Source: Ornithinicoccus hortensis | GTDB lineage: Bacteria > Actinomycetota > Actinomycetes > Actinomycetales > Dermatophilaceae | NCBI RefSeq assembly: GCF_006716185.1 | Contig: NZ_VFOP01000001.1 | Span: 3,844,001-3,908,000, forward strand | Direction of reading: 5' to 3' | Length of the DNA: 64,000 nucleotides | Part shown: one piece after another, positions 1 through 64,000 of the stretch | How positions within the stretch are numbered: position 1 is the stretch's first letter | Layout: each line of letters begins with the position of its first letter | The notes under the pieces: generated by a model | The model's input: the letters and a program-made list of their open reading frames with translations, nothing else | Told to the model about the DNA's origin: nothing | Databases searched by the model: none | Program-made: the position numbers and the translations under genes

Positions 1-366
1 GGCGATGACGAGCCCATGCCGCACCGCGGCGAAGGCCAGGAACCCGACGACGATGAGGATCTCGAGGGCAAAGGTCCCCGGCTGTGTCTGGGTGGCCACG
101 AGCAACGCCTGCAGCAGCACCAACGGGACCCACGCCCACCCCGGTCGGAGCGCCACGACCAGCCACATCAGCACGTCTACCACGCACAGCGTCAGCTCCA
201 GGGCCAGCGGGCCGAAACCATCGGGCCCGGAGTCCAGGACCCGCCATGCGGTGACCGTGTTGCCGACGAGGGCCACCGAGATGATGACGACCCGCAATAC
301 CAACGGCAACTGCCCCCCGGACCAGAATCCGGGGGGCAGGCGAGAACCGTTCTTCAGCAGACCCAC
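1..366 (-). CDS. Membrane protein, N-terminal part only (possible sensor kinase input domain)
   Basis: The open frame runs off the left edge of the window, so only the first 122 codons are visible. I place the start at the GTG at 366-364, because stops lie just upstream in this frame. The visible protein is mostly hydrophobic with about four membrane-spanning stretches separated by short loops. It overlaps the end of the upstream exported-peptide gene by 13 bases, which suggests translational coupling. Because a NarL-type response regulator is encoded divergently at 786, the simplest guess is the membrane sensor part of a histidine kinase. No kinase motif is in view, so this is inference; another small membrane protein is equally possible. 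Confidence 0.6.
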   Translation of the reverse strand, partial: MGLLKNGSRLPPGFWSGGQLPLVLRVVIISVALVGNTVTAWRVLDSGPDGFGPLALELTLCVVDVLMWLVVALRPGWAWVPLVLLQALLVATQTQPGTFALEILIVVGFLAFAAVRHGLVIA

Positions 367-554
367 GGGACGAGGCTACAGAGGTCAGGCATCCGGAACT
401 GCGGGTCCACCTCCCCGTCGGTCAGCGTGGCAACGGTGGGAGCGAGCTCGCTCCCCGGGCCGGCGGCCTGGGCCGGGACGACCCCCACTGCCAAGGCGAT
501 CGCGGCGACGGCTGCGGTGAGAATGATCCGGGGAGAGCTGGTGGTGGCGCGCAT
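354..554 (-). CDS. Small exported peptide ending in a two-cysteine loop
   Basis: This is a 66-residue protein. Residues 1-30 form a clear Sec signal peptide: a short basic start, a hydrophobic stretch ILTAAVAAIALAVGVV and a cleavage-like PAQA-A. The predicted mature peptide is about 36 residues, acidic, and finishes with CSLVPWVC, where two cysteines six residues apart form the very C terminus and could make a disulfide loop. I know of no family for it. It is followed by an overlapping membrane-protein gene and faces a response regulator next to a RiPP cluster. A secreted signal peptide is therefore an attractive but unproven role. A short structural or antimicrobial peptide is the alternative. 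Confidence 0.6.
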   Translation of the reverse strand: MRATTSSPRIILTAAVAAIALAVGVVPAQAAGPGSELAPTVATLTDGEVDPQFRMPDLCSLVPWVC

Positions 555-785
555 CGGGTTCCCTGCCTTCGGTTTCAGGTGGCCGGCTCGCCGCTGCGGT
601 GGCCGGTGCTTTCAACCACTACGTTTCCCGCTGCGGGGTACCCGCGAACACATCCTTCCGTCCCCTGTCCATAGAGACAATAGGATGAATCGCCTGTCCG
701 ACATTGGTTCTTGCCGCATGCCGGATCGCCCGGCATGAGGGTGCGCTCGCCCCAGTCGCGCCGTCGGTCCACTAGGGTCACGGCT

Positions 786-1466
786 ATGGATCCGATCGCC
801 GGGGGCGAACCGCTACGTGTCCTGCTGGTCGATGACCAGAAGCTGATGCTCGAGGCCATGCGGGTCTTCATCGACAACGTCGAGGACTTCACCGTCGTCG
901 GGGAGGCTGCCGACGGGGTCGTGGCAGTGCAGCAGGCACGGGCGCTGCGACCCGACATTGTGCTGATGGACCTGCAGATGCCCCGGATGGATGGTGTCGA
1001 AGCGACCCGCGCCATCCTCGAGGAGAATCCCGACCTGTTGGTCGTCGCGGTGACCACCTTCCACTCCCAGGAGTACGTCATCCCGGCGCTCAAGGCCGGG
1101 GCGAGCGGCTACCTGCTCAAGGACTCGACTCCGGCCGACATCGTTGCCGGGGTCCGGGCGGTGGTCGCCGGAGAGTTCGTGATCTCCTCCCAGGTGACCG
1201 ACGTCCTGGTCCGCAGCGTCCGGGAGGACCAGTCCCCCGCCCCGGCGCAACGCTCCACGCCCGAGGAGCTCGGGTTGAGCGACCGCGAGATGGAGGTCAT
1301 CGAGCTGCTGTGCCAGGGCAGTTCCAACCGGGAGATTGCCCAGCAGATGCACCTGGCGGAGCCGACGGTGAAGTCGCACATCGGCCGGATCATGCAGAAG
1401 CTGGACGTCCGCGACCGCGTCCAGATCGTCATCACCGCCTACCGGTCGGGACTGGCGCAGCTCTGA
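786..1466 (+). CDS. NarL/LuxR-type response regulator
   Basis: The protein has 226 residues in the usual two-domain layout. An N-terminal receiver (about residues 9-128) carries the acidic pair D16-D17, the phosphoacceptor D62 in VLMDLQMP, and the conserved Lys in GYLLKD. A C-terminal GerE/LuxR helix-turn-helix (about 160-225) carries LSDREMEVIELL and EPTVKSHIGRIMQKL. The ATG at 786 is chosen because the receiver begins ten residues later; longer frames add arginine-rich non-homologous sequence. It is followed by a strong terminator and lies about 460 bases upstream of the thiopeptide precursor. It is the best candidate for a cluster-situated regulator, probably working with the sensor that starts at the left edge. 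Confidence 0.93.
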   Translation: MDPIAGGEPLRVLLVDDQKLMLEAMRVFIDNVEDFTVVGEAADGVVAVQQARALRPDIVLMDLQMPRMDGVEATRAILEENPDLLVVAVTTFHSQEYVIPALKAGASGYLLKDSTPADIVAGVRAVVAGEFVISSQVTDVLVRSVREDQSPAPAQRSTPEELGLSDREMEVIELLCQGSSNREIAQQMHLAEPTVKSHIGRIMQKLDVRDRVQIVITAYRSGLAQL

Positions 1467-1477
1467 GTCACACGCCG

Positions 1478-1507
1478 AGTGGCCGGACCCGTCGGGGTCC
1501 GGCCACT
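1478..1507 (+). terminator. Terminator after response regulator
   Basis: A perfect 13-bp inverted repeat (AGTGGCCGGACCC and its complement) with a 4-base loop lies 11 bases after the regulator stop codon. There is no long T run, as is common in high-GC actinobacteria. It also lies downstream of the convergent small membrane gene and may serve both. Confidence 0.8.
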
Positions 1508-1535
1508 GGTCACGCAACGCTGCGGGAGCGCCGCG

Positions 1536-1709
1536 TCAGCGTCGTTCGAGGCGATCTATCCGCTGCTCCAGCGAGATCACCCGGGCCCGCAGGTCGGGGT
1601 CGATGTGGTCGGCGGTGTCCCGGCTGCTGATGAGGCGCACGACCTGGACCAGGCCGCCCATCGCGATCGCCAGGAGCACGATCCAGGCGTACCAGGGGAT
1701 GGCGTCCAC
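1536..1709 (-). CDS. Small single-pass membrane protein with C-terminal coiled segment
   Basis: This is a 57-residue protein. I start it at the GTG at 1709, because a GGAGAG ribosome site lies just upstream and the residues before it look like non-coding translation. It has one transmembrane helix (WYAWIVLLAIAMGGLVQVV) followed by a short charged tail that ends in a heptad-like SLEQRIDRLERR. The layout resembles PspB-like or other small actinobacterial membrane proteins, but I cannot assign a family. It is transcribed towards the response regulator and shares its terminator region. Confidence 0.55.
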   Translation of the reverse strand: MDAIPWYAWIVLLAIAMGGLVQVVRLISSRDTADHIDPDLRARVISLEQRIDRLERR

Positions 1710-1869
1710 GGTCTCTCCTCTCGTTCGTCGGCGCGGGTGCGTCCGACCATCCCATTGAGCCATTCCACCGGGAGCCGGGGGTACCGACAAAAGTCGCTAT
1801 CTCCGTGCGACCAAGGTGTCCGCCAGGTCGCGACCAGCGACGGATTCCAGGGGTTCCCCCAGGTCAGCA

Positions 1870-1908
1870 GAGTTGAGGCAGCCGGCAACCGTCGGTCTGT
1901 TTCAACTC
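1870..1908. promoter_or_regulatory. Inverted repeat upstream of thiopeptide precursor
   Basis: GAGTTGA at 1870-1876 and TCAACTC at 1902-1908 are exact inverted copies separated by 25 bases. They lie 23-61 bases upstream of the precursor start codon. They could be the arms of a leader hairpin or half-sites for the adjacent NarL-type regulator. The assignment rests only on symmetry and position. The precursor's ribosome site (AAGGAGA) follows at 1920-1926. Confidence 0.4.
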
Positions 1909-1930
1909 AGGGCACACGAAGGAGAACACC

Positions 1931-2104
1931 ATGGAGAACAACAGCATCGAGCTGCCGGACCTGGACTTCGACGGGATCGAGGTGATGTCGGTCCGCGAGG
2001 CCGTCGCCGTCCCCGAGACCGGCGCCACCAGCGGCTCGAGTTCCTGCAGCTCGACCTCCTGCTGCGGGTCCAGCTCCTGCTGCTCGTCCGGTTCCTGCGG
2101 CTGA
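1931..2104 (+). CDS. lazA: Lactazole-type thiopeptide precursor peptide
   Basis: The gene encodes 57 residues, with a good GAAGGAGA ribosome site seven bases before the ATG. Residues 1-32 form an acidic leader with LPDLDFD (8-14) and VREAVAVPETGA (21-32). From memory these match the lactazole leader, which has a DLDLS block and ends in ALPENGA. Residues 33-57 are the core and contain only Ser (13), Cys (6, at 39, 44, 45, 50, 51, 56), Gly (4) and Thr (2). After the Gly-Ala leader end, S34 is the likely first dehydroalanine for pyridine formation. The partner could be S49, which sits in SSSC as in lactazole, or S43. Cys residues should become thiazoles and some Ser oxazoles or dehydroalanines. 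The gene is too short to stand out as an ORF, but its place directly before the modification operon supports it. Confidence 0.93.
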   Translation: MENNSIELPDLDFDGIEVMSVREAVAVPETGATSGSSSCSSTSCCGSSSCCSSGSCG

Positions 2105-2122
2105 ACCAGCACATCGGTACCC

Positions 2123-2157
2123 GGGCCGGAGCGCCGCGCTCCGTGGCGCTCCGGCCC
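2123..2157 (+). terminator. Attenuator hairpin between precursor and exporter genes
   Basis: A perfect 13-bp stem (GGGCCGGAGCGCC and its complement) with a nine-base loop lies 18 bases after the precursor stop and is followed by CAAAA. In many RiPP clusters a leaky terminator here makes the precursor transcript more abundant than the enzyme transcripts. That function is inferred from position and structure. Confidence 0.8.
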
Positions 2158-2205
2158 AAAACCGCAACCGAGACCGAGACATCCCCGCTGAGAGGAAAGA
2201 GCACC

Positions 2206-3117
2206 ATGAACACGATCTCTGCCACCGGACTGCTGAAGTCCTACGGCGACCGCGCGGTCCTGCGGGGGGTAGACCTGCAGGTCCCCGAGGGCAGCATCTC
2301 CGCCCTCCTGGGCCCCAACGGGGCCGGCAAGACCTCCCTCGTGGAGATCCTGGAGGGCCACCGCCGCCGCGACGGCGGCTCCCTGCAGGTCCTTGGCCTG
2401 GACCCCGGCTCGCGCGCCGACTTCGGTCAGCTGCGCCGGGTGATGGGCGTGGTCCTGCAACAGACCATGCTGGAGCCCGGCCCGTCCGTGCACGACCTGC
2501 TGCGGCGCCAGGCCTCCTACTACCGCCGGCCCGCGGACGTGGACGAGATGGTCAGCACCCTGGAGCTGACCGACCACGTCTCCGCCTCCGTGCGTTCGCT
2601 CTCCGGCGGTCTGCGCCGCCGGCTCGACATCGCACTCGCCCTCATCGGCCGCCCCCGGATCCTCTTCCTGGACGAGCCGACGACCGGGCTGGACCCGCTC
2701 TCCCGCCGCAACATCCGGGCGCTGATCACCGAGGTCAACACGGCCGGCACCACCGTCGTGCTGACCAGCCACGACCTCGAGGAGGTCCAGCAGCTCGCGG
2801 ACCGGGTGCACGTGCTCTCCGGCGGCAACTTCGTCACCGAGGGGTCCCCGAGCGACCTCATCCACTCCTCCGGCACCGCCACCCGGGTCACCTTCCGGAT
2901 CGGCTCGGCCGACACGGCGCTGTTGCCCGGGGGCGCGGTCCTGGAGGGCGACACCGTCCGCTACGAGGTCACCGACCAGGACGCCCTGCTCGCCCAGCTG
3001 AGCTCCTGGTCCCGCGACCAGGGCGTGCAGCTGGATGGCCTGACCATCTCCCAACCCTCCCTCGACGACGCCTACGCGGCCCTCGTCGGGGCCACCACCA
3101 CCGACGGAGGACGCTGA
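2206..3117 (+). CDS. ABC exporter ATP-binding subunit of thiopeptide cluster
   Basis: This is a 303-residue ABC ATPase of the drug-exporter (DrrA/CcmA-like) type. It shows Walker A GPNGAGKTS, the signature LSGGLRRRLD, Walker B RILFLDEPTTGLD and the switch histidine in LTSHDLEE. The ATG at 2206 follows GAGAGGAAAGAG and begins the typical first strand; the longer frame upstream overlaps the precursor gene and is not real. One base separates its stop from the ATG of the permease gene. Together they most likely export the mature thiopeptide and give the producer resistance to it. Confidence 0.93.
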   Translation: MNTISATGLLKSYGDRAVLRGVDLQVPEGSISALLGPNGAGKTSLVEILEGHRRRDGGSLQVLGLDPGSRADFGQLRRVMGVVLQQTMLEPGPSVHDLLRRQASYYRRPADVDEMVSTLELTDHVSASVRSLSGGLRRRLDIALALIGRPRILFLDEPTTGLDPLSRRNIRALITEVNTAGTTVVLTSHDLEEVQQLADRVHVLSGGNFVTEGSPSDLIHSSGTATRVTFRIGSADTALLPGGAVLEGDTVRYEVTDQDALLAQLSSWSRDQGVQLDGLTISQPSLDDAYAALVGATTTDGGR

Positions 3118-3118
3118 C

Positions 3119-3985
3119 ATGACCACCCTGGCCGACACCCGCGCCCCGAGCGCGACCCAGGAACGCACCCCGCTCTGGCGGCCGTTCCGGATCCACGCCG
3201 AGCTGGACCTCAAGGACTTCTGGCGCTCGCCGATCCAGCTGGCCTTCATCGTGGCGATGCCGGTGATGTTCTACGTCATCTTCGGCTTCGCGATGCGCGA
3301 CGGCGCCGCCGCCGAGGTCACCCACGGCGCGAACACGCTGACCCAGGCGAACCTCAGCTTCGCCGGCGTGCTCGTCTTCGCCCTGCTGTCCGTCGTCCTG
3401 GCCAACGTCGCCATCTCGCTGGCCATCAAGCGGCACCACGGCCTGTTCAAGCGGTTCCGCACCACGCCGGTCTCCCCGGTGTCGGTGATGGGCGGCTTCC
3501 TGGTCAACACGCTGGTCAGCATGTTCATCGTGTTCGGCGCGGTCACCGCGATCGGTGTCCTCGGCCTGGGCGTGCAGCTGCCGACCGACCGGCTGCTCAC
3601 CCTCGGGGCGGTGTCCCTGCTGGGCTTCCTGGCGATCGCCCCGCTCGGGGTCGCGCTGTCCCTCGTCCCGCCGAACGCCGACTCGGCCGTCCCCCTGGTC
3701 AACGCGGTGTTCTTCCCGGTGGCCTTCATGTCCGGGGCGTTCGTGGCCATCCCGTTCCCCGGGCCGGTCCAGCAGGTCATCGACCTGCTGCCGGGCAAGC
3801 CGCTGATGGACCTGTTCACCCCGGCGCTGGCGGGCACCGGCCCGGTCTGGGACTCCGGTGCCGCGCTGGTCCTGGTCGCCTGGGGCATCTTCGGCACGGC
3901 GGCCTCGGTCGCCTTCTTCTCCTGGGCCTCGGAGTCGGAGCCGCGCACCTTCTCCCGCCTGCGGGCCACCGGGGAAGAGTCCTGA
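3119..3985 (+). CDS. ABC-2 type permease of thiopeptide exporter
   Basis: The protein has 288 residues with about six membrane helices and a cytosolic N-terminal segment. This is the usual size and layout of an ABC-2 permease that pairs with a separate ATPase. It begins one base after the ATPase gene, and its TGA overlaps the ATG of the LazB-like gene, so exporter and modification genes form one transcription unit. The substrate is inferred from the cluster. Confidence 0.9.
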   Translation: MTTLADTRAPSATQERTPLWRPFRIHAELDLKDFWRSPIQLAFIVAMPVMFYVIFGFAMRDGAAAEVTHGANTLTQANLSFAGVLVFALLSVVLANVAISLAIKRHHGLFKRFRTTPVSPVSVMGGFLVNTLVSMFIVFGAVTAIGVLGLGVQLPTDRLLTLGAVSLLGFLAIAPLGVALSLVPPNADSAVPLVNAVFFPVAFMSGAFVAIPFPGPVQQVIDLLPGKPLMDLFTPALAGTGPVWDSGAALVLVAWGIFGTAASVAFFSWASESEPRTFSRLRATGEES

Positions 3986-6582
3986 TGAGCACCGTCGCCC
4001 TCCCCCCGGTCCGGTCCGGCCCACGCATCCGGACGGCGGTCACCCCCGACTGGGTGTCCAGGGTCAACCTGCGGCACTACCAGGACCTGGTCGACCCCGA
4101 CCTCGCCGCCACCGACGAGCAGCGGTTCGCCGACCTGGTCGCCGAGGAGGACTTCCGGGCGGAGATCGCCGAGGCCGCGGCCGCCGCGCTCACCGAGCTG
4201 GTCGGCACCGACCGGGAGCGCAGCAGCCGGCTCTGGCTGCCGCTGCGCCGGGCGGTGCTGGCCGGCCGGCACCCCAAGGCCGGGCACCTGTCCGACCCGG
4301 ACGCCGCCGCCGACCCGACGGTGAGCGCCTGGCTGGACAGCTGGCGGCGCACCGACCGGCTCGAGGAGACCCTCGACGGGGAGTATGCCGACGGGCTCGC
4401 CCGGGAGCGCGCCGTCGTCACCGAGTGGACGCGTGACCCGGACGTGCAGCTCAGCACCGTGATGACCAGCCGCTCGTTGTTCCGGGCGGTCGCCTCCCGG
4501 GCCGGCACGGACGGGGCGCTGACCAAGCGGCAGCGCAAGTCCGAGCAGTCGCTGGTCACCTACTTCGGCCGGTCCACCACCAAGGTGAGCCCGTTCTCCC
4601 GCTACACCGGCACCGCCTTCCACGGGCCGGACGAGGCGGCCGGGCCGCTGGGTCGCGACCACGTCAGCGTGGTGGCCCTGCGCCACCTCATCGTGCGCCG
4701 GGCGGCCCGCCGGCTGGCGCAGGACCCGGTCGACCGGCTCGACCTGACCTGGCGGGTGTCGGACACCTGCCGGCTGGACGGGGACGTGCTGGTCATCCAC
4801 CGGCGCCGCTGGGTGGAGGACTCCAGCGCCAAGTCCGACACGGTCAACGAGGACGACCTCCGGCTGCCGCTCAACGGGGCCTGGGCCGAGGTCTGGCCGC
4901 TCGTGGTGGAGACCGCGACCGAGCCGGCCCGGCTGCGCGACCTGATCGAGGTCGTCGCCGACCGGTTCGGCTGGCCGCAGGAGCACACCGCCGCCGTGGT
5001 GGACGTGCTGATCGGCTACCAGGCGATCGTGCCGGCCGTCCCGGTACGTGAGCAGGAGCCGGACTACCTCGGGCAGTGGCTCGCGGTGCTCGCCCCGCTC
5101 CGGGGCGAGACCTCGGCCGCCATCCGCGCCGCCGTGCGGCAGAGCCTGCGCGGCGAGCGGGAGATGGCGACCGCGGGACCGGACGACCGGGCCCGGCTCG
5201 TCGAGGACACCGAGCAGGCCTGGCGGGAGGTCGTCGGCGACGGGGTCGAGCACCCCTTCGTGGAGGACTGCTACCTGGACACGGCCGCGCCGGTCGCGGG
5301 CGACCAGGTGGGCACCTGGGCCGACCAGACCGCCGAGCTCGGCCCGCTGCTGGTGGTGATGGACGACCAGCGCATCCTGGCCGCCGCCCTGGAGAGCGTC
5401 TTCGTGCGCACCTTCGGGTTCGGCGGGACCTGCCGGGACCTGCGCGCCTTCGCCCGGGCCGCCTACGAGACGTTCCCGCTCACCCAGCGGCTGCTGGACG
5501 GGCAGGTCCCCGACGACATCGCGCACATCGTCGGTCCGTTGCGGGCCGCCCGGTCGATCATCGCCGACCACCTCGTCGAGCTGGGCCGCAGCGGCACCAG
5601 CCCGGTCTTCCTGGACCCGGCGGTGCTGGACCGCGCCGCCGAGCACGTCCCGGACCGCGAGTGGGACCGGCCCCGGTCGATCACCGTCTTCGGCCAGCCG
5701 GCCGGCCCGGAGTTCGTGGTCAACCACCTCTACGGCGGTCGGTCGCGCTACTTCAGCCGGTTCCTGGCCCAACAGCCCGGGGAGACGCTCGCCCGGGTGC
5801 GGGAGACGGCGCGGGTCACCGGCCCGGACGACGCGCGCCAGGTGCACATGCGCCCCGCCCTCGGGTTCAACGCCAACCTCAACCCGCTCCTGGCGCCGGA
5901 GGAGCTGCGGCTGACCGACGAACACCCCGGGGAGACCGCCCGGCTGTCCGTGGAGGACCTCGCGCTGGTGCACGACCCGGCCACCGGGGTGCGGATCGTG
6001 CTGGCGGCGACCGGGGAGTCGGTCGACGTGCTCTACACCGGGTTCCTGGTCCCGCACGCGCTCCCGTCCGAGGAGATGCTGCTGGCGATGGTGGCCGGCG
6101 CGCCGTACTTCTCGTTCAACGAGCTGACCCTGGACCTGCACGCCAGGCTCCAGGCGACCCGCGAGGACTGCGTGCGGGCCCCCCGCATCCAGCACGGCGA
6201 CCTGGTCCTGTTCCGCTCCCGGTGGGCGCTGCGCTCCTCCTTCCTGGCCGCCGAGGTCGGGGTGGATGAGCCGGTGCGGCACCGCGAGCTGGGCCGGGCC
6301 AGGGCCCGCGTGGGGCTGCCCGCCCAGGTCTTCGCCCGGCCGCTGTTCGGCCGGCAGATCACCCCGCTCGAACGGGCGATGAGCCCCCGGCCGCAGTTCC
6401 TGGACCTGGGCTCCCGCCTGCAGACCGCCGGCGCGCAGAAGCGCACCGCCCCGCTCGGGGACAACCTCCTCGTCGAGGAGTTCCACCCCCGTCCCGACCA
6501 GCACGGCACGCGGTCCCCCCGCGGCCGGCACGCCACCGAACTGTTCTACGAGATCACGCTCGCACCAGGAGGACACCGATGA
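3985..6582 (+). CDS. lazB: LazB-like LanB N domain (Glu-tRNA-dependent Ser/Thr glutamylation)
   Basis: The protein has 865 residues and matches the large N-terminal (lantibiotic dehydratase N) part of split LanB enzymes, as in thiopeptide and goadsporin clusters. These enzymes transfer glutamate from Glu-tRNA to Ser/Thr side chains of the precursor; a separate protein then eliminates glutamate to give dehydro-amino acids. Recognisable stretches include SPFSRYTGTAF near residue 203 and RYFSRFLAQQPGET near residue 590. The protein stops at the length where LanB C domains would begin, and the two following LanB-C-type proteins supply that part. It overlaps both neighbours by a few bases. The function is inferred from family and context. 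Confidence 0.9.
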   Translation: MSTVALPPVRSGPRIRTAVTPDWVSRVNLRHYQDLVDPDLAATDEQRFADLVAEEDFRAEIAEAAAAALTELVGTDRERSSRLWLPLRRAVLAGRHPKAGHLSDPDAAADPTVSAWLDSWRRTDRLEETLDGEYADGLARERAVVTEWTRDPDVQLSTVMTSRSLFRAVASRAGTDGALTKRQRKSEQSLVTYFGRSTTKVSPFSRYTGTAFHGPDEAAGPLGRDHVSVVALRHLIVRRAARRLAQDPVDRLDLTWRVSDTCRLDGDVLVIHRRRWVEDSSAKSDTVNEDDLRLPLNGAWAEVWPLVVETATEPARLRDLIEVVADRFGWPQEHTAAVVDVLIGYQAIVPAVPVREQEPDYLGQWLAVLAPLRGETSAAIRAAVRQSLRGEREMATAGPDDRARLVEDTEQAWREVVGDGVEHPFVEDCYLDTAAPVAGDQVGTWADQTAELGPLLVVMDDQRILAAALESVFVRTFGFGGTCRDLRAFARAAYETFPLTQRLLDGQVPDDIAHIVGPLRAARSIIADHLVELGRSGTSPVFLDPAVLDRAAEHVPDREWDRPRSITVFGQPAGPEFVVNHLYGGRSRYFSRFLAQQPGETLARVRETARVTGPDDARQVHMRPALGFNANLNPLLAPEELRLTDEHPGETARLSVEDLALVHDPATGVRIVLAATGESVDVLYTGFLVPHALPSEEMLLAMVAGAPYFSFNELTLDLHARLQATREDCVRAPRIQHGDLVLFRSRWALRSSFLAAEVGVDEPVRHRELGRARARVGLPAQVFARPLFGRQITPLERAMSPRPQFLDLGSRLQTAGAQKRTAPLGDNLLVEEFHPRPDQHGTRSPRGRHATELFYEITLAPGGHR

Positions 6583-7766
6583 GCACCACCGACCCGACCG
6601 TCATCCGCGGTCTCCGCATCAACTACTACGCCGAGGACAAGCGCCGTCTCATCCACGACTGCCTCGTCCCCCTGGCCAAGGAGGCGCACGACGCGCCCGG
6701 CATCGCCTCGGCCTGGCTCCAGTCGAACTGGCGCTTCGGCCCGCACACCATGCTCTACCTGCACGGCGCCCCGGCGGCCGTCGACGCGCTGCTGCCGCAG
6801 CTGCAGGCCCGCGCCGAGGCCCACCTGGCGACCGACCGGTCCACCCGGGTGATCACCGACGAGGAGTGGGAGCGCACGTCATACGACCTCGGTCGTCTCG
6901 AGCTGGTCTCCCCGCCCTACCTGCCGCTGGAGCCCGACAACACGGTGTCCGTCCAGGACGGCGGTCCCTCCGACACCTTCCTGCGCACCGAGCGCGCACT
7001 GCACGCCAAGGGCCGGACCATCGGCTCGGGGCTGGACTGCCTGCACGACGCCTCCGGGCGGCTGTTCGACGGGCCGGACGCCACCAACGCGGTGTTCCGC
7101 GGGATGGCCGCGCTGGCGGTGAACTACCCCCGGTGGGGCCTCATCTCCGGCTACCAGGCCTTCCTGTCGCACTGGAAGGAGTACTTCTACTGGACCGACA
7201 CCGACGGCCGGCTGAGCCGCCCGCTGGAGCGGTCGTGGGCCGCCCAGCGCGACGGTCTGGTGGCCGTGGTGCAGCGGGCCAAGCAGCGCCAACCGGGCGA
7301 GTCCACCGGCGACCCGGTCCTGGACCGCTGGATCGCCTGGGTCGAGGAGCGGATGCCGGACGCCCTGGCGTTGGCCGCGACCGAGGACATCCTGCCCTAC
7401 CCGCACCCGTCCCGGCTGGAGAAGGCCGAGACCTTCGGCCCAGACCTGGCCGTGCAGTGGTCCGGTTCCGACGAGCGGGACTACAGCGACTTCCACGCCG
7501 CGTTCCGCCAGCTGGACTTCACCAAGCTCGGCAACGGCACGGACTTCGCCGCCTACCGGTTCCTGATCAACAGCTTCTTCGAGCTGCTCCCCCTCGTCGG
7601 GGTCACCCCGATGCAGCGCTACTCGCTGGCCTACCTGTTCACCGAGGCCGCCCAGGACGTGGTCGGCGAGCGTTGGGACACCACGATCGCCCGCACCGTC
7701 GAGCGGCAGCGGGCCGCCGAGCCGGAGCTGCGGCCGACCCTTCCCTGGGCAGGTTCCCATGTCTGA
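6579..7766 (+). CDS. lazC: LazC-like pyridine synthase ([4+2] cycloaddition, macrocyclisation)
   Basis: The protein has 395 residues and belongs to the stand-alone LanB-C-like (thiopeptide-type bacteriocin biosynthesis) group. In thiopeptide clusters this group includes pyridine synthases such as LazC and TbtD. Those enzymes join two dehydroalanines, form the central pyridine and release the leader. The conserved-looking C-terminal region around residues 325-370 contains FLINSFFELLPLVGVTP and RYSLAYLFTEAAQDVVG. Its position directly after lazB and before lazD matches the lactazole order. The fused LanB-C domain in the LazF-like protein is expected to do glutamate elimination, which leaves this copy for the cycloaddition. 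Swapped roles cannot be excluded from sequence alone. Confidence 0.85.
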   Translation: MSTTDPTVIRGLRINYYAEDKRRLIHDCLVPLAKEAHDAPGIASAWLQSNWRFGPHTMLYLHGAPAAVDALLPQLQARAEAHLATDRSTRVITDEEWERTSYDLGRLELVSPPYLPLEPDNTVSVQDGGPSDTFLRTERALHAKGRTIGSGLDCLHDASGRLFDGPDATNAVFRGMAALAVNYPRWGLISGYQAFLSHWKEYFYWTDTDGRLSRPLERSWAAQRDGLVAVVQRAKQRQPGESTGDPVLDRWIAWVEERMPDALALAATEDILPYPHPSRLEKAETFGPDLAVQWSGSDERDYSDFHAAFRQLDFTKLGNGTDFAAYRFLINSFFELLPLVGVTPMQRYSLAYLFTEAAQDVVGERWDTTIARTVERQRAAEPELRPTLPWAGSHV

Positions 7767-9432
7767 GCAGACCCTCTCCCCACCCCGCCGGCTGCGCCGG
7801 TCGGTGAGCGCCCGGACCCTGGAGGGCCGCGGCATCGCGGTCAGCGCCGGCCGCACCGCCGTGGTGCTGGACGGTGCGGCGGCGGAGCAGCTGTGGGCCG
7901 CGATCGAGCCGGTGCTGCGGGCCGGGGTGGCCGTGCCGGACCTGCTGGACCGGCTGCCCGCCGCGGCCCGGCCGGCCGCCGGCGGCCTGCTGGACCAGCT
8001 GGAGGAGCACGCCCTGCTCTGTGCCGCCACCGCACCGGCGGAGGGCCCCCTCGGGGAGCACTTCGAGCGCACCGCCGACGACCCGGCCGCGGCGAGCGCC
8101 GCCGCGGCCCGGACGGCCGTCGAGGTGGGCGGTGACGACGCGGGACTGGTCGCCGAGATCCTGGAGGCCTTCGCCGGGACCGGGCTCCGGGTGCGGGCCT
8201 CCCGCACCCCCGCCGTCCCGCTCCCGGGCGCACCGGGGGCCACGGTCACCACGTACGCCCCCGGGGCGGAGCCCGGCGACGGGGACGCGGGCCGCAGCGT
8301 GCTCGTCCTGCGGGCCGGCGACTGGCGCCTGGTCGGGCCGGCCCCGGACTCCCGGGGAGCACGGGAAGCGCTGCGCAGCTGGGCGACCCGGGCCCGGGCC
8401 CTCGCGGGACCGGCCAACGCGGCCAGGGACGGGATCGCCGACCGGCTCGCCGGGGCCCAGGCGGTGCTGGACACCCTGACCACGCTGTCCGCCGACCGAC
8501 CTGGGGCACCGGCCGCGACCCCGGCCCGCTACCACCTCACCTCCCCGGACGTGGTCTCGGAGGTGCACCCCCTGGTGGCGCTGCCGGACCTGGCCCCGGG
8601 CGGTGAGTTGCTGGCGCCGGAGGTCCTCATCGGTCACGGTGCCGGCGGGGCCGGCACGGACGGTGATTTCCTGGAGCAGACCGAGCAGCTCTGGCTGGGC
8701 CCGCTCAGCCCGTGGTCCGGTCCGGTCCCCGACGACCTGCCGCAGCTGCCGGTCGGCCTGGCGGTCGCCGGCACGGCCGGGCACCCGGTGGCCGAGGCCG
8801 GCGTGGACACGGCGGACGCCCGGGCGGCCTGCGTGGAACGGCTCGCCGAGCTGGCCGCCGCAGCCAGCGCCGCAGCCTCCGACTCCGCCACCGGCCCGTC
8901 GGGCGTGATCGGGGTCGGGCGGGACCCGTCGCACGCGGTGGCCCGCGCGGTCAGCCACTGGGCCCACGCGCACCTGACCTGGGCCGACCCGGACGAAGGC
9001 CGGCCCGAGACACTGCCCGGCTCGCCGTTCGCGCGCCGGCTGTGGACCGCGCTGACGATCCGCGAAGGGGTGGTCGCGAGCACCCGGACCCGCACGGCCA
9101 CGGTCGAGGGGGCCCCGGACCTCGTGCTCGTCGAGGTGCTCGACGCCGCGGGCGGCGTGCTCGGCTCGGGCCTGGCGACCACCGCGGCCGCCGCCCTGGA
9201 CGAAGCACTGGTGCCGGCCGTCGGCTCCGCGCTGGCGCAGGGTGACCCGCGGACCACGGTCGAGTCGGCGCCGCGCCCCCGGTTGGAGCCGACCCGCCTG
9301 GCGCTGGCCGCCTGGGCCGCGGCCGCGCACGTCGAGGTGCGCCGCCCCGGCGGGGCAGCGGGGTGGGAACGCCTCGGGCTCCACCCGCGGACCGTGACCG
9401 CACGGACGTCCGGATCGGGGACGACGTCATGA
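7759..9432 (+). CDS. lazD: LazD-like leader-binding partner of the cyclodehydratase
   Basis: The protein has 557 residues, is rich in Ala, Gly and Arg, and begins inside the end of lazC. Residues of about 10-90 have the size and pattern of a RiPP recognition element (winged-helix leader-binding fold). The rest resembles the degenerate E1/ThiF-like partner proteins of azole-forming YcaO enzymes (LazD, TbtF, Ocin-ThiF type). It has no clear catalytic motif of its own, which fits a role of presenting the precursor leader to the YcaO protein encoded next. Family assignment is mainly by position and overall character. Confidence 0.75.
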   Translation: MSEQTLSPPRRLRRSVSARTLEGRGIAVSAGRTAVVLDGAAAEQLWAAIEPVLRAGVAVPDLLDRLPAAARPAAGGLLDQLEEHALLCAATAPAEGPLGEHFERTADDPAAASAAAARTAVEVGGDDAGLVAEILEAFAGTGLRVRASRTPAVPLPGAPGATVTTYAPGAEPGDGDAGRSVLVLRAGDWRLVGPAPDSRGAREALRSWATRARALAGPANAARDGIADRLAGAQAVLDTLTTLSADRPGAPAATPARYHLTSPDVVSEVHPLVALPDLAPGGELLAPEVLIGHGAGGAGTDGDFLEQTEQLWLGPLSPWSGPVPDDLPQLPVGLAVAGTAGHPVAEAGVDTADARAACVERLAELAAAASAAASDSATGPSGVIGVGRDPSHAVARAVSHWAHAHLTWADPDEGRPETLPGSPFARRLWTALTIREGVVASTRTRTATVEGAPDLVLVEVLDAAGGVLGSGLATTAAAALDEALVPAVGSALAQGDPRTTVESAPRPRLEPTRLALAAWAAAAHVEVRRPGGAAGWERLGLHPRTVTARTSGSGTTS

Positions 9433-11252
9433 CGACCCTGACGATCGCGCCACCCGCCCCCGCGCGGGACAACGCACCCGACCCGTATGCCGAGGTCGTC
9501 GACCGGCTGGTCCGGGACGGGGTCGCGCGGGCCGACGGCACGGCATACCGGCTGGAGCTGCGGGCCGACGCCGACGAGCTGCTGCTCGGCACCGCCCCCA
9601 CGGGCGGGGTCCGGGGCTGCCTGGACTGCGCCCGGCTGTGGCGCCGCGACACCAGCTCCCTGCTCCCCTCGACCGGGGCCAGGACCTGGCTGGTCAGCGC
9701 GCCGTGGGCCCGGACCGTCGCCGCGGCCGTGGCCGACCACCTCTCCAGCGGCTCCCCCGCCGCCCCGGGACGGGTGCGGGTCGTCAACCGCAGCGACGGG
9801 ACCGTCGAGGACCACGGCTACCTGGACCACCCGGACTGCGGCAGCTGCGCCCCGGTCCCGTCCCGGACCGCGGCCACCCCGCTCGACCTGACCACCCCCC
9901 AACCGGCGACGGCGGGGACCCTGCGGGTCCGCCCGGTCGAGACGGCCGCCTGGACGGCCGCGGTGACCGACCGGCGGCACGGACCGCTGGCGCTGTCCTA
10001 CCGCGACGAGTTCTCCCCGCTCGCGCTGGTCACCTCCGAGTTCGTCGCGCCGGGGCACCGGCTGCGGGAGAGCGGCTATGGGCGGTCGACGACCTTCCCC
10101 GGCTCCACCGGGCCGGCGCTGCTGGAGGGGATCGAGCGGGTGCTCGGCGCCCGCCGTCCCGCCGCCGTCGACACGGTGCGGGCCAGCGCCCGGGAGCTCG
10201 GCACGGACGCGGTGGACCTGACCACCCTCGGCCTGCACGACCCCGCGCTGATCGCCCGCGCGCACGGCTTCACGCCGTGGACGCCGGAGCTGGAGACCTC
10301 CTGGGTCGCGGCCAGCTCCGCGCTCCGGGCCGGACCGGTGCTGGTGCCCGAGCAGATGGCCTACTGGCGGGTCCCCGCCGGCCAGCAGCGGTTCGTCTAC
10401 GAGTCGTCCAACGGCTGCGCGGTCGGCGGCTCCCTGGAGGAGGCCGCGTTGCACGGCTACTACGAGGTGGTGGAGCGGGACGCCTTCCTGCTCACCTGGT
10501 ACTCCCGCACCCGGCTGCCCCGCATCGCCGGCGCGGGCGAGGACCCGCAGGTGGGCCACCTGCTGGACACGCTGCGCTGGCACGGCCTTACCGTCGACCT
10601 GCTCGACATGACCAGCGACCACGGCGTCCCCACCGCCCTCGCGGTGATCACCGCGCCGGACGAGGTCGCCGAGCAGGACCTGTTCCCCTCGCTCAGCCTG
10701 GCCTCGGCCACCCACCCCGACGGGCGGCAGGCGATCCGCACCGCGCTGGAGGAGGTCGCCACCAACGTGCTGATGTACCAGCGGTGGAAGCAGCTGCGCC
10801 CGTCAGTGTCGGCGCAGCGCTGCCGCCCGATGCTGGAGGACCACGACCTGGTCGAGTTCCTGGAGGACCACACCGGCCTGCACGGCCTGGTCGGCGCCCG
10901 GCCGCTCAACGAGTTCCTTCGGCACCCCGCCGGCAGCACCGACATCGACACCTTCTGCGACGTCCCCGTCTCCACCGACGTCGCGCACCAGCTGGGCCGG
11001 CACCTGGACCGGCTCGCCGAACTGGGCGGCGACCTGATCGTCGTCGACCAGACCGACCCGACGTTCGCCGGGGCGGTCCCCGTCCACGCCGCGAAGGTCC
11101 TCGTCCCCGGGAGCGTGCCGATGACCTTCGGCCACCTGCACCGGCGACTGCACGGGCTGCCCCGGCTCCACCGCGCCTCGGCGCTTCTGAAAGGAGGTGT
11201 GCCGTGGTCGACACCCGGACAGATCGTCCCCGCACCACACCCGTTCCCGTGA
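9429..11252 (+). CDS. lazE: LazE-like YcaO cyclodehydratase
   Basis: The protein has 607 residues. An N-terminal part (about 1-200) carries two CxxC pairs (GCLDC and CGSC), as in zinc-binding cyclodehydratase partner domains. A YcaO domain (about 220-607) contains ESSNGCAVGGSLEEAALHG and YEVVERDAFLL, the ATP-binding signature. The C terminus is PAPHPFP, matching the PxPxP tail typical of azoline-forming YcaO enzymes. It activates amide bonds with ATP so that Cys (and Ser) become thiazolines and oxazolines. The ATG at 9429 lies four bases before the stop of lazD. The 3' end overlaps the next gene by 49 bases, and an AAGGAGGT site for that gene lies inside this one. Confidence 0.93.
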   Translation: MTTLTIAPPAPARDNAPDPYAEVVDRLVRDGVARADGTAYRLELRADADELLLGTAPTGGVRGCLDCARLWRRDTSSLLPSTGARTWLVSAPWARTVAAAVADHLSSGSPAAPGRVRVVNRSDGTVEDHGYLDHPDCGSCAPVPSRTAATPLDLTTPQPATAGTLRVRPVETAAWTAAVTDRRHGPLALSYRDEFSPLALVTSEFVAPGHRLRESGYGRSTTFPGSTGPALLEGIERVLGARRPAAVDTVRASARELGTDAVDLTTLGLHDPALIARAHGFTPWTPELETSWVAASSALRAGPVLVPEQMAYWRVPAGQQRFVYESSNGCAVGGSLEEAALHGYYEVVERDAFLLTWYSRTRLPRIAGAGEDPQVGHLLDTLRWHGLTVDLLDMTSDHGVPTALAVITAPDEVAEQDLFPSLSLASATHPDGRQAIRTALEEVATNVLMYQRWKQLRPSVSAQRCRPMLEDHDLVEFLEDHTGLHGLVGARPLNEFLRHPAGSTDIDTFCDVPVSTDVAHQLGRHLDRLAELGGDLIVVDQTDPTFAGAVPVHAAKVLVPGSVPMTFGHLHRRLHGLPRLHRASALLKGGVPWSTPGQIVPAPHPFP

Positions 11253-12511
11253 CCACCGGCACCCGGCAGTTCTGGGAGCAGTCCTTCGGCAAGGCGGTCG
11301 GCGAGACCACCACCCTGTTCGGCACCCTGCCGGTGCCGCACGCCCCGGAGGAGGACCTCGGCACGGTCGACCCGGACCTGCGCCGGGCCATCGGGTCCGC
11401 CGCCCCCGGGACCCCCGTCGCCCGCCCCGCCGACCCGTGGGCCGCGCTGGAGGCCGCCGCCTCGGCCGCCGTCACCGTGCGCCGCGCGGTCGCCGCGGAC
11501 CGGTACGTGCTGCACCGCGCCTACCCCTCGCCCCGCGCCCTCTTCGGCGTGGACCTCGAGCGGGTCGACGCGGCGGGCCGCCGCGAGGTGCTGCTGCCGT
11601 GGAGCGGGGCCACCGCCCCCGCGGACCGGCGCCGCTCCCCCGACCACGCGGGCACCCCGGACCGCCGCGGGCTGGTCGCCCGGATCCGCCCGGACCGCTA
11701 CCCCACGCCGTATGCCGGGTTGCGCCCCTCCCTGGCCCGGCTGGAGGCCGGCCACCTGCTCGCCACCGTCGCGGCGGCCGCGCACCACCTCGGGGTCGAC
11801 CCGGCCACCGTGCTGCACGCGCACGGCGACGAGGTCGCCCGCCTCACCCAGCGACCGGACCCGACCGGTCCCGGGTGGACCATCGCCCCCGACGTGATCG
11901 GGTCGCTGGTCCGGGCCAGCAGCGACGGACCGGACGGACCGCCGCCCACCGTGGACGCCTGGTTCGCCCGGCGCACCAGCGGCCCCTCGACCGCGAACCT
12001 GATCACCTCCCGCGAGGTCCCGGACCCGGCCCGGCAGCGGATCGACGCCGTGGTCGCCGCGGGACTGGCCGCCGTCGCGCCGTTGTACGCCGCGGGCGCG
12101 CTCACCGTGCACCGCACCACCCTCGTGGGCCGGGGCATGTCGGAGCGCTACCTGACCCCGCTGCGCCCGGACGGCGCGGGACCGGAGCGCCCGATGGCCT
12201 CGACCGGGGCCTGGGCCTCCGCCGCCGGGTTGACCTGGTCGGTCGACCCGCGCCGGCTGGCCGCGGTGATGGGACCGGGCGCCCTGGAGTCGGTGCACGT
12301 GCTGCTCGGCTGGCTGGCCCAGTGGGTCTGCCTGTCCGCCGCGGCCTGCGGCATCGCGGCGCGACCGGCCCGCAACTTCGACGAACCCACCTGGGCCCAC
12401 GACCTCGGCCTCGACGCCGGGGCCGTCCCCGCCTACCAGGTGTGGCTGCGCCCCCTAGCGGACAACGACCTGACACCGGCCGCCTGGACGACCTACGGGA
12501 GGAACACATGA
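11204..12511 (+). CDS. Second azoline-dehydrogenase-like protein (McbC/SagB/nitroreductase fold)
   Basis: The protein has 435 residues starting at a GTG preceded at ideal spacing by AAGGAGGT. Stretches such as AYPSPRALFGVDLERV and LEAGHLLATVAAAAHHLG resemble the FMN-dependent dehydrogenases that oxidise azolines to azoles, but the usual RRS FMN-phosphate motif is not obvious. A clear SagB-type dehydrogenase is already fused in the next gene, so this copy is extra compared with the lactazole set. It may be a second dehydrogenase with different site preference, or a degenerate partner subunit that forms a heterodimer with LazF. It is fully embedded in the operon, overlapping the genes on both sides. 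Confidence 0.7.
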   Translation: MVDTRTDRPRTTPVPVTTGTRQFWEQSFGKAVGETTTLFGTLPVPHAPEEDLGTVDPDLRRAIGSAAPGTPVARPADPWAALEAAASAAVTVRRAVAADRYVLHRAYPSPRALFGVDLERVDAAGRREVLLPWSGATAPADRRRSPDHAGTPDRRGLVARIRPDRYPTPYAGLRPSLARLEAGHLLATVAAAAHHLGVDPATVLHAHGDEVARLTQRPDPTGPGWTIAPDVIGSLVRASSDGPDGPPPTVDAWFARRTSGPSTANLITSREVPDPARQRIDAVVAAGLAAVAPLYAAGALTVHRTTLVGRGMSERYLTPLRPDGAGPERPMASTGAWASAAGLTWSVDPRRLAAVMGPGALESVHVLLGWLAQWVCLSAAACGIAARPARNFDEPTWAHDLGLDAGAVPAYQVWLRPLADNDLTPAAWTTYGRNT

Positions 12512-14286
12512 CCACCACGACGCCCCGGCCCCCGGACACCCGGGAGCACCCCACGACGGGCGGCGCCCCACCGGCCACCGACCCGCCGTGGACGACCACC
12601 TGCATCTACGCCCACCTCACCACCCCGGGCACCGACGCGCTGATCCGCGACTGCGTGGCGCCGCTGGCCCAGGAGCTGGTCGCGCAGGGCCGGGCCACCG
12701 GTTGGTTCTTCCTGCGCTACTGGCACGGCGGGCCGCACGTCCGGGTCCGCTTCCGGGACCCCGACCCGGCGGCGGTGGACGGCTTCGAGGCCGCCGTCGC
12801 GGCCTGGTTGGCCGACCACGCCGAGGACCGGGTGGACCTGGACCCGGGCCGGTTCCACGCCCGGTTCAGCCAGCCCGACCCGGTGCCGTGGCACGGGCAC
12901 GGGCAGATCGTGCGGGAGCCCTACCTGCCCGAGGTGGACCGCTACGGCGGCCCGCGGGCGCTGGCCAGGTGCGAGGAGTTCTTCGAGCTGAGCAGCCGGA
13001 TCGCCGGGGCGGTGCTGCGCACCGGCGACCGGACCAAGGTCTTCGCCGTCGGCCTGGACCTGATGACGCTGGCGATGGGTGCCGCCTCGCCCGCCGCCCT
13101 CGACGCCGCACGGTCAGCCCGCCGCTACTTCTCCTCCTGGGACTTCGTGGACGAGGCCTCCTCGGACCGCGACGGCGCCCTGCAGCAGGCCGAGGGGTTG
13201 CGCCGCGACTGGTCGCAGGTGTGGGACAAGCGGGTCGCCGCCGTCACGGCCGCGGTGCAGGACTCCCCCGGCTCCACGCACGGCCTGTGGCGCCGCGGCA
13301 TCGAGGACCTGCTCGCCGACCTGGACCGGATCAGCGCGCAGGACGGGCTGACCCGTCCCCCCGCCGCCATCCTCTGGTCGTTGATCCACATGATGAACAA
13401 CCGGCTCGGGATCTCGGTCCACGAGGAGCGGGTGCTCAGCTGGCTCGCCTCGGCGATGACGCTGGGGTGGACCTCCGTGGCGGACTACTTCGAGGACACC
13501 CCGCACGCGCTCGACCGGGCCTACCTCGAGGGCAGCAAGTATGCGGTGCGCACCCACGCGGCCGCCCAGTGGCCGCGCCCGCCCTCGGGCGAGGCCGGGC
13601 ACGAGCGGCCCGGGGGTTTCCCCACCGTCCCGCTGCCCGCACCGGCCCCGCTGCGGCACCGCCTGGACGAGGTCCTCGAGGACCGCCGCAGCTCCTACGG
13701 CGACTACGGCGGCACCCTGGACCTCCCGGTGCTGGCGACCGTGCTCGGGTGGGCGGCCGGCGAGGTGGAGAGCCGCGCCGTGCAGTGGGGCGACACCAGG
13801 ATCGTGCCGCGCACCCACCCCAGCCCCGGGGGGCGCTACGCCACCTCGGTGCTGGTCAACGCCTGGGCGGTCACCGGGATCGACCCGGGGCTGTATGCCT
13901 ACGCCGCCCCCGGGCACTCCCTGGTCCGGCTCGGCCCCGCGCTGACCCGGGACACCGTCCAGCACGCGTCGCCGACCTTCGGCAGCGGGCAGGACCGCGC
14001 CGCCAACGGACCACCGGTGGTGCTCACCGACACCGTCCCGGCCGTGCTGCTGCTGGCCTCCGACATCACCTCGCTCCGGCCCAAGTACGGCCTGCGGGCG
14101 CTGCGGCTGCTGCTGCAGGAGTGCGGCCACCTGGCCCAGAACCTGCTGCTGTGCGCCACGGCCGCGGGCTGCCGGTCCATCCCGGTGTCGGCCTTCTCCG
14201 ACGACGAGCTGAGCACCGCCGTGCACCTGGACGGCATCGACGGCTTCGTCTCGGCGCTCCTCCCGCTCGGTCCCGCACCGGACTGA
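12508..14286 (+). CDS. lazF: LazF-like eliminase / azoline dehydrogenase fusion
   Basis: The protein has 592 residues and two domains. Residues of about 30-340 are a LanB-C (thiopeptide-type) domain with FFLRYWHGGPHVRVRFRDP near the start and LIHMMNNRLGISVHEE near residue 292, expected to eliminate glutamate from glutamylated Ser. Residues of about 385-592 are a SagB-type FMN dehydrogenase with DRRSSYGDY, YAYAAPGHSLV and LLLQECGHLAQNLLL. This same fusion is the hallmark of LazF in the lactazole pathway. The ATG overlaps the preceding stop. It supplies dehydroalanines for the pyridine synthase and oxidises azolines. Confidence 0.9.
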   Translation: MTTTTPRPPDTREHPTTGGAPPATDPPWTTTCIYAHLTTPGTDALIRDCVAPLAQELVAQGRATGWFFLRYWHGGPHVRVRFRDPDPAAVDGFEAAVAAWLADHAEDRVDLDPGRFHARFSQPDPVPWHGHGQIVREPYLPEVDRYGGPRALARCEEFFELSSRIAGAVLRTGDRTKVFAVGLDLMTLAMGAASPAALDAARSARRYFSSWDFVDEASSDRDGALQQAEGLRRDWSQVWDKRVAAVTAAVQDSPGSTHGLWRRGIEDLLADLDRISAQDGLTRPPAAILWSLIHMMNNRLGISVHEERVLSWLASAMTLGWTSVADYFEDTPHALDRAYLEGSKYAVRTHAAAQWPRPPSGEAGHERPGGFPTVPLPAPAPLRHRLDEVLEDRRSSYGDYGGTLDLPVLATVLGWAAGEVESRAVQWGDTRIVPRTHPSPGGRYATSVLVNAWAVTGIDPGLYAYAAPGHSLVRLGPALTRDTVQHASPTFGSGQDRAANGPPVVLTDTVPAVLLLASDITSLRPKYGLRALRLLLQECGHLAQNLLLCATAAGCRSIPVSAFSDDELSTAVHLDGIDGFVSALLPLGPAPD

Positions 14287-14402
14287 GCACCACGAACCCC
14301 GACCGGGAGGACCGCGACCCGGTCGGGCGGAGTCCGCTCCGTCACCCCCGCGGCCCCGAGCGACCGGACCAGCCGGCGCTCACCACCGAAAGGAACACGC
14401 TC

Positions 14403-14597
14403 ATGGCACACACCCAGTCCAAGGAATGGTCCACCTCCTACGAGATCGCCGCCCTCACCGGCGCCGGCTGCGCGGTGCTCGGCCTCGGGGCCGGCATGGT
14501 CGCCAAGCAGCCCGGGATCGGCGCGGTCCTCGGGGCCGGCGTCGGCCTGATGGTCCGGGCCGCCGCCGTCGCGGTCGGGGCGCGCAGCGGTCGATGA
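14403..14597 (+). CDS. Small glycine-rich membrane peptide of thiopeptide operon
   Basis: This is a 64-residue protein with an AAAGGAAC ribosome site. Residues 17-58 are almost wholly hydrophobic and Gly/Ala-rich and can form two short helices around a KQPG turn; the C terminus is basic. It follows lazF after a 116-base gap, and its TGA overlaps the ATG of the amidohydrolase gene. No family is recognised. Candidates are an immunity peptide or a membrane anchor for the export complex; both are guesses from size and place. Confidence 0.6.
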   Translation: MAHTQSKEWSTSYEIAALTGAGCAVLGLGAGMVAKQPGIGAVLGAGVGLMVRAAAVAVGARSGR

Positions 14598-15877
14598 GTC
14601 CGGTGACGAGGACCCCCGGCGCCGGTCCGTCCGCGACCACCACGGTGGACGCGGACGGGCCGGGGCTGCCCCCGGCCGGGGTCCTCACCGGGTGGTACCG
14701 GGACCTGCACCACTGGCCGGAACTGTCCGGGCTCGAACAGCGCACCGCCGCCGTGCTGGCCGACCGGCTCGGCACCTGGGGCTGGCAGGTGCACCGGCAG
14801 GTCGGCGGGGAGGGCGTGGTCGCCCTGCTGGACGCCGGGCCGGGCCCGACCGTGGTGCTGCGGGCCGAGCTCGACGGGCTCCCGGTCCGCGAGCAGACGG
14901 ACCTGCCGTTCCGCTCCGTCCGCGAGCAGCGGCTCGGTGAGCACACCGTCCCGGTGTCGCACGCCTGCGGCCACGACGTCCACCTGGTCGCAGCCTGCGG
15001 CGCGGCCGCCGCCCTGGCGGCCAGCCGGTCGCGGTGGGGCGGGCGGGTCGCCGTCGTCCTGCAGCCCGCCGAGGAGACCGGGTCGGGAGCCCGCGCCATG
15101 CTCGCCGACGGGCTGCGCGACCTGGTGGGGCCCGCGGACCACCTGCTGGCACTGCATACCAGCGCGCTGCCCACCGGGCAGGTGACCTTCCGTCCGGGGC
15201 AGATGACCTCCGCCGGGCTCGACGTCTCGCTGACCTTCCTCGGCGAGGGCGGGCACGCCGCCTGGTCCACCTCCGCGCCGACGCCGGTGCAGCGGGCCGC
15301 CGAGTGGGTGCACCGGGTCAGCGGCCGGCTCGGCGGCGAGGGCTCCGTGCTGACCGTCGGGTCGATGACGGCCGGCAGCTGCGCCAACGTGGTGGCCGAC
15401 CGGGCCGAGCTGCGGCTCAGCCTCCGGGCGGACACGGCCGCTGCCTGCCAGGACCTGCTGCGCGAGGTGCGGCGCTCCGTGCACGGCGCGGCCCAGCCGG
15501 CCGGGGGCCGCAGCGAGGTCGCCATCCGGGCCGTCTACGAGCCGGCCGTGAACGACGACGGGACGAGCGGTCCCGTCTACCAGGCGCTGCGCACCGCCCG
15601 GGTGCCGACCTACCTGTTGCCCGCACCCTCCCGTGCCTGCGACGACGTGGGCACCCTCGCGGACGGGTTGGGCGCCGGGCTGGCCTACTGGTTCGTCGGC
15701 GCCAACGACGCCGCCCTGTTCTCCGCGGCCGACCTGGACCTCGTCCGGGCCGGGGAGCAGCCGCGCGGGGTCCCCGGCAACCACTCACCCCGGTTCGCGC
15801 CCGACCCGGCGGTGCTGCCCGAGGCCGCCCGCCAACTGCTCCTGGCGGCCCGCGGCTGCCTGGCCGCCCCCGGCTGA
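14594..15877 (+). CDS. M20-family amidohydrolase / peptidase in thiopeptide cluster
   Basis: The protein has 427 residues and belongs to the HipO-like M20D amidohydrolases. It shows RAELDGLPV (metal Asp region), HACGHDVHL (metal ligands), LQPAEETGSGA (catalytic and metal Glu) and a late HSPRF near residue 397. The first 30 residues are poorly conserved. The ATG at 14594 overlaps the preceding stop, so it is co-transcribed with the RiPP genes. Such enzymes cleave N-acyl amides or C-terminal amides. Here it could trim the product's tail, remove a residue left after leader release, or detoxify a by-product. Its role in the pathway is inferred from position only. Confidence 0.85.
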   Translation: MSPVTRTPGAGPSATTTVDADGPGLPPAGVLTGWYRDLHHWPELSGLEQRTAAVLADRLGTWGWQVHRQVGGEGVVALLDAGPGPTVVLRAELDGLPVREQTDLPFRSVREQRLGEHTVPVSHACGHDVHLVAACGAAAALAASRSRWGGRVAVVLQPAEETGSGARAMLADGLRDLVGPADHLLALHTSALPTGQVTFRPGQMTSAGLDVSLTFLGEGGHAAWSTSAPTPVQRAAEWVHRVSGRLGGEGSVLTVGSMTAGSCANVVADRAELRLSLRADTAAACQDLLREVRRSVHGAAQPAGGRSEVAIRAVYEPAVNDDGTSGPVYQALRTARVPTYLLPAPSRACDDVGTLADGLGAGLAYWFVGANDAALFSAADLDLVRAGEQPRGVPGNHSPRFAPDPAVLPEAARQLLLAARGCLAAPG

Positions 15878-15913
15878 CCGGGCCGGACGGTCGGCCTGGC
15901 CAACACCCGCCGG

Positions 15914-16666
15914 CTACAACCAGTCGACGTGCGGGGACACCAGCGCGTACCCGACGAACGCCACGACGTCGAGCAGGGTGTGCGCGACGACCAGCGGCAT
16001 CACCCGCCGGGTGCGGGTGTAGATCCACCCGAAGAGCAGCCCCATCGCGATGTTGCCGAGGAAGCCGCCGAACCCCTGGTACAGGTGGTAGCTGCCGCGG
16101 ATCATCGCCGAGGTCACGATGATGGTGAACGTGGACCACCGCGTCTGGGTCCACCGGGTGAACAGGTAGCCGACCATCACCACCTCCTCCAGGACCGCGT
16201 TCTGCAGGGCGGCCAGGACCAACACCGGGATCCCCCACCAGACCTCCGGCAGCCCGGCGGCCGAGATGGTCGTGTTCATCCCGAGCCCGCGCGCCAGCAG
16301 GTAGAACGCCAGGCCGGGTATGCCGATCACCGCCGCCAGCGCCGTCCCGCCGAGCAGGTCCCGCCCCGGCCGGGTCAGGTCGAAGCCGAGCATCGCCCGC
16401 GCGTCGGACCGTTCCCGGGCCAGCAGGTGGAGGGCGAGCACGACCGGCACCAGGGCCAGCGCGATGTCGGCCAGCTGGTAGGCCAGGTCCAGCCACGGCC
16501 GGTCCGGCACCACCGAGGTGTTCATCGAGGTGGTCTGGGAGGCCAGCGGCTCGGCCCGGGTCAGCTTGTTGACGATCGAGAGCAGCGCCCAGACCGCCGA
16601 GGCGCCGAGGCTGACGCCCAGCACCAGGACCGTCTCGGTGACCAGTTGCCGTCGGGTGAGCACCAC
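15914..16666 (-). CDS. CPBP family intramembrane metalloprotease
   Basis: The protein has 250 residues and about seven membrane helices. It carries the three motifs of the CPBP/Rce1-like family: NAVLEEVVMVGYLF (the EExxxR-like motif, here with Gly where Arg is common), SYHLYQGFGG and VVAHTLLDV. These motifs place glutamates and histidines in the membrane as a metal site. It converges on the thiopeptide operon with 36 bases between stop codons. CPBP proteins are often found in bacteriocin loci as immunity or processing proteins, so this may belong to the cluster although it is on the opposite strand. A housekeeping role is possible. Confidence 0.85.
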   Translation of the reverse strand: MVLTRRQLVTETVLVLGVSLGASAVWALLSIVNKLTRAEPLASQTTSMNTSVVPDRPWLDLAYQLADIALALVPVVLALHLLARERSDARAMLGFDLTRPGRDLLGGTALAAVIGIPGLAFYLLARGLGMNTTISAAGLPEVWWGIPVLVLAALQNAVLEEVVMVGYLFTRWTQTRWSTFTIIVTSAMIRGSYHLYQGFGGFLGNIAMGLLFGWIYTRTRRVMPLVVAHTLLDVVAFVGYALVSPHVDWL

Positions 16667-16871
16667 CAGACTGTATGCCGTGCAGCTGCCGGTCTGACGG
16701 CATACCAGAACGGCACCCGTGCGAGGTCACAGATTGGTCACAACCGTAGACATCCCGGGCCAGGAGGGAAAGACTGCCTCCGTCTCCCGGTTCGGCTTCG
16801 CCCCAATCTTTTCCGTGGGTCCGTGCTGCCCCGGGCACAATCACACCGGATTCAACGAAAGAAGATCACCA

Positions 16872-19800
16872 GTGCGAATCACCTCGTCTGGGGCCCGGCG
16901 GCGCACGCTCGCCGCCGTAGCCGCAGCATCCGTGATCGCCCCCCTCGGGATGAGCGCCGCCACGGCAGCGCCCCAGCTCGACGCGGGCGAGAAAATGACC
17001 TACATCGTGCAGCTGCGCGACACCCCGATCGCCGCCTACCAGGGCGGCGTTTCTGGTATCCCGGCGACCAGCCCGGCCCCCGGCCAGAAGCTGGACATGG
17101 GCAGCAACGCGACCCGCGCCTACTCGGACTACCTGGCCGACAAGCAGGCGTCCGCGCTGTCCGCGGCCGGCGTCAGCAGCGACGCGCTGGTGACCTCCTA
17201 CGACGTGGCCTTCAACGGCTTCGCCGTCGAGCTCACCCGGTCCCAGCTGGCCGGGCTGAACAAGAACCCCGACGTGGTCCAGGTCTGGGAGGACGAGATC
17301 CGCACCGCGGACACCGTCCAGACCCCCGATTACCTGGGGCTGTCCGGTGACGGCGGCGTCTGGGACGAGTACTTCGGCGGCTACGAGAACGCCGGCGACG
17401 GCATCGTCGTCGGGGTCATCGACACCGGTATCGACCCGCTGAACCCGAGCTTCTCCGACGAGGGCATGTCGGAGGCGCCGGAGGGCTTCACCTGCGACCC
17501 GGGCGAGGACTACTACGCCGAGTTCGAGTGCAACAACAAGGTGATCGGGGCCCGCTACTACGGGGCCGAGTACGGCAACACGATCATCCCCGAGGAGTTC
17601 GTGTCGGCCCGCGACTACAACGGGCACGGCAGCCACACCGCGGGCACCTCCGCCGGCAACCACGGCGTCGACATCGAGATCCTCGGTGCGCACATCGGTG
17701 AGGGTTCCGGCATGGCCCCCAAGGCGCACATCGCCGTCTACAAGGGCCTGTGGATGACCTCCGACGGCAACGGCAGCGGCACCACCGCCGGCCTGGTCCA
17801 GGCGATCGACGACGCGACCGCCGACGGCGTCGACGTCATCAACTACTCCATCTCCGGCTCCAGCACCAACATCATGGGCCCGGACGAGACCGCCTTCCTG
17901 TTCGCCGCCGACGCGGGCATCTTCGTGTCCACCTCCGCGGGCAACTCCGGCGACACCGTCGGCGAGTCCTCGGTGGCGCACAACGCCCCCTGGACCATGA
18001 CCGTGGCGGCGAGCACGCACAACCGTGGCGCCACCAACTCGGTCACCCTCGGTGATGGCACGACCTTCGACGGCGTCGGCTACGGCGGCCCGCTGGAGGC
18101 CACCGAGCTGGTCAACGCCGTGGACATCCCGGCCGAGGGCGTGGACGCCAGCGAGGCCGACCTGTGCGCGACCGGCGCCGTCGACGACGAGGGCGCCGCC
18201 GGCAAGGTCGTCGTCTGCACCCGCGGTGCGTACGCCCTGGTCGACAAGGCCGCCGAGCTGATCGACTCCGGCGCGGCCGGCATGGTCCTGATCAACGACC
18301 CGGCCGGCGCCGGTGGCCAGAACGCCATCATCTACGGCCTGCCCGCCACGCACCTGCTGGCCGAGGACGGCCAGGTCGTCAAGGCGTACGCCGCGACCGA
18401 CGGTGCCACCGCGGAGATCTCCGACACGGACAACACCCCGGTCAATGCCCCCGAGATGGCGGCCTTCTCCTCCTACGGCCCGGCCCTGGCCGGCAACGGT
18501 GACCTCCTGAAGCCGGACATCACCGCACCCGGTGTCGACGTCGCGGCGGCCTACCACGCCAGCCACGACGACCCGGGCGTGCCGACCTTCAACCAGATCT
18601 CCGGCACCTCCATGTCCGCCCCGCACATCGCGGGTCTGGGCGCGCTGATGAAGCAGGAGTTCCCGGAGTGGAGCCCGGCCGCGATCAAGTCGGCCATGAT
18701 GACCTCCGCCCGTCAGACCGACGACAGCGGTGCTCCCATCCAGCGCGGCGGCGCCGACGCCTCCCCGCTGGACTACGGTGCTGGTGAGGTCCAGCCCGCC
18801 CCGTCCTACAACCCGGGTCTGATCTACGACGCGGGCACGCAGGACTGGCTGAACTACGCCTGCGCCATCGACCAGCTCGACGGCTGCGACGAGGACATCG
18901 ACGCCAGCGACCTCAACTACCCGAGCATCTCGATCGGTGCGCTCGCCGGGGCCCAGACGGTCACCCGCACGGTGACCAACGTCGGGGACGCCGAGGCGAC
19001 CTACACCGCCGAGGTCGAGGCGCCGGCCGGCACCACGGCCACCGTCGAGCCCAGCACCTTCACGGTCGCCCCGGGCGAGACCGCCACCTACGAGCTCACG
19101 CTGCAGGTCACCACGGCCCCGCTGGGTGAGTACACCTTCGGCGCGATCACCTGGAGCGACGGCGCCGGGCACGACGTCCGCAGCCCGATCGCGGTGCTGC
19201 CGTCGGCCTTCGCCGTCGACGACGAGGTGGCCGGCGAGGGCGTCGAGGGTGACGTCGACGTCACCGTCAACGCCGGTGTCGAGGGCACCGCGTCCGCCGG
19301 TGTCGAGGGCCTGGCCGAGGGCAGCATCGAGACGGTGCCGCTCGAGGCCTCGGACCAGTACCTGGACGACGGCGCCCTGGATGTCACCATCCCCGAAGGC
19401 ACCTCGCACCTGCGGCTGCAGACCTGGGACGAGGACTACGACGGCATCGACCTCGACCTGTTCTTCGTCGACCTGGCCACGGGGCAGATCGTCGCGCAGT
19501 CCGCGGTCGGCGGTTCCACGGAGCAGATCGATGTCTCGGACATCCCGGCGGGCGACTACTTCCTGGCCATCGACTGGTACGACGGCGCCGAGGGCGACAC
19601 GATGGACGCCTACGTCACGCAGTACATCGTGCCGGCCGAGGACGCCGGCAACCTGACCGTCGACCCGGCCGAGTTCGAGGTCGCTGTCGGCGACCAGGTC
19701 GACGTCAACCTGGCCTGGACCGGCCTGAACCCGGACAGCACCTACCTCGGTGAGGTCAACTGGGCCATGGACGGTCAGGCCGCCGGCCGCACCTTCCTCA

Positions 19801-20768
19801 CGGTCGACACCTCGGCGGACGCCGAGGAGCCGGTGGTCGAGCGGTGGTCCGGGCAGGAGCCGGACGCCGACCGGTACGGCACCGCCGCCGTCATCGCCGC
19901 CGAGTTCGGCAGCGCCACGACGGCCTACGTGACCACCGGTGAGGTCTACGCGGACGCGCTCGTCGGGTCGGCTCCTGCCGCCTCCGGCATGCGCACCCAG
20001 GCCACGCCGGGCGGCGACGCCGCCCCGGTCCTCCTGGTCCACCAGGACAGCGTCCCGGACGTCACGTCCGCCTCGCTGGCCGACCTGGGCGTTGAGAACA
20101 TCGTCATCCTCGGTGGCACGAGCGCCGTCTCCGAGGGTGTCGAGGCCGAGCTGGCCGCCGACTACAGCGTCGAGCGGATCTCCGGCTCCGACCGTTACGA
20201 GACCGCGGCCGAGCTGGCCAAGCTCTACACCCCCGGTGTGGAGAAGGTCTACGTCGCCGTCGGCCAGGAGAACGAGACCGGCCTGTTCGCCGACGCGCTG
20301 TCCGGTGCGGCACTGGCCGGCGCCGAGGGTGTGCCGGTCCTGCTGACCCGCACCGACGAGGTGCCGGACGCGACCGCCGAGGCCCTGGAGTACCTCCAGG
20401 CCGAGGAGGTCGTGGTGCTCGGTGGCACCGCCGCCGTGTCCGAGGCCGTCGAGCAGGAGATCGGCGCCGACTCCCGGATCGGTGGCAAGGACCGCTACGC
20501 CACGTCCGCGATGGTCGCCGACGCCTACGAGGCCGGGGTGGCCAACACCCTGATCGCCTCCGGTCGCAACTGGCCGGACGCCCTCGCGGGCGCCTCGTAC
20601 GCCGGCACCAACGGCATCCCGGTGCTGCTGACCCGTCCGACCGACGTGCCGGAGTCGATCAGCACCAAGCTGGATGAGCTCAGCCCGGAGCGGCTCGTCA
20701 TCCTGGGTGGCACCAGTGCCGTGTCCCAGGACGTCGAGGACGCCCTGAACGAGGTGTTCCCGTTCTGA
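16872..20768 (+). CDS. Secreted subtilisin-like protease with three cell-wall-binding-2 repeats
   Basis: The protein has 1298 residues. I start at the GTG at 16872, which follows GAAAGAAGA and begins a signal peptide (basic RRR, then LAAVAAASVIAPL, cleavage near ATAAP). Residues of about 45-150 resemble an I9 propeptide. The S8 domain has D184 in GVIDTGIDP, H252 in GHGSHTAG and S580 in GTSMSAPHIAG, with a PA insertion between H and S. Fn3-like and PPC-like beta domains follow. The last 300 residues hold three CW-binding-2 repeats, each with a DRY.TA start and a VILGGT/VVLGGT end. It is probably an exported, wall-attached protease. A terminator follows. Confidence 0.95.
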   Translation: MRITSSGARRRTLAAVAAASVIAPLGMSAATAAPQLDAGEKMTYIVQLRDTPIAAYQGGVSGIPATSPAPGQKLDMGSNATRAYSDYLADKQASALSAAGVSSDALVTSYDVAFNGFAVELTRSQLAGLNKNPDVVQVWEDEIRTADTVQTPDYLGLSGDGGVWDEYFGGYENAGDGIVVGVIDTGIDPLNPSFSDEGMSEAPEGFTCDPGEDYYAEFECNNKVIGARYYGAEYGNTIIPEEFVSARDYNGHGSHTAGTSAGNHGVDIEILGAHIGEGSGMAPKAHIAVYKGLWMTSDGNGSGTTAGLVQAIDDATADGVDVINYSISGSSTNIMGPDETAFLFAADAGIFVSTSAGNSGDTVGESSVAHNAPWTMTVAASTHNRGATNSVTLGDGTTFDGVGYGGPLEATELVNAVDIPAEGVDASEADLCATGAVDDEGAAGKVVVCTRGAYALVDKAAELIDSGAAGMVLINDPAGAGGQNAIIYGLPATHLLAEDGQVVKAYAATDGATAEISDTDNTPVNAPEMAAFSSYGPALAGNGDLLKPDITAPGVDVAAAYHASHDDPGVPTFNQISGTSMSAPHIAGLGALMKQEFPEWSPAAIKSAMMTSARQTDDSGAPIQRGGADASPLDYGAGEVQPAPSYNPGLIYDAGTQDWLNYACAIDQLDGCDEDIDASDLNYPSISIGALAGAQTVTRTVTNVGDAEATYTAEVEAPAGTTATVEPSTFTVAPGETATYELTLQVTTAPLGEYTFGAITWSDGAGHDVRSPIAVLPSAFAVDDEVAGEGVEGDVDVTVNAGVEGTASAGVEGLAEGSIETVPLEASDQYLDDGALDVTIPEGTSHLRLQTWDEDYDGIDLDLFFVDLATGQIVAQSAVGGSTEQIDVSDIPAGDYFLAIDWYDGAEGDTMDAYVTQYIVPAEDAGNLTVDPAEFEVAVGDQVDVNLAWTGLNPDSTYLGEVNWAMDGQAAGRTFLTVDTSADAEEPVVERWSGQEPDADRYGTAAVIAAEFGSATTAYVTTGEVYADALVGSAPAASGMRTQATPGGDAAPVLLVHQDSVPDVTSASLADLGVENIVILGGTSAVSEGVEAELAADYSVERISGSDRYETAAELAKLYTPGVEKVYVAVGQENETGLFADALSGAALAGAEGVPVLLTRTDEVPDATAEALEYLQAEEVVVLGGTAAVSEAVEQEIGADSRIGGKDRYATSAMVADAYEAGVANTLIASGRNWPDALAGASYAGTNGIPVLLTRPTDVPESISTKLDELSPERLVILGGTSAVSQDVEDALNEVFPF

Positions 20769-20803
20769 TCAGGACCTGATCAGCGACACCGCTGAGCAAC
20801 GCC

Positions 20804-20839
20804 GCGGGCCCGTCCCCTCTCCGGAGGGGGCGGGCCCGC
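20804..20839. terminator. Bidirectional terminator after subtilase
   Basis: A 16-bp stem with one G-T pair (left arm starting GCGGGCCCG, right arm ending CGGGCCCGC) and a TCCG loop lies 35 bases after the protease stop and seven bases from the end of the convergent DUF2891 gene. Confidence 0.85.
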
Positions 20840-20846
20840 AGCCGTG

Positions 20847-21890
20847 TCACGCGCCGGTGGCCAGGAGGGCGAAGCTGACCAGCCAGTGGGTGGCCATGAA
20901 GTCGCCGTCGGTGATCTCCGGGAGCACCGCCGCCACCTGGGCGTCGGCCCCCGCCCGCAGCACCCCGGCCGCCTCCGGGTCCAGGTGCGGCGCGAGCACC
21001 CGCAGCTGCCAGGCCCGGGACAGCGACAGCCCGAGCAGGTGCGCCAGCTGGCCGTCCGTGCCCTCCCCCACGGCGGGCACCGCGAGCAGCTGCTCGTGGT
21101 CGCCCTGGCCCAGCCCGGGCAGGAAGGTGCGCAGCCACTCCCCGAACTCCTCCCCCAGCAGGTGGCTCATCAGCTCGGCCTCGCTCAGCGCCGGCGACAG
21201 GAAGTCGGTGCCGGACGGTTCGGTGCGGGTGCCGTATGCCGTGTCGCCGGCGAACCAGTCCAGCGCCCGTCCGCGCACGGCCGCCACGACCTCGGGCCGG
21301 TCCAGCGCCGCGGGCCCGAAGGCGCGCAGCAGCAGGCTCATCGCGAAGGCGTCGTTCTGGTGCTTGCCGTGCCGCACCGGGTAGTCCTGGCGAGGCAGCC
21401 AGTCGACCACCCGCTCGGCGACGAGGTCCGCCAGCGGCGCCACCGCCCCCGCCCACCGGGCGGCCGGGTCGGCCGCCGGACCGGACCCGTCGGCCAGCCG
21501 CCGCAACCCGCCCGCCAGCATCGCCGCCCAGGCCCACCCGTAGGGCCGCTCGAAACCGGGCCGGGCCCGCAGGTAGTCGACCTCCACCTCCAGGTGCTCG
21601 GGCGTCAACCGCTCCTCCAGCAGCGCCACCGTGTCCGCCACCTCACCCTCGGCCTCGAGGACCTGCGCCTGCCGGTCCAGCAGGGTCACCAGCGACCACT
21701 GCATGTGCACGCAGGAGTGCCAGTCCAGGCTGCCGTGGAAGGCCGGGTGCAGCAGCTGCGGCGTGATGTTGGTGTCGTCGGGTCCGTGCGCGGTGTGCCC
21801 CGAGCTGTAGGGGTATGGCGTGCCGATCACCCGTCGGGCGATCCGGGCCCAGGAGGCGGCGTGGTCGGTCAGCGTGGTGTCGGGTGCCAT
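20847..21890 (-). CDS. DUF2891 family protein
   Basis: The protein has 347 residues and matches the DUF2891 pattern: PQLLHPAFHGSLDWHSCVHMQW near residue 45 is the family signature, with histidines and a tryptophan that suggest an alpha/alpha-toroid glycosidase-like fold. It has no signal peptide, so it is cytoplasmic. The biochemical function is unknown. It converges on the subtilase and is divergent from the thioesterase-like gene, with only about 30 bases between starts. Confidence 0.85.
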   Translation of the reverse strand: MAPDTTLTDHAASWARIARRVIGTPYPYSSGHTAHGPDDTNITPQLLHPAFHGSLDWHSCVHMQWSLVTLLDRQAQVLEAEGEVADTVALLEERLTPEHLEVEVDYLRARPGFERPYGWAWAAMLAGGLRRLADGSGPAADPAARWAGAVAPLADLVAERVVDWLPRQDYPVRHGKHQNDAFAMSLLLRAFGPAALDRPEVVAAVRGRALDWFAGDTAYGTRTEPSGTDFLSPALSEAELMSHLLGEEFGEWLRTFLPGLGQGDHEQLLAVPAVGEGTDGQLAHLLGLSLSRAWQLRVLAPHLDPEAAGVLRAGADAQVAAVLPEITDGDFMATHWLVSFALLATGA

Positions 21891-21922
21891 CCCCCCGTTC
21901 TACCCTTCCTATGCTTGCGGCC

Positions 21923-22717
21923 ATGACGCTGCCCTCCGACACCACGTGCTACTACCTGCCCCTGGGCGACGACACGTTCCAACCGACCGTCCACGCGCAG
22001 GGCGCCTGGGCGGAGGAGGAACAGCACATGGCGCCCGCCTCCGGGCTGCTGACCCGGGCCCTGACGCTGCACGAGCCCCGGGAGGACCTCCAGCTGGCCC
22101 GGATCTCCTTCGACATCCTCGGGATGATCCACGCCGCGCCGAGCCGGATCCGGACCCGCACGCTGCGGCCCGGGCGCACCATCGAGCTGATCGAGGCCAC
22201 GATGAGCGTCGGCGACCGGGACGTGGTCCGGGCCACCGCGTGGCGGTTGTCCCGGCAGGACACCAGCGCCGTCTCCGTGGTCGAGGACCCGCCCCTGCCG
22301 GCCCCGCCGGCGTGGGAGCCCAGCGAGACGATGCACCAGACCTGGGCCGGGGGCTACATCGCCTCGATCGACGTGTGGGCCGCACCCGAGAGCCGGTCCG
22401 GCAGCGCCCGGGTCTGGTTGCGCAGCGAGCACGACCTCGTCGAGGGCAAGGAGAGCAGCGCCCTGGCCCGGTTCGTCGGCCTGGTCGACACCGCCAACGG
22501 CATCGCCACCCGGCAGCCACCGGGGCGCTGGATGTTCCCCAACACCGACCTGGGGATCCACCTGTACCGGTCGCCCCGCGGGCGCTGGGTCGGGATGGAC
22601 ACCACGGTCAGCTGGGGCGCCGAGGGGGTGGGCCTCACCTCCACCGTGCTGCACGACGAGCACGGCCCGGTCGGCCGCGCCGAGCAGATCCTGACGGTCC
22701 GTCCGCTGCGCGGCTGA
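21923..22717 (+). CDS. Acyl-CoA thioesterase-like (double hot dog) protein
   Basis: The protein has 264 residues and the layout of TesB/4HBT_3-type double hot-dog proteins: an N-terminal half with HMAPASGLLTRAL and RISFDILGMI, and a C-terminal half with a PGRWMFPNTDLGIHLYR stretch that corresponds to the usual substrate pocket. It probably hydrolyses an acyl-CoA in the cytoplasm. The ATG at 21923 is preferred, but an in-frame ATG at 21911 would add four residues, and the upstream region is too short to decide. The three small-RNA-like units follow it. Confidence 0.75.
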   Translation: MTLPSDTTCYYLPLGDDTFQPTVHAQGAWAEEEQHMAPASGLLTRALTLHEPREDLQLARISFDILGMIHAAPSRIRTRTLRPGRTIELIEATMSVGDRDVVRATAWRLSRQDTSAVSVVEDPPLPAPPAWEPSETMHQTWAGGYIASIDVWAAPESRSGSARVWLRSEHDLVEGKESSALARFVGLVDTANGIATRQPPGRWMFPNTDLGIHLYRSPRGRWVGMDTTVSWGAEGVGLTSTVLHDEHGPVGRAEQILTVRPLRG

Positions 22718-22779
22718 CCCCGGCGGGTCTGCCCTCCGCTGACTTTGCCGAACCGTGACCAAACTTCTTTCGGATCCGG

Positions 22780-22808
22780 TGCAACCTTCCGCCGCCCCGC
22801 GACGTCTT
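22780..22808 (+). promoter_or_regulatory. ECF-sigma-like promoter of hairpin unit 1
   Basis: TGCAACC at 22780-22786 and CGTCTT at 22803-22808 are separated by exactly 16 bases, the spacing of ECF-sigma promoters (AAC-type -35, CGTC-type -10). An A/T-rich AAACTTCTTTCG block lies just upstream. The same arrangement is repeated twice further on. Confidence 0.6.
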
Positions 22809-22813
22809 CTAGG

Positions 22814-22930
22814 TGTCGGGGACGGGCAACCTCCGACAACCGCGCTGGGGGGACCGCTCGGGGGCGAGCGGGAAGCGCAGGGGTGGGACGAAGGCAGGGG
22901 CGCCGACGCAGGGGGTCGGCGCCCCTCCTT
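22814..22930 (+). ncRNA. Putative small RNA, tandem unit 1
   Basis: Starting about six bases after the CGTCTT box, the unit folds into three hairpins. Hairpin 1 has arms TGTCGG (22814-22819) and CCGACA (22833-22838). Hairpin 2 has CCGCTCG (22854-22860) and CGAGCGG (22865-22871) with a GGGG loop. A 12-bp terminal hairpin spans 22896-22907 and 22915-22926 and is followed by CCTTCATG. There is no plausible reading frame. The layout is shared with units 2 and 3, and hairpin 2 shows a compensatory C-G to T-A change between units 1 and 2. I call it an RNA gene of unknown function. Confidence 0.55.
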
Positions 22931-23017
22931 CATGTCCGCCACCACCCACCCGGCCCGGGCCCGAGCCGCACCCGCAGCGGGCCGGCGGACGGCATACAAA
23001 AAGAATCTCGCCAACCG

Positions 23018-23046
23018 TGCAACCTCCCGCGGGGCCAAGGCGTCTT
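23018..23046 (+). promoter_or_regulatory. ECF-sigma-like promoter of hairpin unit 2
   Basis: TGCAACC at 23018-23024 and CGTCTT at 23041-23046 with 16 bases between, identical in both boxes and in spacing to unit 1. An A-rich AAAAAGAATCTCGCC block precedes it. Confidence 0.6.
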
Positions 23047-23049
23047 AGC

Positions 23050-23166
23050 AGGTGTCGGAGGCGGGCACTTCCGACCACAGCACCGGGAGGGACTGCTCGG
23101 GGGCGAGCAGCGGTGCGGGGGGATGACGGAGGGCGTCGGCTCATCGCAGCCGGCGCCCTCCCTCGT
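23050..23166 (+). ncRNA. Putative small RNA, tandem unit 2
   Basis: This has the same plan as unit 1. Hairpin 1 has arms GTCGGA (23054-23059) and TCCGAC (23070-23075). Hairpin 2 has CTGCTCG (23093-23099) and CGAGCAG (23104-23110) around GGGG. The terminal hairpin has 14 pairs including one G-T (23128-23141 with 23148-23161) and is followed by CTCGTGCC. Sequence between the hairpins is only partly conserved, whereas the stems are kept, which favours selection on RNA structure. Confidence 0.55.
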
Positions 23167-23227
23167 GCCCCGGGCGGACCTGCCGGGAGGGCTCCCAGAA
23201 CCCGTCGCAAGAAAGTTTCGGGCGCCG

Positions 23228-23256
23228 TGCAATGTCCGCCCGCCCCCGGCGCATCT
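23228..23256 (+). promoter_or_regulatory. Degenerate ECF-sigma-like promoter of hairpin unit 3
   Basis: TGCAATG at 23228-23234 and GCATCT at 23251-23256 with the same 16-base spacing and an upstream AAGAAAGTTTCG block. Both boxes differ from units 1 and 2, so this copy may be weaker. Confidence 0.45.
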
Positions 23257-23261
23257 AGGTG

Positions 23262-23366
23262 GTGTCGGAGCAACCAGCCGACAACGCGCCGGAGGGGCTG
23301 CCCGTGGGGGTGCAGGTGGCGCGTGGGGTGAGGGTAGGGCGCCGACGCAGGGGGTCGGCGCCCTCC
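23262..23366 (+). ncRNA. Putative small RNA, tandem unit 3
   Basis: Hairpin 1 has TGTCGG (23263-23268) and CCGACA (23278-23283), the same arms as unit 1. Hairpin 2 is weaker (CTGC 23298-23301 with GCAG 23312-23315). The terminal hairpin (11 bp, 23336-23346 with 23354-23364) has the same GCAGGGG loop as unit 1 and is followed by CCTTCATG. An A/T block like those upstream of the three promoters (AAAACTTTCTCGCC) and a CGTCAT at 23421 then precede the lipoprotein gene. Confidence 0.5.
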
Positions 23367-23453
23367 TTCATGCCCGGAAAACTTTCTCGCCGGGGCACGG
23401 ATCCGATCGCCCGGCCGCTGCGTCATAGGGTGAGGACACGAGGAAGGTGACAC

Positions 23454-24014
23454 ATGTCTGCAACGAAGTTCCGACAGAACCGTCCGCTCCTCCGGGGGAC
23501 CGGTGCACTGGCCGCGACCACACTGGCCTTCGCCCTACTGAGCGGGTGCGGCTCCGAGACCGACGACGAGACCCCGCCCGGATCGACCGCCGGGAGCAGC
23601 GAGACCGAGCAGGACCAGACCACCGCGCCCGGTGACGACGACGCGGCCACCGAGACCGAGGGGAGCATCGTGAACCCGCCCGACGACGGCGCCAGCGCCA
23701 CCGCCCTGCCCACCAACGAGGTGCCGGCCCAGGTCCAGGAGGCCGAGGAGACCCAGGCCGCGGTCGCCGACCTGGCCGAGCGCGAGGGGGTGGACGAGTC
23801 GGAGGTGACCCTCGCCGGCTACCGGGAGGTGACCTGGCGCTCCGGGGCCATCGGCTGCCCCGAGCCCGGCAAGATGTACACCATGGCGCTGGTCCCCGGC
23901 CGACAGCTCATCCTGGCTGTGGACGACACGCTGTTCGCCTACAACGCGGCCGACGGCGAGGCCTACAACTTCTGCGCCGCGCCCGAGGACCCCGCCCCCG
24001 GCGGGACCCGCTGA
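23454..24014 (+). CDS. Secreted lipoprotein with acidic linker
   Basis: The protein has 186 residues. A lipoprotein signal peptide (about 1-32) ends in the lipobox LLSGC. Residues of about 35-90 are a low-complexity Asp/Glu/Thr-rich linker. The C-terminal part (about 95-175) is a small folded domain with a cysteine pair (GCPEPG and NFCAAP). The family is not recognised. It has an AGGAAGG ribosome site, sits directly after the three hairpin units and may share their type of upstream element. A terminator follows at 24043. Confidence 0.8.
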   Translation: MSATKFRQNRPLLRGTGALAATTLAFALLSGCGSETDDETPPGSTAGSSETEQDQTTAPGDDDAATETEGSIVNPPDDGASATALPTNEVPAQVQEAEETQAAVADLAEREGVDESEVTLAGYREVTWRSGAIGCPEPGKMYTMALVPGRQLILAVDDTLFAYNAADGEAYNFCAAPEDPAPGGTR

Positions 24015-24042
24015 CCCGGCGCCACCCGCCGGTCCCATGACG

Positions 24043-24078
24043 GGGGGGGCGGCCCTTCTCGGTCGGGGCCGCCCCCCC
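24043..24078. terminator. Terminator after lipoprotein gene
   Basis: A 13-bp perfect stem with seven G-C pairs at its base (GGGGGGGCGGCCC and complement) and a ten-base loop. It lies between the convergent lipoprotein and MFS genes. Confidence 0.85.
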
Positions 24079-24144
24079 TATCCCCGCCGCCCGGGGCGTA
24101 TGCCGTCCCGCACCCGCCGCAGGGAGTTCACCCGTGGCCGCGGG

Positions 24145-25659
24145 TCACCCGCGCGGCGCGGGCTGCCCGAAGTGGGCTGGCCGGGCGAAGGCCACGGCGA
24201 TGAGCACGCCGAGCGCCAGCGCGGCCGCCGGGACGAGCATCGCGTCGGCCATCGCGTCGGAGTAGCCGGCCGCGATCTGCGGGGGCAGCGCGCCGCCCAT
24301 CCCCTGCGCCGGGGCACCCCCGGCCCCGGCCGACTCCGCGACCGGCCCGAGGTGGGCAACGAGCCGGGTCTCGATGACCGCGGCGATGGCGGCGCTGCCG
24401 AGCACCGCTCCGACCTGCCGCGTGGCGTTGTAGACCCCGGAGCCGGCGCCGGCCGCGTCCAACGGCAGGTTGCGCGTGGCGGTCGTGCCCAGCGGCGCCC
24501 ACAGGAAGGCGCTGGCGACGCCGAACAGCCCGATCGGGGCCATGATCTGCCACACCTGGGTGTCCGGTCCCATCGCCCGGGACAGCCAGAACATCGCGGC
24601 GGCCGCCCCCAGGAAGCCGAAGGCGCTCAGCCCGCGCGGGTGCATCCGGTCGACCAGCCGCCCCACGACCGGCGCCAGGACGAACGAGGCCACGGCCATC
24701 GGCACCAGCAGCAGCCCGGCCCGGGTCGGGCTGTACCCGTGCACCACCTGGGCCCACAGCATGAACGGGAACGCCATGCCGGTCACCGCGAACGACACCA
24801 GCGAGATCCCGCCGTTGGCCAACGAGAAGTTGCGGTCCCGGAACAGCCCCAGCGGCACGAGCGGCTCGCGGCGCATCACCGCCCACCACCCGACGGCCAG
24901 CGCCAGGGCCAGCACCCCCGCACCGATCAGGAGCGGCACCGAGACGATGCCGGTGATGGTGCCCCAGTCGTAGCTCTCCCCCTCCTGGATGCCGAAGACC
25001 AGCAGGAACATCGCCACGGCCGACAGGATGACGCCCACCCAGTCGAAGCTGTGCGTGTGGGTCGGCAGCTGCGGCACCAACCGGGCGGCGAGGACGAAGG
25101 CCACAACACCGACCGGGACGTTGACGAAGAAGATCCACTCCCAGCCGGGCCCGTCGACCAGCACGCCCCCGAGCACCGGCCCGACCAGAGTGGCGATCCC
25201 GGCGGTGGCGCCCCACAGGGCCATCGCGCCGCCCCGCCGCGCGGCCGGGAAGGTGCGGGTGATCACGGCCATCGTCTGCGGGGTCATCATCGAGGCGCCC
25301 AGGCCCTGGACGGCCCGCGCCACGATGAGCTCCTCCACGGTGCCGGTCAGTCCGCACCAGAGCGAGGCGAGGGTGAACACGGTGAGCCCGACGAGGTAGA
25401 TGGTCTTCGGGCCGAAGCGGTCCCCCAGCCGCCCGGTGATCAGCAGCGGCACGGCATACGCGAGCAGGTAGGCGCTGGTCACCCAGATGACCTCGGTGAC
25501 CCCCGCGCCCAGCCCCGTCATGATCGCCGGCACCGCCACCGACACGATGGTGGAGTCCACCAGGATCATGAAGAACCCGATCACCAGCGCCCACAGCGCC
25601 GGCCACGGATTGCGGTCGTCGGTCAGGTCGGTGGTGCGGGTGGGATCGGTCTGCGTCAC
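24145..25659 (-). CDS. MFS multidrug exporter, DHA2 (EmrB/QacA) type
   Basis: The protein has 504 residues with about 14 membrane helices, the size and topology of the DHA2 drug:H+ antiporter group. It shows VDSTIVSVAVPAI in helix 1, a GRLGDRFGPK loop between helices 2 and 3, and GPVLGGVLVDGPGWEWIFF (motif C region) in helix 5. The GTG at 25659 follows GGAGGAG; the longer frame upstream covers another gene's shadow. The gene stands alone and converges on the lipoprotein gene. The substrate is unknown, and export of toxic compounds is the family role. Confidence 0.9.
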   Translation of the reverse strand: MTQTDPTRTTDLTDDRNPWPALWALVIGFFMILVDSTIVSVAVPAIMTGLGAGVTEVIWVTSAYLLAYAVPLLITGRLGDRFGPKTIYLVGLTVFTLASLWCGLTGTVEELIVARAVQGLGASMMTPQTMAVITRTFPAARRGGAMALWGATAGIATLVGPVLGGVLVDGPGWEWIFFVNVPVGVVAFVLAARLVPQLPTHTHSFDWVGVILSAVAMFLLVFGIQEGESYDWGTITGIVSVPLLIGAGVLALALAVGWWAVMRREPLVPLGLFRDRNFSLANGGISLVSFAVTGMAFPFMLWAQVVHGYSPTRAGLLLVPMAVASFVLAPVVGRLVDRMHPRGLSAFGFLGAAAAMFWLSRAMGPDTQVWQIMAPIGLFGVASAFLWAPLGTTATRNLPLDAAGAGSGVYNATRQVGAVLGSAAIAAVIETRLVAHLGPVAESAGAGGAPAQGMGGALPPQIAAGYSDAMADAMLVPAAALALGVLIAVAFARPAHFGQPAPRG

Positions 25660-25774
25660 CGCAGCAGTCTCCTCCTCCCCCGCCGCCGACCACGCACGAA
25701 TATCCGGCCCGGTGACCAGGATCACAGCGGCGTCGCCGGCCGGTCCCTCGGTCGTCGGCGGCAGCCCCCGGCCG

Positions 25775-26359
25775 TCAGTGGCGGCGGAGCCGGTGCACCA
25801 GCTCGGCCCGGACCTGGGGCCACTCGGTGGCGATGATCGAGTAGACGGCCGTGTCCCGCAGGCTGCCGTCGGCCATCCGCAGGTGGGAGCGCAGGACACC
25901 GTCCAGCTTGGCGCCGAGGCGTTCGATCGCCTCGCGGGACTGGTGGTTCATCCAGTGCGTGCGGAACTCCACGGCCGGGCACTCCAGCACCTCGAAGGCG
26001 TGCGTGAGCAGCAGCAGCTTGGACTCGGGGTTGGTGCCGGTGCCGTGCGCCGACGCGCGGTTCCAGGTCGACCCGATCTCGACGCGGGGCAGCTCCCGGT
26101 CGATGTTCATGTAGGTCGTCATGCCCAGCGCCCGGCCGGTGCTGTCGCGCACCGTGAACGGGATCATCGACCCGGCCTCCTGCAGCGCCAGCCGCCGCTC
26201 GATCTCGGCGGCCATCCCCGCGGCGTCGGGGACGGTGGTGTACCAGAGGTTCCACAGCTGCCCGTCGGTGGCCGCCTCGACCAGGTCGTCGTGGTCCTCG
26301 GGGCGCAGTTGCTCGAGGCTGACGAGCCGTCCGGACAGCGTGGGGGCGGTTATCTCCAT
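25775..26359 (-). CDS. GNAT family N-acetyltransferase (RimJ/RimL-like)
   Basis: The protein has 194 residues in the acetyltransf_3 pattern: an N-terminal RLVSLEQLRPEDHDDLVEA, a central GMTTYMNID strand, and an HGTGTNPESKLLLLTHAFE region where acetyl-CoA binds. It ends with a WPQVRAELVHRLRR helix typical of this subgroup. The ATG at 26359 is chosen over the adjacent GTG. No ribosome site is evident, so translation may be leaderless. The target amine is unknown. Confidence 0.87.
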   Translation of the reverse strand: MEITAPTLSGRLVSLEQLRPEDHDDLVEAATDGQLWNLWYTTVPDAAGMAAEIERRLALQEAGSMIPFTVRDSTGRALGMTTYMNIDRELPRVEIGSTWNRASAHGTGTNPESKLLLLTHAFEVLECPAVEFRTHWMNHQSREAIERLGAKLDGVLRSHLRMADGSLRDTAVYSIIATEWPQVRAELVHRLRRH

Positions 26360-26428
26360 CACACCAGGAGGCTACTGCCCAGAACGTGACGAAACGCACT
26401 CTGTCCTGGGCCGATACCGCCTGTCAGG

Positions 26429-26440
26429 ATTGTTGACAAT
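26429..26440. promoter_or_regulatory. Palindrome ATTGTTGACAAT
   Basis: A perfect palindrome with arms ATTGT and ACAAT lies 94 bases before the next gene and contains a TTGACA-like -35 box. The form resembles GntR-family operators. No such regulator is encoded nearby, so this is only a symmetry-based call. Confidence 0.35.
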
Positions 26441-26533
26441 GTCGTATCATGGGATTGCCCGATGGATCGATGGGGCTCCACCCGGCACCGCCCAACCCTT
26501 CCACCCCCTTTCCTGAAACGGACACGCTGCACC

Positions 26534-26839
26534 ATGACCGGCCCCTACGGCATCTCCCCCCGAGTCTCCCCCTCTATGTGCCCCCGCTGCGGCACCCGCG
26601 TCGACCTGACCGCGAACGGCACCGTCGCCCCGCACAACACCCGCGTCGCCGGCCCCTCCTGCGACGGCTCCGGCATGGCCCCCGGCGCCATCCCGCCGTG
26701 GCCCGGCACCGTGAAGCTGTCGACCCCGATCCGGATGCCCCGGGTCCGCTCCGCCCGGTCCACCCGCTCCGCCCGGTCCACCCGCTCCGCCCGGTCCACC
26801 CGCTCCGCCCGTCGCCAGGACGCCACCCCCGCCTCCTGA
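26534..26839 (+). CDS. Small Cys-motif protein with Arg-Ser repeat tail
   Basis: The frame encodes 101 residues from the ATG at 26534. Residues 14-40 hold a CPRCG motif and a later single Cys, like half of a zinc ribbon. The C-terminal third is a run of near-identical RSARST hexapeptides encoded by perfect 18-base repeats, giving a strongly basic tail. Basic Arg/Ser tails can bind nucleic acid. No family is recognised, and because the repeats open several frames the coding call is moderate. The gene stands alone. Confidence 0.5.
   Translation: MTGPYGISPRVSPSMCPRCGTRVDLTANGTVAPHNTRVAGPSCDGSGMAPGAIPPWPGTVKLSTPIRMPRVRSARSTRSARSTRSARSTRSARRQDATPAS
26747..26811 (+). repeat. 18-bp tandem repeat, 3.6 copies
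   Basis: The unit CGCTCCGCCCGGTCCACC is repeated perfectly at 26747, 26765 and 26783, with a partial fourth copy from 26801. It is in frame with the small gene above and encodes the Arg-Ser-Ala/Thr tail, so repeat number could vary without breaking the frame. Confidence 0.9.
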
Positions 26840-26840
26840 C

Positions 26841-27037
26841 CGGACGCGTCACCTGGCGCCCCCAGCCCCTCACCAGACGCGTCACCTGGCGGGCCAGCCC
26901 CTCACCGGACGCGTGAGATGGCGGCCCCTGAGCACCACCGGACGCGTCACCTGGCGCCCGGTGGTGCGTCCGGTCACCGGTGAGAGCGACCGACGACACG
27001 TCCGGTCACCCCTGAGCGCCGCCATCTCACGCGTCCG
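26841..27037. repeat. Cluster of five 18-bp ACGCGT-centred repeats
   Basis: CGGACGCGTCACCTGGCG occurs at 26841 and 26939, with a one-base variant at 26874. The sister form CGGACGCGTGAGATGGCG lies at 26906 and its exact inverted complement at 27020. The stretch lies between the small gene and the ABC ATPase gene and has no credible coding sequence. The two forms differ only in the block CACCT versus GAGAT. Confidence 0.85.
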
Positions 27038-27049
27038 GTCGTGGGAAGG

Positions 27050-28039
27050 TCAGAGGAGCGCGAGGTTGAAGCGGTCCACCATCACCCGCACGCGCTCGCC
27101 GGGCGCCAGCACCTTCGACTGGCTGGCCAGGCCCTCCATCGGCCCGACGCCGTCCACGTCGAGCGTCACGTGCTGGGCGTCGGCGACGGCGACGGATCCG
27201 GTGACCGTGGCCTCCAGCGGGCCGTCGGAGTCCACCCACAACCCGGAGCGCCGCAGGGCCAGGGTCGCGGACCCGCCGTTCGGTATGCCGGCAGCACGGG
27301 CGATCCGCTCCGCACCCTCGCCGGTCAGCACCGAGCGATAGCCCAGGAACCGGGCGACCTGCTCGTCGACCGGGGCCCGCCACACCTCCCGGGTCGGCCC
27401 GTGCTGCACGATCCGGCCCGCGAACATCACCGCCATCTCGTCGGCCACGGTGAACGCCTCGTCGTGGTCGTGGGTGACCAACAAGGCCGTGGTCCCGGTC
27501 TCGACCAGGATCGCCCGCAGGTCCGTGGCCAGCCGCTCGCGCAACGACCGGTCCAGCGCGGACAGCGGCTCGTCCAGCAGCAGCAACCGCGGCTCGGCCG
27601 CCAGCGACCGGGCCAGCGCGACCCGCTGCTGCTCACCGCCGGACAGCGTGGTCGGGCGGCGTTCGGCATACCCGTCGAGCCCGACCAGGGCCAACAGCTC
27701 CTTGACCCGCACCGCGCGATCGGTCGCCCCGACGCCCTGCAGCTTCAGCGCATACCCGATGTTGTCGCCCACCGACAGCTGCGGGAACAGCTGCCCGTCC
27801 TGGAACATGAGCGCGAACCCCCGCCGGTGCGTCGGCACGCCGGCCAGATCCTGACCGCCCGCCGACACCCGCCCGGTCGACAGGTGCTCCAGCCCGGCGA
27901 TCGCGCGCAGCAGCGTCGACTTGCCGCACCCGGAGGGCCCGAGCACCGCGAGCACCGTGCCCTCCGCCAGCGACAGCGACACCTCGTCGACGGCGACGGT
28001 CCGGTCGAACCGGACGGTGACGTCCTCGAGCTCCAGCAC
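27050..28039 (-). CDS. Thiamine-type ABC transporter ATP-binding protein
   Basis: The protein has 329 residues: an ABC domain with GPSGCGKST (Walker A), LSGGEQQRVALARSL (signature), LLLLDEPLSALD (Walker B) and LVTHDHDEA (switch), followed by a C-terminal regulatory extension of about 100 residues. The details (HRRGFALMFQDGQLFP, SALDRSLRERLA) look like the actinobacterial ATPases that pair with ThiP-like double permeases. That permease, with a TPP riboswitch, lies 7.7 kb upstream on the same strand. An iron-transport ATPase is the alternative, and a CTAGGTTAGG half-site resembling a DtxR box sits at about 28082. Confidence 0.85.
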   Translation of the reverse strand: MLELEDVTVRFDRTVAVDEVSLSLAEGTVLAVLGPSGCGKSTLLRAIAGLEHLSTGRVSAGGQDLAGVPTHRRGFALMFQDGQLFPQLSVGDNIGYALKLQGVGATDRAVRVKELLALVGLDGYAERRPTTLSGGEQQRVALARSLAAEPRLLLLDEPLSALDRSLRERLATDLRAILVETGTTALLVTHDHDEAFTVADEMAVMFAGRIVQHGPTREVWRAPVDEQVARFLGYRSVLTGEGAERIARAAGIPNGGSATLALRRSGLWVDSDGPLEATVTGSVAVADAQHVTLDVDGVGPMEGLASQSKVLAPGERVRVMVDRFNLALL

Positions 28040-28137
28040 CTGGCTCCTCTCCGCCGGCGGCGACAGGCACGCCGACCCGCACTAGGTTAGGTCCCAGCCC
28101 GGGCGACCGGCGTCCGGCGCGACGCCTGGAGGCAGTC

Positions 28138-28350
28138 ATGGCCAATCACGTGTATGCCGTGTCCGAGCTGGTCGGCAGCTCGCCGGACGGGGTGGAAGCA
28201 GCGGTCACCAACGCGCTGGCCTCGGCCCAGCAGACGGTCCGCAACCTGGACTGGTTCGAGGTGACCGAGATCCGCGGGCACCTGACCGACGACGGGTCGG
28301 TCGGCGACTGGCAGGTCGGGATCAAGCTCGGGTTCCGCGTGGAGAAGTAA
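28138..28350 (+). CDS. Dodecin
   Basis: The protein has 70 residues and fits the dodecin family over its full length: YAVSELVGSSPDGVEAAV at the start, RNLDWFEVTEIRGHL in the middle (with the flavin-stacking Trp) and a WQVGIKLGFRVE end. Dodecins form hollow 12-mers that store or buffer flavins and CoA in the cytoplasm. It stands between the ABC ATPase gene (divergent) and the response regulator (convergent). Confidence 0.95.
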   Translation: MANHVYAVSELVGSSPDGVEAAVTNALASAQQTVRNLDWFEVTEIRGHLTDDGSVGDWQVGIKLGFRVEK

Positions 28351-28365
28351 CTGCCCCGCCCCGTC

Positions 28366-29085
28366 TCACGGGTCCAGCCGCCACCGGAAGACGACCTCGG
28401 GGCGGCCTGTCCCACCGAGCCGGTGGCTGCGCACGGCCGCTCCCTGGTCGACCAGTCGCTGCAGGTAACGCCGGGCCGTCACCCGCGAGGTGCCGACGTG
28501 GCCGGCGACGTCCGAGGCCGACAGCCCCTCCTGGCCGGCGCGGTCGCGGAGCACGTCAATGACCTGGTCGAGCAGCTGCGGGCTCAGCCCCTTGGCCGGG
28601 ATGGCGCCGGTGACGACCGGGTGGTGCAGGCGGGCCAGCATGGAGTCGATCCGGCCCTGGTTGCTGTCGGCGCTGCCGCCCAGCTCGTCCCGGTAGTGCC
28701 GGTAGGCGTCCAGCCGTTCCCGGAGGTCGGCGAAGGTGAACGGCTTGAGCAGGTAGCCGACCACCCCCAGGGACACTGCGAGCCGCACCAGCTCGGTCTC
28801 CCGCGCGGCCGTGATCGGCAGCAGGTCGATCGCGCGGCCGGACGCGCGCACCGAGCGGGCGATCTCCAGACCGTGGCCGTCCGGCAGGTTGAGGTCAAGC
28901 AGGACCAGGTCGATCTCCTCCTTCCCCAGGGCCCCGACGGCATCCCGGGCCGTGCCGACCGTGGCGACCACCCGGAACCCCCGCACCCGGGCCACGTACT
29001 CCGCGTGCCCGGCGGCGGTCAACGGTTCGTCGTCGACGACCAGCACCCGCAGCTCCGGCGCCACCTGCTCCGGCCCACCACTCAC
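28366..29085 (-). CDS. CitB/DcuR-type response regulator
   Basis: The protein has 239 residues. The receiver (about 12-130) has VDDEP, the phosphoacceptor Asp in LVLLDLNLPDG and the Lys in GYLLKPF. The C-terminal part (about 165-239) is the winged helix of CitB-family regulators with SASDVAGHVGTSRVTARRYL. The GTG start overlaps the stop of the kinase gene (GTGA), so the pair is translationally coupled. It should control the divergent GntP-type permease in response to an extracellular carboxylate. Confidence 0.93.
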   Translation of the reverse strand: MSGGPEQVAPELRVLVVDDEPLTAAGHAEYVARVRGFRVVATVGTARDAVGALGKEEIDLVLLDLNLPDGHGLEIARSVRASGRAIDLLPITAARETELVRLAVSLGVVGYLLKPFTFADLRERLDAYRHYRDELGGSADSNQGRIDSMLARLHHPVVTGAIPAKGLSPQLLDQVIDVLRDRAGQEGLSASDVAGHVGTSRVTARRYLQRLVDQGAAVRSHRLGGTGRPEVVFRWRLDP

Positions 29086-30707
29086 GAGCCACTCCCCACC
29101 TGGGCGGTGACCGGCAGGGTCACCATGAACGAGGCTCCCGGCGGGGGCCCGACGGACACGCTGCCGCCGAGCAGCTGCACCGTCTGTTGCACCAGCGCCA
29201 ACCCGAGCCCGCGACCGCCCGGCGCGGTGGCGGCCTTGGTCGACCAGCCCTTCTCGAAGGCGTGCCGCAGGGCGTCGTCGACCAGCCCGGGGCCGTTGTC
29301 CGCGACCACGAAGACGACGGTCCCCTCCCCGGTCTGGATGTCCACCGTGATCACCTTCGGCTCCGACCCCTCCACCTGGGTCAGTGCGTCGATGGCGTTG
29401 TCGACTAGGTTGCCGAGGATCGTCACGGCACTGCGGGCCGGCACGACCCCTCGCGGCAGGTGTGCGTCCGGGTCGAGCTCGAGGAGTATGCCGCGCTCGG
29501 CGGCCTGGGCGGTCTTGCCCAGGACGAGCGCGGCCACCGAGGGCTCCTGGAGCGCCGCGACCACGGCGTCCCTGGCCCGCTGGGAGGTCCGCAGTTCCTC
29601 CGTCGCGAACTCCACGGCCTCCTCGGCACGGCCCAGCTCGATGAGGGTGATCACCGTGTGCAGCCGGTTCGCGGCCTCGTGCGCCTGCGCGTGCAGGGCG
29701 TCGGCCAGTGCGTTCGCGTCGCCCAGGCGCCCCGTGAGGTCCGCCAGCTCGGTCCGGTCCCGCAGGGTGGTCAGGGTCGCCACCACCGTGCCGTGCCTGC
29801 GGACCGGGCCGGAGGACACCAGGAGGGTGCGACCCCCGCTGACGTGAGGGACGTCGACGTGCCGGTCGGGGCTCGCGATCATGTCGCGCAGCGCCCCGGA
29901 GAGCTCCAGGTCTTCCAGCGTGCGCCCGACGTCGGTGGCCCGGAGCCCAAGCAGCCGCTGCGCCTCTGGGTTGACCACCTGCAGCCGCCCGTCGGGGTCG
30001 CTGATGATCAGCCCCTCGTGGATGGTGTGCAGCACCGCCTCGTGGTGGTCGTCCAGGCGCCGCACCTCCCGGGCGTTCAGGCCGCGGGTCGCCTCCCGGA
30101 CCCGCCGGGCCGCCACCCAGGCACCCAGGCCGGACAGCAGGGCGACCGCGCCGCCGGCGATCGCGATGTCCGGGACCAGGGCGCGCAGCGCGTCGTCCAC
30201 CCTGGTGCGCTGCAGCCCGACGGAGACCAGGCCCTCCACCTGGCCGTCGACCAGCACGGGGACCACGGTGCGGGTGGACAGCCCCAGCGACCCCTCGTAG
30301 TCCTCCAGCACGGTGCCACCCTGCTGCGCCGGGGCGATCGTGCCGACGAAGCGTTCGCCGACCAGTTCCGGGGTGGGGTGGGTGTAGCGGATGCCGTCCG
30401 GCGACATGACGACGATGAAGTCGGCGCCCGTGCGGTCCAGTTCCCGCGCGACGACGTCCGCGAGGTCGCCCTCGGGGTCCGTCGAGGCCGAGACGGCGTC
30501 GCGCACGTCGTCGGTGGCGGCGAGCGTCGCGGCGATGGTCACCACCCGGGTCCGGGTCGTCTCCTCGACCAGGCGGTCCGCCCAGCGGTAGGCGAGCAGC
30601 ACCGAGAGGGCAGCGACGACCAGCGCGAACACCACCTGGATGGTGAGCACGTGGGCGGCGATGCTCCGTGGCTTGCTGAACACTATGACCACAAGGATGC
30701 CTGGCAA
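29082..30707 (-). CDS. CitA/DcuS-type sensor histidine kinase
   Basis: The protein has 541 residues. A helix near residues 18-40 and a second near 180-200 flank an extracytoplasmic PAS-like (PDC/Cache) domain with GIRYTHPTPELVGERFVGT, which is the citrate/C4-dicarboxylate sensor signature. A cytoplasmic PAS domain, a SpoOB-like dimerisation helix (LHAQAHEAANRLHTVI, phosphorylated His in HEAANR) and an ATPase domain with NLVDNAID, DNGPG and GGRGLGLAL follow. It pairs with the regulator encoded next and faces the permease. Confidence 0.93.
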   Translation of the reverse strand: MPGILVVIVFSKPRSIAAHVLTIQVVFALVVAALSVLLAYRWADRLVEETTRTRVVTIAATLAATDDVRDAVSASTDPEGDLADVVARELDRTGADFIVVMSPDGIRYTHPTPELVGERFVGTIAPAQQGGTVLEDYEGSLGLSTRTVVPVLVDGQVEGLVSVGLQRTRVDDALRALVPDIAIAGGAVALLSGLGAWVAARRVREATRGLNAREVRRLDDHHEAVLHTIHEGLIISDPDGRLQVVNPEAQRLLGLRATDVGRTLEDLELSGALRDMIASPDRHVDVPHVSGGRTLLVSSGPVRRHGTVVATLTTLRDRTELADLTGRLGDANALADALHAQAHEAANRLHTVITLIELGRAEEAVEFATEELRTSQRARDAVVAALQEPSVAALVLGKTAQAAERGILLELDPDAHLPRGVVPARSAVTILGNLVDNAIDALTQVEGSEPKVITVDIQTGEGTVVFVVADNGPGLVDDALRHAFEKGWSTKAATAPGGRGLGLALVQQTVQLLGGSVSVGPPPGASFMVTLPVTAQVGSGS

Positions 30708-30764
30708 GGCCTCCCGGAGACAGCCTGACGCTCGGTCGAATCAACTCGAGCAAAGGAGCTTCCT

Positions 30765-32114
30765 GTGATCGCCCTGCACACGACGATCAGCATCGTCGCC
30801 ATCATCCTGCTCATCATCCGGTTCCGGATCGACCCGATCATCGCGCTGGTCGCCGGGTCGTTGTACCTGGGCCTGGCCTCCGGCATCGGCTTCGCCGCGA
30901 CGCTCACCGCGATCACGACCGGCTTCGGCGAGATCATGGCCAAGATCGGTCTCCTCATCGGGTTCGGCGTCCTCATCGGGTCGCTGCTCCACGCGGTCGG
31001 CGCGTTCCGCGCGATGGTCGAGGCGCTGGTGCGCCTGGTCCCCGCGAAACGCCTGCCCTACGCGCTGGCCATGGCGCTGGCCACGATCTTCCCCTCGATC
31101 TACGTGGACGTCCAGGTCGTGCTGGCCGCCCCCGTCGCCCGGTCGTCGTCCGGGCTGATCGGTCCCCGCGGCCTGCCGCTGCTGGCTGGGGCCTTGGGCA
31201 CCGGCATCTTCTGCGGCTACGTCTTCGTCGTGCCCGGGCTCGCCGCCGTCTCCATCGCCGGCCTGCTCGAGGTGCCGCTGGGCACCTACCTGCTCTACGG
31301 CATCGTCATCGGCCCGGTCACCGCGCTGCTCACGGTGTGGCTGTTCGGCCTGCTGCTGCGGACCGGCTGGTGGAAGGCCGACCGGGACGAGGAGGAGAAC
31401 GAGGCACTCCTGGAGGCCGAGGAGGAGGAAGCCAACGGCCACCTCAAGCCCCGCTGGCGCCCGTCCCTCGGGGTCGCCGTCCTGCCGATCCTGGTCCCCC
31501 TGCTGATGATCGCCTTCGGGGCGTTCGCCGGGCTGGCGGAGCGCTCCAACGCCTTCATCGAGTTCATCGGTAACCCCACCTTCGCGCTGTTCGTCGGCCT
31601 GCTCGGGGCGTATGCCATGGCTCGCCGCAGCCTCCGGGTCGGCGGCACCACGGCCGCCTTCGAGAAGGGGCTGCACACCACCGGCGAGATCCTCCTGGTC
31701 ACCGGTGTCGGTGGGTCGCTCGGCGCGGTCATCGAGGCCACCGGCCTGGCCGAGGTGCTCGGCGGGCTGTTCTCGGTGAACGCCGCCGCGCCGGTGCTCG
31801 TCAGCGTGCTGCTGGCCTGGTTCATCGCCGCCCTGTTGCACCTGGCGATCGGCTCGGTCTCGGTCGCGGCCATCACGGCGGCTGGGATCATCGCCCCGAT
31901 CCTGGGGTCGCTGGGCGTCGCGCCGGTCGTGATCGGACTGGCCATCGCGTCCGGCTCGCTGTTCGCCTTGCAGGTCAACAGCAACTTCTTCTGGATGTTC
32001 AAGGCCCTGCTGGGGCTGTCCACCTCGGGCAGCCTGAAGACGTTGACGGTCGTGACCTCGATCGCCAGCCTGGTCTCCATCCCGCTCGTCCTGACGGCCA
32101 GCCTGGTGGCCTGA
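30765..32114 (+). CDS. GntP-family organic acid permease
   Basis: The protein has 449 residues with about 12 membrane helices. The N-terminal MIALHTTISIVAIILLII and the IFPSIYVDVQVVLAAPV stretch are typical of the GntP/gluconate:H+ symporter family. A long charged cytosolic loop (about 205-230, rich in Glu) splits the two halves. The GTG at 30765 follows AAAGGAG. It is divergent from the CitA/CitB-like pair, which strongly suggests that an organic acid such as citrate or a sugar acid is both signal and substrate. Confidence 0.9.
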   Translation: MIALHTTISIVAIILLIIRFRIDPIIALVAGSLYLGLASGIGFAATLTAITTGFGEIMAKIGLLIGFGVLIGSLLHAVGAFRAMVEALVRLVPAKRLPYALAMALATIFPSIYVDVQVVLAAPVARSSSGLIGPRGLPLLAGALGTGIFCGYVFVVPGLAAVSIAGLLEVPLGTYLLYGIVIGPVTALLTVWLFGLLLRTGWWKADRDEEENEALLEAEEEEANGHLKPRWRPSLGVAVLPILVPLLMIAFGAFAGLAERSNAFIEFIGNPTFALFVGLLGAYAMARRSLRVGGTTAAFEKGLHTTGEILLVTGVGGSLGAVIEATGLAEVLGGLFSVNAAAPVLVSVLLAWFIAALLHLAIGSVSVAAITAAGIIAPILGSLGVAPVVIGLAIASGSLFALQVNSNFFWMFKALLGLSTSGSLKTLTVVTSIASLVSIPLVLTASLVA

Positions 32115-32198
32115 CCGTCTCCGTCGACCGGGCACGTCGCCCCCTGGGAAACTGTCCTCGAGACGAGGACACCGCAGGTCAGCCCTTGAACCTGGGCC

Positions 32199-33281
32199 TC
32201 ACGCCGCGCGCCGGATGGCGCCGAGCCAGGGCTCCAGCCCGTCGCGGGCGACCTCCCAGCGGGGACCCCTCGCGCGCAGTTCGTCGTCGGTGAGCAGCAC
32301 GCCGTCGAAGGCCTCCCGCAGGCGCGGGCGGACGTCGTCCTCGAGCAGGCCGGTGAAGAGCAACCGGGTCAGCGGCCTGGCGCGGCCCCACGAGCCGCGC
32401 GTCCCGATGCTGACCTGCCCGCCGGCGCCGTCCCAGACGCCGACCTGCCCGGGGCGGCTGGCGACCCAGAAGCAGCCCCGGGTCCGCAGCCGCCCGCTGC
32501 CGAGCGCGGGGACGCCCTCTCGGAACCGCTCCGGGTGTAGCGGCAGGGTCGTGGTCAGCTCCATCCGCCAGGCGGACGGACCCTGCGCCTCCCGCCACCT
32601 GCCCTGGTAGACCTCGGCGACCCACCGCTCGCTGGCCCGGTGGTCGTGCAGGCCGGCGAGCAGGGCACCCGCGGGGAGGTCGGGACCGCCCAGCCCGAGG
32701 CGGACGCCGGGCCTGGCCAGGTGGCGCAGCAGGTCGGTGCCGTCCGGACCGACGTCGCCGAAGACGGCGACCAGGTCGGCGTACTCCACCATCGCGGCGA
32801 GCACCTCGCCGACGCCGCGGTGGTCACCGGCCGTGGCGACGGGGAACCGTTCGCTGAGCAGGTCGTCCCCCAGCAGGTCGCCGACGACGCCCGGACCGTC
32901 CAGGGCGAGCACGACTGCCGCGGCCCGGACGCTCGGGGCCACGCGACGGTCGGCCCCCAGCACCCGGCATACCGACGATCCGTCCGCGGCGACCGGCAGG
33001 TGCACCACGATCGCCTGCCACCGGTCCAGCTGCCCGAGCCGCTCCAGGGTCGGGATGACGTCCTCGCGCACCGCGCAACTGGCACACGCGTGCTCCAACC
33101 GGACCACCTCGCGCTCCAGGACGCCGGTGATGTCGCTAACCGTGCGCCGCAGCGTCCCGGCCGCGACGTCCACCTCGTGGCGGACCACGACCGGGTCGGG
33201 CAGGTCGAACTGCAGGCCGAGGGTGGCGGCGGCCATCGACTCGGCGTGCAGCCCGGTGACCAGGTAGAGCGGGGTCGGCAT
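32199..33281 (-). CDS. COG0523 (CobW/YciC-like) protein lacking a normal P-loop
   Basis: The protein has 360 residues. It has the two-domain layout of COG0523 metal chaperones: an N-terminal G3E-type domain with a CASCAVRED motif in the place of the canonical CxCC, and a CobW-C domain (about 240-355) with RTRGCFWVASRPGQVGVW. The site where Walker A should be reads VTGLHAESMAAAT, without GKT/GKS, so GTP binding is probably lost. The ATG at 33281 is preferred (a GGAAGGG site precedes it); upstream starts run into the operator. The palindrome at 33307 suggests zinc control. It may bind or deliver zinc during starvation. Confidence 0.85.
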   Translation of the reverse strand: MPTPLYLVTGLHAESMAAATLGLQFDLPDPVVVRHEVDVAAGTLRRTVSDITGVLEREVVRLEHACASCAVREDVIPTLERLGQLDRWQAIVVHLPVAADGSSVCRVLGADRRVAPSVRAAAVVLALDGPGVVGDLLGDDLLSERFPVATAGDHRGVGEVLAAMVEYADLVAVFGDVGPDGTDLLRHLARPGVRLGLGGPDLPAGALLAGLHDHRASERWVAEVYQGRWREAQGPSAWRMELTTTLPLHPERFREGVPALGSGRLRTRGCFWVASRPGQVGVWDGAGGQVSIGTRGSWGRARPLTRLLFTGLLEDDVRPRLREAFDGVLLTDDELRARGPRWEVARDGLEPWLGAIRRAA

Positions 33282-33306
33282 GGTGAGCCCTTCCATGTGA
33301 CTTGAT

Positions 33307-33323
33307 ATGAGAATCGTTCTCAT
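33307..33323. promoter_or_regulatory. Zur/Fur-type palindrome between divergent genes
   Basis: ATGAGAA, three bases, TTCTCAT: a perfect 7-3-7 palindrome with the TGA-N-AAT...TCA character of Zur (or other Fur-family) boxes. It lies 26 bases upstream of the COG0523 start and 51 bases upstream of the tandem GNAT gene, so it could control both directions. Zinc is favoured because COG0523 genes are classic Zur targets. Confidence 0.7.
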
Positions 33324-33374
33324 TTTAGTCTCAGCGGACCACCTGCTGACAAGTCACCCACCGAGAGGCCGTCG

Positions 33375-34508
33375 ATGTCCCGCACCCGCCTTGCCACCGG
33401 AGCACCACCCGCCACCCTCCGTGTCACCGACCTCACCGCCGACCTCCTGGACGGGGTCGCCGGGCTCCTCGTGGCGGCCACCGTCCACCGAGCAGCCCTG
33501 GCCGGACGGGCGACCGACCCCGCCGATCGGTCGGCGACCGCACTGCGCGCCGCCGCGCGGGCGGTCGTCGAACCGGCCCTGGACGACGCCGACAGGTTCT
33601 GCCTCGTCGCCCTCTGCGGACCTGGCGGCCCCGGGGGCGAGGATGTCGTGGGCGTCCTCACCGGACTGGTCACCCGGTTGACCCCGGAGGACGCGGGCTA
33701 CACCTACCTGCCGCCGCGGCACGCGCTCGCCCCGCTGTCAGGATGGGCCGTCCGTGACGGGTCCGACCCCGCGGTCCTGGCCACCCTGTGGGAGGTGGCC
33801 CGGTCGCGCTCGGCGGCGCTCGGCCTGGACCGTCTCACCGTGCAGGTGCTCGACGCGGACTGGCCGGCCATGGGCCACTGGCGCACGCTCGGGCTCCGGC
33901 CGGACACCGCCCTCGCCTGCCGGTCCACGGCAGTCCCGGGGCCGGTCGGCCCGTCCTCGCCCACCATCCGCCCCGCCGTTCCTGCCGACCTCGAGTCGGT
34001 GGTCGACCTGGCGCTGGAGGAGCAGATCTACCACGCACGACATACCGGGTCCGGGATGGCGGCGGACCAGAGCCGGGACACCGTGGCCGCCGTATCCGAG
34101 GCATGGCTCGACCCCGACGCCCCGGAGGAGACGGAACGCGCTTTCGTTGCGGAGGCCCCCGACGGCACCCTCATCGGCGTCACCACCGTGCACACCCTGC
34201 GCGTCCCCGACACCGTGCTCAGCGCACGCGTCCTGCCGCGACGGCACGGCTACATCGGGCTTACCTGCGTCAGCGCCCCGTGGCGTGGTCGCGGGGTGGG
34301 CAGGGCACTGACCGGTCGCGCCCTGGACTGGCTGCGGGCGCTGCCCGACCCAACGGCCTTCACCGGGCTGCACTACGTGACCGACAACGTGACCTCGGCC
34401 CCGTTCTGGAGCGGGCTCGGCTTCGCCAGCGTGCTCACCCACCTCACCGACGCGGCACCGCACCACCCACACCCACCGCAACCATCCGCGAGGAGAACGA
34501 CCCGATGA
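33375..34508 (+). CDS. Tandem GNAT acetyltransferase, probably zinc-regulated
   Basis: The protein has 377 residues and two GNAT-like halves. The first (about 15-185) is divergent. The second (about 195-360) has SPTIRPAVPADLESVVDL at its start and CVSAPWRGRGVGRALTGRA, which is the acetyl-CoA pyrophosphate loop. The C terminus is rich in His and Pro (HHPHPPQP), a possible metal-binding tail. Its stop overlaps the ATG of the methyltransferase gene, and the shared upstream palindrome suggests induction when zinc is low. The substrate is unknown. Confidence 0.8.
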   Translation: MSRTRLATGAPPATLRVTDLTADLLDGVAGLLVAATVHRAALAGRATDPADRSATALRAAARAVVEPALDDADRFCLVALCGPGGPGGEDVVGVLTGLVTRLTPEDAGYTYLPPRHALAPLSGWAVRDGSDPAVLATLWEVARSRSAALGLDRLTVQVLDADWPAMGHWRTLGLRPDTALACRSTAVPGPVGPSSPTIRPAVPADLESVVDLALEEQIYHARHTGSGMAADQSRDTVAAVSEAWLDPDAPEETERAFVAEAPDGTLIGVTTVHTLRVPDTVLSARVLPRRHGYIGLTCVSAPWRGRGVGRALTGRALDWLRALPDPTAFTGLHYVTDNVTSAPFWSGLGFASVLTHLTDAAPHHPHPPQPSARRTTR

Positions 34509-35257
34509 CCCACACCCTGCCCACCGAACCGACCTATGAGGGACTCGGTGAGTTCCACGACCTGTCCATGACCGCGCCGTGGGAGCGCCTGCGGCCACAC
34601 GTGCGCACCCTCTTCGCCGGGCTGCCCGCTACGTCCACCGTCGCCGACCTCGGCGCGGGGAGCGGCATGGGGACCCGGGTGCTGGCGCAGGAGAGCGGGG
34701 TGCGGATCGTGGCCCTCGAGCCGAGTCTGGTGATGCGGTCGGTGCTGACCGCCAGGGTGGGCGACAGCCCGGACCTGTCCCGCCGGGTGACCGTCCTGGC
34801 CGGTGCCCTACCGGTCGACCTGGACGCGTTGCCCCGGCCCCTCGACGGGTGCGTCTGCGCGCACATGCTCGGGCACCTGGACACCTCGGCCCGGCGCCGG
34901 CTGTGGCGCGGACTGGCCGACCGGTGCACCACCGGTGCTGTGGGACTGGTGACGACGGAGGAACGCCACGAGGACGACCTCGCCCGCACCGGGCGCCGGG
35001 CCGGCGAGCCGCTGGTCGAGACCCGCGTGCTCGGCGGCCTGGAATACCGGGCGGTCTACCGCGACGCGGGGACGCTCGGGAGCACCGACCGGTTCAGCAC
35101 CACCTACCAGGTGCTGGCGGACGGCGAGCTGCTGCGGGAGGCGACCTTCGCCGGGAGCTGGGCGCCGGTGTCCTACGAGGTCCTCGTCGACGAGCTGGGC
35201 AGCAGCGGTCTCCGGGCCCGCACCCTGGCTCCCGGTGTCGCGGCCATCACCCGTTAG
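34505..35257 (+). CDS. SAM-dependent methyltransferase
   Basis: The protein has 250 residues with a Rossmann methyltransferase core: motif I VADLGAGSGMGTRVLA near residue 47, the acidic IVALEPS at the end of strand 2, and LDGCVCAHMLGHL as motif IV. It is translationally coupled to the tandem GNAT gene and, by inference, under the same Zur-like operator. The pair could modify a small molecule such as a metallophore, but no synthase gene is nearby. It converges on the COG0523 fragment and overlaps it by four bases. Confidence 0.85.
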   Translation: MTHTLPTEPTYEGLGEFHDLSMTAPWERLRPHVRTLFAGLPATSTVADLGAGSGMGTRVLAQESGVRIVALEPSLVMRSVLTARVGDSPDLSRRVTVLAGALPVDLDALPRPLDGCVCAHMLGHLDTSARRRLWRGLADRCTTGAVGLVTTEERHEDDLARTGRRAGEPLVETRVLGGLEYRAVYRDAGTLGSTDRFSTTYQVLADGELLREATFAGSWAPVSYEVLVDELGSSGLRARTLAPGVAAITR

Positions 35258-35691
35258 GCGACCTGGGACGTCCTCCCGAGCCACGGCTCCAGCCCGTTCG
35301 TGGCCACGTCCCAGTGGGTTCCCCGGCTCCGCAACTCGGCCTCGGTCAGCACGATGTCGGCAACGACCTCCTCCAGCCGGTCCCGCGGGTCATCCTCCAG
35401 CAGGCCGTTGAACAGCCATCGGGTGAAGGGTCGGGCGCGCCCCCACGGACCCAGGGCTCCGATGCTCAGCTGGCCGCCGGCGCCCTCCCAGACACCTACC
35501 TGCTGCGGACGGCTCAGCGCCCAGAAGCACCCGCGTGACCGGAACCGGCCATCGACCAGGGAGTCGATGTCCCACTGCCACCGCTGCGGGTGCAGGGGCA
35601 CGCTCGCCGCGAGTTCTATCCGCCAGGCCCGACGCGTCTCGACGTCGCGACGCGGGCCCTGTCCGGACACCTGCACCCAGGGTTCGCTGTT
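35254..35691 (-). pseudogene. COG0523 C-terminal domain fragment
   Basis: Translation of this stretch aligns along its whole length with the CobW-C half of the protein at 32199: RSRGCFWALSRPQQVGVWEG here against RTRGCFWVASRPGQVGVW there, then WGRARPFTRWLF, and both end near GLEPWLG. Similarity begins at SEPWV (residues upstream of the GTG at 35676), immediately after an in-frame TGA. The whole GTP-binding half is therefore missing and the frame is closed. It is best read as the remnant of a duplicated gene. A stand-alone CobW-C protein of 140 residues from the GTG is possible. Confidence 0.7.
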
Positions 35692-35711
35692 GCTTCAAGG
35701 CTAGCCCCGCC

Positions 35712-37397
35712 TCAGAAGGTGCCGACGTTGCCGACCCGCAGCCGCTCGACTACGCCCATCACGGTGACGGTGAGCAACGACAGCACGACGGAAGCGGCGA
35801 GCGCCATCCCGAGGTTGTCGGCGCCCGGGCGGCTGATCAGGTCGTAGATCACGACCGGCACCGTGGGCCGGTCCGAGCGGGCCAGGAAGCTGGTGGCACC
35901 GAACTCCCCCAGCGATACCGCGAAGGCGAAGCCCGTCGCGGCCAGCAGCGGCCGCAGCATCACCGGGGCCTCCACCGTCCACGAGGCCCGCAGCGGTCCG
36001 GCCCCAAGGGTGGCAGCCGCCTGGCGCAACCGCGGGTCGATCGAGCGCAGCACCGGGGTGAGGGTGCGCACCACCAGCGGAAGCGCCACCATCGCCTGGG
36101 CGATCGGGACCAGCACGGGCGAGGTGCGCAGGTCGAACGGCGGCCGGTCCAGGGTGATCAGGAAGCCGAAGCCGACCGTGACCGCCGAGATCCCCAGCGG
36201 CAGCATGAAGGCGCCGTCCAGCCCCGCGACCAACCGGCGGGCGGACGGCATACGGGGCCGCCGGGAGACCACCACGGCCACGCACACCCCGAGCACCATC
36301 GCCAGGACGGTGGCGTCCAGGGCCGTGCGCAGCGAGTTCTCGACCGCCTCGGTGACGCTGGCCCGCATCGCCGGCGAGGCCTCCGGGTTGGTCAGCGCCC
36401 GGTAGTTGCCCAGGCCCCACCCGTCCCCCACCCGCAGCGAGCGGATCACCAGCGAACCCACGGGCAGCAGGATGAGCAGCACCGCCAGACCCGACACGGA
36501 GAGCACCGGGACGTCCCCCCGACGGGGAGTCCGCGCGGCCGAGCCGGTCCCGCCGCGCCTCAACGACTGCTCCCGCCGGCTCCTGGTGCGGGCGGCGATC
36601 GCCAGCATGGCCACGACGGCGACGAGCTGGACGATGGAGAGCACCGCGGCCGCCTGCAGGTCCAGGAACTGCGTAGTGAGCAGGTAGATCTCGGTCTCGA
36701 TCGTCCCGTAGCGCAATCCGCCTAGCGTCAGCACGACCCCGAAGGCGGTGGAGCAGAACAGGAAGACCAGCGTCCCCGCCGACACGATCGCCGGCGCCAG
36801 CGCGGGCAGCGTCACGGTCCGCAGCACCTGCCAGGGCGTGGCTCCCAGTGCCGCCGCGCTCTCCTCGGCCCGCCGGTCCAGCCCCTCCCACATCCCGCCG
36901 ACGGTGCGCACCACGACCGCCAGGTTGAAGAAGACGAAGGCCATCAGGATCGGCACCCAGTGCCCGTCGAGCCCGAGGAAGCCCAGCGGTCCCCCGCTGG
37001 AGAGCAGCGAGCGGAACATCACCCCGACCACCACGGTCGGCAGCACGAACGGCATCACCACGACCGCCCGCAGCAGGCCGCGCCCGGGGAACCGCAACCG
37101 GTACAGGGCAAAGGCCAGCGGTATGCCGAGGAGCAGGGTGATCAGACTGCCCGCCGCGGCCATCAGGAGAGTGAACAGGAGCACCCGCCCGGTCCGCGCT
37201 CGGCCGAGGACCTCGGGGATACCGGAGAAGTCCCACGCCCCGTCGGGCCGCAGGCCGCGGTCGAGCATGCCGCCGACCGGCCACCCGAAGAAGACGACCA
37301 GGAAGGCGACGGGCAGCAGCGCCAGCCCGACGAGCCCGAGGGCGGGCACCAACCGCAGCAGGCGGGACGACCTGCGGGTACGGGTGGGACGCAGCAT
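35712..37397 (-). CDS. thiP: Thiamine-type ABC transporter permease (ThiP-like, fused double permease)
   Basis: The protein has 561 residues with about 12 membrane helices and two binding-protein-dependent permease halves. The EAA loops read EESAAALGATPWQVLRTVTLP (about 185) and RQAAATLGAGPLRASWTVEAP (about 450). The double size is typical of ThiP and FbpB permeases. The TPP riboswitch directly upstream, with the ribosome site GGAGGAAG inside its 3' end, argues for thiamine (or a precursor) as substrate. No binding-protein gene is next to it and the likely ATPase lies 7.7 kb downstream, so the operon looks broken. Confidence 0.88.
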   Translation of the reverse strand: MLRPTRTRRSSRLLRLVPALGLVGLALLPVAFLVVFFGWPVGGMLDRGLRPDGAWDFSGIPEVLGRARTGRVLLFTLLMAAAGSLITLLLGIPLAFALYRLRFPGRGLLRAVVVMPFVLPTVVVGVMFRSLLSSGGPLGFLGLDGHWVPILMAFVFFNLAVVVRTVGGMWEGLDRRAEESAAALGATPWQVLRTVTLPALAPAIVSAGTLVFLFCSTAFGVVLTLGGLRYGTIETEIYLLTTQFLDLQAAAVLSIVQLVAVVAMLAIAARTRSRREQSLRRGGTGSAARTPRRGDVPVLSVSGLAVLLILLPVGSLVIRSLRVGDGWGLGNYRALTNPEASPAMRASVTEAVENSLRTALDATVLAMVLGVCVAVVVSRRPRMPSARRLVAGLDGAFMLPLGISAVTVGFGFLITLDRPPFDLRTSPVLVPIAQAMVALPLVVRTLTPVLRSIDPRLRQAAATLGAGPLRASWTVEAPVMLRPLLAATGFAFAVSLGEFGATSFLARSDRPTVPVVIYDLISRPGADNLGMALAASVVLSLLTVTVMGVVERLRVGNVGTF

Positions 37398-37400
37398 GTC

Positions 37401-37497
37401 GGTCGACTTCCTCCACCGGTACGAACCGGATCAGGTTCAAGGGTCTGCGGCGTCCTGTTCTCGCCGCACTCTCAGCGCTGACGCGCTCCCCTGTCGT
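37401..37497 (-). promoter_or_regulatory. TPP riboswitch (THI element)
   Basis: On the minus strand the conserved TPP aptamer blocks appear in order: ACAGGGGAGC, GCTGAGAGTGCGGC, CGCAGACCCTTGAACCTGAT, CCGGTTCGTACCGGTGGAGG and a closing GAAGTCG that pairs with the 5' CGAC. The start codon of the permease follows four bases after the aptamer. The Shine-Dalgarno is part of the 3' side, so TPP binding should block translation initiation. The family is well known, and the mechanism here is inferred from the overlap. Confidence 0.95.
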
Positions 37498-37559
37498 GCG
37501 CTGGCCACCCTACCGCTCCCCGGGAGGCCACCCGGTGGCACGGCCGGCCGACCGGCGGA

Positions 37560-37858
37560 CCCGCGGGAGCCCCACCCCTGCTGCTGCTCCAGGGACAGGC
37601 GAATTCGCACCGCTGGTGGGACGGCTTGCGTGCCTCGTTCGAGGCGACCTTCCGGACCATCACCATCGACTACCGCGAGGCGAGCACCCTGCTGGGTGAT
37701 CCGAGCATGACTCCGGAGGAGACGGCCGCCCTGTCCGGGCGGATCCCCGGTGCCCATCTCCGTGTGTGGCCACCGGGGAAGGCACGGGTTCTTCGAGAAG
37801 TTCTCACCAGAGGTGAACCCCATGGTGCTCGACTTCCTGGTGTCCCAACTCCCCTGAC
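37560..37858 (+). pseudogene. Alpha/beta hydrolase remnant with internal deletion and frameshift
   Basis: Reading from about 37560 gives APPLLLLQGQANSHRWWDG and then FRTITIDYR, the N-terminal beta strands of alpha/beta hydrolases. The sequence then jumps to MTPEETAALSGRIPGAHLRV, a segment that lies near the C terminus of that family. The central part with the nucleophile elbow is absent. About 20 codons later the frame must shift to give HGFFEKFSPEVNPMVLDFL and the final stop at 37858. Both defects make an active enzyme impossible. No start codon or ribosome site is evident. Confidence 0.75.
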
Positions 37859-37893
37859 GCATCCGTCCGTGCTGCCGACGATGCGCTGCCCCG

Positions 37894-38922
37894 TTAGGTG
37901 GCGACGCGGCCCAGCGTGGACTCCCGTGGCACCAACTCGGGCGCCAGGACCACGGATTCCACCGCGACCCCCTCGATGAGGTCGATCATCAGGTCGGCGG
38001 CGGCGGTCCCCATGTCGCGCATGGGCGAGCGCACCGAGGTCAGCGGTAACGGCGCGACCTCGGCCAACGACGTGTCGTTGTATCCCACGATGGCAACGTC
38101 CCTGCCGACCTGCAGACCGAGCGAATGCGCCGCGCCCATGGCGCCGAGGGCCGCGAAGTCGTTGACCGCAAAGATCGCCGACGGCGGGTCCGGTCGCTCC
38201 AGGCAACGCAGCGCCGCCGCGTAGCCGGACCGCGCATCGAAGCCGTTCTGCACCCGCAGATCCGTGGCCACCTCCCGGCCGAGCTCACCCAGGCGACCGA
38301 TGAATCCCTCGATCCGGTCGACCGCCGTGCTCGCCCAGGGGACACCGCCGATCACCGCCAGCCGCTGATGCCCGAGACCGGCCAGGTGATCCGCCACCAG
38401 CGCCCCACCTGCCACGTCGTCACACGTGGCGCTGATGTGATCACCCGATCGCCTGCTCACCAACACCACCGGTACGCCACGCCCGCGCAGCTCGTCCAAG
38501 AAGGTGTGGTCCAGGCTTGCATCACCGAAGATCAATCCATCCGACCGACGGGCCAGCGCCACGTCCGTGAGCCGCATCCGCAACTCGTCCTGGTCCTGGG
38601 TGTTCGCCACGTATGTCGTGTAGCCGCGCTCGATGGCTCTGCCCTGGATGCCCTCATAGATCGTGGCCAAGACCAGGTCGGACAACCGGGGCACCAATAC
38701 CGCCAGTTGACTGCTGCGCCGGGTGCGCAGCTGTCGGGCTGCAGGGTCTCGCATGTAGTTCAACTCACGCGCGACCTGCCGGATCCGGTCCGCGGTCTGC
38801 GGGCCAGCCGCCCTGCGGGACTCAGCACCCGTCGAGTGCAGCACTCTCGAGGCCGTGGACAGGTGCACCCTGGCGACCCGGGCGACATCGGCGAGTGTCG
38901 CCGGGCTCTGTGGTTCGGACAC
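37894..38922 (-). CDS. LacI-family regulator of the amidase-nitrilase operon
   Basis: The protein has 342 residues. The N-terminal helix-turn-helix reads TLADVARVARVHLSTASRVL and the hinge region has NYMRDPAARQLRTRR; a periplasmic-binding-protein-like effector domain follows. The GTG at 38922 is preceded by AGGAGAAG; the longer frame crosses the operator. The two palindromes at 38975-39000 between it and the divergent amidase gene are the expected binding sites. It probably represses the amidase operon and itself. The inducer would be an amide or nitrile, or a product of one. Confidence 0.92.
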   Translation of the reverse strand: MSEPQSPATLADVARVARVHLSTASRVLHSTGAESRRAAGPQTADRIRQVARELNYMRDPAARQLRTRRSSQLAVLVPRLSDLVLATIYEGIQGRAIERGYTTYVANTQDQDELRMRLTDVALARRSDGLIFGDASLDHTFLDELRGRGVPVVLVSRRSGDHISATCDDVAGGALVADHLAGLGHQRLAVIGGVPWASTAVDRIEGFIGRLGELGREVATDLRVQNGFDARSGYAAALRCLERPDPPSAIFAVNDFAALGAMGAAHSLGLQVGRDVAIVGYNDTSLAEVAPLPLTSVRSPMRDMGTAAADLMIDLIEGVAVESVVLAPELVPRESTLGRVAT

Positions 38923-38974
38923 ACACCCATCTTCTCCTGTCCCTTGACAACCACCAAGCCACCGGGTTGACTTG

Positions 38975-39000
38975 CCCAAACGTTTGGGCCAATCGATTGG
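38975..39000. promoter_or_regulatory. Two abutting LacI-type operators
   Basis: CCCAAACGTTTGGG (38975-38988) and CCAATCGATTGG (38989-39000) are two perfect palindromes, both with the central CG of LacI-family sites, placed end to end. TTGACA at 38944 and TTGACT at 38967 are possible -35 boxes. The second palindrome ends five bases before the amidase start codon, so bound repressor would cover the start region. Confidence 0.8.
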
Positions 39001-39005
39001 GTAAC

Positions 39006-40253
39006 ATGCGGAAAGATGGGCAACGGGCGGGATCTCCGGCGATGGAGGCGCTGCAGCGCGCCCGGGCGGTCGCCTCCCTCAATGCGTTCGTGACGCTGGT
39101 GGACCCACCACGCTCAGGCTCATCCCGGGAGCCCGGGCCGCTGGCCGGCGTGCCCTTCGCCGCCAAGGACAACATCGACACGGCGGGCATCCGCACGACC
39201 TGCGGGTCGCACCACTTCGCAGACCGAGTCCCCACCTCCGATGCCGACTGCATCGCCCGGCTCCTCGACGCCGGAGCGACGCTCATCGGGAAGACGCTCA
39301 CCCACGAGTTCGCCTACGGCCCGACCGGTGATTCCTCAGCGACCGGGCCGGCCCACCACCCCACCGATCCGGGGCGGATCACGGGTGGATCGAGCGCCGG
39401 TTCCGCCGCCGCCGTGGCCGCCGGCGTCGTGCCGTTCGCCCTGGGCACCGACACCGGTGGCTCCTCCCGGATCCCGGCTGCCTTGTGCGGTGTGCTCGGT
39501 TTCAAGCCCACGTACGGCGCGTTGTCGACCGCGGGTGCGTTCCCGCTGTCGCCGACCCTGGACACGATCGGCATCCTCGCGGCCTCGAGCGGCTGGCTGT
39601 CCCGCGTCTGGGCAGCCCTGACCCGCACCGCGGCGGTGCCGCACGACCCCGGCAGCATCGCCTGGGTCTCGTTCACGGACGACGCGCCCGTCGACCCCCG
39701 CGTGGGGTCCGCCGTCGCAGCCTGGGGAGCGGACGCGATCACTGGCTCCGTCCGCCTGCCGTCGACGGCCCGGTTCACCGCCATCTACCAGGCGATCCAG
39801 GGGTGGGAGGCCTCCCAGGTGCACGCCGACCTGCTGGCCGGCAGCCCCCAGCTGTACCAGTCCGATGTCCGGGAACGACTCCTCGATGCCTCCCACGTCA
39901 CGGCGTCGAGCTATCGGCGCGCGCTCACCCAACGGGACCAGCTGCGTCTGGAGTTGGGCGGGATCTTCGACTCGGTCGGATTCCTCGCCCTGCCCACCTG
40001 CCCGATCACGGCACCGCCGCTGGGCGTCGAACAGGTGGTGGTGCAGGGGCGGCTCATCCCGGTGCGCGAGGCCCTGTTGAGTCTGACCAACCCCTGGAGC
40101 GTGCTGGGTTGGCCCGCCCTGAGCATCCCTGCCGGCACCGTGGACGGACTCCCCGTCGGGATCCAGCTCGTCGGGCCGCCGGGCAGCGACGCCCACCTCA
40201 TCTCCATCGCCCACACCCTGATAAACCGCCATGCACCGAAGGAGTCTTCATGA
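39006..40253 (+). CDS. Amidase (amidase-signature family)
   Basis: The protein has 415 residues from the ATG at 39006; the alternative ATG at 39042 would shorten it by 12. The Ser-Ser-Lys triad is visible: K54 in FAAKDNID, cis-Ser S129/S130 in [10 protein letters not shown], and the nucleophile S153 in [13 protein letters not shown]. Such enzymes hydrolyse amides to acid and ammonia. At 415 residues it is at the short end of the family, and the middle region is compact. It overlaps the nitrilase gene and follows a LacI operator, so it is part of an inducible nitrogen or carbon scavenging operon. Confidence 0.92.
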
Positions 40254-41140
40254 CCGACACCCAGCCGATGAGCCCACTGAAGGTCGCTGCCGTGCAGTTC
40301 GATATGCAGGTCGGCCTGGACAACAAGGAGGCCAACGTCGAGTCCTGCGTGCGGCTGATCCGGGAGGCCGCCGCCGCAGGCGCCCAACTGGTCGTGCTCC
40401 CGGAGCTCGCCACGACGGGCTACTCGTTCAGCAACCGCGAGGAGGCCTACCAGCACGCCGAGGCCGTCCCGGACGGGCCCACGATCCAGCGACTGGTCCA
40501 GCTCTGCGCGGACGAGGGCTTGTATGTCGTGTGCGGGGTCGCCGAGCTCGACGGCGTGCTGATGTATGACACCGCGGTGCTGATCGGGCCCGACGGCTAC
40601 GTCGGCCGCTACCGCAAGACGCACCTCTGGAACAGGGAGAAGCTCGTCTTCGAGCCGGGCAACGAGGGCTTCCCCGTCTTCGACACCCCGGTCGGCCGGA
40701 TCGGGCTGCTGATTTGCTGGGACATCTGGTTCCCGGAGGTCGCCCGTATCCTTGCGGCCCAGGGCGCCGACATCATCTGTTCCACCAACGACTGGGTCTT
40801 CACCCCACCGCCGCTGTTCGACGAGTCCGGCAAGGCGATGGCCAGTTACCTCACCATGGCGGCCTCGCACTCCAACGGGGTGCCGATCATCGCTGCCGAC
40901 CGGGTGGGCGAGGAACGCGGGGCCAAGTTCCTCGGGTGTTCGCTCATCACCGGGCACAACGGGTGGCCCATCGGCGGCGTCGCCAGCGCCGAGGAGGAGA
41001 CGATCCTGTATGCCGACCTGGACGTGGTCGCCAGCCGGTCGGCCGTCGTCTGGAACACGCTGAACGACCTCCCGCGGGACCGCCGGCGGGACCTGTATGA
41101 CGAGCTGCTGGGCTACCCGGGGCAGGCGCAGGCCCGGTGA
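40250..41140 (+). CDS. Nitrilase/CN-hydrolase family amidohydrolase
   Basis: The protein has 296 residues with the complete Glu-Lys-Cys triad: E52 in LPELATTGYS, K123 in YRKTHLW and C156 in LICWDIWFPE. The RKTHLW and CWDIWFPE forms are those of carbamoylase and aliphatic-amidase branches rather than true nitrilases, so hydrolysis of an amide or N-carbamoyl compound is more likely than of a nitrile. It is preceded by AAGGAG, overlaps the amidase stop and overlaps the following membrane gene by a GTGA. Confidence 0.92.
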   Translation: MTDTQPMSPLKVAAVQFDMQVGLDNKEANVESCVRLIREAAAAGAQLVVLPELATTGYSFSNREEAYQHAEAVPDGPTIQRLVQLCADEGLYVVCGVAELDGVLMYDTAVLIGPDGYVGRYRKTHLWNREKLVFEPGNEGFPVFDTPVGRIGLLICWDIWFPEVARILAAQGADIICSTNDWVFTPPPLFDESGKAMASYLTMAASHSNGVPIIAADRVGEERGAKFLGCSLITGHNGWPIGGVASAEEETILYADLDVVASRSAVVWNTLNDLPRDRRRDLYDELLGYPGQAQAR

Positions 41141-42330
41141 GCGCACCAACCATCCCGGCGAATCGTCGCGACAGCGCCGCGGCGCTTTGGGGCGCCGGGA
41201 TCGTGCTCATCGGGGTCGTCTCACTCCTGGGCTGGGGGCTGTCCCGGTTCCCCGGATGGGATGCCTGGCCCTCCTACGAGACGTGGGCAGGGGATCTGAC
41301 GTCGCCGCTCAACTGGGCCCTGTGGGTGATCGGCGACACCAACGAAGCGCCGTTCTACAAGAGTGCCCTGGCCGGGATCGGGATGACCCTGGGGGCGCTC
41401 CTGGCGCACGTCCTGTGGCGCCGGCGCAGCAGGGCCATGGGGATCCCGGTCTCCTATGGCAGTGGGCGCCTGCCCTGGATCCTGGTCGCGTCGTGGGTCT
41501 CCCTGATCCTGGCCAACGGGATGTGGCAGTGGACCATCAGCGATGAGTTCCCCTGGCAACCCACCTTCGTCACCTTCGTCTCGGTCCCTGCCGCGGTCGT
41601 CCTGGTGTACGGCGGCGGCTGGGCGCGGGCCCTGACCGCAGCCGTCCTCGGGGCAGTGCTGACCACGCCGATCTCCATCCTGACGGTGATGTATGTCTGC
41701 ACCCCGCTGGAACTCCCCTCGGTCGTCGGCAACGTCACCGGGATGTGGGCCGGGGGTCTCATCGCCTTCGCCCTCTGTCGCCGACTCCCCCACATGGCCC
41801 GCACGACCGAGCCGGCCGACGAGGACGCCGGCCCGCCCGCTGCTCCATCGATCCAGACTCCGGGCTGGGTGGTCCGCCGGGCGCTGGCCGACTTCACCGA
41901 GCCCACCTTCTACGGCAACGAGTGGGCCTCGGCCGGTCTGCTGCTCGGCGCGACCCTGGAGTTCCTCCTCAACCCGGCATCTCCTGTGTATGGGTCAGGG
42001 CTGTTCCCCGGGGTGCTGGCTGCCCAGTTCATCGCGGCAACCCTCGGCGTGCTGCTCTTCCGCAGGCAGTGGGCGGAGAAGGGCTTCTACTCGACGTTCA
42101 TCCCGATCGTGTCGATCGCGCCGGCCCTGGTGGTGACCTTCGGCTCAGCACCCCTGGTGGTCGCCGTGGCAGGCGTCCTCGGTGCACTCGCCGGGCCCCC
42201 GCTGGGCGATGTTCTCTCTCGGGTGCTGCCGCCCGACTTCCACCCGTACATCGCCTATGTCTTCGCCATGACGGTGAGCGTGGCCGTGCTGGTGCCGCTG
42301 TTGCGGGCCGTCCCGGGTTTCGGCCCGTAG
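41137..42330 (+). CDS. Uncharacterised multi-pass membrane protein of the amidase operon
   Basis: The protein has 397 residues with about ten hydrophobic helices and a hydrophilic linker near residues 225-250. The N-terminal half has PSYETWAGDLTSPLNWALWV and the second half begins FTEPTFYGNEWASAGLLLGA; no standard transporter signature is visible. Its start overlaps the nitrilase stop. By position it is the likely uptake system for the amide or nitrile substrate, which would make it an unrecognised transporter type. A membrane-bound regulator or enzyme cannot be ruled out. Confidence 0.7.
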   Translation: MSAPTIPANRRDSAAALWGAGIVLIGVVSLLGWGLSRFPGWDAWPSYETWAGDLTSPLNWALWVIGDTNEAPFYKSALAGIGMTLGALLAHVLWRRRSRAMGIPVSYGSGRLPWILVASWVSLILANGMWQWTISDEFPWQPTFVTFVSVPAAVVLVYGGGWARALTAAVLGAVLTTPISILTVMYVCTPLELPSVVGNVTGMWAGGLIAFALCRRLPHMARTTEPADEDAGPPAAPSIQTPGWVVRRALADFTEPTFYGNEWASAGLLLGATLEFLLNPASPVYGSGLFPGVLAAQFIAATLGVLLFRRQWAEKGFYSTFIPIVSIAPALVVTFGSAPLVVAVAGVLGALAGPPLGDVLSRVLPPDFHPYIAYVFAMTVSVAVLVPLLRAVPGFGP

Positions 42331-42391
42331 CACCCTGATCGCGCCCTCGCACGGACGCGGGCCCGGCCGCGCTGGAGTGAACGGGTTGCGC

Positions 42392-42736
42392 TCAGGCCGG
42401 GTCGAGTTCGACCTGCACGGTCACCCGCCCCCGCGCGTCTGTGGCGCTCACCGCGTGACCGGTGCGGCGGACCCCGTCGAGCACGAGAGACAGTGGCGCA
42501 CCGGTGCCGCTGAAGTTGCGCCACCAGGACTTCTGGTCCGGCAGCGCCACCTGGATCGTGACCCGGTCACCGCGCCGGCGATACCCCACGACCAGCCGGA
42601 ACGCCCGGCCCGACCTGCGGCCCGTGTATTCGAGTTCGGCGAGCGACCGTCCGACAAAGGTCCCGACGAGCGGCAGGCGAAGCAGCGGCCGGACGGCACG
42701 GTTGACGACCGGGGCGGTCTTCTGGAGCAGGGTCAT
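42392..42736 (-). CDS. DUF385 / deazaflavin-dependent nitroreductase-like protein
   Basis: The protein has 114 residues from the ATG at 42736. It fits the small split-barrel DUF385 (Ddn-like) group: LEYTGRRSGRAFRLVVGY near residue 35 and QKSWWRNFSGTGAPL near residue 67 are the F420-binding-type motifs. It is likely a cytoplasmic F420-dependent reductase or binding protein. It follows the dehydrogenase gene after a 44-base gap on the same strand and may be transcribed with it. Confidence 0.8.
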   Translation of the reverse strand: MTLLQKTAPVVNRAVRPLLRLPLVGTFVGRSLAELEYTGRRSGRAFRLVVGYRRRGDRVTIQVALPDQKSWWRNFSGTGAPLSLVLDGVRRTGHAVSATDARGRVTVQVELDPA

Positions 42737-42780
42737 GGCTCCATTCTCTGGCGTCCCCACCCATCGACCGAATCCGCCGG

Positions 42781-43752
42781 TCAGCCCTCGAACCGCGGCT
42801 CTCGCTCGGCAAGGTCGGCGCGCAGCTGCACAAGCCGCGCGTATGCCGTGTCGCGGTAGGCGCGCACCCGCTCCGCGTCCTCGGGGCCGTGGGTGTAGAA
42901 GCCCTGCCCGGACTTCATCCCCAACCGTCCGGCGTCGACGTGCTCGCGGACCACGGCCGGCACTGCGAACCGCTCGCCGTAGTCGCGTTCCAGCGTGGCG
43001 ATCGATCCGGCATACACGTCCAGGCCGGCGATGTCGGAGATCGCGAACGGGCCGAAGAACGGCAGCCGGAAACCAAAGGAGTTACGCACCACCTCGTCGA
43101 TCTGGTCAGGTGTGGCGATGCCCTCCTCCACCATCCGCGTGCACTCCTTGAAGAGTGCGAACTGCAAGCGGTTGGCCACGAATCCGGGCGAATCGGACAC
43201 CACGGTGGGGACCTTGCCAATGGCCCGGATGAGGTCGACGGAGCCGGTCAGCACAGCGGGGTCGGTCGCCTCCGTTGGGATGATCTCGACGGAAGGCACG
43301 AAGTAGGAGGGGTTCATCCAGTGCACGCCGAGGAACCGTTCCGGACCGGTCACGCCCCGGGCCAACTCCCCGATCGGGATGGCCGAGGTGTTGCTGGCGA
43401 TGGTGGCCTCAGGCGATGCTGCGGCAGCCACCGCCGACAGCACGTCCAGCTTCAGCGAGGGACTCTCGGGCACCGCCTCGGAGATGTATGCCGCTCGGCT
43501 GGCGGCCTCCTCGAGGGTCGCCGCGGTTAGTCGCTCCCGGAGTGTGGCCGGGGCGCCGCGGGGGAAGAGCCCGCTGGCCTCGTGGGCTGCTCCTTCGGCG
43601 ACGAGGCGCTCCACCGCCCTCTCCGCCTGCTCGAGGGTGGCATCGGCCACCAGCACCGGGTGGCCGGCCAGCGCGAACGTCTGCGCGATGCCACCGCCCA
43701 TGTAGCCGGTGCCGATCACCGCCATTGTCGCGTCGGCTGACAAGGTCGTCAT
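42781..43752 (-). CDS. 3-hydroxyacyl-CoA / L-carnitine dehydrogenase-like protein
   Basis: The protein has 323 residues. The N-terminal Rossmann domain has VIGTGYMGGGIAQ. The catalytic region has SNTSAIPI and HWMNPSYFVPSVEI, and the C-terminal helical domain follows a GFVANRLQFALFKEC stretch. The length equals that of single-function 3-hydroxyacyl-CoA and L-carnitine dehydrogenases. It is the last gene of the TRAP operon (seven bases after DctM), and a BKACE gene is under the same likely regulator. Oxidation of an imported beta-hydroxy acid (carnitine-like) to the beta-keto acid is therefore the best guess. Confidence 0.85.
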   Translation of the reverse strand: MTTLSADATMAVIGTGYMGGGIAQTFALAGHPVLVADATLEQAERAVERLVAEGAAHEASGLFPRGAPATLRERLTAATLEEAASRAAYISEAVPESPSLKLDVLSAVAAAASPEATIASNTSAIPIGELARGVTGPERFLGVHWMNPSYFVPSVEIIPTEATDPAVLTGSVDLIRAIGKVPTVVSDSPGFVANRLQFALFKECTRMVEEGIATPDQIDEVVRNSFGFRLPFFGPFAISDIAGLDVYAGSIATLERDYGERFAVPAVVREHVDAGRLGMKSGQGFYTHGPEDAERVRAYRDTAYARLVQLRADLAEREPRFEG

Positions 43753-43759
43753 TGCTCAG

Positions 43760-45043
43760 TCACTCTCCCGCCAGGATGCCCGGCAACCAGGTCGACAAGA
43801 ACGGTAGGTACGTGATCAGGAGCACGTCGGCGAAAAGGATGGCGACGTAGGGAACGACCGCTCGGCTGATCTTGACGATGGACAGCTCCGCGATCTGCGC
43901 GGCCACGAACAGGTTGATCCCGACCGGCGGCGTGATCAGGCCGATCGCCAGGTTCACGACCATGATGATGCCGAAGTGGACCGGGTCCACACCGAGCTCG
44001 GTGGCCACCGGGAGCAGGATCGGTGTCAGGATCAAGATGGCCGCCGCCGCCTCGATGAACATGCCGGCGATCAGCAGCAGCAGGTTGACCACGAGCAGGA
44101 ACAAGACGACGTTGAAGTTGGCCTCGAGGAAGAACGAGGCGATGTCGGCCGGAATGCCCAGGATGTTGAGCAGGAATCCGAACAGGCCCGCGGTGCCGAT
44201 GACGATCATCACGATCGCGGTGGTCAGCGCCGACTTGGTGAAGATCGTGGGCAGGTCGCGCAGCCGGATCTTCCGGTAGGCACCGACACCGACGACCAGC
44301 GAGTAGGCGACCGCCACGACCGCCGCCTCGGTGGGGGTGAAGACACCGCCATAGATGCCGCCCAACACCAGCACCGGCATGATCAGCGCCAGGATGGCCC
44401 GGCTGAACGACTGGGCGACCTGCCTGAAGCTGGCCCGCTCGGGGGTGCCGTGGTATCCCCGACGGCGCGCCACGACATACGAGGCGATCAACAGAGAGAG
44501 CGTGATGACCAGGCCAGGAATGACGCCTGCCATGAACATGTCACCGACCGAGGTGTTGGCGGCGATGGCGTAGATGATCAGCGGGATGCTGGGCGGGATG
44601 ATGACGCCCAGCGCGCCGGAGGTCGCCTGGATCGCCCCGGCGTACCTCAGGTTGTAGCCGGCGGCGACCATCGCCGGGATCATGATCGAGCCGATGGCGG
44701 CCGTCGTCGCCGCACCGGAGCCGGAGATCGCGGCGAAGAACATGGACGTGACCACGACCACCATGGCCAGGCCACCGGTCAGGTGTCCGACGATGGACTT
44801 GGCGAAGTCCACGAGCCGTTCGGAGATGCCGCCCTCCTGCATGAGGAAACCGGCGAGGATGAAGAACGGGATGGCCATCAACGGGAAGGAGTTCATCGCG
44901 TTGAAGATCTGCTGCGGGATGACGACCAGCCCGAAGGTGTCGCTGGTGTAGACGGTCAGCATCGTCGCCACGCCCAGCGCGACGGCGATCGGGACCCCGA
45001 TCGCGAAGCAGACCAGCAGGCTGCCGAAGAGGAGTGTTGGCAC
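43760..45043 (-). CDS. dctM: TRAP transporter large permease (DctM)
   Basis: The protein has 427 residues with about 12 membrane helices in the DctM pattern, including MNSFPLMAIPFFILAG, SGSGAATTAAIGSIMIPAM and the GVFTPTEAAVVAVAYSLV motif. The GTG start lies three bases after the stop of the small permease gene. With DctP and DctQ it forms a sodium- or proton-driven importer for a small carboxylate. Confidence 0.96.
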   Translation of the reverse strand: MPTLLFGSLLVCFAIGVPIAVALGVATMLTVYTSDTFGLVVIPQQIFNAMNSFPLMAIPFFILAGFLMQEGGISERLVDFAKSIVGHLTGGLAMVVVVTSMFFAAISGSGAATTAAIGSIMIPAMVAAGYNLRYAGAIQATSGALGVIIPPSIPLIIYAIAANTSVGDMFMAGVIPGLVITLSLLIASYVVARRRGYHGTPERASFRQVAQSFSRAILALIMPVLVLGGIYGGVFTPTEAAVVAVAYSLVVGVGAYRKIRLRDLPTIFTKSALTTAIVMIVIGTAGLFGFLLNILGIPADIASFFLEANFNVVLFLLVVNLLLLIAGMFIEAAAAILILTPILLPVATELGVDPVHFGIIMVVNLAIGLITPPVGINLFVAAQIAELSIVKISRAVVPYVAILFADVLLITYLPFLSTWLPGILAGE

Positions 45044-45046
45044 GGC

Positions 45047-45577
45047 TCAGCCCTCAGCTTCCAGAATGAGGTGGTCCTGGTGCGGGGACTCCCCGCCCTG
45101 GAGGATGTCTTCGATCACGACCGCGATCGTGTTGATCAAGCAGAGCGCGCCGCCGGCGCAGAGTGCGAACATCGGCCAGAACATGGACACGCCGGTCGCC
45201 GGAGCGCTCTGGAAGGCGACGGCCTGGGCGATGTTCCAGCCGTAGACCACCAGGACCACGTAGAAGGCCAGGGACACCAGGTGGGCAACCAGGTTCACGA
45301 TGAACCTGGCGCGCCCGCTGAGGAGTTCGGGCACCAGGTCCACGGCGAGCAGCGACCCCCGACGGACGGCGTACGCCGACCCCAGCATGGTCAGCCAGAT
45401 CATCAGGAACCGGGAGACCTCCTCGGAGAAGGTCAGCGAGTTGCCCATCGCGAACCGGGCGAAGACCTGCCAACTGATCAGGACCGTCATGGCCCCGAGG
45501 CACAGGGCCATCAGCCAGCCCACGATCTTGTTCAGGCCGTCAATGACGCCTAACAGGCGCACGGTAAACGTGTTCAC
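45047..45577 (-). CDS. dctQ: TRAP transporter small permease (DctQ)
   Basis: The protein has 176 residues with four membrane helices. The EEVSRFLMIWLTMLGSAYAVRRG stretch, with its conserved Glu and Arg, is the DctQ signature. I prefer the GTG at 45577, eight bases after GAAGAGG; the TTG two codons upstream is possible. It lies between dctP and dctM. Confidence 0.92.
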   Translation of the reverse strand: MNTFTVRLLGVIDGLNKIVGWLMALCLGAMTVLISWQVFARFAMGNSLTFSEEVSRFLMIWLTMLGSAYAVRRGSLLAVDLVPELLSGRARFIVNLVAHLVSLAFYVVLVVYGWNIAQAVAFQSAPATGVSMFWPMFALCAGGALCLINTIAVVIEDILQGGESPHQDHLILEAEG

Positions 45578-45623
45578 GCTCAAACCTCTTCGTCAGTGCG
45601 GTTGGGTCTTGGGACTGGGACGG

Positions 45624-46634
45624 TCAGTGGTCGAAGTTGCGGGCGGCCTCGATCCGGTCCTCGCCCAATTGGGGCGCCCATTTCTCGTAGACCGGCTCGA
45701 CCGCCTCGCGGAACAGGTCTAGGTCGGGTTCGGTCACCTCCATGCCCTCGCTCTCCAGCGTCGCCACGGCCTCCTGCTCCTGCTCGTAGCTGGCCTCGCG
45801 CTGGATCGGCAGGGCGTAGTCGGCGGCCTCTTGGAACATCGCCTGGTCCTCCTCGGAGAGGCTGTCCCAGAGCTTGCCGCTCATCATCATCGGTGCGGGC
45901 GAGTACACGTGCTGGGTCAGGGCCAGGTAGTCCTGCACCTCGAAGAAGCGCACGTCGACGATGGTCGGCAGCGGGTTCTCCTGGCTGTCCATGACGCCCT
46001 GCTGGAGGGCGGTGTAGACCTCGGGCCAGGCCATCGGCGTGGCGTTGGCACCGAGGGCGGACCAGGTGTCGATCTGGACCTGGCTCTCCTGGGTGCGGTG
46101 ATCGATGCCCTCCAGGTCCTCAGGCGTGTTGATCGGACGGACGCTGTTGGTCTGGTGCCGGAAGCCGTTCTCCATCCACGCCAGGATCTGCACGTTGGCC
46201 GTTTCCTTGAGCAGGTCCGTGAGCTCATCCCCGATCTCACTGTCCAGCACGGCGTGGGCGTGCTCGTGGTTCTCGAAGAGGTAGGGCAAGTCGAAGACGA
46301 AGAACTCGTCCACGAAGCCACCGATCGGCCCGGTGGAGGTGATCCCCATGTCGATGGAGTCGATGAGCATGCCCTCGACCACCTCGCGCTCGCCGCCCAG
46401 GGCGTTGTCGTAGTAGTAGGACACGGTGATCCGGCCGTCGGACAGCTCGGTGAGTTTGTCGCCGAAGGCCTTGGCCCCCACGTGGTGGTGCGAACCATCA
46501 CCGAGGGCGAGGCTGAAAGTGATGTTGCCCTCGAACTGGCCGTCGTCACCGATCGGGACGCTGTCGCCGCAGGCACTCAGCCCGAGGGCAGCGGCGACGG
46601 CCGTGACGGTCAGGGCCAGGGACCTGGTCCGCAT
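45624..46634 (-). CDS. dctP: TRAP transporter substrate-binding lipoprotein (DctP)
   Basis: The protein has 336 residues. A lipoprotein signal ends in LGLSACG. The DctP fold is marked by NALGGEREVVEG, the conserved ligand-binding Arg in DHRTQES, and ALGANATPMAWPEVYTALQQGV followed by DSQENP. It is the first gene of the operon and is preceded by the TTAAG operator at 46707. The Arg suggests a carboxylate ligand. From the neighbouring enzymes this may be a beta-hydroxy or betaine-like acid. Confidence 0.94.
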   Translation of the reverse strand: MRTRSLALTVTAVAAALGLSACGDSVPIGDDGQFEGNITFSLALGDGSHHHVGAKAFGDKLTELSDGRITVSYYYDNALGGEREVVEGMLIDSIDMGITSTGPIGGFVDEFFVFDLPYLFENHEHAHAVLDSEIGDELTDLLKETANVQILAWMENGFRHQTNSVRPINTPEDLEGIDHRTQESQVQIDTWSALGANATPMAWPEVYTALQQGVMDSQENPLPTIVDVRFFEVQDYLALTQHVYSPAPMMMSGKLWDSLSEEDQAMFQEAADYALPIQREASYEQEQEAVATLESEGMEVTEPDLDLFREAVEPVYEKWAPQLGEDRIEAARNFDH

Positions 46635-46706
46635 CTGCTTCCTCCAACACCTCGTCGTGAATAGTCGGGTTCGACCCGAGGAGGCGAACTTATGCGGCCC
46701 CCCCGG

Positions 46707-46726
46707 ACGTTAAGCAACGTTAAGTG
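46707..46726. promoter_or_regulatory. TTAAG operator upstream of TRAP operon
   Basis: ACGTTAAGCAACGT followed by TAAGTG: palindromic arms ACGTT/AACGT around AAGC, and a direct repeat TTAAG. Nearly the same site (ACATTAAGCAATGT, TAAGTA) precedes the LacI gene at 50551, with matching changes in both arms. It lies between the divergent dctP and SDR genes. Confidence 0.75.
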
Positions 46727-46769
46727 ATTTCCTTGCCTCACCGATCGGACCTGGCACACGATCAGCCGT

Positions 46770-47564
46770 ATGCCGAATGATCGCGACCCTCACTCACCGC
46801 ATGCCTGGCCCGGGGTTTGCGGCCTTCGGGTCCTCGTGACCGGGGCGAGCCGGGGCATCGGGCAGTCCATCTCCGCGAGCATGGCCGCTGCCGGGGCGAC
46901 GGTCGCCGTCACGGCGCGCGACGCGACCGGCCTCGCCGAAACCGTCACCACCATCCGTGATTCAAGAGGACGCGTGCAGAGCCACCAGGCCGACCTGGCC
47001 GACACCGCTGCCCTGCCACGTCTCGTCGGTGAGGCCACTGCCTCGCTCGGCGGTGTGCCCGATGTCGTCGTCCACGCGGCAGGCGCACAGGCCCGCGGTC
47101 CCGCGCTGGAGATCGCGGACGAGGACTGGGACAGGGTGCTCTCGATCAACCTGACCGCACCGTGGCGGCTCAGCATCGAGGTGGCCCGTGCTCAACAGGC
47201 GGCCGGCCGGCACGGCAGCCACATCTTCATCGCCTCGATGCTGGCGCTCACCTCCCGGCCTGAGGTCTCCCCCTACATCGCGAGCAAGACCGGCCTGCTC
47301 GGGGTGGTCCGCGCGCTGAGTACCGAATGGGCACCGTCCGGCATCCGAGTCAACGGCATCGCACCCGGCTACATCGAGACCGCGCTGACCAGGCCCCTGT
47401 TCGAACGGCCCGGGTGGCGGGAGGCAACCTTGGCGCGGGTGCCGATGGGCCGGTTCGGCGAGGTGGACGACATCGTCGGCCCCGCACTCTTCCTCGCGTC
47501 GTCGGCCAGCGCCTACATGACCGGCCAGCTGTTGACGGTCGACGGCGGGTGGACCAGCAGCTGA
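46770..47564 (+). CDS. SDR family oxidoreductase
   Basis: The protein has 264 residues of classical short-chain dehydrogenase type: TGASRGIGQS (cofactor loop), HAAGAQ, and the Ser-Tyr-Lys set in FIASMLALTS and SPYIASKTG, with the C-terminal YMTGQLLTVDGGW. The residues after the second strand (ARDATG) suggest NADP(H) preference. The ATG at 46770 lies just downstream of the TTAAG operator and is divergent from dctP, so it is probably co-regulated with the TRAP operon. The substrate is unknown. Confidence 0.9.
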   Translation: MPNDRDPHSPHAWPGVCGLRVLVTGASRGIGQSISASMAAAGATVAVTARDATGLAETVTTIRDSRGRVQSHQADLADTAALPRLVGEATASLGGVPDVVVHAAGAQARGPALEIADEDWDRVLSINLTAPWRLSIEVARAQQAAGRHGSHIFIASMLALTSRPEVSPYIASKTGLLGVVRALSTEWAPSGIRVNGIAPGYIETALTRPLFERPGWREATLARVPMGRFGEVDDIVGPALFLASSASAYMTGQLLTVDGGWTSS

Positions 47565-47603
47565 GGCCGGCCACCCGCCACGGGTCAGCGGTCGTGCGCC
47601 CGG

Positions 47604-48536
47604 TCAGAAGCCGACCGAGTCCTGGCCCTTCAGCCCGAGCATCTGCCGGGCCTCATCCGGGGTGGCGATCTCATAGCTGAGGTCCTCCAGCGACCGGCGG
47701 ATCTTGGCGACCTGCTCGGCGTTGGACTTGGCCAGCTCCTTCGGCTCCAGCCAGAGGGAGTCCTCCAGACCCACCCGCACGTGCGAGCCCATCTGGACAC
47801 CCATGGTCGCGAGCGGCATCTGGTTCTTGCCCGCGCCCAGGATCGACCACAGGTACTCCTCCCCGAGCAGCCGGTCCGCCGTGCGGCGCATGTGCATCAG
47901 GTCCTCCGGGTGCCCACCGATCCCGCCGAGGATGCCGAAGACGGATTGGACGAACAACGGACCGTCGGTCAGGCCCCGGGCGTGCATGTGCTGCAGGTTG
48001 TACAGGTGGGAGATGTCGTAGCACTCGAACTCGAATTTCGTCCCGTTGGTGCGGCCGATGTCCAGGATCGTCTCGATGTCCTGGAAGGTGTTCTTGAAGA
48101 CGAGGTCGCGGGAGTTCTCCAGCGACTGGCGCTCCCAGTCGTGCTTGAACTCGGTGAACCGGTCCAGCATCGGGTAGAGCCCGAAGTTCATCGAGCCCAT
48201 GTTCAGCGAGGCCAGCTCGGGCTTGAAGGCCATCACCGGGCGCATCCGCTCCTGCACCGTCATCGCCGGGCTACCGCCGGTGGTGATGTTGACGACCGCG
48301 TCGGAGTTGTTCTTGACCTTCTCCAGCACCGGGGCGAAGTGCTCCGGGTCTTGAGAGGGCCGACCATCCTCGGGGTCGCGGGTGTGCAGGTGCAGAATCG
48401 CCGCACCCGCCTCCGCGGCACCCAGCGCTGCCTCGGCGATCTCGTCCGGGTCGGACGGCAGATAGGGCGACATGGACGGGGTGTGGATCGCGCCGGTGAC
48501 GGCTGCGGTGATGATGACCTTGCGGATGGTTGCCAT
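47604..48536 (-). CDS. BKACE family beta-keto acid cleavage enzyme (DUF849)
   Basis: The protein has 310 residues and is full length for the family. It begins KVIITAAVTGAIHTPSMSPYLP, has the metal-binding HLHTRDPEDG, and ends with the usual GLEDSLWLEPKELAKSNAEQV segment. BKACE enzymes cleave a beta-keto acid with acetyl-CoA to acetoacetate plus a new CoA ester, for example dehydrocarnitine to betainyl-CoA. It is the third gene of the LacI-SDR-BKACE operon. With the dehydrogenase in the TRAP operon it forms a plausible two-step pathway. Confidence 0.93.
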   Translation of the reverse strand: MATIRKVIITAAVTGAIHTPSMSPYLPSDPDEIAEAALGAAEAGAAILHLHTRDPEDGRPSQDPEHFAPVLEKVKNNSDAVVNITTGGSPAMTVQERMRPVMAFKPELASLNMGSMNFGLYPMLDRFTEFKHDWERQSLENSRDLVFKNTFQDIETILDIGRTNGTKFEFECYDISHLYNLQHMHARGLTDGPLFVQSVFGILGGIGGHPEDLMHMRRTADRLLGEEYLWSILGAGKNQMPLATMGVQMGSHVRVGLEDSLWLEPKELAKSNAEQVAKIRRSLEDLSYEIATPDEARQMLGLKGQDSVGF

Positions 48537-48558
48537 GTGGTTCTCCTGGGGGGTGTGG

Positions 48559-49326
48559 TCAGTAGAGCTTTTCGGTGTTTCCGTCGATGGCCAGCGCTTG
48601 GCCGCTGACCATCCGGCCGGCCGGGCCGGCGAGGTAAAGGGCGGCCGCGGCGATGTCGTCGGCGGTCACCAGTCGCCCGAGGCTGGACTGCCCGTGATAG
48701 AGCGCGGTGACCTCCTCGACCGGCCGGTCGAGCATCTGTGCCTTGGCCTCGATGACCGCCTGGATCCGTGGCCCGTCGACGGCGCCGGGGCAGATCGCGT
48801 TGACCGCGATGCCGTCCGGCCCGAGCTCGATAGCCAGGGTCTTGGTGAACCCGACGACGGCCCACTTGGACGCCGAGTAGGGACTGCGCCCCGCCATCCC
48901 GAGACGCCCGGCAGCCGAGGACAAGTTGATGATGCGGGCGTCGGCCGACCGTCGCAGGTGCGGCAGCGCGTGCTTGACGCAGTAGAACTGGCCGTGGATG
49001 TTGACGTCGAAGGTGCGTCGCCAGGCCTCGGAATCCAGCCCCTCCACCGGGCCGGTCGGCCCGGCCATGCCGGCGTTGTTGACCAAGACGTCCAGCCCGC
49101 CCAGGCGCTCCACGGCGACCTGCACCATCGCCTCGACCTGCGCCTCCTCGCTCACGTCGCAGACGGTCACCTCGAACCCCTCGTCGCGTGCGGTGGCGAG
49201 CGCGCCGTCGCTGATGTCGCTGACCAGGACGTCGGCCCCGGCGTCCCGGAACACTTGCGCGATGCGAAGGCCCAGGCCGGACCCTCCTCCGGTGACGACT
49301 GTTCGGGAATGCTGGATCTGGTTCAC
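48559..49326 (-). CDS. SDR family oxidoreductase of the BKACE operon
   Basis: The protein has 255 residues: VTGGGSGLGLRIAQ (cofactor loop), NNAGMAG, INLSSAAGRLG and SPYSASKWA (Ser-Tyr-Lys). The acidic residue in VSDISD after the second strand suggests NAD(H). The GTG start overlaps the TGA of the LacI gene, and the BKACE gene follows after 22 bases. It resembles 3-hydroxybutyrate-dehydrogenase-like SDRs, which would fit acetoacetate produced by BKACE, but the exact substrate cannot be read. Confidence 0.88.
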   Translation of the reverse strand: MNQIQHSRTVVTGGGSGLGLRIAQVFRDAGADVLVSDISDGALATARDEGFEVTVCDVSEEAQVEAMVQVAVERLGGLDVLVNNAGMAGPTGPVEGLDSEAWRRTFDVNIHGQFYCVKHALPHLRRSADARIINLSSAAGRLGMAGRSPYSASKWAVVGFTKTLAIELGPDGIAVNAICPGAVDGPRIQAVIEAKAQMLDRPVEEVTALYHGQSSLGRLVTADDIAAAALYLAGPAGRMVSGQALAIDGNTEKLY

Positions 49327-50477
49327 TCCGGCTCCTGCTGGGTGGTGTGGTTCGGGGTGGTCTCGTTCTGGCGGACAAGGTCCGGCGTGGGGGTGTCGGG
49401 ATGTGACTGACTCTCAGGGGGGCAGCCGCAGGTGCGGCCGATCCACAACTCGTGCGGCATGACCAGGCTCTGGTAGGGCGCCGCCGGGTCGTCGATCCTG
49501 GCCTGCAGCACGTCGAAGGCAGCCTTGGCCATGCCGATCTGGGGCTGGACCACGGTGGTCAGCGAGACCAGCGCAGATCGGCTGTGCGGCAGGCCGTCGA
49601 ACCCGGTGACGACAACGTCCTCAGGGACCTTCAGTCCCTGCTTGAGCAGATACTCGATCACGCCGATAGCCACCTCGTCACTGCCGCACAGGATCGCGTC
49701 GGGCGGGCTTCCGCCGGCCAGCAACTCCTGGGCGGCCAGCCTCCCGCCGGCGTTGTTCAGCCGGGTGCTCAGCCGCCACTCGGGCGGTACCCGGATGCCC
49801 AGCGCCTCGGCCGTGGCCAGGTAGCCCCGTTCCCGCGCCGCCGAGGCGGAGGAGAAGCGGGGGCCGATCACCGTGGCCACGCGATGTCGCCCGTGCCCGA
49901 TGACGTGGTGCATCATGGCCTCGGCAGCGGCGGCGTCCTCGATGCCCACGAAGTCTGCGGCCACGAAGTCGGAACGCCGGGAGAGCTGGACGTAGGGCAC
50001 CCGCGCAGCGCGCAGGAGCTGCAGGGCCGCCACTTCCTCCCGCGGGATGGAGGCCAGGATCAGCCCGTCCACCTTGCGGGCGATCATGGCCTGGACCGTG
50101 CTCGTCATGACGTCGGCGTCGTCGCTGGTGGAGGCCAGGAACACCTCGTGACCGATCTCTGCCGCACGGTCGACCACGCCCTGTGCCCACCGCGGGAACA
50201 TCGGGTTGGTCATGTTGGGGACGACCAAGCCCACGACGTTGTTGCGCCGGGCGTCGGGGATCCGGGGACCGCTCCGGGGGCGGTAGCCCATCTCCCGGGC
50301 GAGTGTCAACACCCGCCGGCGGGTGTGCTCGGAGACTCCGCCCTGGCCGTTCATGACGTAGCTGACGGTCGCCGTGGAGACTCCCGCCTCCCGGGCCACC
50401 GCGGCGGCGGAGACGGTCCGCGCGGAAACAGCGGACGCCTTCGAGGAGCGATCGCCCTCGGGCACCCTGCCGGTCAC
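49323..50477 (-). CDS. LacI-family regulator of the TRAP/BKACE regulon
   Basis: The protein has 384 residues. The helix-turn-helix (SAAAVAREAGVSTATVSYVM, about 23-42) is followed by the hinge and an effector-binding domain. The last 30 residues are a polar tail (after RTCGCPPE) that is unusual for the family. The GTG at 50477 follows TTGAGGAGG. It is the first gene of the operon that continues with the SDR and BKACE genes. The operator at 50551 in its own promoter recurs in front of dctP, so it likely controls both operons. Confidence 0.93.
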   Translation of the reverse strand: MTGRVPEGDRSSKASAVSARTVSAAAVAREAGVSTATVSYVMNGQGGVSEHTRRRVLTLAREMGYRPRSGPRIPDARRNNVVGLVVPNMTNPMFPRWAQGVVDRAAEIGHEVFLASTSDDADVMTSTVQAMIARKVDGLILASIPREEVAALQLLRAARVPYVQLSRRSDFVAADFVGIEDAAAAEAMMHHVIGHGRHRVATVIGPRFSSASAARERGYLATAEALGIRVPPEWRLSTRLNNAGGRLAAQELLAGGSPPDAILCGSDEVAIGVIEYLLKQGLKVPEDVVVTGFDGLPHSRSALVSLTTVVQPQIGMAKAAFDVLQARIDDPAAPYQSLVMPHELWIGRTCGCPPESQSHPDTPTPDLVRQNETTPNHTTQQEPE

Positions 50478-50550
50478 GGTGCCTCCTCAACCCTTCGTGT
50501 CCCGCGTCTGTCGCCGGTCCGTCCTGCCGAAACGCTAAGGAGCCTCGAGA

Positions 50551-50570
50551 ACATTAAGCAATGTTAAGTA
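50551..50570. promoter_or_regulatory. TTAAG operator upstream of LacI-SDR-BKACE operon
   Basis: ACATTAAGCAATGT then TAAGTA, lying 74 bases before the LacI start. It is the sister of the site at 46707, with arms ACATT/AATGT instead of ACGTT/AACGT and an identical AAGC centre. Confidence 0.75.
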
Positions 50571-50630
50571 GGTGATCAGCCGGGCCAAGAACGCGTTCGG
50601 CGCGGGCAGACGGGCCGGGGGGAGACGCGG

Positions 50631-50666
50631 CACGGCCCGGACCCACCGGAGTGGGACCGGGCCGTG
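50631..50666. terminator. Terminator after choice-of-anchor-L gene
   Basis: A 16-bp stem with one mismatch (left arm CACGGCCCGGACCCAC, right arm GTGGGACCGGGCCGTG) and a CGGA loop, 18 bases beyond the minus-strand stop codon. Confidence 0.8.
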
Positions 50667-50683
50667 TCCGTGGCCTGGACGCG

Positions 50684-52807
50684 CTAGTCGAAGTAGACGA
50701 CCAAGTCGTTCTGGATCTGCTGGGAGACCGCGGCGGTGCCGCCCAGCACGATGATCCGTTGCGGGTCGAGCCGCTCGAGCTCGGCGATCGTGGCGTCGGG
50801 CAGCTCGTCCGGTCGGGTCATCAGGATCGGGCCGCCGATGGCGACCGAGATCGGCCCGCCCGTCATCGCGTCGGCATACACCTGACCGGTGGCCACGAAG
50901 ACGGCGTTCACGCCGGGGTCGTAGTCCGTGGACAGGGCGGCCGCCGTGCCGTACCGGTCCTCACCGGAGACCCGGGTGACCGTGCCGTCGGTGTAGTCCT
51001 CGAGCGCGGTGACCACGTCGTCCGAGACGGCCTCGGAGCCGCCGAGCACGATGATGTTGTCCGCGGCCAGGTAGGTCAGCGCGTCCGCCGTGGCCTGCGG
51101 CAGCTCACCGTGCCGGGTGAGCAGCACCGGGGCCCCGAGGGCGCCGGCCCGGGAGGCCGCCGCCAGCGCGTCCGGGAAGTCGGTGCCCGCGGCCACGTAG
51201 GCCAGGGCACCGCCGGTCGGGTACGTCTGGGCGGCCATCCCGGCCGTCTCGTACCGGTCCGCCCCGAAGATCCGGCTGACCTCGTCGTCGGTGTCCGCCT
51301 GGGCGAGCTCGGCCAGCTGCGCATCCAGGGTGGTGGACACCGCGGCGTTGCCGCCCAGCACGACGATCTTCTGCGGCTGCAGCCGCTCCAGCTCGGCCAC
51401 CGTGTCCTCCGGGAGGCTGGCCGTGCGGGTCAGCAGCACCGGTGCGTCGTGGGTGCCGCCCAGGGCGCCGGCCGGCATGGCGTCCGGGTAGTTCAGGCCG
51501 GTCGCCAGGTAGACCGTCTCCTGGCCCGGGTCCCACGAGGTCGCCGAGATCGCCGCGGCGGTCCCGTAGCGGTCCGAGCCCCAGATCCGCTCGACGGCCT
51601 TGCCGTCCTGGGTCCAGGTGAAGGAGACCGTGTCCGTCGCCGTGCACGCCTCGCCCGCGACGGGCCTCGCGCACCCGCTGATGGTGTCGGTGCCCGGAGC
51701 GGTCCCGGTGTAGCTGAAGGCCGCCGACCCGTCCGCGTCGGTGGTGGCGGTGCCGGAGGTGCTGTTGGCCCCGGTGACCGCGAACTCGATCGTGGTGTCC
51801 GCGACCGGGGCACCCGTGTCGTCGGTGAGGGCGGCGGTCACCGTGTGCTCCGTGCCGACCTCGGCGCTCCCGGAGTCGGGGTCCAGGTCGAGGTCGTGGG
51901 TGACCACGACGGCACCGGGCGCGCAGTCGACCTCCGGGTCGGGGGTGAAGCCCACGACCAGGTTGTCCAGGAACACCGCCGAGTCGAGCGAGGAGTCGCC
52001 CTGGTCGAAGATGGAGAAGTAGACCGAGTGGGCGCCGGGCGTGACCTGGGAGGAGGCCGCCAGCCGCACGGTCGCGGCACCGTTGGTGTCCCCGCCGTCC
52101 GGACCCGTGCCGCCGTCGAAGGCCGTGCCGCCACCGTTCTCCGGGGTCATCCCGCCGATGCCGGTCGAGTTGATGCTCACCACATTGCCCTCGGCGTCGA
52201 AGGCGAAGTTGTCGGGGGCGTTGATCTCCGACCCCGAGGTAGTCCAGGTGGACTCGTCGAGCTCGGCGATGAACGCGTCGTTGAACTGCGACCCGACATA
52301 GACCGGGTACTCCTCGGACAGGAACCGGAAGTCGAAGCTCAGGCAGTTCGAGCCGGTCGGCACGTCGAGGTCCACCCGCAGGACCGTCACGTCGCGGTCG
52401 GAGTCACCCCGCACGGCCGGCCCGCCGAGGGGCGTGCTGGCGAAGATGCCCGGCTGGTCGACACTCGCGACCTGGCCCGAAGAGAGGATGGCGAAGGTTC
52501 CGCCGTCGGTCGGAAAGCCGGCCAGCGAGCTGTCGGCCGTGCCGGCCGAGACCTCGGCCGGCTGCGTCTCCATGGCGGCGCCGGTCACGCTCGCCGACGG
52601 GGACGCAAGCGCCTGTGCCAGCGCGTTGGCGTTGCCGACCGTGACCGCGCTCGGCCCGGCCCCCAGGGCGTCGGGCGAGACCGTCGCACGGTCCGGGGTG
52701 TCCTCGCTGGCCTGGGCGATCCCCGGCGCGAGCGCCATCGCGAGCAGCGGCGCGACGCTGCCTACCGCCAGCCCGGCACGCAGCCGGGACCTTCGAGTGG
52801 GATGCAT
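50684..52807 (-). CDS. Secreted choice-of-anchor-L protein with three cell-wall-binding-2 repeats
   Basis: The protein has 707 residues. I start at the ATG at 52807, after GAAGGAG; the longer frame adds nonsense. A signal peptide (basic start, LAVGSVAPLLAMAL, cleavage near AQAS) is followed by a choice-of-anchor-L domain (about 60-290) with CLSFDFRFLSEEYPVYVGS and SVYFSIFDQGDSSLDSAVFLDN. An Ig-like domain (about 300-400, with a Cys pair) follows, then three CW-binding-2 repeats with GSDRYGTAA, GADRYETAG and GEDRYGTAA starts. It is exported and probably bound to wall polymers. The function of the L domain is unknown, and adhesion or sensing is a guess. Confidence 0.9.
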   Translation of the reverse strand: MHPTRRSRLRAGLAVGSVAPLLAMALAPGIAQASEDTPDRATVSPDALGAGPSAVTVGNANALAQALASPSASVTGAAMETQPAEVSAGTADSSLAGFPTDGGTFAILSSGQVASVDQPGIFASTPLGGPAVRGDSDRDVTVLRVDLDVPTGSNCLSFDFRFLSEEYPVYVGSQFNDAFIAELDESTWTTSGSEINAPDNFAFDAEGNVVSINSTGIGGMTPENGGGTAFDGGTGPDGGDTNGAATVRLAASSQVTPGAHSVYFSIFDQGDSSLDSAVFLDNLVVGFTPDPEVDCAPGAVVVTHDLDLDPDSGSAEVGTEHTVTAALTDDTGAPVADTTIEFAVTGANSTSGTATTDADGSAAFSYTGTAPGTDTISGCARPVAGEACTATDTVSFTWTQDGKAVERIWGSDRYGTAAAISATSWDPGQETVYLATGLNYPDAMPAGALGGTHDAPVLLTRTASLPEDTVAELERLQPQKIVVLGGNAAVSTTLDAQLAELAQADTDDEVSRIFGADRYETAGMAAQTYPTGGALAYVAAGTDFPDALAAASRAGALGAPVLLTRHGELPQATADALTYLAADNIIVLGGSEAVSDDVVTALEDYTDGTVTRVSGEDRYGTAAALSTDYDPGVNAVFVATGQVYADAMTGGPISVAIGGPILMTRPDELPDATIAELERLDPQRIIVLGGTAAVSQQIQNDLVVYFD

Positions 52808-53089
52808 CTGTGCTCCTTCGATTCCGGGCCGCGCGCGACCCTGGGAGGAGGGCAAGACGCGACTGGGGGAATGCCGAAGTAGACCGGTCGTCGACCGGTC
52901 GGATGGATCACGAACAGGACAGTCACGGTTGCCCACGTGGGTAGAGGTTCTACACCCCGTATGTCGCTCCTCCGGCGCAGGTATCACGTCACCTGCCCGA
53001 AAGGGCACCAGGGAAAGGACCAGTCGCGCAGGACAACCGGCACGGTCGTCCTGCGCGACGGGTCCCGACCGTCAGCTCCCGTCCAACCG
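52808..53089 (-). other. Intergenic region between two wall-protein genes
   Basis: These 282 bases separate the M14 carboxypeptidase gene from the choice-of-anchor-L gene on the same strand. They hold the ribosome site of the latter (GAAGGAG). I see no strong hairpin or known element apart from short GC-rich stems. Confidence 0.5.
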
Positions 53090-56000
53090 TCAGTCCGCGG
53101 CCAGGAGCGCCTCCAGCTCCTCGACGACCGACTGGCCCACGGCCTGCGTGCCGCCGAGGACGTAGGCGTGCGCGGTGTCCCCGCTCGCCGCGATCCAGTC
53201 GCCGGTCTCCGGCGGCAGCTGTGCCACCCGGGTGAGCAGGATGGGCTCGCCCAGCACGCCGCCGGGCAGGGCGTCGACCAGGTGTCCGGGCTCGCCGGAG
53301 CCGACGGTCACCGAGGAGGCGTCCAGCCCCGCGGCCACGTAGTGGTCGGCGACGGCGACCGCGGTGGACCACCGGTTCGCCCCGGAGACCCGGACCGCGT
53401 CGGGCAGCTCGCCCAGCACGGCCTCGGAGATCGCGGCGCTGCCGCCGACCGCGACGCTGGAGTCCGTCTCGGCGTCCAACCAGGCCGCGGTCGGGTCCGG
53501 GACCTGGTCGCGCCGGACCAGCACGATCGGCACCGCGGCGTCGGAGGCAGCCCCGGAGACCGCGAGCGCGTCGATCAGGTGACCGGGCTCGCCGGAGGCG
53601 ACGACGGCGGTGGTCCCGCCGATCAGGTCGGCCACACCGACCGCCGTCTCGTAACGGTCCGCGCCCCCGACCCGGGTGACCGTGATGCCCATCGCCTCGA
53701 GGTCCTCGACCACGCCCTCACCGACCGCGGCCGTGCCGCCGACCACCGTGACCTCGGTGACGTTGCGGGCGGCCAGGTCGTCCGCGACGACCGGGGACAG
53801 CTGGGCGGAGCGGGTGGCGAGCAGCGGCGCCTCCCTCTGGTAGGCCAGCGGGGCCGCGACGAGCCCGTCGACCAGGTGCGACTCCTCGCCGCTGACCAGG
53901 GTGGCCGTGGTGGCCTCCGGGAAGGCCTCCTGCCCGATCGCGACGGAGGTCGCATACCGGTCCTCGCCGCGCAGCCGGGTCACCGACCGGTTGGCGTCGG
54001 CGGCGACGCGGACCAGCTCGACCAGGCCTGCGGCATACTCCTGCGACTCCTCGTGCGCCTCGTCCCACTCGGGCTGGAAGCCGACGCCCTGCCACTGCTG
54101 GAAGTCCTCGCGCCACACGTCGTTGCCGACCTCGAAGTCCCAGGCGATGATGTCGAACTCGTAGTAGAGGTGGTCACCGGAGTTGCCGGCCGCGCTGTAG
54201 AGCACGTCGGTCACCGGGCCAGTGTTGGAGGTCCAGGTGACGGTGTCCCGGTGCCCGGCGATCGCGGCGATGATCCGCGCCGAGGCGTCCTGGAACTCGG
54301 CCAGCGTCGCTGGGTCCGGGTAGGGCAGCGTCTCCCGGCCGGGCATCTTGTAGGCGCCCGGCGACCACATGAAGTAACCGCCGTAGCTGTGCACGTTGAT
54401 CGCGTGGGTGATGTTGGGGTAGCTCTCGGCGACCGCCACCACGTTGCTCGACTCCGGCTCGGACAGCTCCGCCGGGCCGGCATAGGTGCCGGACAGGCAG
54501 TTGGCCGACCCGCCGACATACCCGTCGTGGTAGGACCCCACCGCATAGTTGCGGTTGATGTCCACGCCCCAGCCGTCGGCATACCGCGGGTCGCGGTCCT
54601 GGCCGGTGCAGTGCTCGGTCATGTTCTTGCGCTGCCAGTTGTCGTCGTAGAAGGAGTAGTTTGCGCCGTCCGGGTTGACCACCGGCAGCACGAAGATCTC
54701 GGTCTCCTCCAGCAGCTGGGCCGTCTCCTCGTCGGTGTGCGCGTTGGCCAGCATCCGCTCGGCGAACTCCAGGTTGGCCAGCGGGGTGACCCACTCGCGC
54801 GCATGCTCCTGGCTGTAGGTGAAGACCCCCGGCCGGGAGCCGTCGCGGTGCTTGCCGATCCGCAGCAGCCGCACCGTCTGCCCCTCGTCGGGCAGGTGGC
54901 TGGCGGCGAGGTCGTCGCTCAGGACGGCGTCGGCCTCGGTCATCGTCTCCCCCTCGGAGGTCTGGGCGACGAAGGCGTTGAAGGTGTCCGGGAACTGCGC
55001 GGTGATGTATGCCGCCACCTCGTCGGTCGTGCTCGTCACCTGCCCGTCCGCGTCCGTGGCGAGGGAGATGAACAGCGTCCGGTCGATGTAGTCGCCGGTG
55101 AGCTCGGCGTCGGGCTCGGTCGGCGCCTCCACGATGACCTCGGTGTCGTTCATCCCCTCCGAGCCGTAGTCGACCGACTCCACGATGATCGCGGCGGTCT
55201 CCCGGTCGCCGACGACCGCCTTGGCGGTGCGCCGGTAGCCGTTGGTCGCGTTGGGCAGCTCGACGACGTCGACGAGGTCGGAGTACTGGTCGGCGAGCCG
55301 GTCGATCCGCTCGCCGATCTCGGCCGGCGTCATGTAGTGGTCGATGAAGTCGTGCTGGTAGCCCTCCGGGAGCTCCGGCGCGTCGGTGCCCGGCCAGGGT
55401 GCGGTGCCGGCGGTGGCGGTGCCGCCTTCGCTGGAGGTGGCCGTCACCGAGACGGGGACGTCCGGCAGCGGCATCGGGAGGTAGTAGTGGTACATGTACT
55501 GCCCGGCGTCGACGTACCGGAACAGCGGGAAGCTGCCGGTCGTGCCGTCCTGGGTCTCCCACTCCACCTCGATCTCCAGGTCGGGGTCGGCGGTCGCCGA
55601 GGTCGAGGCCTGGACCTGGAGGAAGACCTGCCCGCCCGACTCCCACCAGTAGGCGTAGTCGACCGCCACGGTGTCGGCCGGTTGGACGACGCCGTCGACG
55701 GTCTGCGGGCTCAGCCCGGCCGCGTGCCGCTCCTGCGCGGCCTCCCGGCTCGCCTCGAAGCGCTGCTGGGCATCGCCCTCGCGCTGGATCACCTGGCGCA
55801 CCGTCGCGCCGTCGGCGCGCAGCGCGGTCAGCTCGTCGCCGGTCAGGACCAGGTCGACCAGGACCAGACCGTCCCGCGACTCCGGGGAGGGCGCCGGGAC
55901 CGCTGCGATGTCGGCGTCCGCGGCCACCAGGGCCTCCAGGGCCGCCCGGTCCGGCAGCGCGAGCCGGACCAGCGCCCGCTCGCTGCCCTGCGGCAGGTCC

Positions 56001-56125
56001 TCGGCCGCGACCGCGCCTGCGCCCTGTGCGCCCGGTGGATCCCCGCCGCCCGGATCCGCGAACGCAGCCGGCGTGGCGACCAGGAGGGCGGCGGAGAGCA
56101 CAGCGGCAAGGCGACGACGCGACAT
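53090..56125 (-). CDS. Secreted M14 zinc carboxypeptidase with three cell-wall-binding-2 repeats
   Basis: The protein has 1011 residues. A signal peptide (SRRRLAAVLSAALLVATPAAFA) leads to a propeptide-like region (about 40-140) and a beta domain. The M14 domain (about 265-680) has the zinc pair in QEHAREW, the Arg/Asn pair in DINRNY, the third zinc His in NVHSYGGYF and the catalytic Glu in YYEFDIIAW. The last 320 residues contain three CW-binding-2 repeats with GEDRYATS, GADRYETA and GANRWSTA starts. It should cleave C-terminal residues from peptides or peptidoglycan stems at the cell surface. No partner gene is evident. Confidence 0.94.
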   Translation of the reverse strand: MSRRRLAAVLSAALLVATPAAFADPGGGDPPGAQGAGAVAAEDLPQGSERALVRLALPDRAALEALVAADADIAAVPAPSPESRDGLVLVDLVLTGDELTALRADGATVRQVIQREGDAQQRFEASREAAQERHAAGLSPQTVDGVVQPADTVAVDYAYWWESGGQVFLQVQASTSATADPDLEIEVEWETQDGTTGSFPLFRYVDAGQYMYHYYLPMPLPDVPVSVTATSSEGGTATAGTAPWPGTDAPELPEGYQHDFIDHYMTPAEIGERIDRLADQYSDLVDVVELPNATNGYRRTAKAVVGDRETAAIIVESVDYGSEGMNDTEVIVEAPTEPDAELTGDYIDRTLFISLATDADGQVTSTTDEVAAYITAQFPDTFNAFVAQTSEGETMTEADAVLSDDLAASHLPDEGQTVRLLRIGKHRDGSRPGVFTYSQEHAREWVTPLANLEFAERMLANAHTDEETAQLLEETEIFVLPVVNPDGANYSFYDDNWQRKNMTEHCTGQDRDPRYADGWGVDINRNYAVGSYHDGYVGGSANCLSGTYAGPAELSEPESSNVVAVAESYPNITHAINVHSYGGYFMWSPGAYKMPGRETLPYPDPATLAEFQDASARIIAAIAGHRDTVTWTSNTGPVTDVLYSAAGNSGDHLYYEFDIIAWDFEVGNDVWREDFQQWQGVGFQPEWDEAHEESQEYAAGLVELVRVAADANRSVTRLRGEDRYATSVAIGQEAFPEATTATLVSGEESHLVDGLVAAPLAYQREAPLLATRSAQLSPVVADDLAARNVTEVTVVGGTAAVGEGVVEDLEAMGITVTRVGGADRYETAVGVADLIGGTTAVVASGEPGHLIDALAVSGAASDAAVPIVLVRRDQVPDPTAAWLDAETDSSVAVGGSAAISEAVLGELPDAVRVSGANRWSTAVAVADHYVAAGLDASSVTVGSGEPGHLVDALPGGVLGEPILLTRVAQLPPETGDWIAASGDTAHAYVLGGTQAVGQSVVEELEALLAAD

Positions 56126-56474
56126 GTTCGGTCCTTCGACGGAGCGGACAGCCGGCCGTGACAGGGGACCCGGATCGGACCGGGCACAGCAGACGGTTGC
56201 TGGCCATCGTGGCCGAGGTGGCGAACCCCGTCAACCGATCGGGCGGGGACGGGAACCGCCCGTCCACCTGCGGGGCGGCGCCGAGTGGACGCGTTGTGGA
56301 CGCTCCCGGCGAAAAATCCGGCAACAACTCGTGCATTCGGCGCACCGGCGCCCGACCGGTCGCCCGACGGGGCCGCCCCGTCTCCCGGGCGTTCCATTGG
56401 GACGAATGGTGTTTACTGTCAGCGTACGGAATTCACTCAGGCCGACGGAACGACGCGACGAGGCGGTGACGCGC
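56126..56474. promoter_or_regulatory. Divergent promoter region with CCATT/AATGG palindrome
   Basis: This 349-base region separates the carboxypeptidase gene from the amidohydrolase operon. CCATT at 56394-56398 and AATGG at 56405-56409 form a palindrome just before TTTACT, about 65 bases from the amidohydrolase start, so it could be an operator, perhaps for the XRE-cupin regulator at the operon's end. I see nothing else recognisable. Confidence 0.4.
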
Positions 56475-57722
56475 ATGGCAGGCCACGGCGGCACGGTGTA
56501 TGCCGGCTGCTCGGTCTTCGACGGGGCGGGCGAGAGCTCGCTCCCGGACCAGGCGATCTGGGTCCGGGAGGGCACGGTCGAGCAGGTCGGGGACCGGGAC
56601 GCGGTGCTGGCAGCGGCCGAGCCCGAGGGGGTCGAGGTGGTCGACCTGGGCGGCGGTCACGTCATGCCGGGCCTGATCAACATGCACGTGCATCTGGGGT
56701 TGGCGCTGCCCGGGCCGATGGGCGACGCAGTGGCCCGCGGGGGCGATGCCGACCTCGTGCTCCTGATGGCCGGTGCGGCGCGACGCGCCCTGCACGCCGG
56801 CGTCACCACGGCCCGGCTGGTCGGCGAGAGCCGGTATGCCGACTTCGCCCTCCGCCGGTCGCTCGAGCGGGGCGAGGTGGTCGGGCCCCGGCTGTTCACC
56901 GCGGGGCACGCGCTGTGCTGCACCGGTGGGCACGGGCACGACTCCGACGCCCTGGAGGCCGACGGCGCGGACGGCTTCCGCCGGGCCACCCGGGAGCAGC
57001 TGCGCGCCGGGGCGGACCTGATCAAGGTCTGCATCTCCGGCGGGATCGCCGGCGAGCACGAGGGCATCGACACCCCGCAGCTGACCGACGAGGAGATGGC
57101 GGCGGTGATCGGCACCGCCCACGACTGGGGGCGGCAGGTGACCGCCCACGCCGGCCCGTCGTCGGTCATCGCCCGGGCGGTCGAGCTCGGGGTCGACGGC
57201 ATCGAGCACGGCTACCAGCTCACCGAGCAGGTGTGCGCGCTGATGGCCGAGCGCGGCGTGCGCTACGTGCCGACGATCACGGTCAGCCGGTGCCGGGAGT
57301 TCCTCGAGCTGCACCAGGTCCCGGACTGGATGATCGACCGCGCCCTGTCGGCGGCGCCGGAGCACTGGGCGAGCCTGCAGCGGGCGATCGCCGCGGGGGT
57401 CACCATCGTGATGGGCAGCGACACGCCGCCCGATGCGGCGCTGGACGGCACGACCGCCACGGTCCGCGAGATGGAACTCATGGCCGAGGCCGGGATGACC
57501 CCGGCCCAGGTGCTGCGGTCGGCCACCAGCGGCGCTGCGGAGTGGCTGGGCGCCGCCGACCGCGTCGGCACGCTCGCGCCCGGGGCCGCCGCCGACTTCC
57601 TGGTGCTGGACGCCGATCCGGCCGCCGACGTCGCGGCGCTGCGCACGCTGCACACCGTCGTCCAGGGCGGCGAACCCGTCCGCGACGACCGGGGCCTGCT
57701 CGCCGGGAGGGGACGCCGGTGA
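56475..57722 (+). CDS. Amidohydrolase (metal-dependent, prolidase-like branch)
   Basis: The protein has 415 residues with the full amidohydrolase layout: PGLINMHVHLG (metal HxH), LIKVCISGG (carbamylated-Lys region), VTAHAGPSS and GIEHGYQL (metal His residues) and MGSDTPPD (metal Asp). The LIKVCISGG and HGYQL forms are those of the Xaa-Pro dipeptidase and related imidazolonepropionase-like enzymes. It starts an operon of five further genes. A GTG nine bases upstream is an alternative start. Confidence 0.9.
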   Translation: MAGHGGTVYAGCSVFDGAGESSLPDQAIWVREGTVEQVGDRDAVLAAAEPEGVEVVDLGGGHVMPGLINMHVHLGLALPGPMGDAVARGGDADLVLLMAGAARRALHAGVTTARLVGESRYADFALRRSLERGEVVGPRLFTAGHALCCTGGHGHDSDALEADGADGFRRATREQLRAGADLIKVCISGGIAGEHEGIDTPQLTDEEMAAVIGTAHDWGRQVTAHAGPSSVIARAVELGVDGIEHGYQLTEQVCALMAERGVRYVPTITVSRCREFLELHQVPDWMIDRALSAAPEHWASLQRAIAAGVTIVMGSDTPPDAALDGTTATVREMELMAEAGMTPAQVLRSATSGAAEWLGAADRVGTLAPGAAADFLVLDADPAADVAALRTLHTVVQGGEPVRDDRGLLAGRGRR

Positions 57723-58060
57723 GCGAGGACACCCCGCATCCGGTGGAGGCCGTCACCGAACTGTCCGACCTGCGCGTGGTCGTGGACCGCATCGAGGGCC
57801 GCTCGGTGTGCGGGCTGCGGCCGGGCGACTTCTTCGAGGTCACCGAATCCAACCGGGTGCAGATCAAACCGGGCCGGCACTTCTGCCTGTATGCCCTGGC
57901 CGCGGTGCTCCCGCTGTTGCCGGCCAAGCAGCGGGCGCTGGACCCCGGTGACTGGATGGCCCGGGACAGCGAGGTCGCCTGCCCGGACCCGGAGGAGCGG
58001 CTGATCATGCGGATCGAACGCACCGGGACCCGCCGGATACCGACCGAGGACCTGACGTGA
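57719..58060 (+). CDS. TIGR04076 family protein
   Basis: The protein has 113 residues starting at a GTG that overlaps the previous stop. The pattern LRPGDFFEV, HFCLYALAAVLPLLP and VACPDPEERLIMRIER is that of the TIGR04076 family, which has two conserved Cys in such positions. Function is unknown. In other actinobacteria such genes sit beside amidohydrolases, as here. The stop overlaps the start of the oxidoreductase gene. Confidence 0.75.
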   Translation: MSEDTPHPVEAVTELSDLRVVVDRIEGRSVCGLRPGDFFEVTESNRVQIKPGRHFCLYALAAVLPLLPAKQRALDPGDWMARDSEVACPDPEERLIMRIERTGTRRIPTEDLT

Positions 58061-59124
58061 CAGCCGCCGCCACACCCTGGCCCGAGCGCGCGGTCAGCGT
58101 CGCCGTCCAGTCGGACAAGACGCCGCGGGACTACGCCCGGCTGGCCACCCAGGCCCAGGGGTGGGGCTTCGACGGGGTCAGCGTCTACGCCGACCTCGGC
58201 TTCCAGCCCCCGGTCCCCGCGCTGCAGACGATGGCCGAGCACTCCGAGCGCCTGGTGCTCGGGCCGGCCTGCCTGAACCCGTTCACCGTGCACCCGGTCG
58301 AGATCGCCGGTCAGATCGCGGCGCTGGACGCGGTCAGCGGGGGCCGCGCCTACCTCGGCCTGACCCGCGGCTCCTGGCTCGGCGAGCTCCACCTCGAGCA
58401 GCGGGCGCCGGTCGCCGCGCTGCGGGACACCGTGGAGATCGTCAACCGGTTGCTGGCCGGCAACACGGGCGGCTACCGGGGGCAGGCATACGGCATCAGG
58501 CCGGGGTTCCGGCTGCGCTACCGCCCGCTGCGCGACCGGATCCCGGTGCTGCTCGGCGTCTGGGGACCGCGGGGTGCGGCGCTGGCCGCCGAGTTGGCCG
58601 ACGAGGTCAAGATCGGCGGGTCGGCCAATCCTGCGATGGTGTCCACCATGGCCCACTGGCTGGCCGAGGGCTGCCGACAGGCTGGCCGCCTCCCGGATGC
58701 CGTGGGGGTCGTGGCCGGAGCGGTCACCGTGGTCGACCACGACCGCGCCGCCGCACGCGCCCTGGCCCGCACCGAGGTCGCCATGTACCTCGACGTCGTG
58801 GCCGCCCTCGACCCCACGGTCACCGTCGACCCCGACCTACTGGCCCGGCTGCGCGACCTGCTCACCGAGGGCCGCGACTCCGACGCCGGAGCGCTGCTCC
58901 CCGACGATTTGCTCGACCGCTTCGCGTTCGCCGGGAACCCCGCCGACCTGGCCGAGCACGCGCTGACCCTGTTCGACGCCGGGGCGACCCGGATCGAGTT
59001 CGGCACGCCGCACGGCCTGGACTCCGGGCGCGGGCTGGACCTGCTCGGCCGGGAGGTCCTCCCCCGGATCCGCAGCCGCCACCCGTCCGAGGCGTCCCCC
59101 ACCACCTACCCGGAGCCCGCATGA
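58057..59124 (+). CDS. Luciferase-like (LLM) flavin-dependent oxidoreductase
   Basis: The protein has 355 residues with the TIM-barrel pattern of the bacterial luciferase / F420-dependent family: GWGFDGVSVYADLGFQPP, VLGPACLNPFTVHPVEIAGQ, GRAYLGLTRGSWLG and IPVLLGVWGPRGAALAAELAD. The last two bind FMN or F420. It starts at a GTG overlapping the previous gene and overlaps the DUF885 gene downstream. The substrate is unknown; its tight coupling to peptidases suggests oxidation of the same compound or its product. Confidence 0.88.
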   Translation: MTAAATPWPERAVSVAVQSDKTPRDYARLATQAQGWGFDGVSVYADLGFQPPVPALQTMAEHSERLVLGPACLNPFTVHPVEIAGQIAALDAVSGGRAYLGLTRGSWLGELHLEQRAPVAALRDTVEIVNRLLAGNTGGYRGQAYGIRPGFRLRYRPLRDRIPVLLGVWGPRGAALAAELADEVKIGGSANPAMVSTMAHWLAEGCRQAGRLPDAVGVVAGAVTVVDHDRAAARALARTEVAMYLDVVAALDPTVTVDPDLLARLRDLLTEGRDSDAGALLPDDLLDRFAFAGNPADLAEHALTLFDAGATRIEFGTPHGLDSGRGLDLLGREVLPRIRSRHPSEASPTTYPEPA

Positions 59125-60782
59125 GTCGCACCACCGTCCGGACCATCGCCGACAAGTACGTCGCGGCGCTGGCCACCACCTCACCGTCCGCCGCCGAGGC
59201 GCTGGGCCAGGTCCCGGAGATCCTCGTGCCGGACCTGTCCCCCCAGGCCGCCCACGCCCGGAACGACCTCCAGCGGCGCACCCTGCACGCACTGCGCGAC
59301 GTCCCGGCGGAGGGCGCCGAGCGGGTGCTGGCGGTGGCGATGCGGGAGCGGCTGGCCAGCGACCTCGCGCTGGACGACGTCGGGTTCACCCCCCGGCTGC
59401 TGGCCCCGCTGGCCACCCCGGTGCACCAGGTCCGGCAGGTGTTCGACAACCTGCCCACCGGCGACAGCGCCGAGGTGGACCGGGTGCTGGCCAACCTGGA
59501 GCGGGTCCCCACGGCATACGCCCAGTACCGCGAGGCGCTCACTGCGGCCGCCGCCGACGGGCACGTGGTGCCGTCCCGCCAGGCCCGCATCGTCGCGCAG
59601 CAGTGCCGCACCTGGATCGACCCGGCGGGCGCCGACTACTACACCGCGCTGGCCGACCGGGCCGCCGAGCACGCCCGGGACGCCAGGGCGGTCCGCCGCG
59701 CCGCGGAGGCGGCGACCACGGCCACCGCCGAGCTGGCCGACTGGCTCGAGCACACCCACGCGCGGCTGGGCTCGGAGCAGGACGGGGTGGGCATCGACTT
59801 CTATGAGGTGACTTCCAAGGCACTGCTCGGCACCGTGGTGGACCTGGAGGAGACCTACGCCTACGGCTGGGCCCGCCTGGCCATGCTGACCCGCGAGGTG
59901 CAGCAGGTCTCCCGCCGGATCACCGGGGGCAACGGCGGTCTGACGGAGGCCACCGCCATCCTCGACGCCGACAGCCCCCGGGTGCCGGTCGGCCCCCTGC
60001 TCGTCGACTGGATCCAACAGCGAATCCAGGCCTCGGTGGACGCCGTGGACGGCACCGTCTTCGACCTGCCGGACGCCGCCCGCCACTGCGAGGGGCGGCT
60101 GTCCACCCCCGGCTCCGGCGTCATCTACTACTCCCCGCCCGACATCGCGCGGACCCGCCCCGGCCGCGTCTACTGGTCCACCCCGCCGGACGCGGAGACG
60201 ATGCCGGTCTGGCGCGAGGTCAGCACGGTGCACCACGAGGGCGTGCCCGGTCACCACCTGCAGTACGCGATCTCGATGAGCCAGCCGGACCTGCACCCGT
60301 GGCAGCGCTACCTGTGTCACGTGCACGGGTATGCCGAGGGCTGGGCCCACTACGCCGAGGGCCGGGCCGAGTCGTGGGGCCTGGTGCACGACGACGCCGA
60401 CCGGCTCAGCGTGCTGCTCGCCCAGCGCTGGCGCGCCGCCCGGATCGTGATCGACATCGGGTTGCACCTGGACCTGCCGATCCCGCCCGGCAACGGCGTC
60501 ACCCGCCGCCGCCGGTGGACCCGCACCTCGGCGCGCGAGGTGTTGGTGCAGGTCAGCGCGCTGGACGCGCACACGGCGACGTTCGAGGTGGATCGCTACC
60601 TCGGCTGGCCGGGGCAGGCCCTCGCCTTCTGCGTGGGCGCCCGCCTGTGGGAGCAGGCGCTCACCCAGTCCCGCGCCGTCGGCGGGGCCAACTTCACCGA
60701 GAAGGGCTTCCACATGACCGCGTTGCAGCTGGGTCCGATGGGGCTCGGACCGTTGCAGACCCTGCTCACCGAGCAGGTCTGA
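59121..60782 (+). CDS. DUF885 metallopeptidase-like protein, copy 1
   Basis: The protein has 553 residues and is full length for DUF885. The family's zinc motif is HHEGVPGHHLQ near residue 372, and a helix with GYAEGWAHYAEG near residue 408 supplies a further Glu and His. No signal peptide is present. Known relatives are cytoplasmic metallopeptidases or are uncharacterised. Three bases separate it from a second, clearly different DUF885 gene, so two subunits or two specificities are likely. Confidence 0.88.
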   Translation: MSRTTVRTIADKYVAALATTSPSAAEALGQVPEILVPDLSPQAAHARNDLQRRTLHALRDVPAEGAERVLAVAMRERLASDLALDDVGFTPRLLAPLATPVHQVRQVFDNLPTGDSAEVDRVLANLERVPTAYAQYREALTAAAADGHVVPSRQARIVAQQCRTWIDPAGADYYTALADRAAEHARDARAVRRAAEAATTATAELADWLEHTHARLGSEQDGVGIDFYEVTSKALLGTVVDLEETYAYGWARLAMLTREVQQVSRRITGGNGGLTEATAILDADSPRVPVGPLLVDWIQQRIQASVDAVDGTVFDLPDAARHCEGRLSTPGSGVIYYSPPDIARTRPGRVYWSTPPDAETMPVWREVSTVHHEGVPGHHLQYAISMSQPDLHPWQRYLCHVHGYAEGWAHYAEGRAESWGLVHDDADRLSVLLAQRWRAARIVIDIGLHLDLPIPPGNGVTRRRRWTRTSAREVLVQVSALDAHTATFEVDRYLGWPGQALAFCVGARLWEQALTQSRAVGGANFTEKGFHMTALQLGPMGLGPLQTLLTEQV

Positions 60783-60785
60783 GGC

Positions 60786-62372
60786 ATGGCGACCGATCCG
60801 GTCCTGGCCGGCTACGCCGACGAGACGCACCGGGCCGACCCGCTGTCGCCGGCCGGCCGCGCGCTCGGGCTGTGGGACGGCCGGCTGCCCGATCCCGCGG
60901 CGGAGGCCGACCGCGCCACGGCGCTGCGCGCCCACCTGGCCGACTTCGACCGGCTCGACCCGCAGGACGCGACCGGGCGGCTGGACCTGGCGGTCTCCCG
61001 GATCGACGCGACCCACCGGTTGCGTGAGCTCGAGGAGCTTGCCCCGTGGACCCGGATCCCCTACCGGGCCACCGAGACGCTCGGGGCGGCACTGCAGCAC
61101 GCGATGACCGGTGAGCTCCTGCATACGACCCTCGCCGACGTGCCGCGGTTCCTCCGCGACGCCGTCGCCGCCCTCGACCCGCGACGGGTGCCCGGGGCGT
61201 ATGCCGAGGCCGCCCTGGCCGCCCTGCCCGGGCTGGGCGGGTTGCTGGCCGAGGCCGAACGGGTCGGTGCCGACCCCGCGGCGGTGAGCGGCGCGCGGAC
61301 CGCGCTGACGGCATACGAGGAGCAGGTGCGGGACGTCGCCGCGGAAGCGGGCGGCAGCTGGGTGGCCGGGCGGGACTACCTGGAGCACTGCCTGCGCGAC
61401 TACTTCCGGCTCGACGTGGGCGTCGACGAACTGGCCGCCTGGGGGCGCGAGCAGGTGGCCCGCGACCAGCAGCGGCTGACCGAGCACGCCGCGGCCACCG
61501 GCACGGGCAGCTGGCAGGAGCAGATCGAGGCCATCCGGGCCGACCACCCCGCGGCCGAGGACCTGCTCGACACCTACCGCGCCGCGGTGGCCCGCTCCCG
61601 GCGGCACACCGAGGAGCTGCGGCTGGCGGACCTGCCCGCGGGCGAGGAGTGCCTGGTCGACGAGGTGGCCGAGTTCCAGCGGCACACCATGCCGATGGGC
61701 TTCATGGACCTGGCGCCGACCACGGGTGAGTCACTGCGCAGCTACCTGCGGATCACCCCTGTGCGCCGGCTCGAGGACGGCCGCCCCGACCCGGACCACC
61801 TGGCCGAGAGCTGCCACGCGCTGATCACCACGATCGCCGGGCACGAGACCTACCCCGGCCACCACCTGCAGCGGGTGCACCACAAGCGGGCCACCGCCGG
61901 CAACGCCTCGATCCGCCGGACCTTCACCTCGGCGGTCTTCGTCGAGGGGTGGGGTCTCTACGTCGAGGACGTGATGCGGGAGACCGGTTTCATGGACAGT
62001 CCTGGACTCACCCTTTACGCTCTCCGCAACTCGCTCTGGCGATCCGCACGTGTGGTCGTCGACGTGGGGTTGCACACCGGGACGCTGAGTCAGGAGGAGG
62101 CGGTGGAGGTGTTGATGCGTGAGGCCGCGCTGGGGCGGCACATCGCGGAGGGAGAGGTGCGTCGCTACATCCGGCACGACAACCCGTCGTACCCGTCGGC
62201 GTATGCGTTGGGCCGGGACGCCTTCCACGACCTGCGGCGGCGGTGGGACGCGGCGGGCGGCGGGCCGCTCGGCGCCTTCCACGACGCCGTCATGGGCTAC
62301 GGGAGCATCCCGCACGCGCTGTTCGCCGACGACCTGCTGGCGCGCGCCGCGGCCGGGGCGGGACCCCGGTGA
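60786..62372 (+). CDS. DUF885 metallopeptidase-like protein, copy 2
   Basis: The protein has 528 residues. The zinc motif is HETYPGHHLQ near residue 358, followed by FVEGWGLYVEDVM. Identity to copy 1 is low outside the motif regions, so the duplication is old. The conserved AARVVVD-like helix appears as ARVVVDVGLH here and ARIVIDIGLH in copy 1. It is in one operon with the amidohydrolase and oxidoreductase, and the regulator follows after 19 bases. Confidence 0.88.
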   Translation: MATDPVLAGYADETHRADPLSPAGRALGLWDGRLPDPAAEADRATALRAHLADFDRLDPQDATGRLDLAVSRIDATHRLRELEELAPWTRIPYRATETLGAALQHAMTGELLHTTLADVPRFLRDAVAALDPRRVPGAYAEAALAALPGLGGLLAEAERVGADPAAVSGARTALTAYEEQVRDVAAEAGGSWVAGRDYLEHCLRDYFRLDVGVDELAAWGREQVARDQQRLTEHAAATGTGSWQEQIEAIRADHPAAEDLLDTYRAAVARSRRHTEELRLADLPAGEECLVDEVAEFQRHTMPMGFMDLAPTTGESLRSYLRITPVRRLEDGRPDPDHLAESCHALITTIAGHETYPGHHLQRVHHKRATAGNASIRRTFTSAVFVEGWGLYVEDVMRETGFMDSPGLTLYALRNSLWRSARVVVDVGLHTGTLSQEEAVEVLMREAALGRHIAEGEVRRYIRHDNPSYPSAYALGRDAFHDLRRRWDAAGGGPLGAFHDAVMGYGSIPHALFADDLLARAAAGAGPR

Positions 62373-62391
62373 CCCGCCGGGGAGGGCGGCG

Positions 62392-62934
62392 ATGAGCGGC
62401 CTGGGGACGCGGCTGGCGGAGCTGCGCCACCGGCGCGGCTTCACGCTGCGCGGGCTGGCGGCCGAGGCCGGGGTCTCCCCCGCACTGCTGAGCCAGCTGG
62501 AGAACGGCACGACCGACCCGTCGCTGTCGACGCTGCGCAAGCTCGCCGGGGTGTTCGACACCTCGATCGCGGCGCTGTTCGAGGACCCCGACGCCCCACT
62601 GGTGCACCACAGCCGGCCCGGTGAGCGGGTGACCCTGACCGCACCCACCGGGAGCTTCGGCTACGACCGGCTCACCCCGGGCCGCGGCGACCTGGAGGTG
62701 CTGCACGTCGTGCTGGCCCCCGGGGACACCAGCTCGGCCACCGGCTGGTCGCACACCTCGACCGAGTGTGTCTACGTGGTGGCCGGGGAGGTCACCGTCG
62801 AGCTCGCCGGCGAGGACCACGTGCTCCCGGCCGGCCACGCCCTGACCTTCGACTCCCAGCTGCCGCACCGCTACCTGAACACCTCCGACACCCCCGCCGA
62901 GGCGATCCTCGCGGTCACCCCGCCGACGCCCTGA
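62392..62934 (+). CDS. XRE-cupin transcriptional regulator
   Basis: The protein has 180 residues: an XRE helix-turn-helix at 6-60 (LRGLAAEAGVSPALLSQLE) joined to a cupin barrel at about 105-175 (HTSTECVYVVAGEVTVEL and HALTFDSQLPHRYLN). This is the common fusion in which the cupin senses a small molecule. It is the last gene of the amidohydrolase-DUF885 operon, preceded by GGGGAGGGCGGCG, and most likely regulates it in response to a substrate. Confidence 0.92.
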   Translation: MSGLGTRLAELRHRRGFTLRGLAAEAGVSPALLSQLENGTTDPSLSTLRKLAGVFDTSIAALFEDPDAPLVHHSRPGERVTLTAPTGSFGYDRLTPGRGDLEVLHVVLAPGDTSSATGWSHTSTECVYVVAGEVTVELAGEDHVLPAGHALTFDSQLPHRYLNTSDTPAEAILAVTPPTP

Positions 62935-62962
62935 GGGGGCAGGGGCACCGCCCGCCCGCGAA

Positions 62963-63054
62963 GTGGCGCCAGGCACGGGGTGGCGCCAGGCACTTTGGGT
63001 CATGCAGATTGCGTCGCGGGCCACCCAAGGTGCATGACGCACACTGCATGGCGT
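62963..63054. repeat. Direct and inverted short repeats after the XRE-cupin gene
   Basis: GTGGCGCCAGGCAC occurs twice (62963-62976 and 62980-62993). GTCATGCA at 62999 is matched by its inverse TGCATGAC at 63031, and TTGGGT by ACCCAA. The region between the regulator and the convergent membrane gene is non-coding and looks like a small repetitive element. Confidence 0.65.
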
Positions 63055-63060
63055 GTCACG

Positions 63061-63726
63061 TCAGGGCGCGTCAGGACGCCACCCGGAGTCGTACCCCGGC
63101 ATCGCCTGACGCCGTGTCGTCAGCAGGACCCCGGCGAGGTCCACCGGACTGCGGCCCGCTGAAGCGTAGGCCTGCTCGCGGGGCACGCCGTGCGCCAGGA
63201 GTGCCCGTCGCAGCTCGTCGGCCACGACGTCCGCGTCGGGCGTGGCGAACAGGACGAACCCGTCACCGGCGACCGGTGGGGGCGGCTGGCCCGGTCCGAC
63301 CACGCTCGCGCGGGCCGGCCCGACGAACGACACCGCCTCCTTGGAGTTGACGAAGATGAACCACCGGGGCCACACGAGCGGGCGGGCACTGTTCACGATC
63401 CGGGAGATGTCGGCGTATGTCGCGATCGACGCCGGGTGGATCGAGCCGTACGGGATCGAGCGCACGCGACCGAGCCGCCGCCCGACCCGCACCCCGTGCC
63501 GGTGCAGAGTGAGCACCGCGGACGCCGACCAGGTGAGCCAGCCGGCGGAGAGGAGGGCAAACAGGAGGGTGAGGCCCCCGAAGAGCCACCGCTCCTCCGG
63601 GTCCGCCATGAAGAGGGTGCCCACCAGCAGGCAGGCGGGCGGCAGCGCGAGGTAGCACACGTCATACAGCGGGATCCGCGGGCGGAGGGTACTCACCGGC
63701 GGTCCGAGCCAGCCGGGCGCGCTCAT
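63061..63726 (-). CDS. Membrane protein with two N-terminal helices and PH-like cytosolic domain
   Basis: The protein has 221 residues from the ATG at 63726. Two adjacent hydrophobic helices (CYLALPPACLLVGTLFMA and LFGGLTLLFALLSAGWLTW) are followed by a soluble part of beta-strand character with LTLHRHGVRVGRRLGRVRSIPY and WPRWFIFVNSKEAVSFVG, similar to bacterial PH-domain membrane proteins. The C terminus has a VVADELRRALLAHGV helix. No family is certain. It stands alone, with a terminator of the next gene upstream. Confidence 0.65.
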   Translation of the reverse strand: MSAPGWLGPPVSTLRPRIPLYDVCYLALPPACLLVGTLFMADPEERWLFGGLTLLFALLSAGWLTWSASAVLTLHRHGVRVGRRLGRVRSIPYGSIHPASIATYADISRIVNSARPLVWPRWFIFVNSKEAVSFVGPARASVVGPGQPPPPVAGDGFVLFATPDADVVADELRRALLAHGVPREQAYASAGRSPVDLAGVLLTTRRQAMPGYDSGWRPDAP

Positions 63727-63802
63727 CGGGCGGTGTCCGTCCGTCGTCCCCACTCCCCACACACCCGACCGATGCTCTCACGGGCCCCCTCGGCACCGAA
63801 GC

Positions 63803-63846
63803 GGGCCGGGTGTCCTACGGGGTGGGAGGAGAAGGACACCCGGCCC
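63803..63846 (-). terminator. Terminator of peptide-binding-protein gene
   Basis: A perfect 14-bp stem (GGGCCGGGTGTCCT and complement) with a 16-base loop, five bases beyond the minus-strand stop codon. Confidence 0.85.
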
Positions 63847-63850
63847 AGTC

Positions 63851-64000
63851 TTACTGCATACGGACCCACTGCTCGGCGTTCCAGGTGACGCCGTTCTGCG
63901 TTGCGGTGGACCGTACGTTCGCGATGGCGGAGTCGTAGGCGATCACGTTCGGGTGCGCGAACAGCGGGATGCCGTAAAGGTCCTGCCACAGTTCAGACTC
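63851..64000 (-). CDS. Peptide/nickel-type ABC substrate-binding protein, C-terminal end only
   Basis: Only the last 49 codons are in the window; the frame continues past the right edge. The tail reads LWQDLYGIPLFAHPNVIAY and then NAEQWVRMQ before the stop. This is the C-terminal pattern of family-5 (DppA/OppA-like) binding proteins, which end with a PLF.HP strand and an aromatic tail. It converges on the amidohydrolase-DUF885 operon, and a peptide importer would suit those peptidases. Linkage of function is inference. Confidence 0.8.
   Translation of the reverse strand, partial: ESELWQDLYGIPLFAHPNVIAYDSAIANVRSTATQNGVTWNAEQWVRMQ

Follow-up and report, generated by a model that had tools for sequence, protein, structure and literature searches.

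A putative lactazole-type thiopeptide gene cluster with a nearly invariant core peptide in Ornithinicoccus hortensis

Gene content of the locus

The analyzed window is a stretch of 64,000 nucleotides from the genome of Ornithinicoccus hortensis (NZ_VFOP01000001.1, positions 3,844,001 to 3,908,000), which consists of one contig of 3.94 Mb. Between positions 1931 and 15877 the window contains a cluster of tightly packed genes, all located on the plus strand, with a divergently oriented sensor kinase and response regulator upstream. The genes are listed below with the evidence for each label; G134 denotes the genome of a second species of the same genus.

1–366, minus strand: sensor histidine kinase, truncated at the window start (label from sequence reading; a 53% identical homologue adjoins the G134 cluster)
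786–1466, plus strand: LuxR-type response regulator, divergent from the kinase (PF00072, PF00196; a 73% identical homologue adjoins the G134 cluster)
1931–2104, plus strand: precursor peptide, 57 aa (NF033400, TIGR03892, PF19409)
2206–3117, plus strand: DrrA-like ABC transporter ATPase (PF00005)
3119–3985, plus strand: ABC-2 permease (PF01061)
3985–6582, plus strand: LanB N-terminal (tRNA-Glu-dependent glutamylation) protein, LazB/TbtB-like (PF04738, 92 bits, cut-off 28)
6579–7766, plus strand: pyridine synthase ([4+2] macrocyclase), LazC/TbtD-like (NF045556 below cut-off; TbtD and PbtD in the PDB)
7759–9432, plus strand: predicted leader-binding partner (LazD/TbtF role) with an RRE at residues 5–91, an E1-like middle part and a degenerate YcaO-fold end
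9429–11252, plus strand: YcaO cyclodehydratase (LazE role) with a proline-rich C-terminus, PAPHPFP (TIGR03604, 237.9 bits, cut-off 219; PF02624)
11204–12511, plus strand: second dehydrogenase-like protein, a fused pair of nitroreductase-like halves (profile and predicted fold)
12508–14286, plus strand: LazF-like fusion of a LanB-C glutamate eliminase and a SagB azoline dehydrogenase (TIGR03891, PF14028 and PF00881 above cut-off; alignment)
14403–14597, plus strand: small hydrophobic, glycine-rich peptide, 64 aa (hydropathy; homologues in the same place in G134, 70%, and in two Curtobacterium loci, 42–49%)
14594–15877, plus strand: M20 amidohydrolase (TIGR01891, 191 bits, cut-off 154; G134, 56%, and two Curtobacterium loci, 34–35%)

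The start of the M20 gene was set at 14594 (not 14426) and that of the YcaO gene at 9429. The complete sensor kinase gene was found as an open reading frame in the upstream stretch (L094, 7149–8366, minus strand, 405 aa). The precursor is of the thiopeptide type, with scores above cut-off for both NF033400 (E = 9.4e-19, 67.1 bits, cut-off 30) and PF19409 (54.2 bits, cut-off 23.5). The proteins encoded at 7759–9432 and 11204–12511 and the small peptide had no meaningful match among the Pfam and NCBIfam families. We take PAPHPFP at the YcaO C-terminus to be the proline-rich motif typical of such cyclodehydratases, and HACGHD and PAEE, picked out by eye in the M20 protein, are presumably its metal-ligand motifs.

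The original prediction had proposed a lactazole-type gene order, and family searches, predicted folds and synteny located the named genes in that order. The ABC exporter, second dehydrogenase, small peptide and M20 amidohydrolase, which had been named as additions to the lactazole set, were likewise all found in the cluster.

Evidence for the biosynthetic enzymes

The precursor and four of the six modification proteins matched known families, the pyridine synthase among them with a score below cut-off; the other two, the partner and the second dehydrogenase-like protein, were assigned by predicted fold. The pyridine synthase scored 127 bits against NF045556 (E = 7.9e-37), under the equivalog cut-off of 325. 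Compared alone with PDB sequences, it matched TbtD (E = 1.8e-10) and PbtD (E = 0.0027), and a six-sequence profile of pyridine synthases matched TbtD with E = 3.2e-25. On the basis of the TbtD match we regard it as a thiopeptide pyridine synthase despite the NF045556 score; for the original prediction, a missing pyridine synthase would have spoken against a thiopeptide. The catalytic residue of TbtD is given as Tyr319 (PMC12018205); one candidate for its counterpart lies in a YR motif, where the proteins of the window, G134, Arthrobacter and Curtobacterium keep the Tyr and most Nocardiopsis proteins have Phe.

A leader-binding partner and a YcaO protein are both encoded: residues 5–91 of the predicted model of the partner align with the RRE of PbtF, and the YcaO protein, which scored above the TIGR03604 cut-off, is the only PF02624 match in the genome. 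A split LanB dehydratase and an azoline dehydrogenase are present as well, with PF04738, PF14028 and PF00881 above cut-off and TIGR03605 below it; for the SagB half of the fusion, the scores were 28.9 bits for PF00881 (cut-off 23.5) and 63.9 bits for TIGR03605 (cut-off 78.4). Azoline dehydrogenases, as we assume, carry a K-Y motif, which occurs as PKYG in the SagB half of the window protein. In the alignment, G134 shares PKYG with the window, and the Curtobacterium proteins have VKYG. All ten aligned Nocardiopsis rows have EGYG, QGYG, AGYG or TGYG, in which the Lys is gone and the Tyr is retained.

The second dehydrogenase-like protein is nitroreductase-like by profile and predicted fold. It does not conserve the K-Y pair of SagB, and 101 of the 435 residues of its model have a pLDDT below 50. 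Searches of PDB sequences with LanB-N, the second dehydrogenase and the partner gave no useful match. A family scan of the partner alignment found no family common to its members, and scans of the 19-member alignments returned TIGR03605 in two of 19 members (best E 0.18) and PF00881 in four of 19 (best E 0.016). Alignments A4–A7 contained 22, 19, 14 and 13 rows, respectively, including that of the window, and represent part of the loci.

Distribution and extent of the cluster

All 11 cluster genes were found in the same order in G134, where ten of them share 43–70% identity with the window genes and the best stretch of the precursor 93%. Of the 186 genomes of the family, six had pyridine synthase matches with E ≤ 1e-10; besides the O. 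hortensis genome itself only G134 had a close match (64%), and identity in the other four was 25–30%. Six of the 31 genomes of the genus had YcaO matches, which were close in two only (the own genome and G134). Matching genomes numbered 2 of 396 in the order sample and 16 of 394 in the class sample, both of which contain the O. hortensis genome.

A scan of named genomes yielded 22 further loci, labelled Nocardiopsis (18, including Nocardiopsis alba DSM 43377 and N. sinuspersici DSM 45277), Curtobacterium (2), Glycomyces fuscus (1) and uncultured Arthrobacter (1). The coordinates of the Glycomyces fuscus-labelled locus coincide with those of a match in G910, a genome placed in the Nocardiopsis genus. 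Within that genus, 20 of 40 genomes had a pyridine synthase match with E ≤ 1e-60. The backbone of the cluster recurs in the 22 named loci as far as their contigs reach, and this recurrence, together with that in G134, indicates that the arrangement reflects more than chance. As these loci were found through the pyridine synthase, its presence in 22 of 22 adds no independent support. The ABC ATPase and the permease were each present in 21 of 22 named loci, the locus lacking the ATPase being just 3.4 kb long. The second dehydrogenase-like gene was present in all 19 named loci that reach it. Both Curtobacterium loci contain the small peptide and M20 genes, which were absent from the 17 other named loci extending past the fusion gene; L036, L042 and L052 stop short of the fusion gene and did not enter the gene-presence counts there. 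All matches to LanB-N, pyridine synthase, YcaO, second dehydrogenase and fusion protein were shortened in L053 (Nocardiopsis eucommiae HDS5), where the pyridine synthase frame continues into the partner frame; this cluster is perhaps decayed or misassembled.

Upstream of the precursor gene, the divergent pair of sensor kinase (53%) and LuxR regulator (73%) is also kept in G134. Weaker matches to the kinase (27–30%) and regulator (44%) were found upstream of L037 and L043, and no homologues of either were found upstream of the other 20 named loci, so that the link to the regulator is firm within the genus only. The response regulator at 786–1466 is likely the regulator of the thiopeptide cluster. 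The gene content predicted for 1931–15877 was thus recovered, while the unit probably extends beyond it upstream to the two-component system.

No counterparts of the window genes that follow M20 were found next to the G134 cluster. The downstream CAAX-protease-like and S8-protease-like genes, both labelled from sequence reading, were rejected as cluster members, as they had no match within about 8 kb past the G134 cluster. The latter is a long open reading frame just 3' of the cluster (16719–20768) that, from reading its sequence, resembles a secreted S8-type (subtilisin-like) protease. Farther downstream, a TPP riboswitch was detected on the minus strand (37391–37502) with a score barely above the gathering threshold.

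A nearly invariant core peptide

The window precursor consists of a leader (residues 1–32) and a core of 25 residues, TSGSSSCSSTSCCGSSSCCSSGSCG (residues 33–57). As had been noted from the sequence, the leader ends in GA (..VPETGA), like that of lactazole. We counted 38 precursor copies in 22 loci, namely the window, G134 and 20 of the 22 named loci, with a pattern that required TS[GA]SSSC after the leader; L049 and L052, which lie at contig ends, had no precursor copy, and a looser precursor pattern applied to the same loci revealed no other core. Two precursor genes were present in 15 of the 19 Nocardiopsis-type loci. In one Curtobacterium locus, a second precursor with nearly the same core, carrying Ala at position 21, lies past the M20 gene (L055, 18653–18922).

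The core was nearly invariant over all copies, with the consensus TSGSSSC[ST]STSCCGSSSCCS[SGA]GSCG. Only four of the 25 positions varied: 3 (one Ala), 8 (Thr in 36 copies, Ser in 2), 10 (one Pro) and 21 (Ser in 22, Gly in 14, Ala in 2). The codons did vary, with serine codons switching between the TCN and AGY sets. In a comparison of eight representatives, 2–21 of the 75 bases of the core DNA differed with zero or one amino-acid change, and 10–18 bases differed between the window and other genera. The enzymes of the named loci share about 30–60% identity with those of the window, and the path from the window to the nearest Nocardiopsis row in the YcaO tree amounts to approximately 1.76 changes per column. 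In contrast, the lactazole-cored L097 and L098 are about 0.5 apart in this tree and have clearly different cores. Because the core has remained constant while its codons vary and the enzymes diverge, we infer purifying selection on the product rather than recent spread. This pattern points to one conserved target or receptor.

The letters of core and leader occurred in none of the open-literature papers searched, and the listings and opening lines of abstracts on related thiopeptides did not mention this core. The cluster may be among the 508 thiopeptide clusters surveyed earlier. A new thiopeptide had been predicted as the product; the complete lactazole-type cluster is in line with this, but the core is not unique to the O. 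hortensis genome.

Relation to lactazole and other thiopeptides

Lactazole-like clusters are common in surveys and made up 251 of 508 thiopeptide clusters; in 2020 lactazole was described as the only characterised lactazole-like thiopeptide and its function as unknown (both as given in PMC7210931). The window shares with the laz cluster of Streptomyces lactacystinaeus the order of LanB-N, pyridine synthase, RRE partner, YcaO and eliminase-dehydrogenase fusion (roles as given in PMC7210931), the leader ending in GA and the SSSC 4-pi motif. It differs in the additional nitroreductase-fold protein, ABC pair, two-component system, M20 amidohydrolase and small peptide. The lazB-lazC-lazD-lazE-lazF order with a bifunctional LazF was judged against two lactazole-cored loci, L097 and L098, which both contain lanBN-pyr-ycao-fusion and of which L097 alone had a partner between pyr and ycao. 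Neither a second dehydrogenase nor an ABC homologue was found in the 20-kb stretches of these loci. Their pyridine synthases, used as stand-ins for the laz genes themselves, share 26% (L097) and 29% (L098) identity with that of the window.

The likeness to lactazole holds for gene order and enzymes and fails for the composition and start of the core. Lactazole is noted for a low Cys/Ser/Thr content (PMC7210931) and starts with Ser1, whereas 21 of the 25 residues of the window core are Cys, Ser or Thr and all 38 copies begin with Thr1, so that the position right after the leader offers no Ser for the 2-pi role. Counted from residue 1, the 4-pi Ser is residue 17 in the window core and residue 12 in lactazole. 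The low Cys/Ser/Thr content and the 32-membered ring from residue 1 that mark the lactazole compound are therefore not features of this core.

In a midpoint-rooted YcaO tree with 31 rows, which include the over-long L099 (1670 aa), the 21 rows with the nearly invariant core formed a clade (support 100/99). Together with the lactazole-cored rows (L035 twice, L097, L098) they fell into a group of 26 rows (100/100), which stands apart from five rows of another thiopeptide type; a three-way fork with the long-branched L009 inside the 26-row group is not settled. The window and G134 joined Curtobacterium at 97/93, possibly by a long-branch effect according to a warning of the tool. Within 20 kb, locus L035 of the class-mate G840 combines two pyridine synthases and two YcaO stretches with four thiopeptide precursor matches, whose cores differ.

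The Nocardiopsis, Curtobacterium and Arthrobacter clusters (L036–L057) have the same gene order as the window and nearly the same core, the Arthrobacter locus stopping inside the partner gene; they differ in the second precursor gene of most Nocardiopsis-type loci and in the distribution of the M20 and small peptide genes described above. In the other thiopeptide type (L010–L012, L100), a homologue of the second dehydrogenase immediately precedes LanB-C, as in the window. These loci differ in having LanB-C outside such a fusion and another gene order, and L010–L012 have a separate SagB on the opposite strand. A weak match to the second dehydrogenase-like protein was present in L099, and the genome of L100 encodes a precursor with the core SSGSGILCCSSSSSSSSSCC. 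The thiomuracin and GE2270 systems share with the window pyridine synthase homology (TbtD, PbtD) and the RRE fold (PbtF). We know of no lactazole-type fusion protein in these systems. Their rings have 29 members (PMC7136475).

Given the tree grouping and the second dehydrogenase in the other type, the cluster is, by these sequence comparisons, lactazole-type with one extra gene common to another thiopeptide type. The second dehydrogenase, predicted as a difference from lactazole, is indeed an additional gene, and to this can be added that another thiopeptide type has it as well.

Proposed pathway and ring size

We propose, with a probability of about 0.88, that the cluster encodes all steps of a lactazole-type thiopeptide pathway, which as a kind is known but has new features here. 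The partner would hold the leader, and the YcaO protein would convert core Cys and some Ser residues to azolines. Their oxidation to azoles would fall to the SagB half of the fusion, possibly helped by the second nitroreductase-fold protein. Dehydroalanines would arise in two steps, tRNA-Glu-dependent glutamylation of Ser by LanB-N and elimination of the glutamate by the LanB-C half. The pyridine synthase would then couple an N-terminal dehydroamino acid to Dha17 of GSSSC, form the pyridine and free the leader as an amide, closing a ring from T1 or S2 (44–47 members) or S6 (32 members) to S17. The ABC pair would serve product export or immunity and the two-component system would regulate the cluster. 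The M20 protein and small peptide would be a branch-specific addition, for which C-terminal trimming is a guess. New here are the almost fixed core, a possibly unusual ring and the extra nitroreductase-fold protein.

In lactazole the ring joins Ser1 and Ser12, and Ser10, Ser11 and Ser12 are required; known thiopeptide rings have 26–35 members, and the lactazole enzymes make rings of up to 62 members in vitro (all as given in PMC7210931). Lactazole-like precursors of the class sample keep GSSSC, whose distance from Ser1, counted to the final Ser, is 12 residues (L072), 13 (L070 and L071) or 17 (L064). As GSSSC occupies residues 14–18 of the window core, S17 is likely the 4-pi residue. Computed rings to S17 have 47 members from T1, 44 from S2, 38 from S4, 35 from S5 and 32 from S6. 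For an unmodified leader that retains the initiator Met, the calculated monoisotopic masses of the amide set free are 3445.64 Da (T1), 3546.69 Da (S2), 3690.74 Da (S4), 3777.77 Da (S5) and 3864.80 Da (S6). With T1 in place of the essential Ser1 of lactazole, the start of the ring is not settled. The closeness of T1 and S2 to the leader favours a ring of 44 (S2–S17) or 47 members (T1–S17), above the 26–35 range (PMC7210931), and we put forward such a large ring tentatively, at somewhat less than even odds. If T1 were the 2-pi residue, the pyridine would bear a methyl group from dehydrobutyrine.

Among the alternatives, a ring of lactazole size (32 members) that runs from S6 to S17 and leaves TSGSS in the released leader is only slightly less probable than the large ring. 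S6-C7 and S17-C18 are 12 residues apart, which is exactly the spacing of lactazole and favours S6 as the start; S6-C7 would also place a thiazole after the 2-pi residue, the common thiopeptide context, and TSGSS could be counted as conserved leader. The unmodified residue 2 of lactazole is called unusual among thiopeptides (PMC7210931). However, the lactazole 2-pi Ser comes straight after ..GA, the window keeps ETGA followed by T1-S2, and in L098 (SGGVSSCSCGSSSC) S1 alone yields a ring of at least 26 members. Far less probable is a classical antibiotic thiopeptide whose ring has 26 or 29 members and whose target is the ribosomal GTPase centre or EF-Tu. PMC7136475 describes binding to these two sites as the main modes of action of thiopeptides, and the exporter pair would agree with such a product. 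Rings of these sizes do not fit S17 as the 4-pi residue and were rejected on that premise, since a 26-membered ring would start at residue 8, which is Thr in all but two of the 38 copies, and a 29-membered one at residue 7, a Cys in all 38. Moreover, the core lacks Asn, which according to PMC7136475 characterises EF-Tu binders, and the genome has no TSNR_N methylase match and one EF-Tu gene above cut-off. A linear azole/dehydroalanine peptide without a pyridine ring is the most improbable of these products. Goadsporin has a YcaO protein, a split LanB and a dehydrogenase in common with the cluster, and the core is unusually rich in Cys and Ser, but the precursor belongs to a thiopeptide family and the intact pyridine synthase gene led us to reject this product: goadsporin and coryneazolisin clusters, as presented in PMC4603692, have no [4+2] protein. 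For the thiopeptide pathway, the ring is thus probably either 32-membered or 44- to 47-membered, as predicted from the core, and a 2-pi residue other than T1, S2 or S6 would hold the rest of the odds.

Function and significance

A search of the genome for self-resistance through a TSNR-type methylase or a second EF-Tu gave no TSNR_N match and a single EF-Tu gene above cut-off, so that no target-modification self-protection was seen. The ABC pair is likely the immunity or export system. It is possible, though we hold it with less than even confidence, that the fixed core reflects a role as a signal or developmental factor and not as a weapon: the core is near-invariant across genera and a two-component system adjoins the cluster, yet the cluster was found in 2 of the 31 genomes of its own genus and in 20 of 40 Nocardiopsis genomes, and this patchiness would fit a competition molecule as well, as would the exporter pair.

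About half of the predicted thiopeptides are lactazole-like (PMC7210931), and the clade with the nearly invariant core offers a handle on their function. That the core has hardly changed while the enzymes diverged deeply implies a specific target. If the large-ring reading is true, this target has held the core close to constant in several families of actinomycetes.
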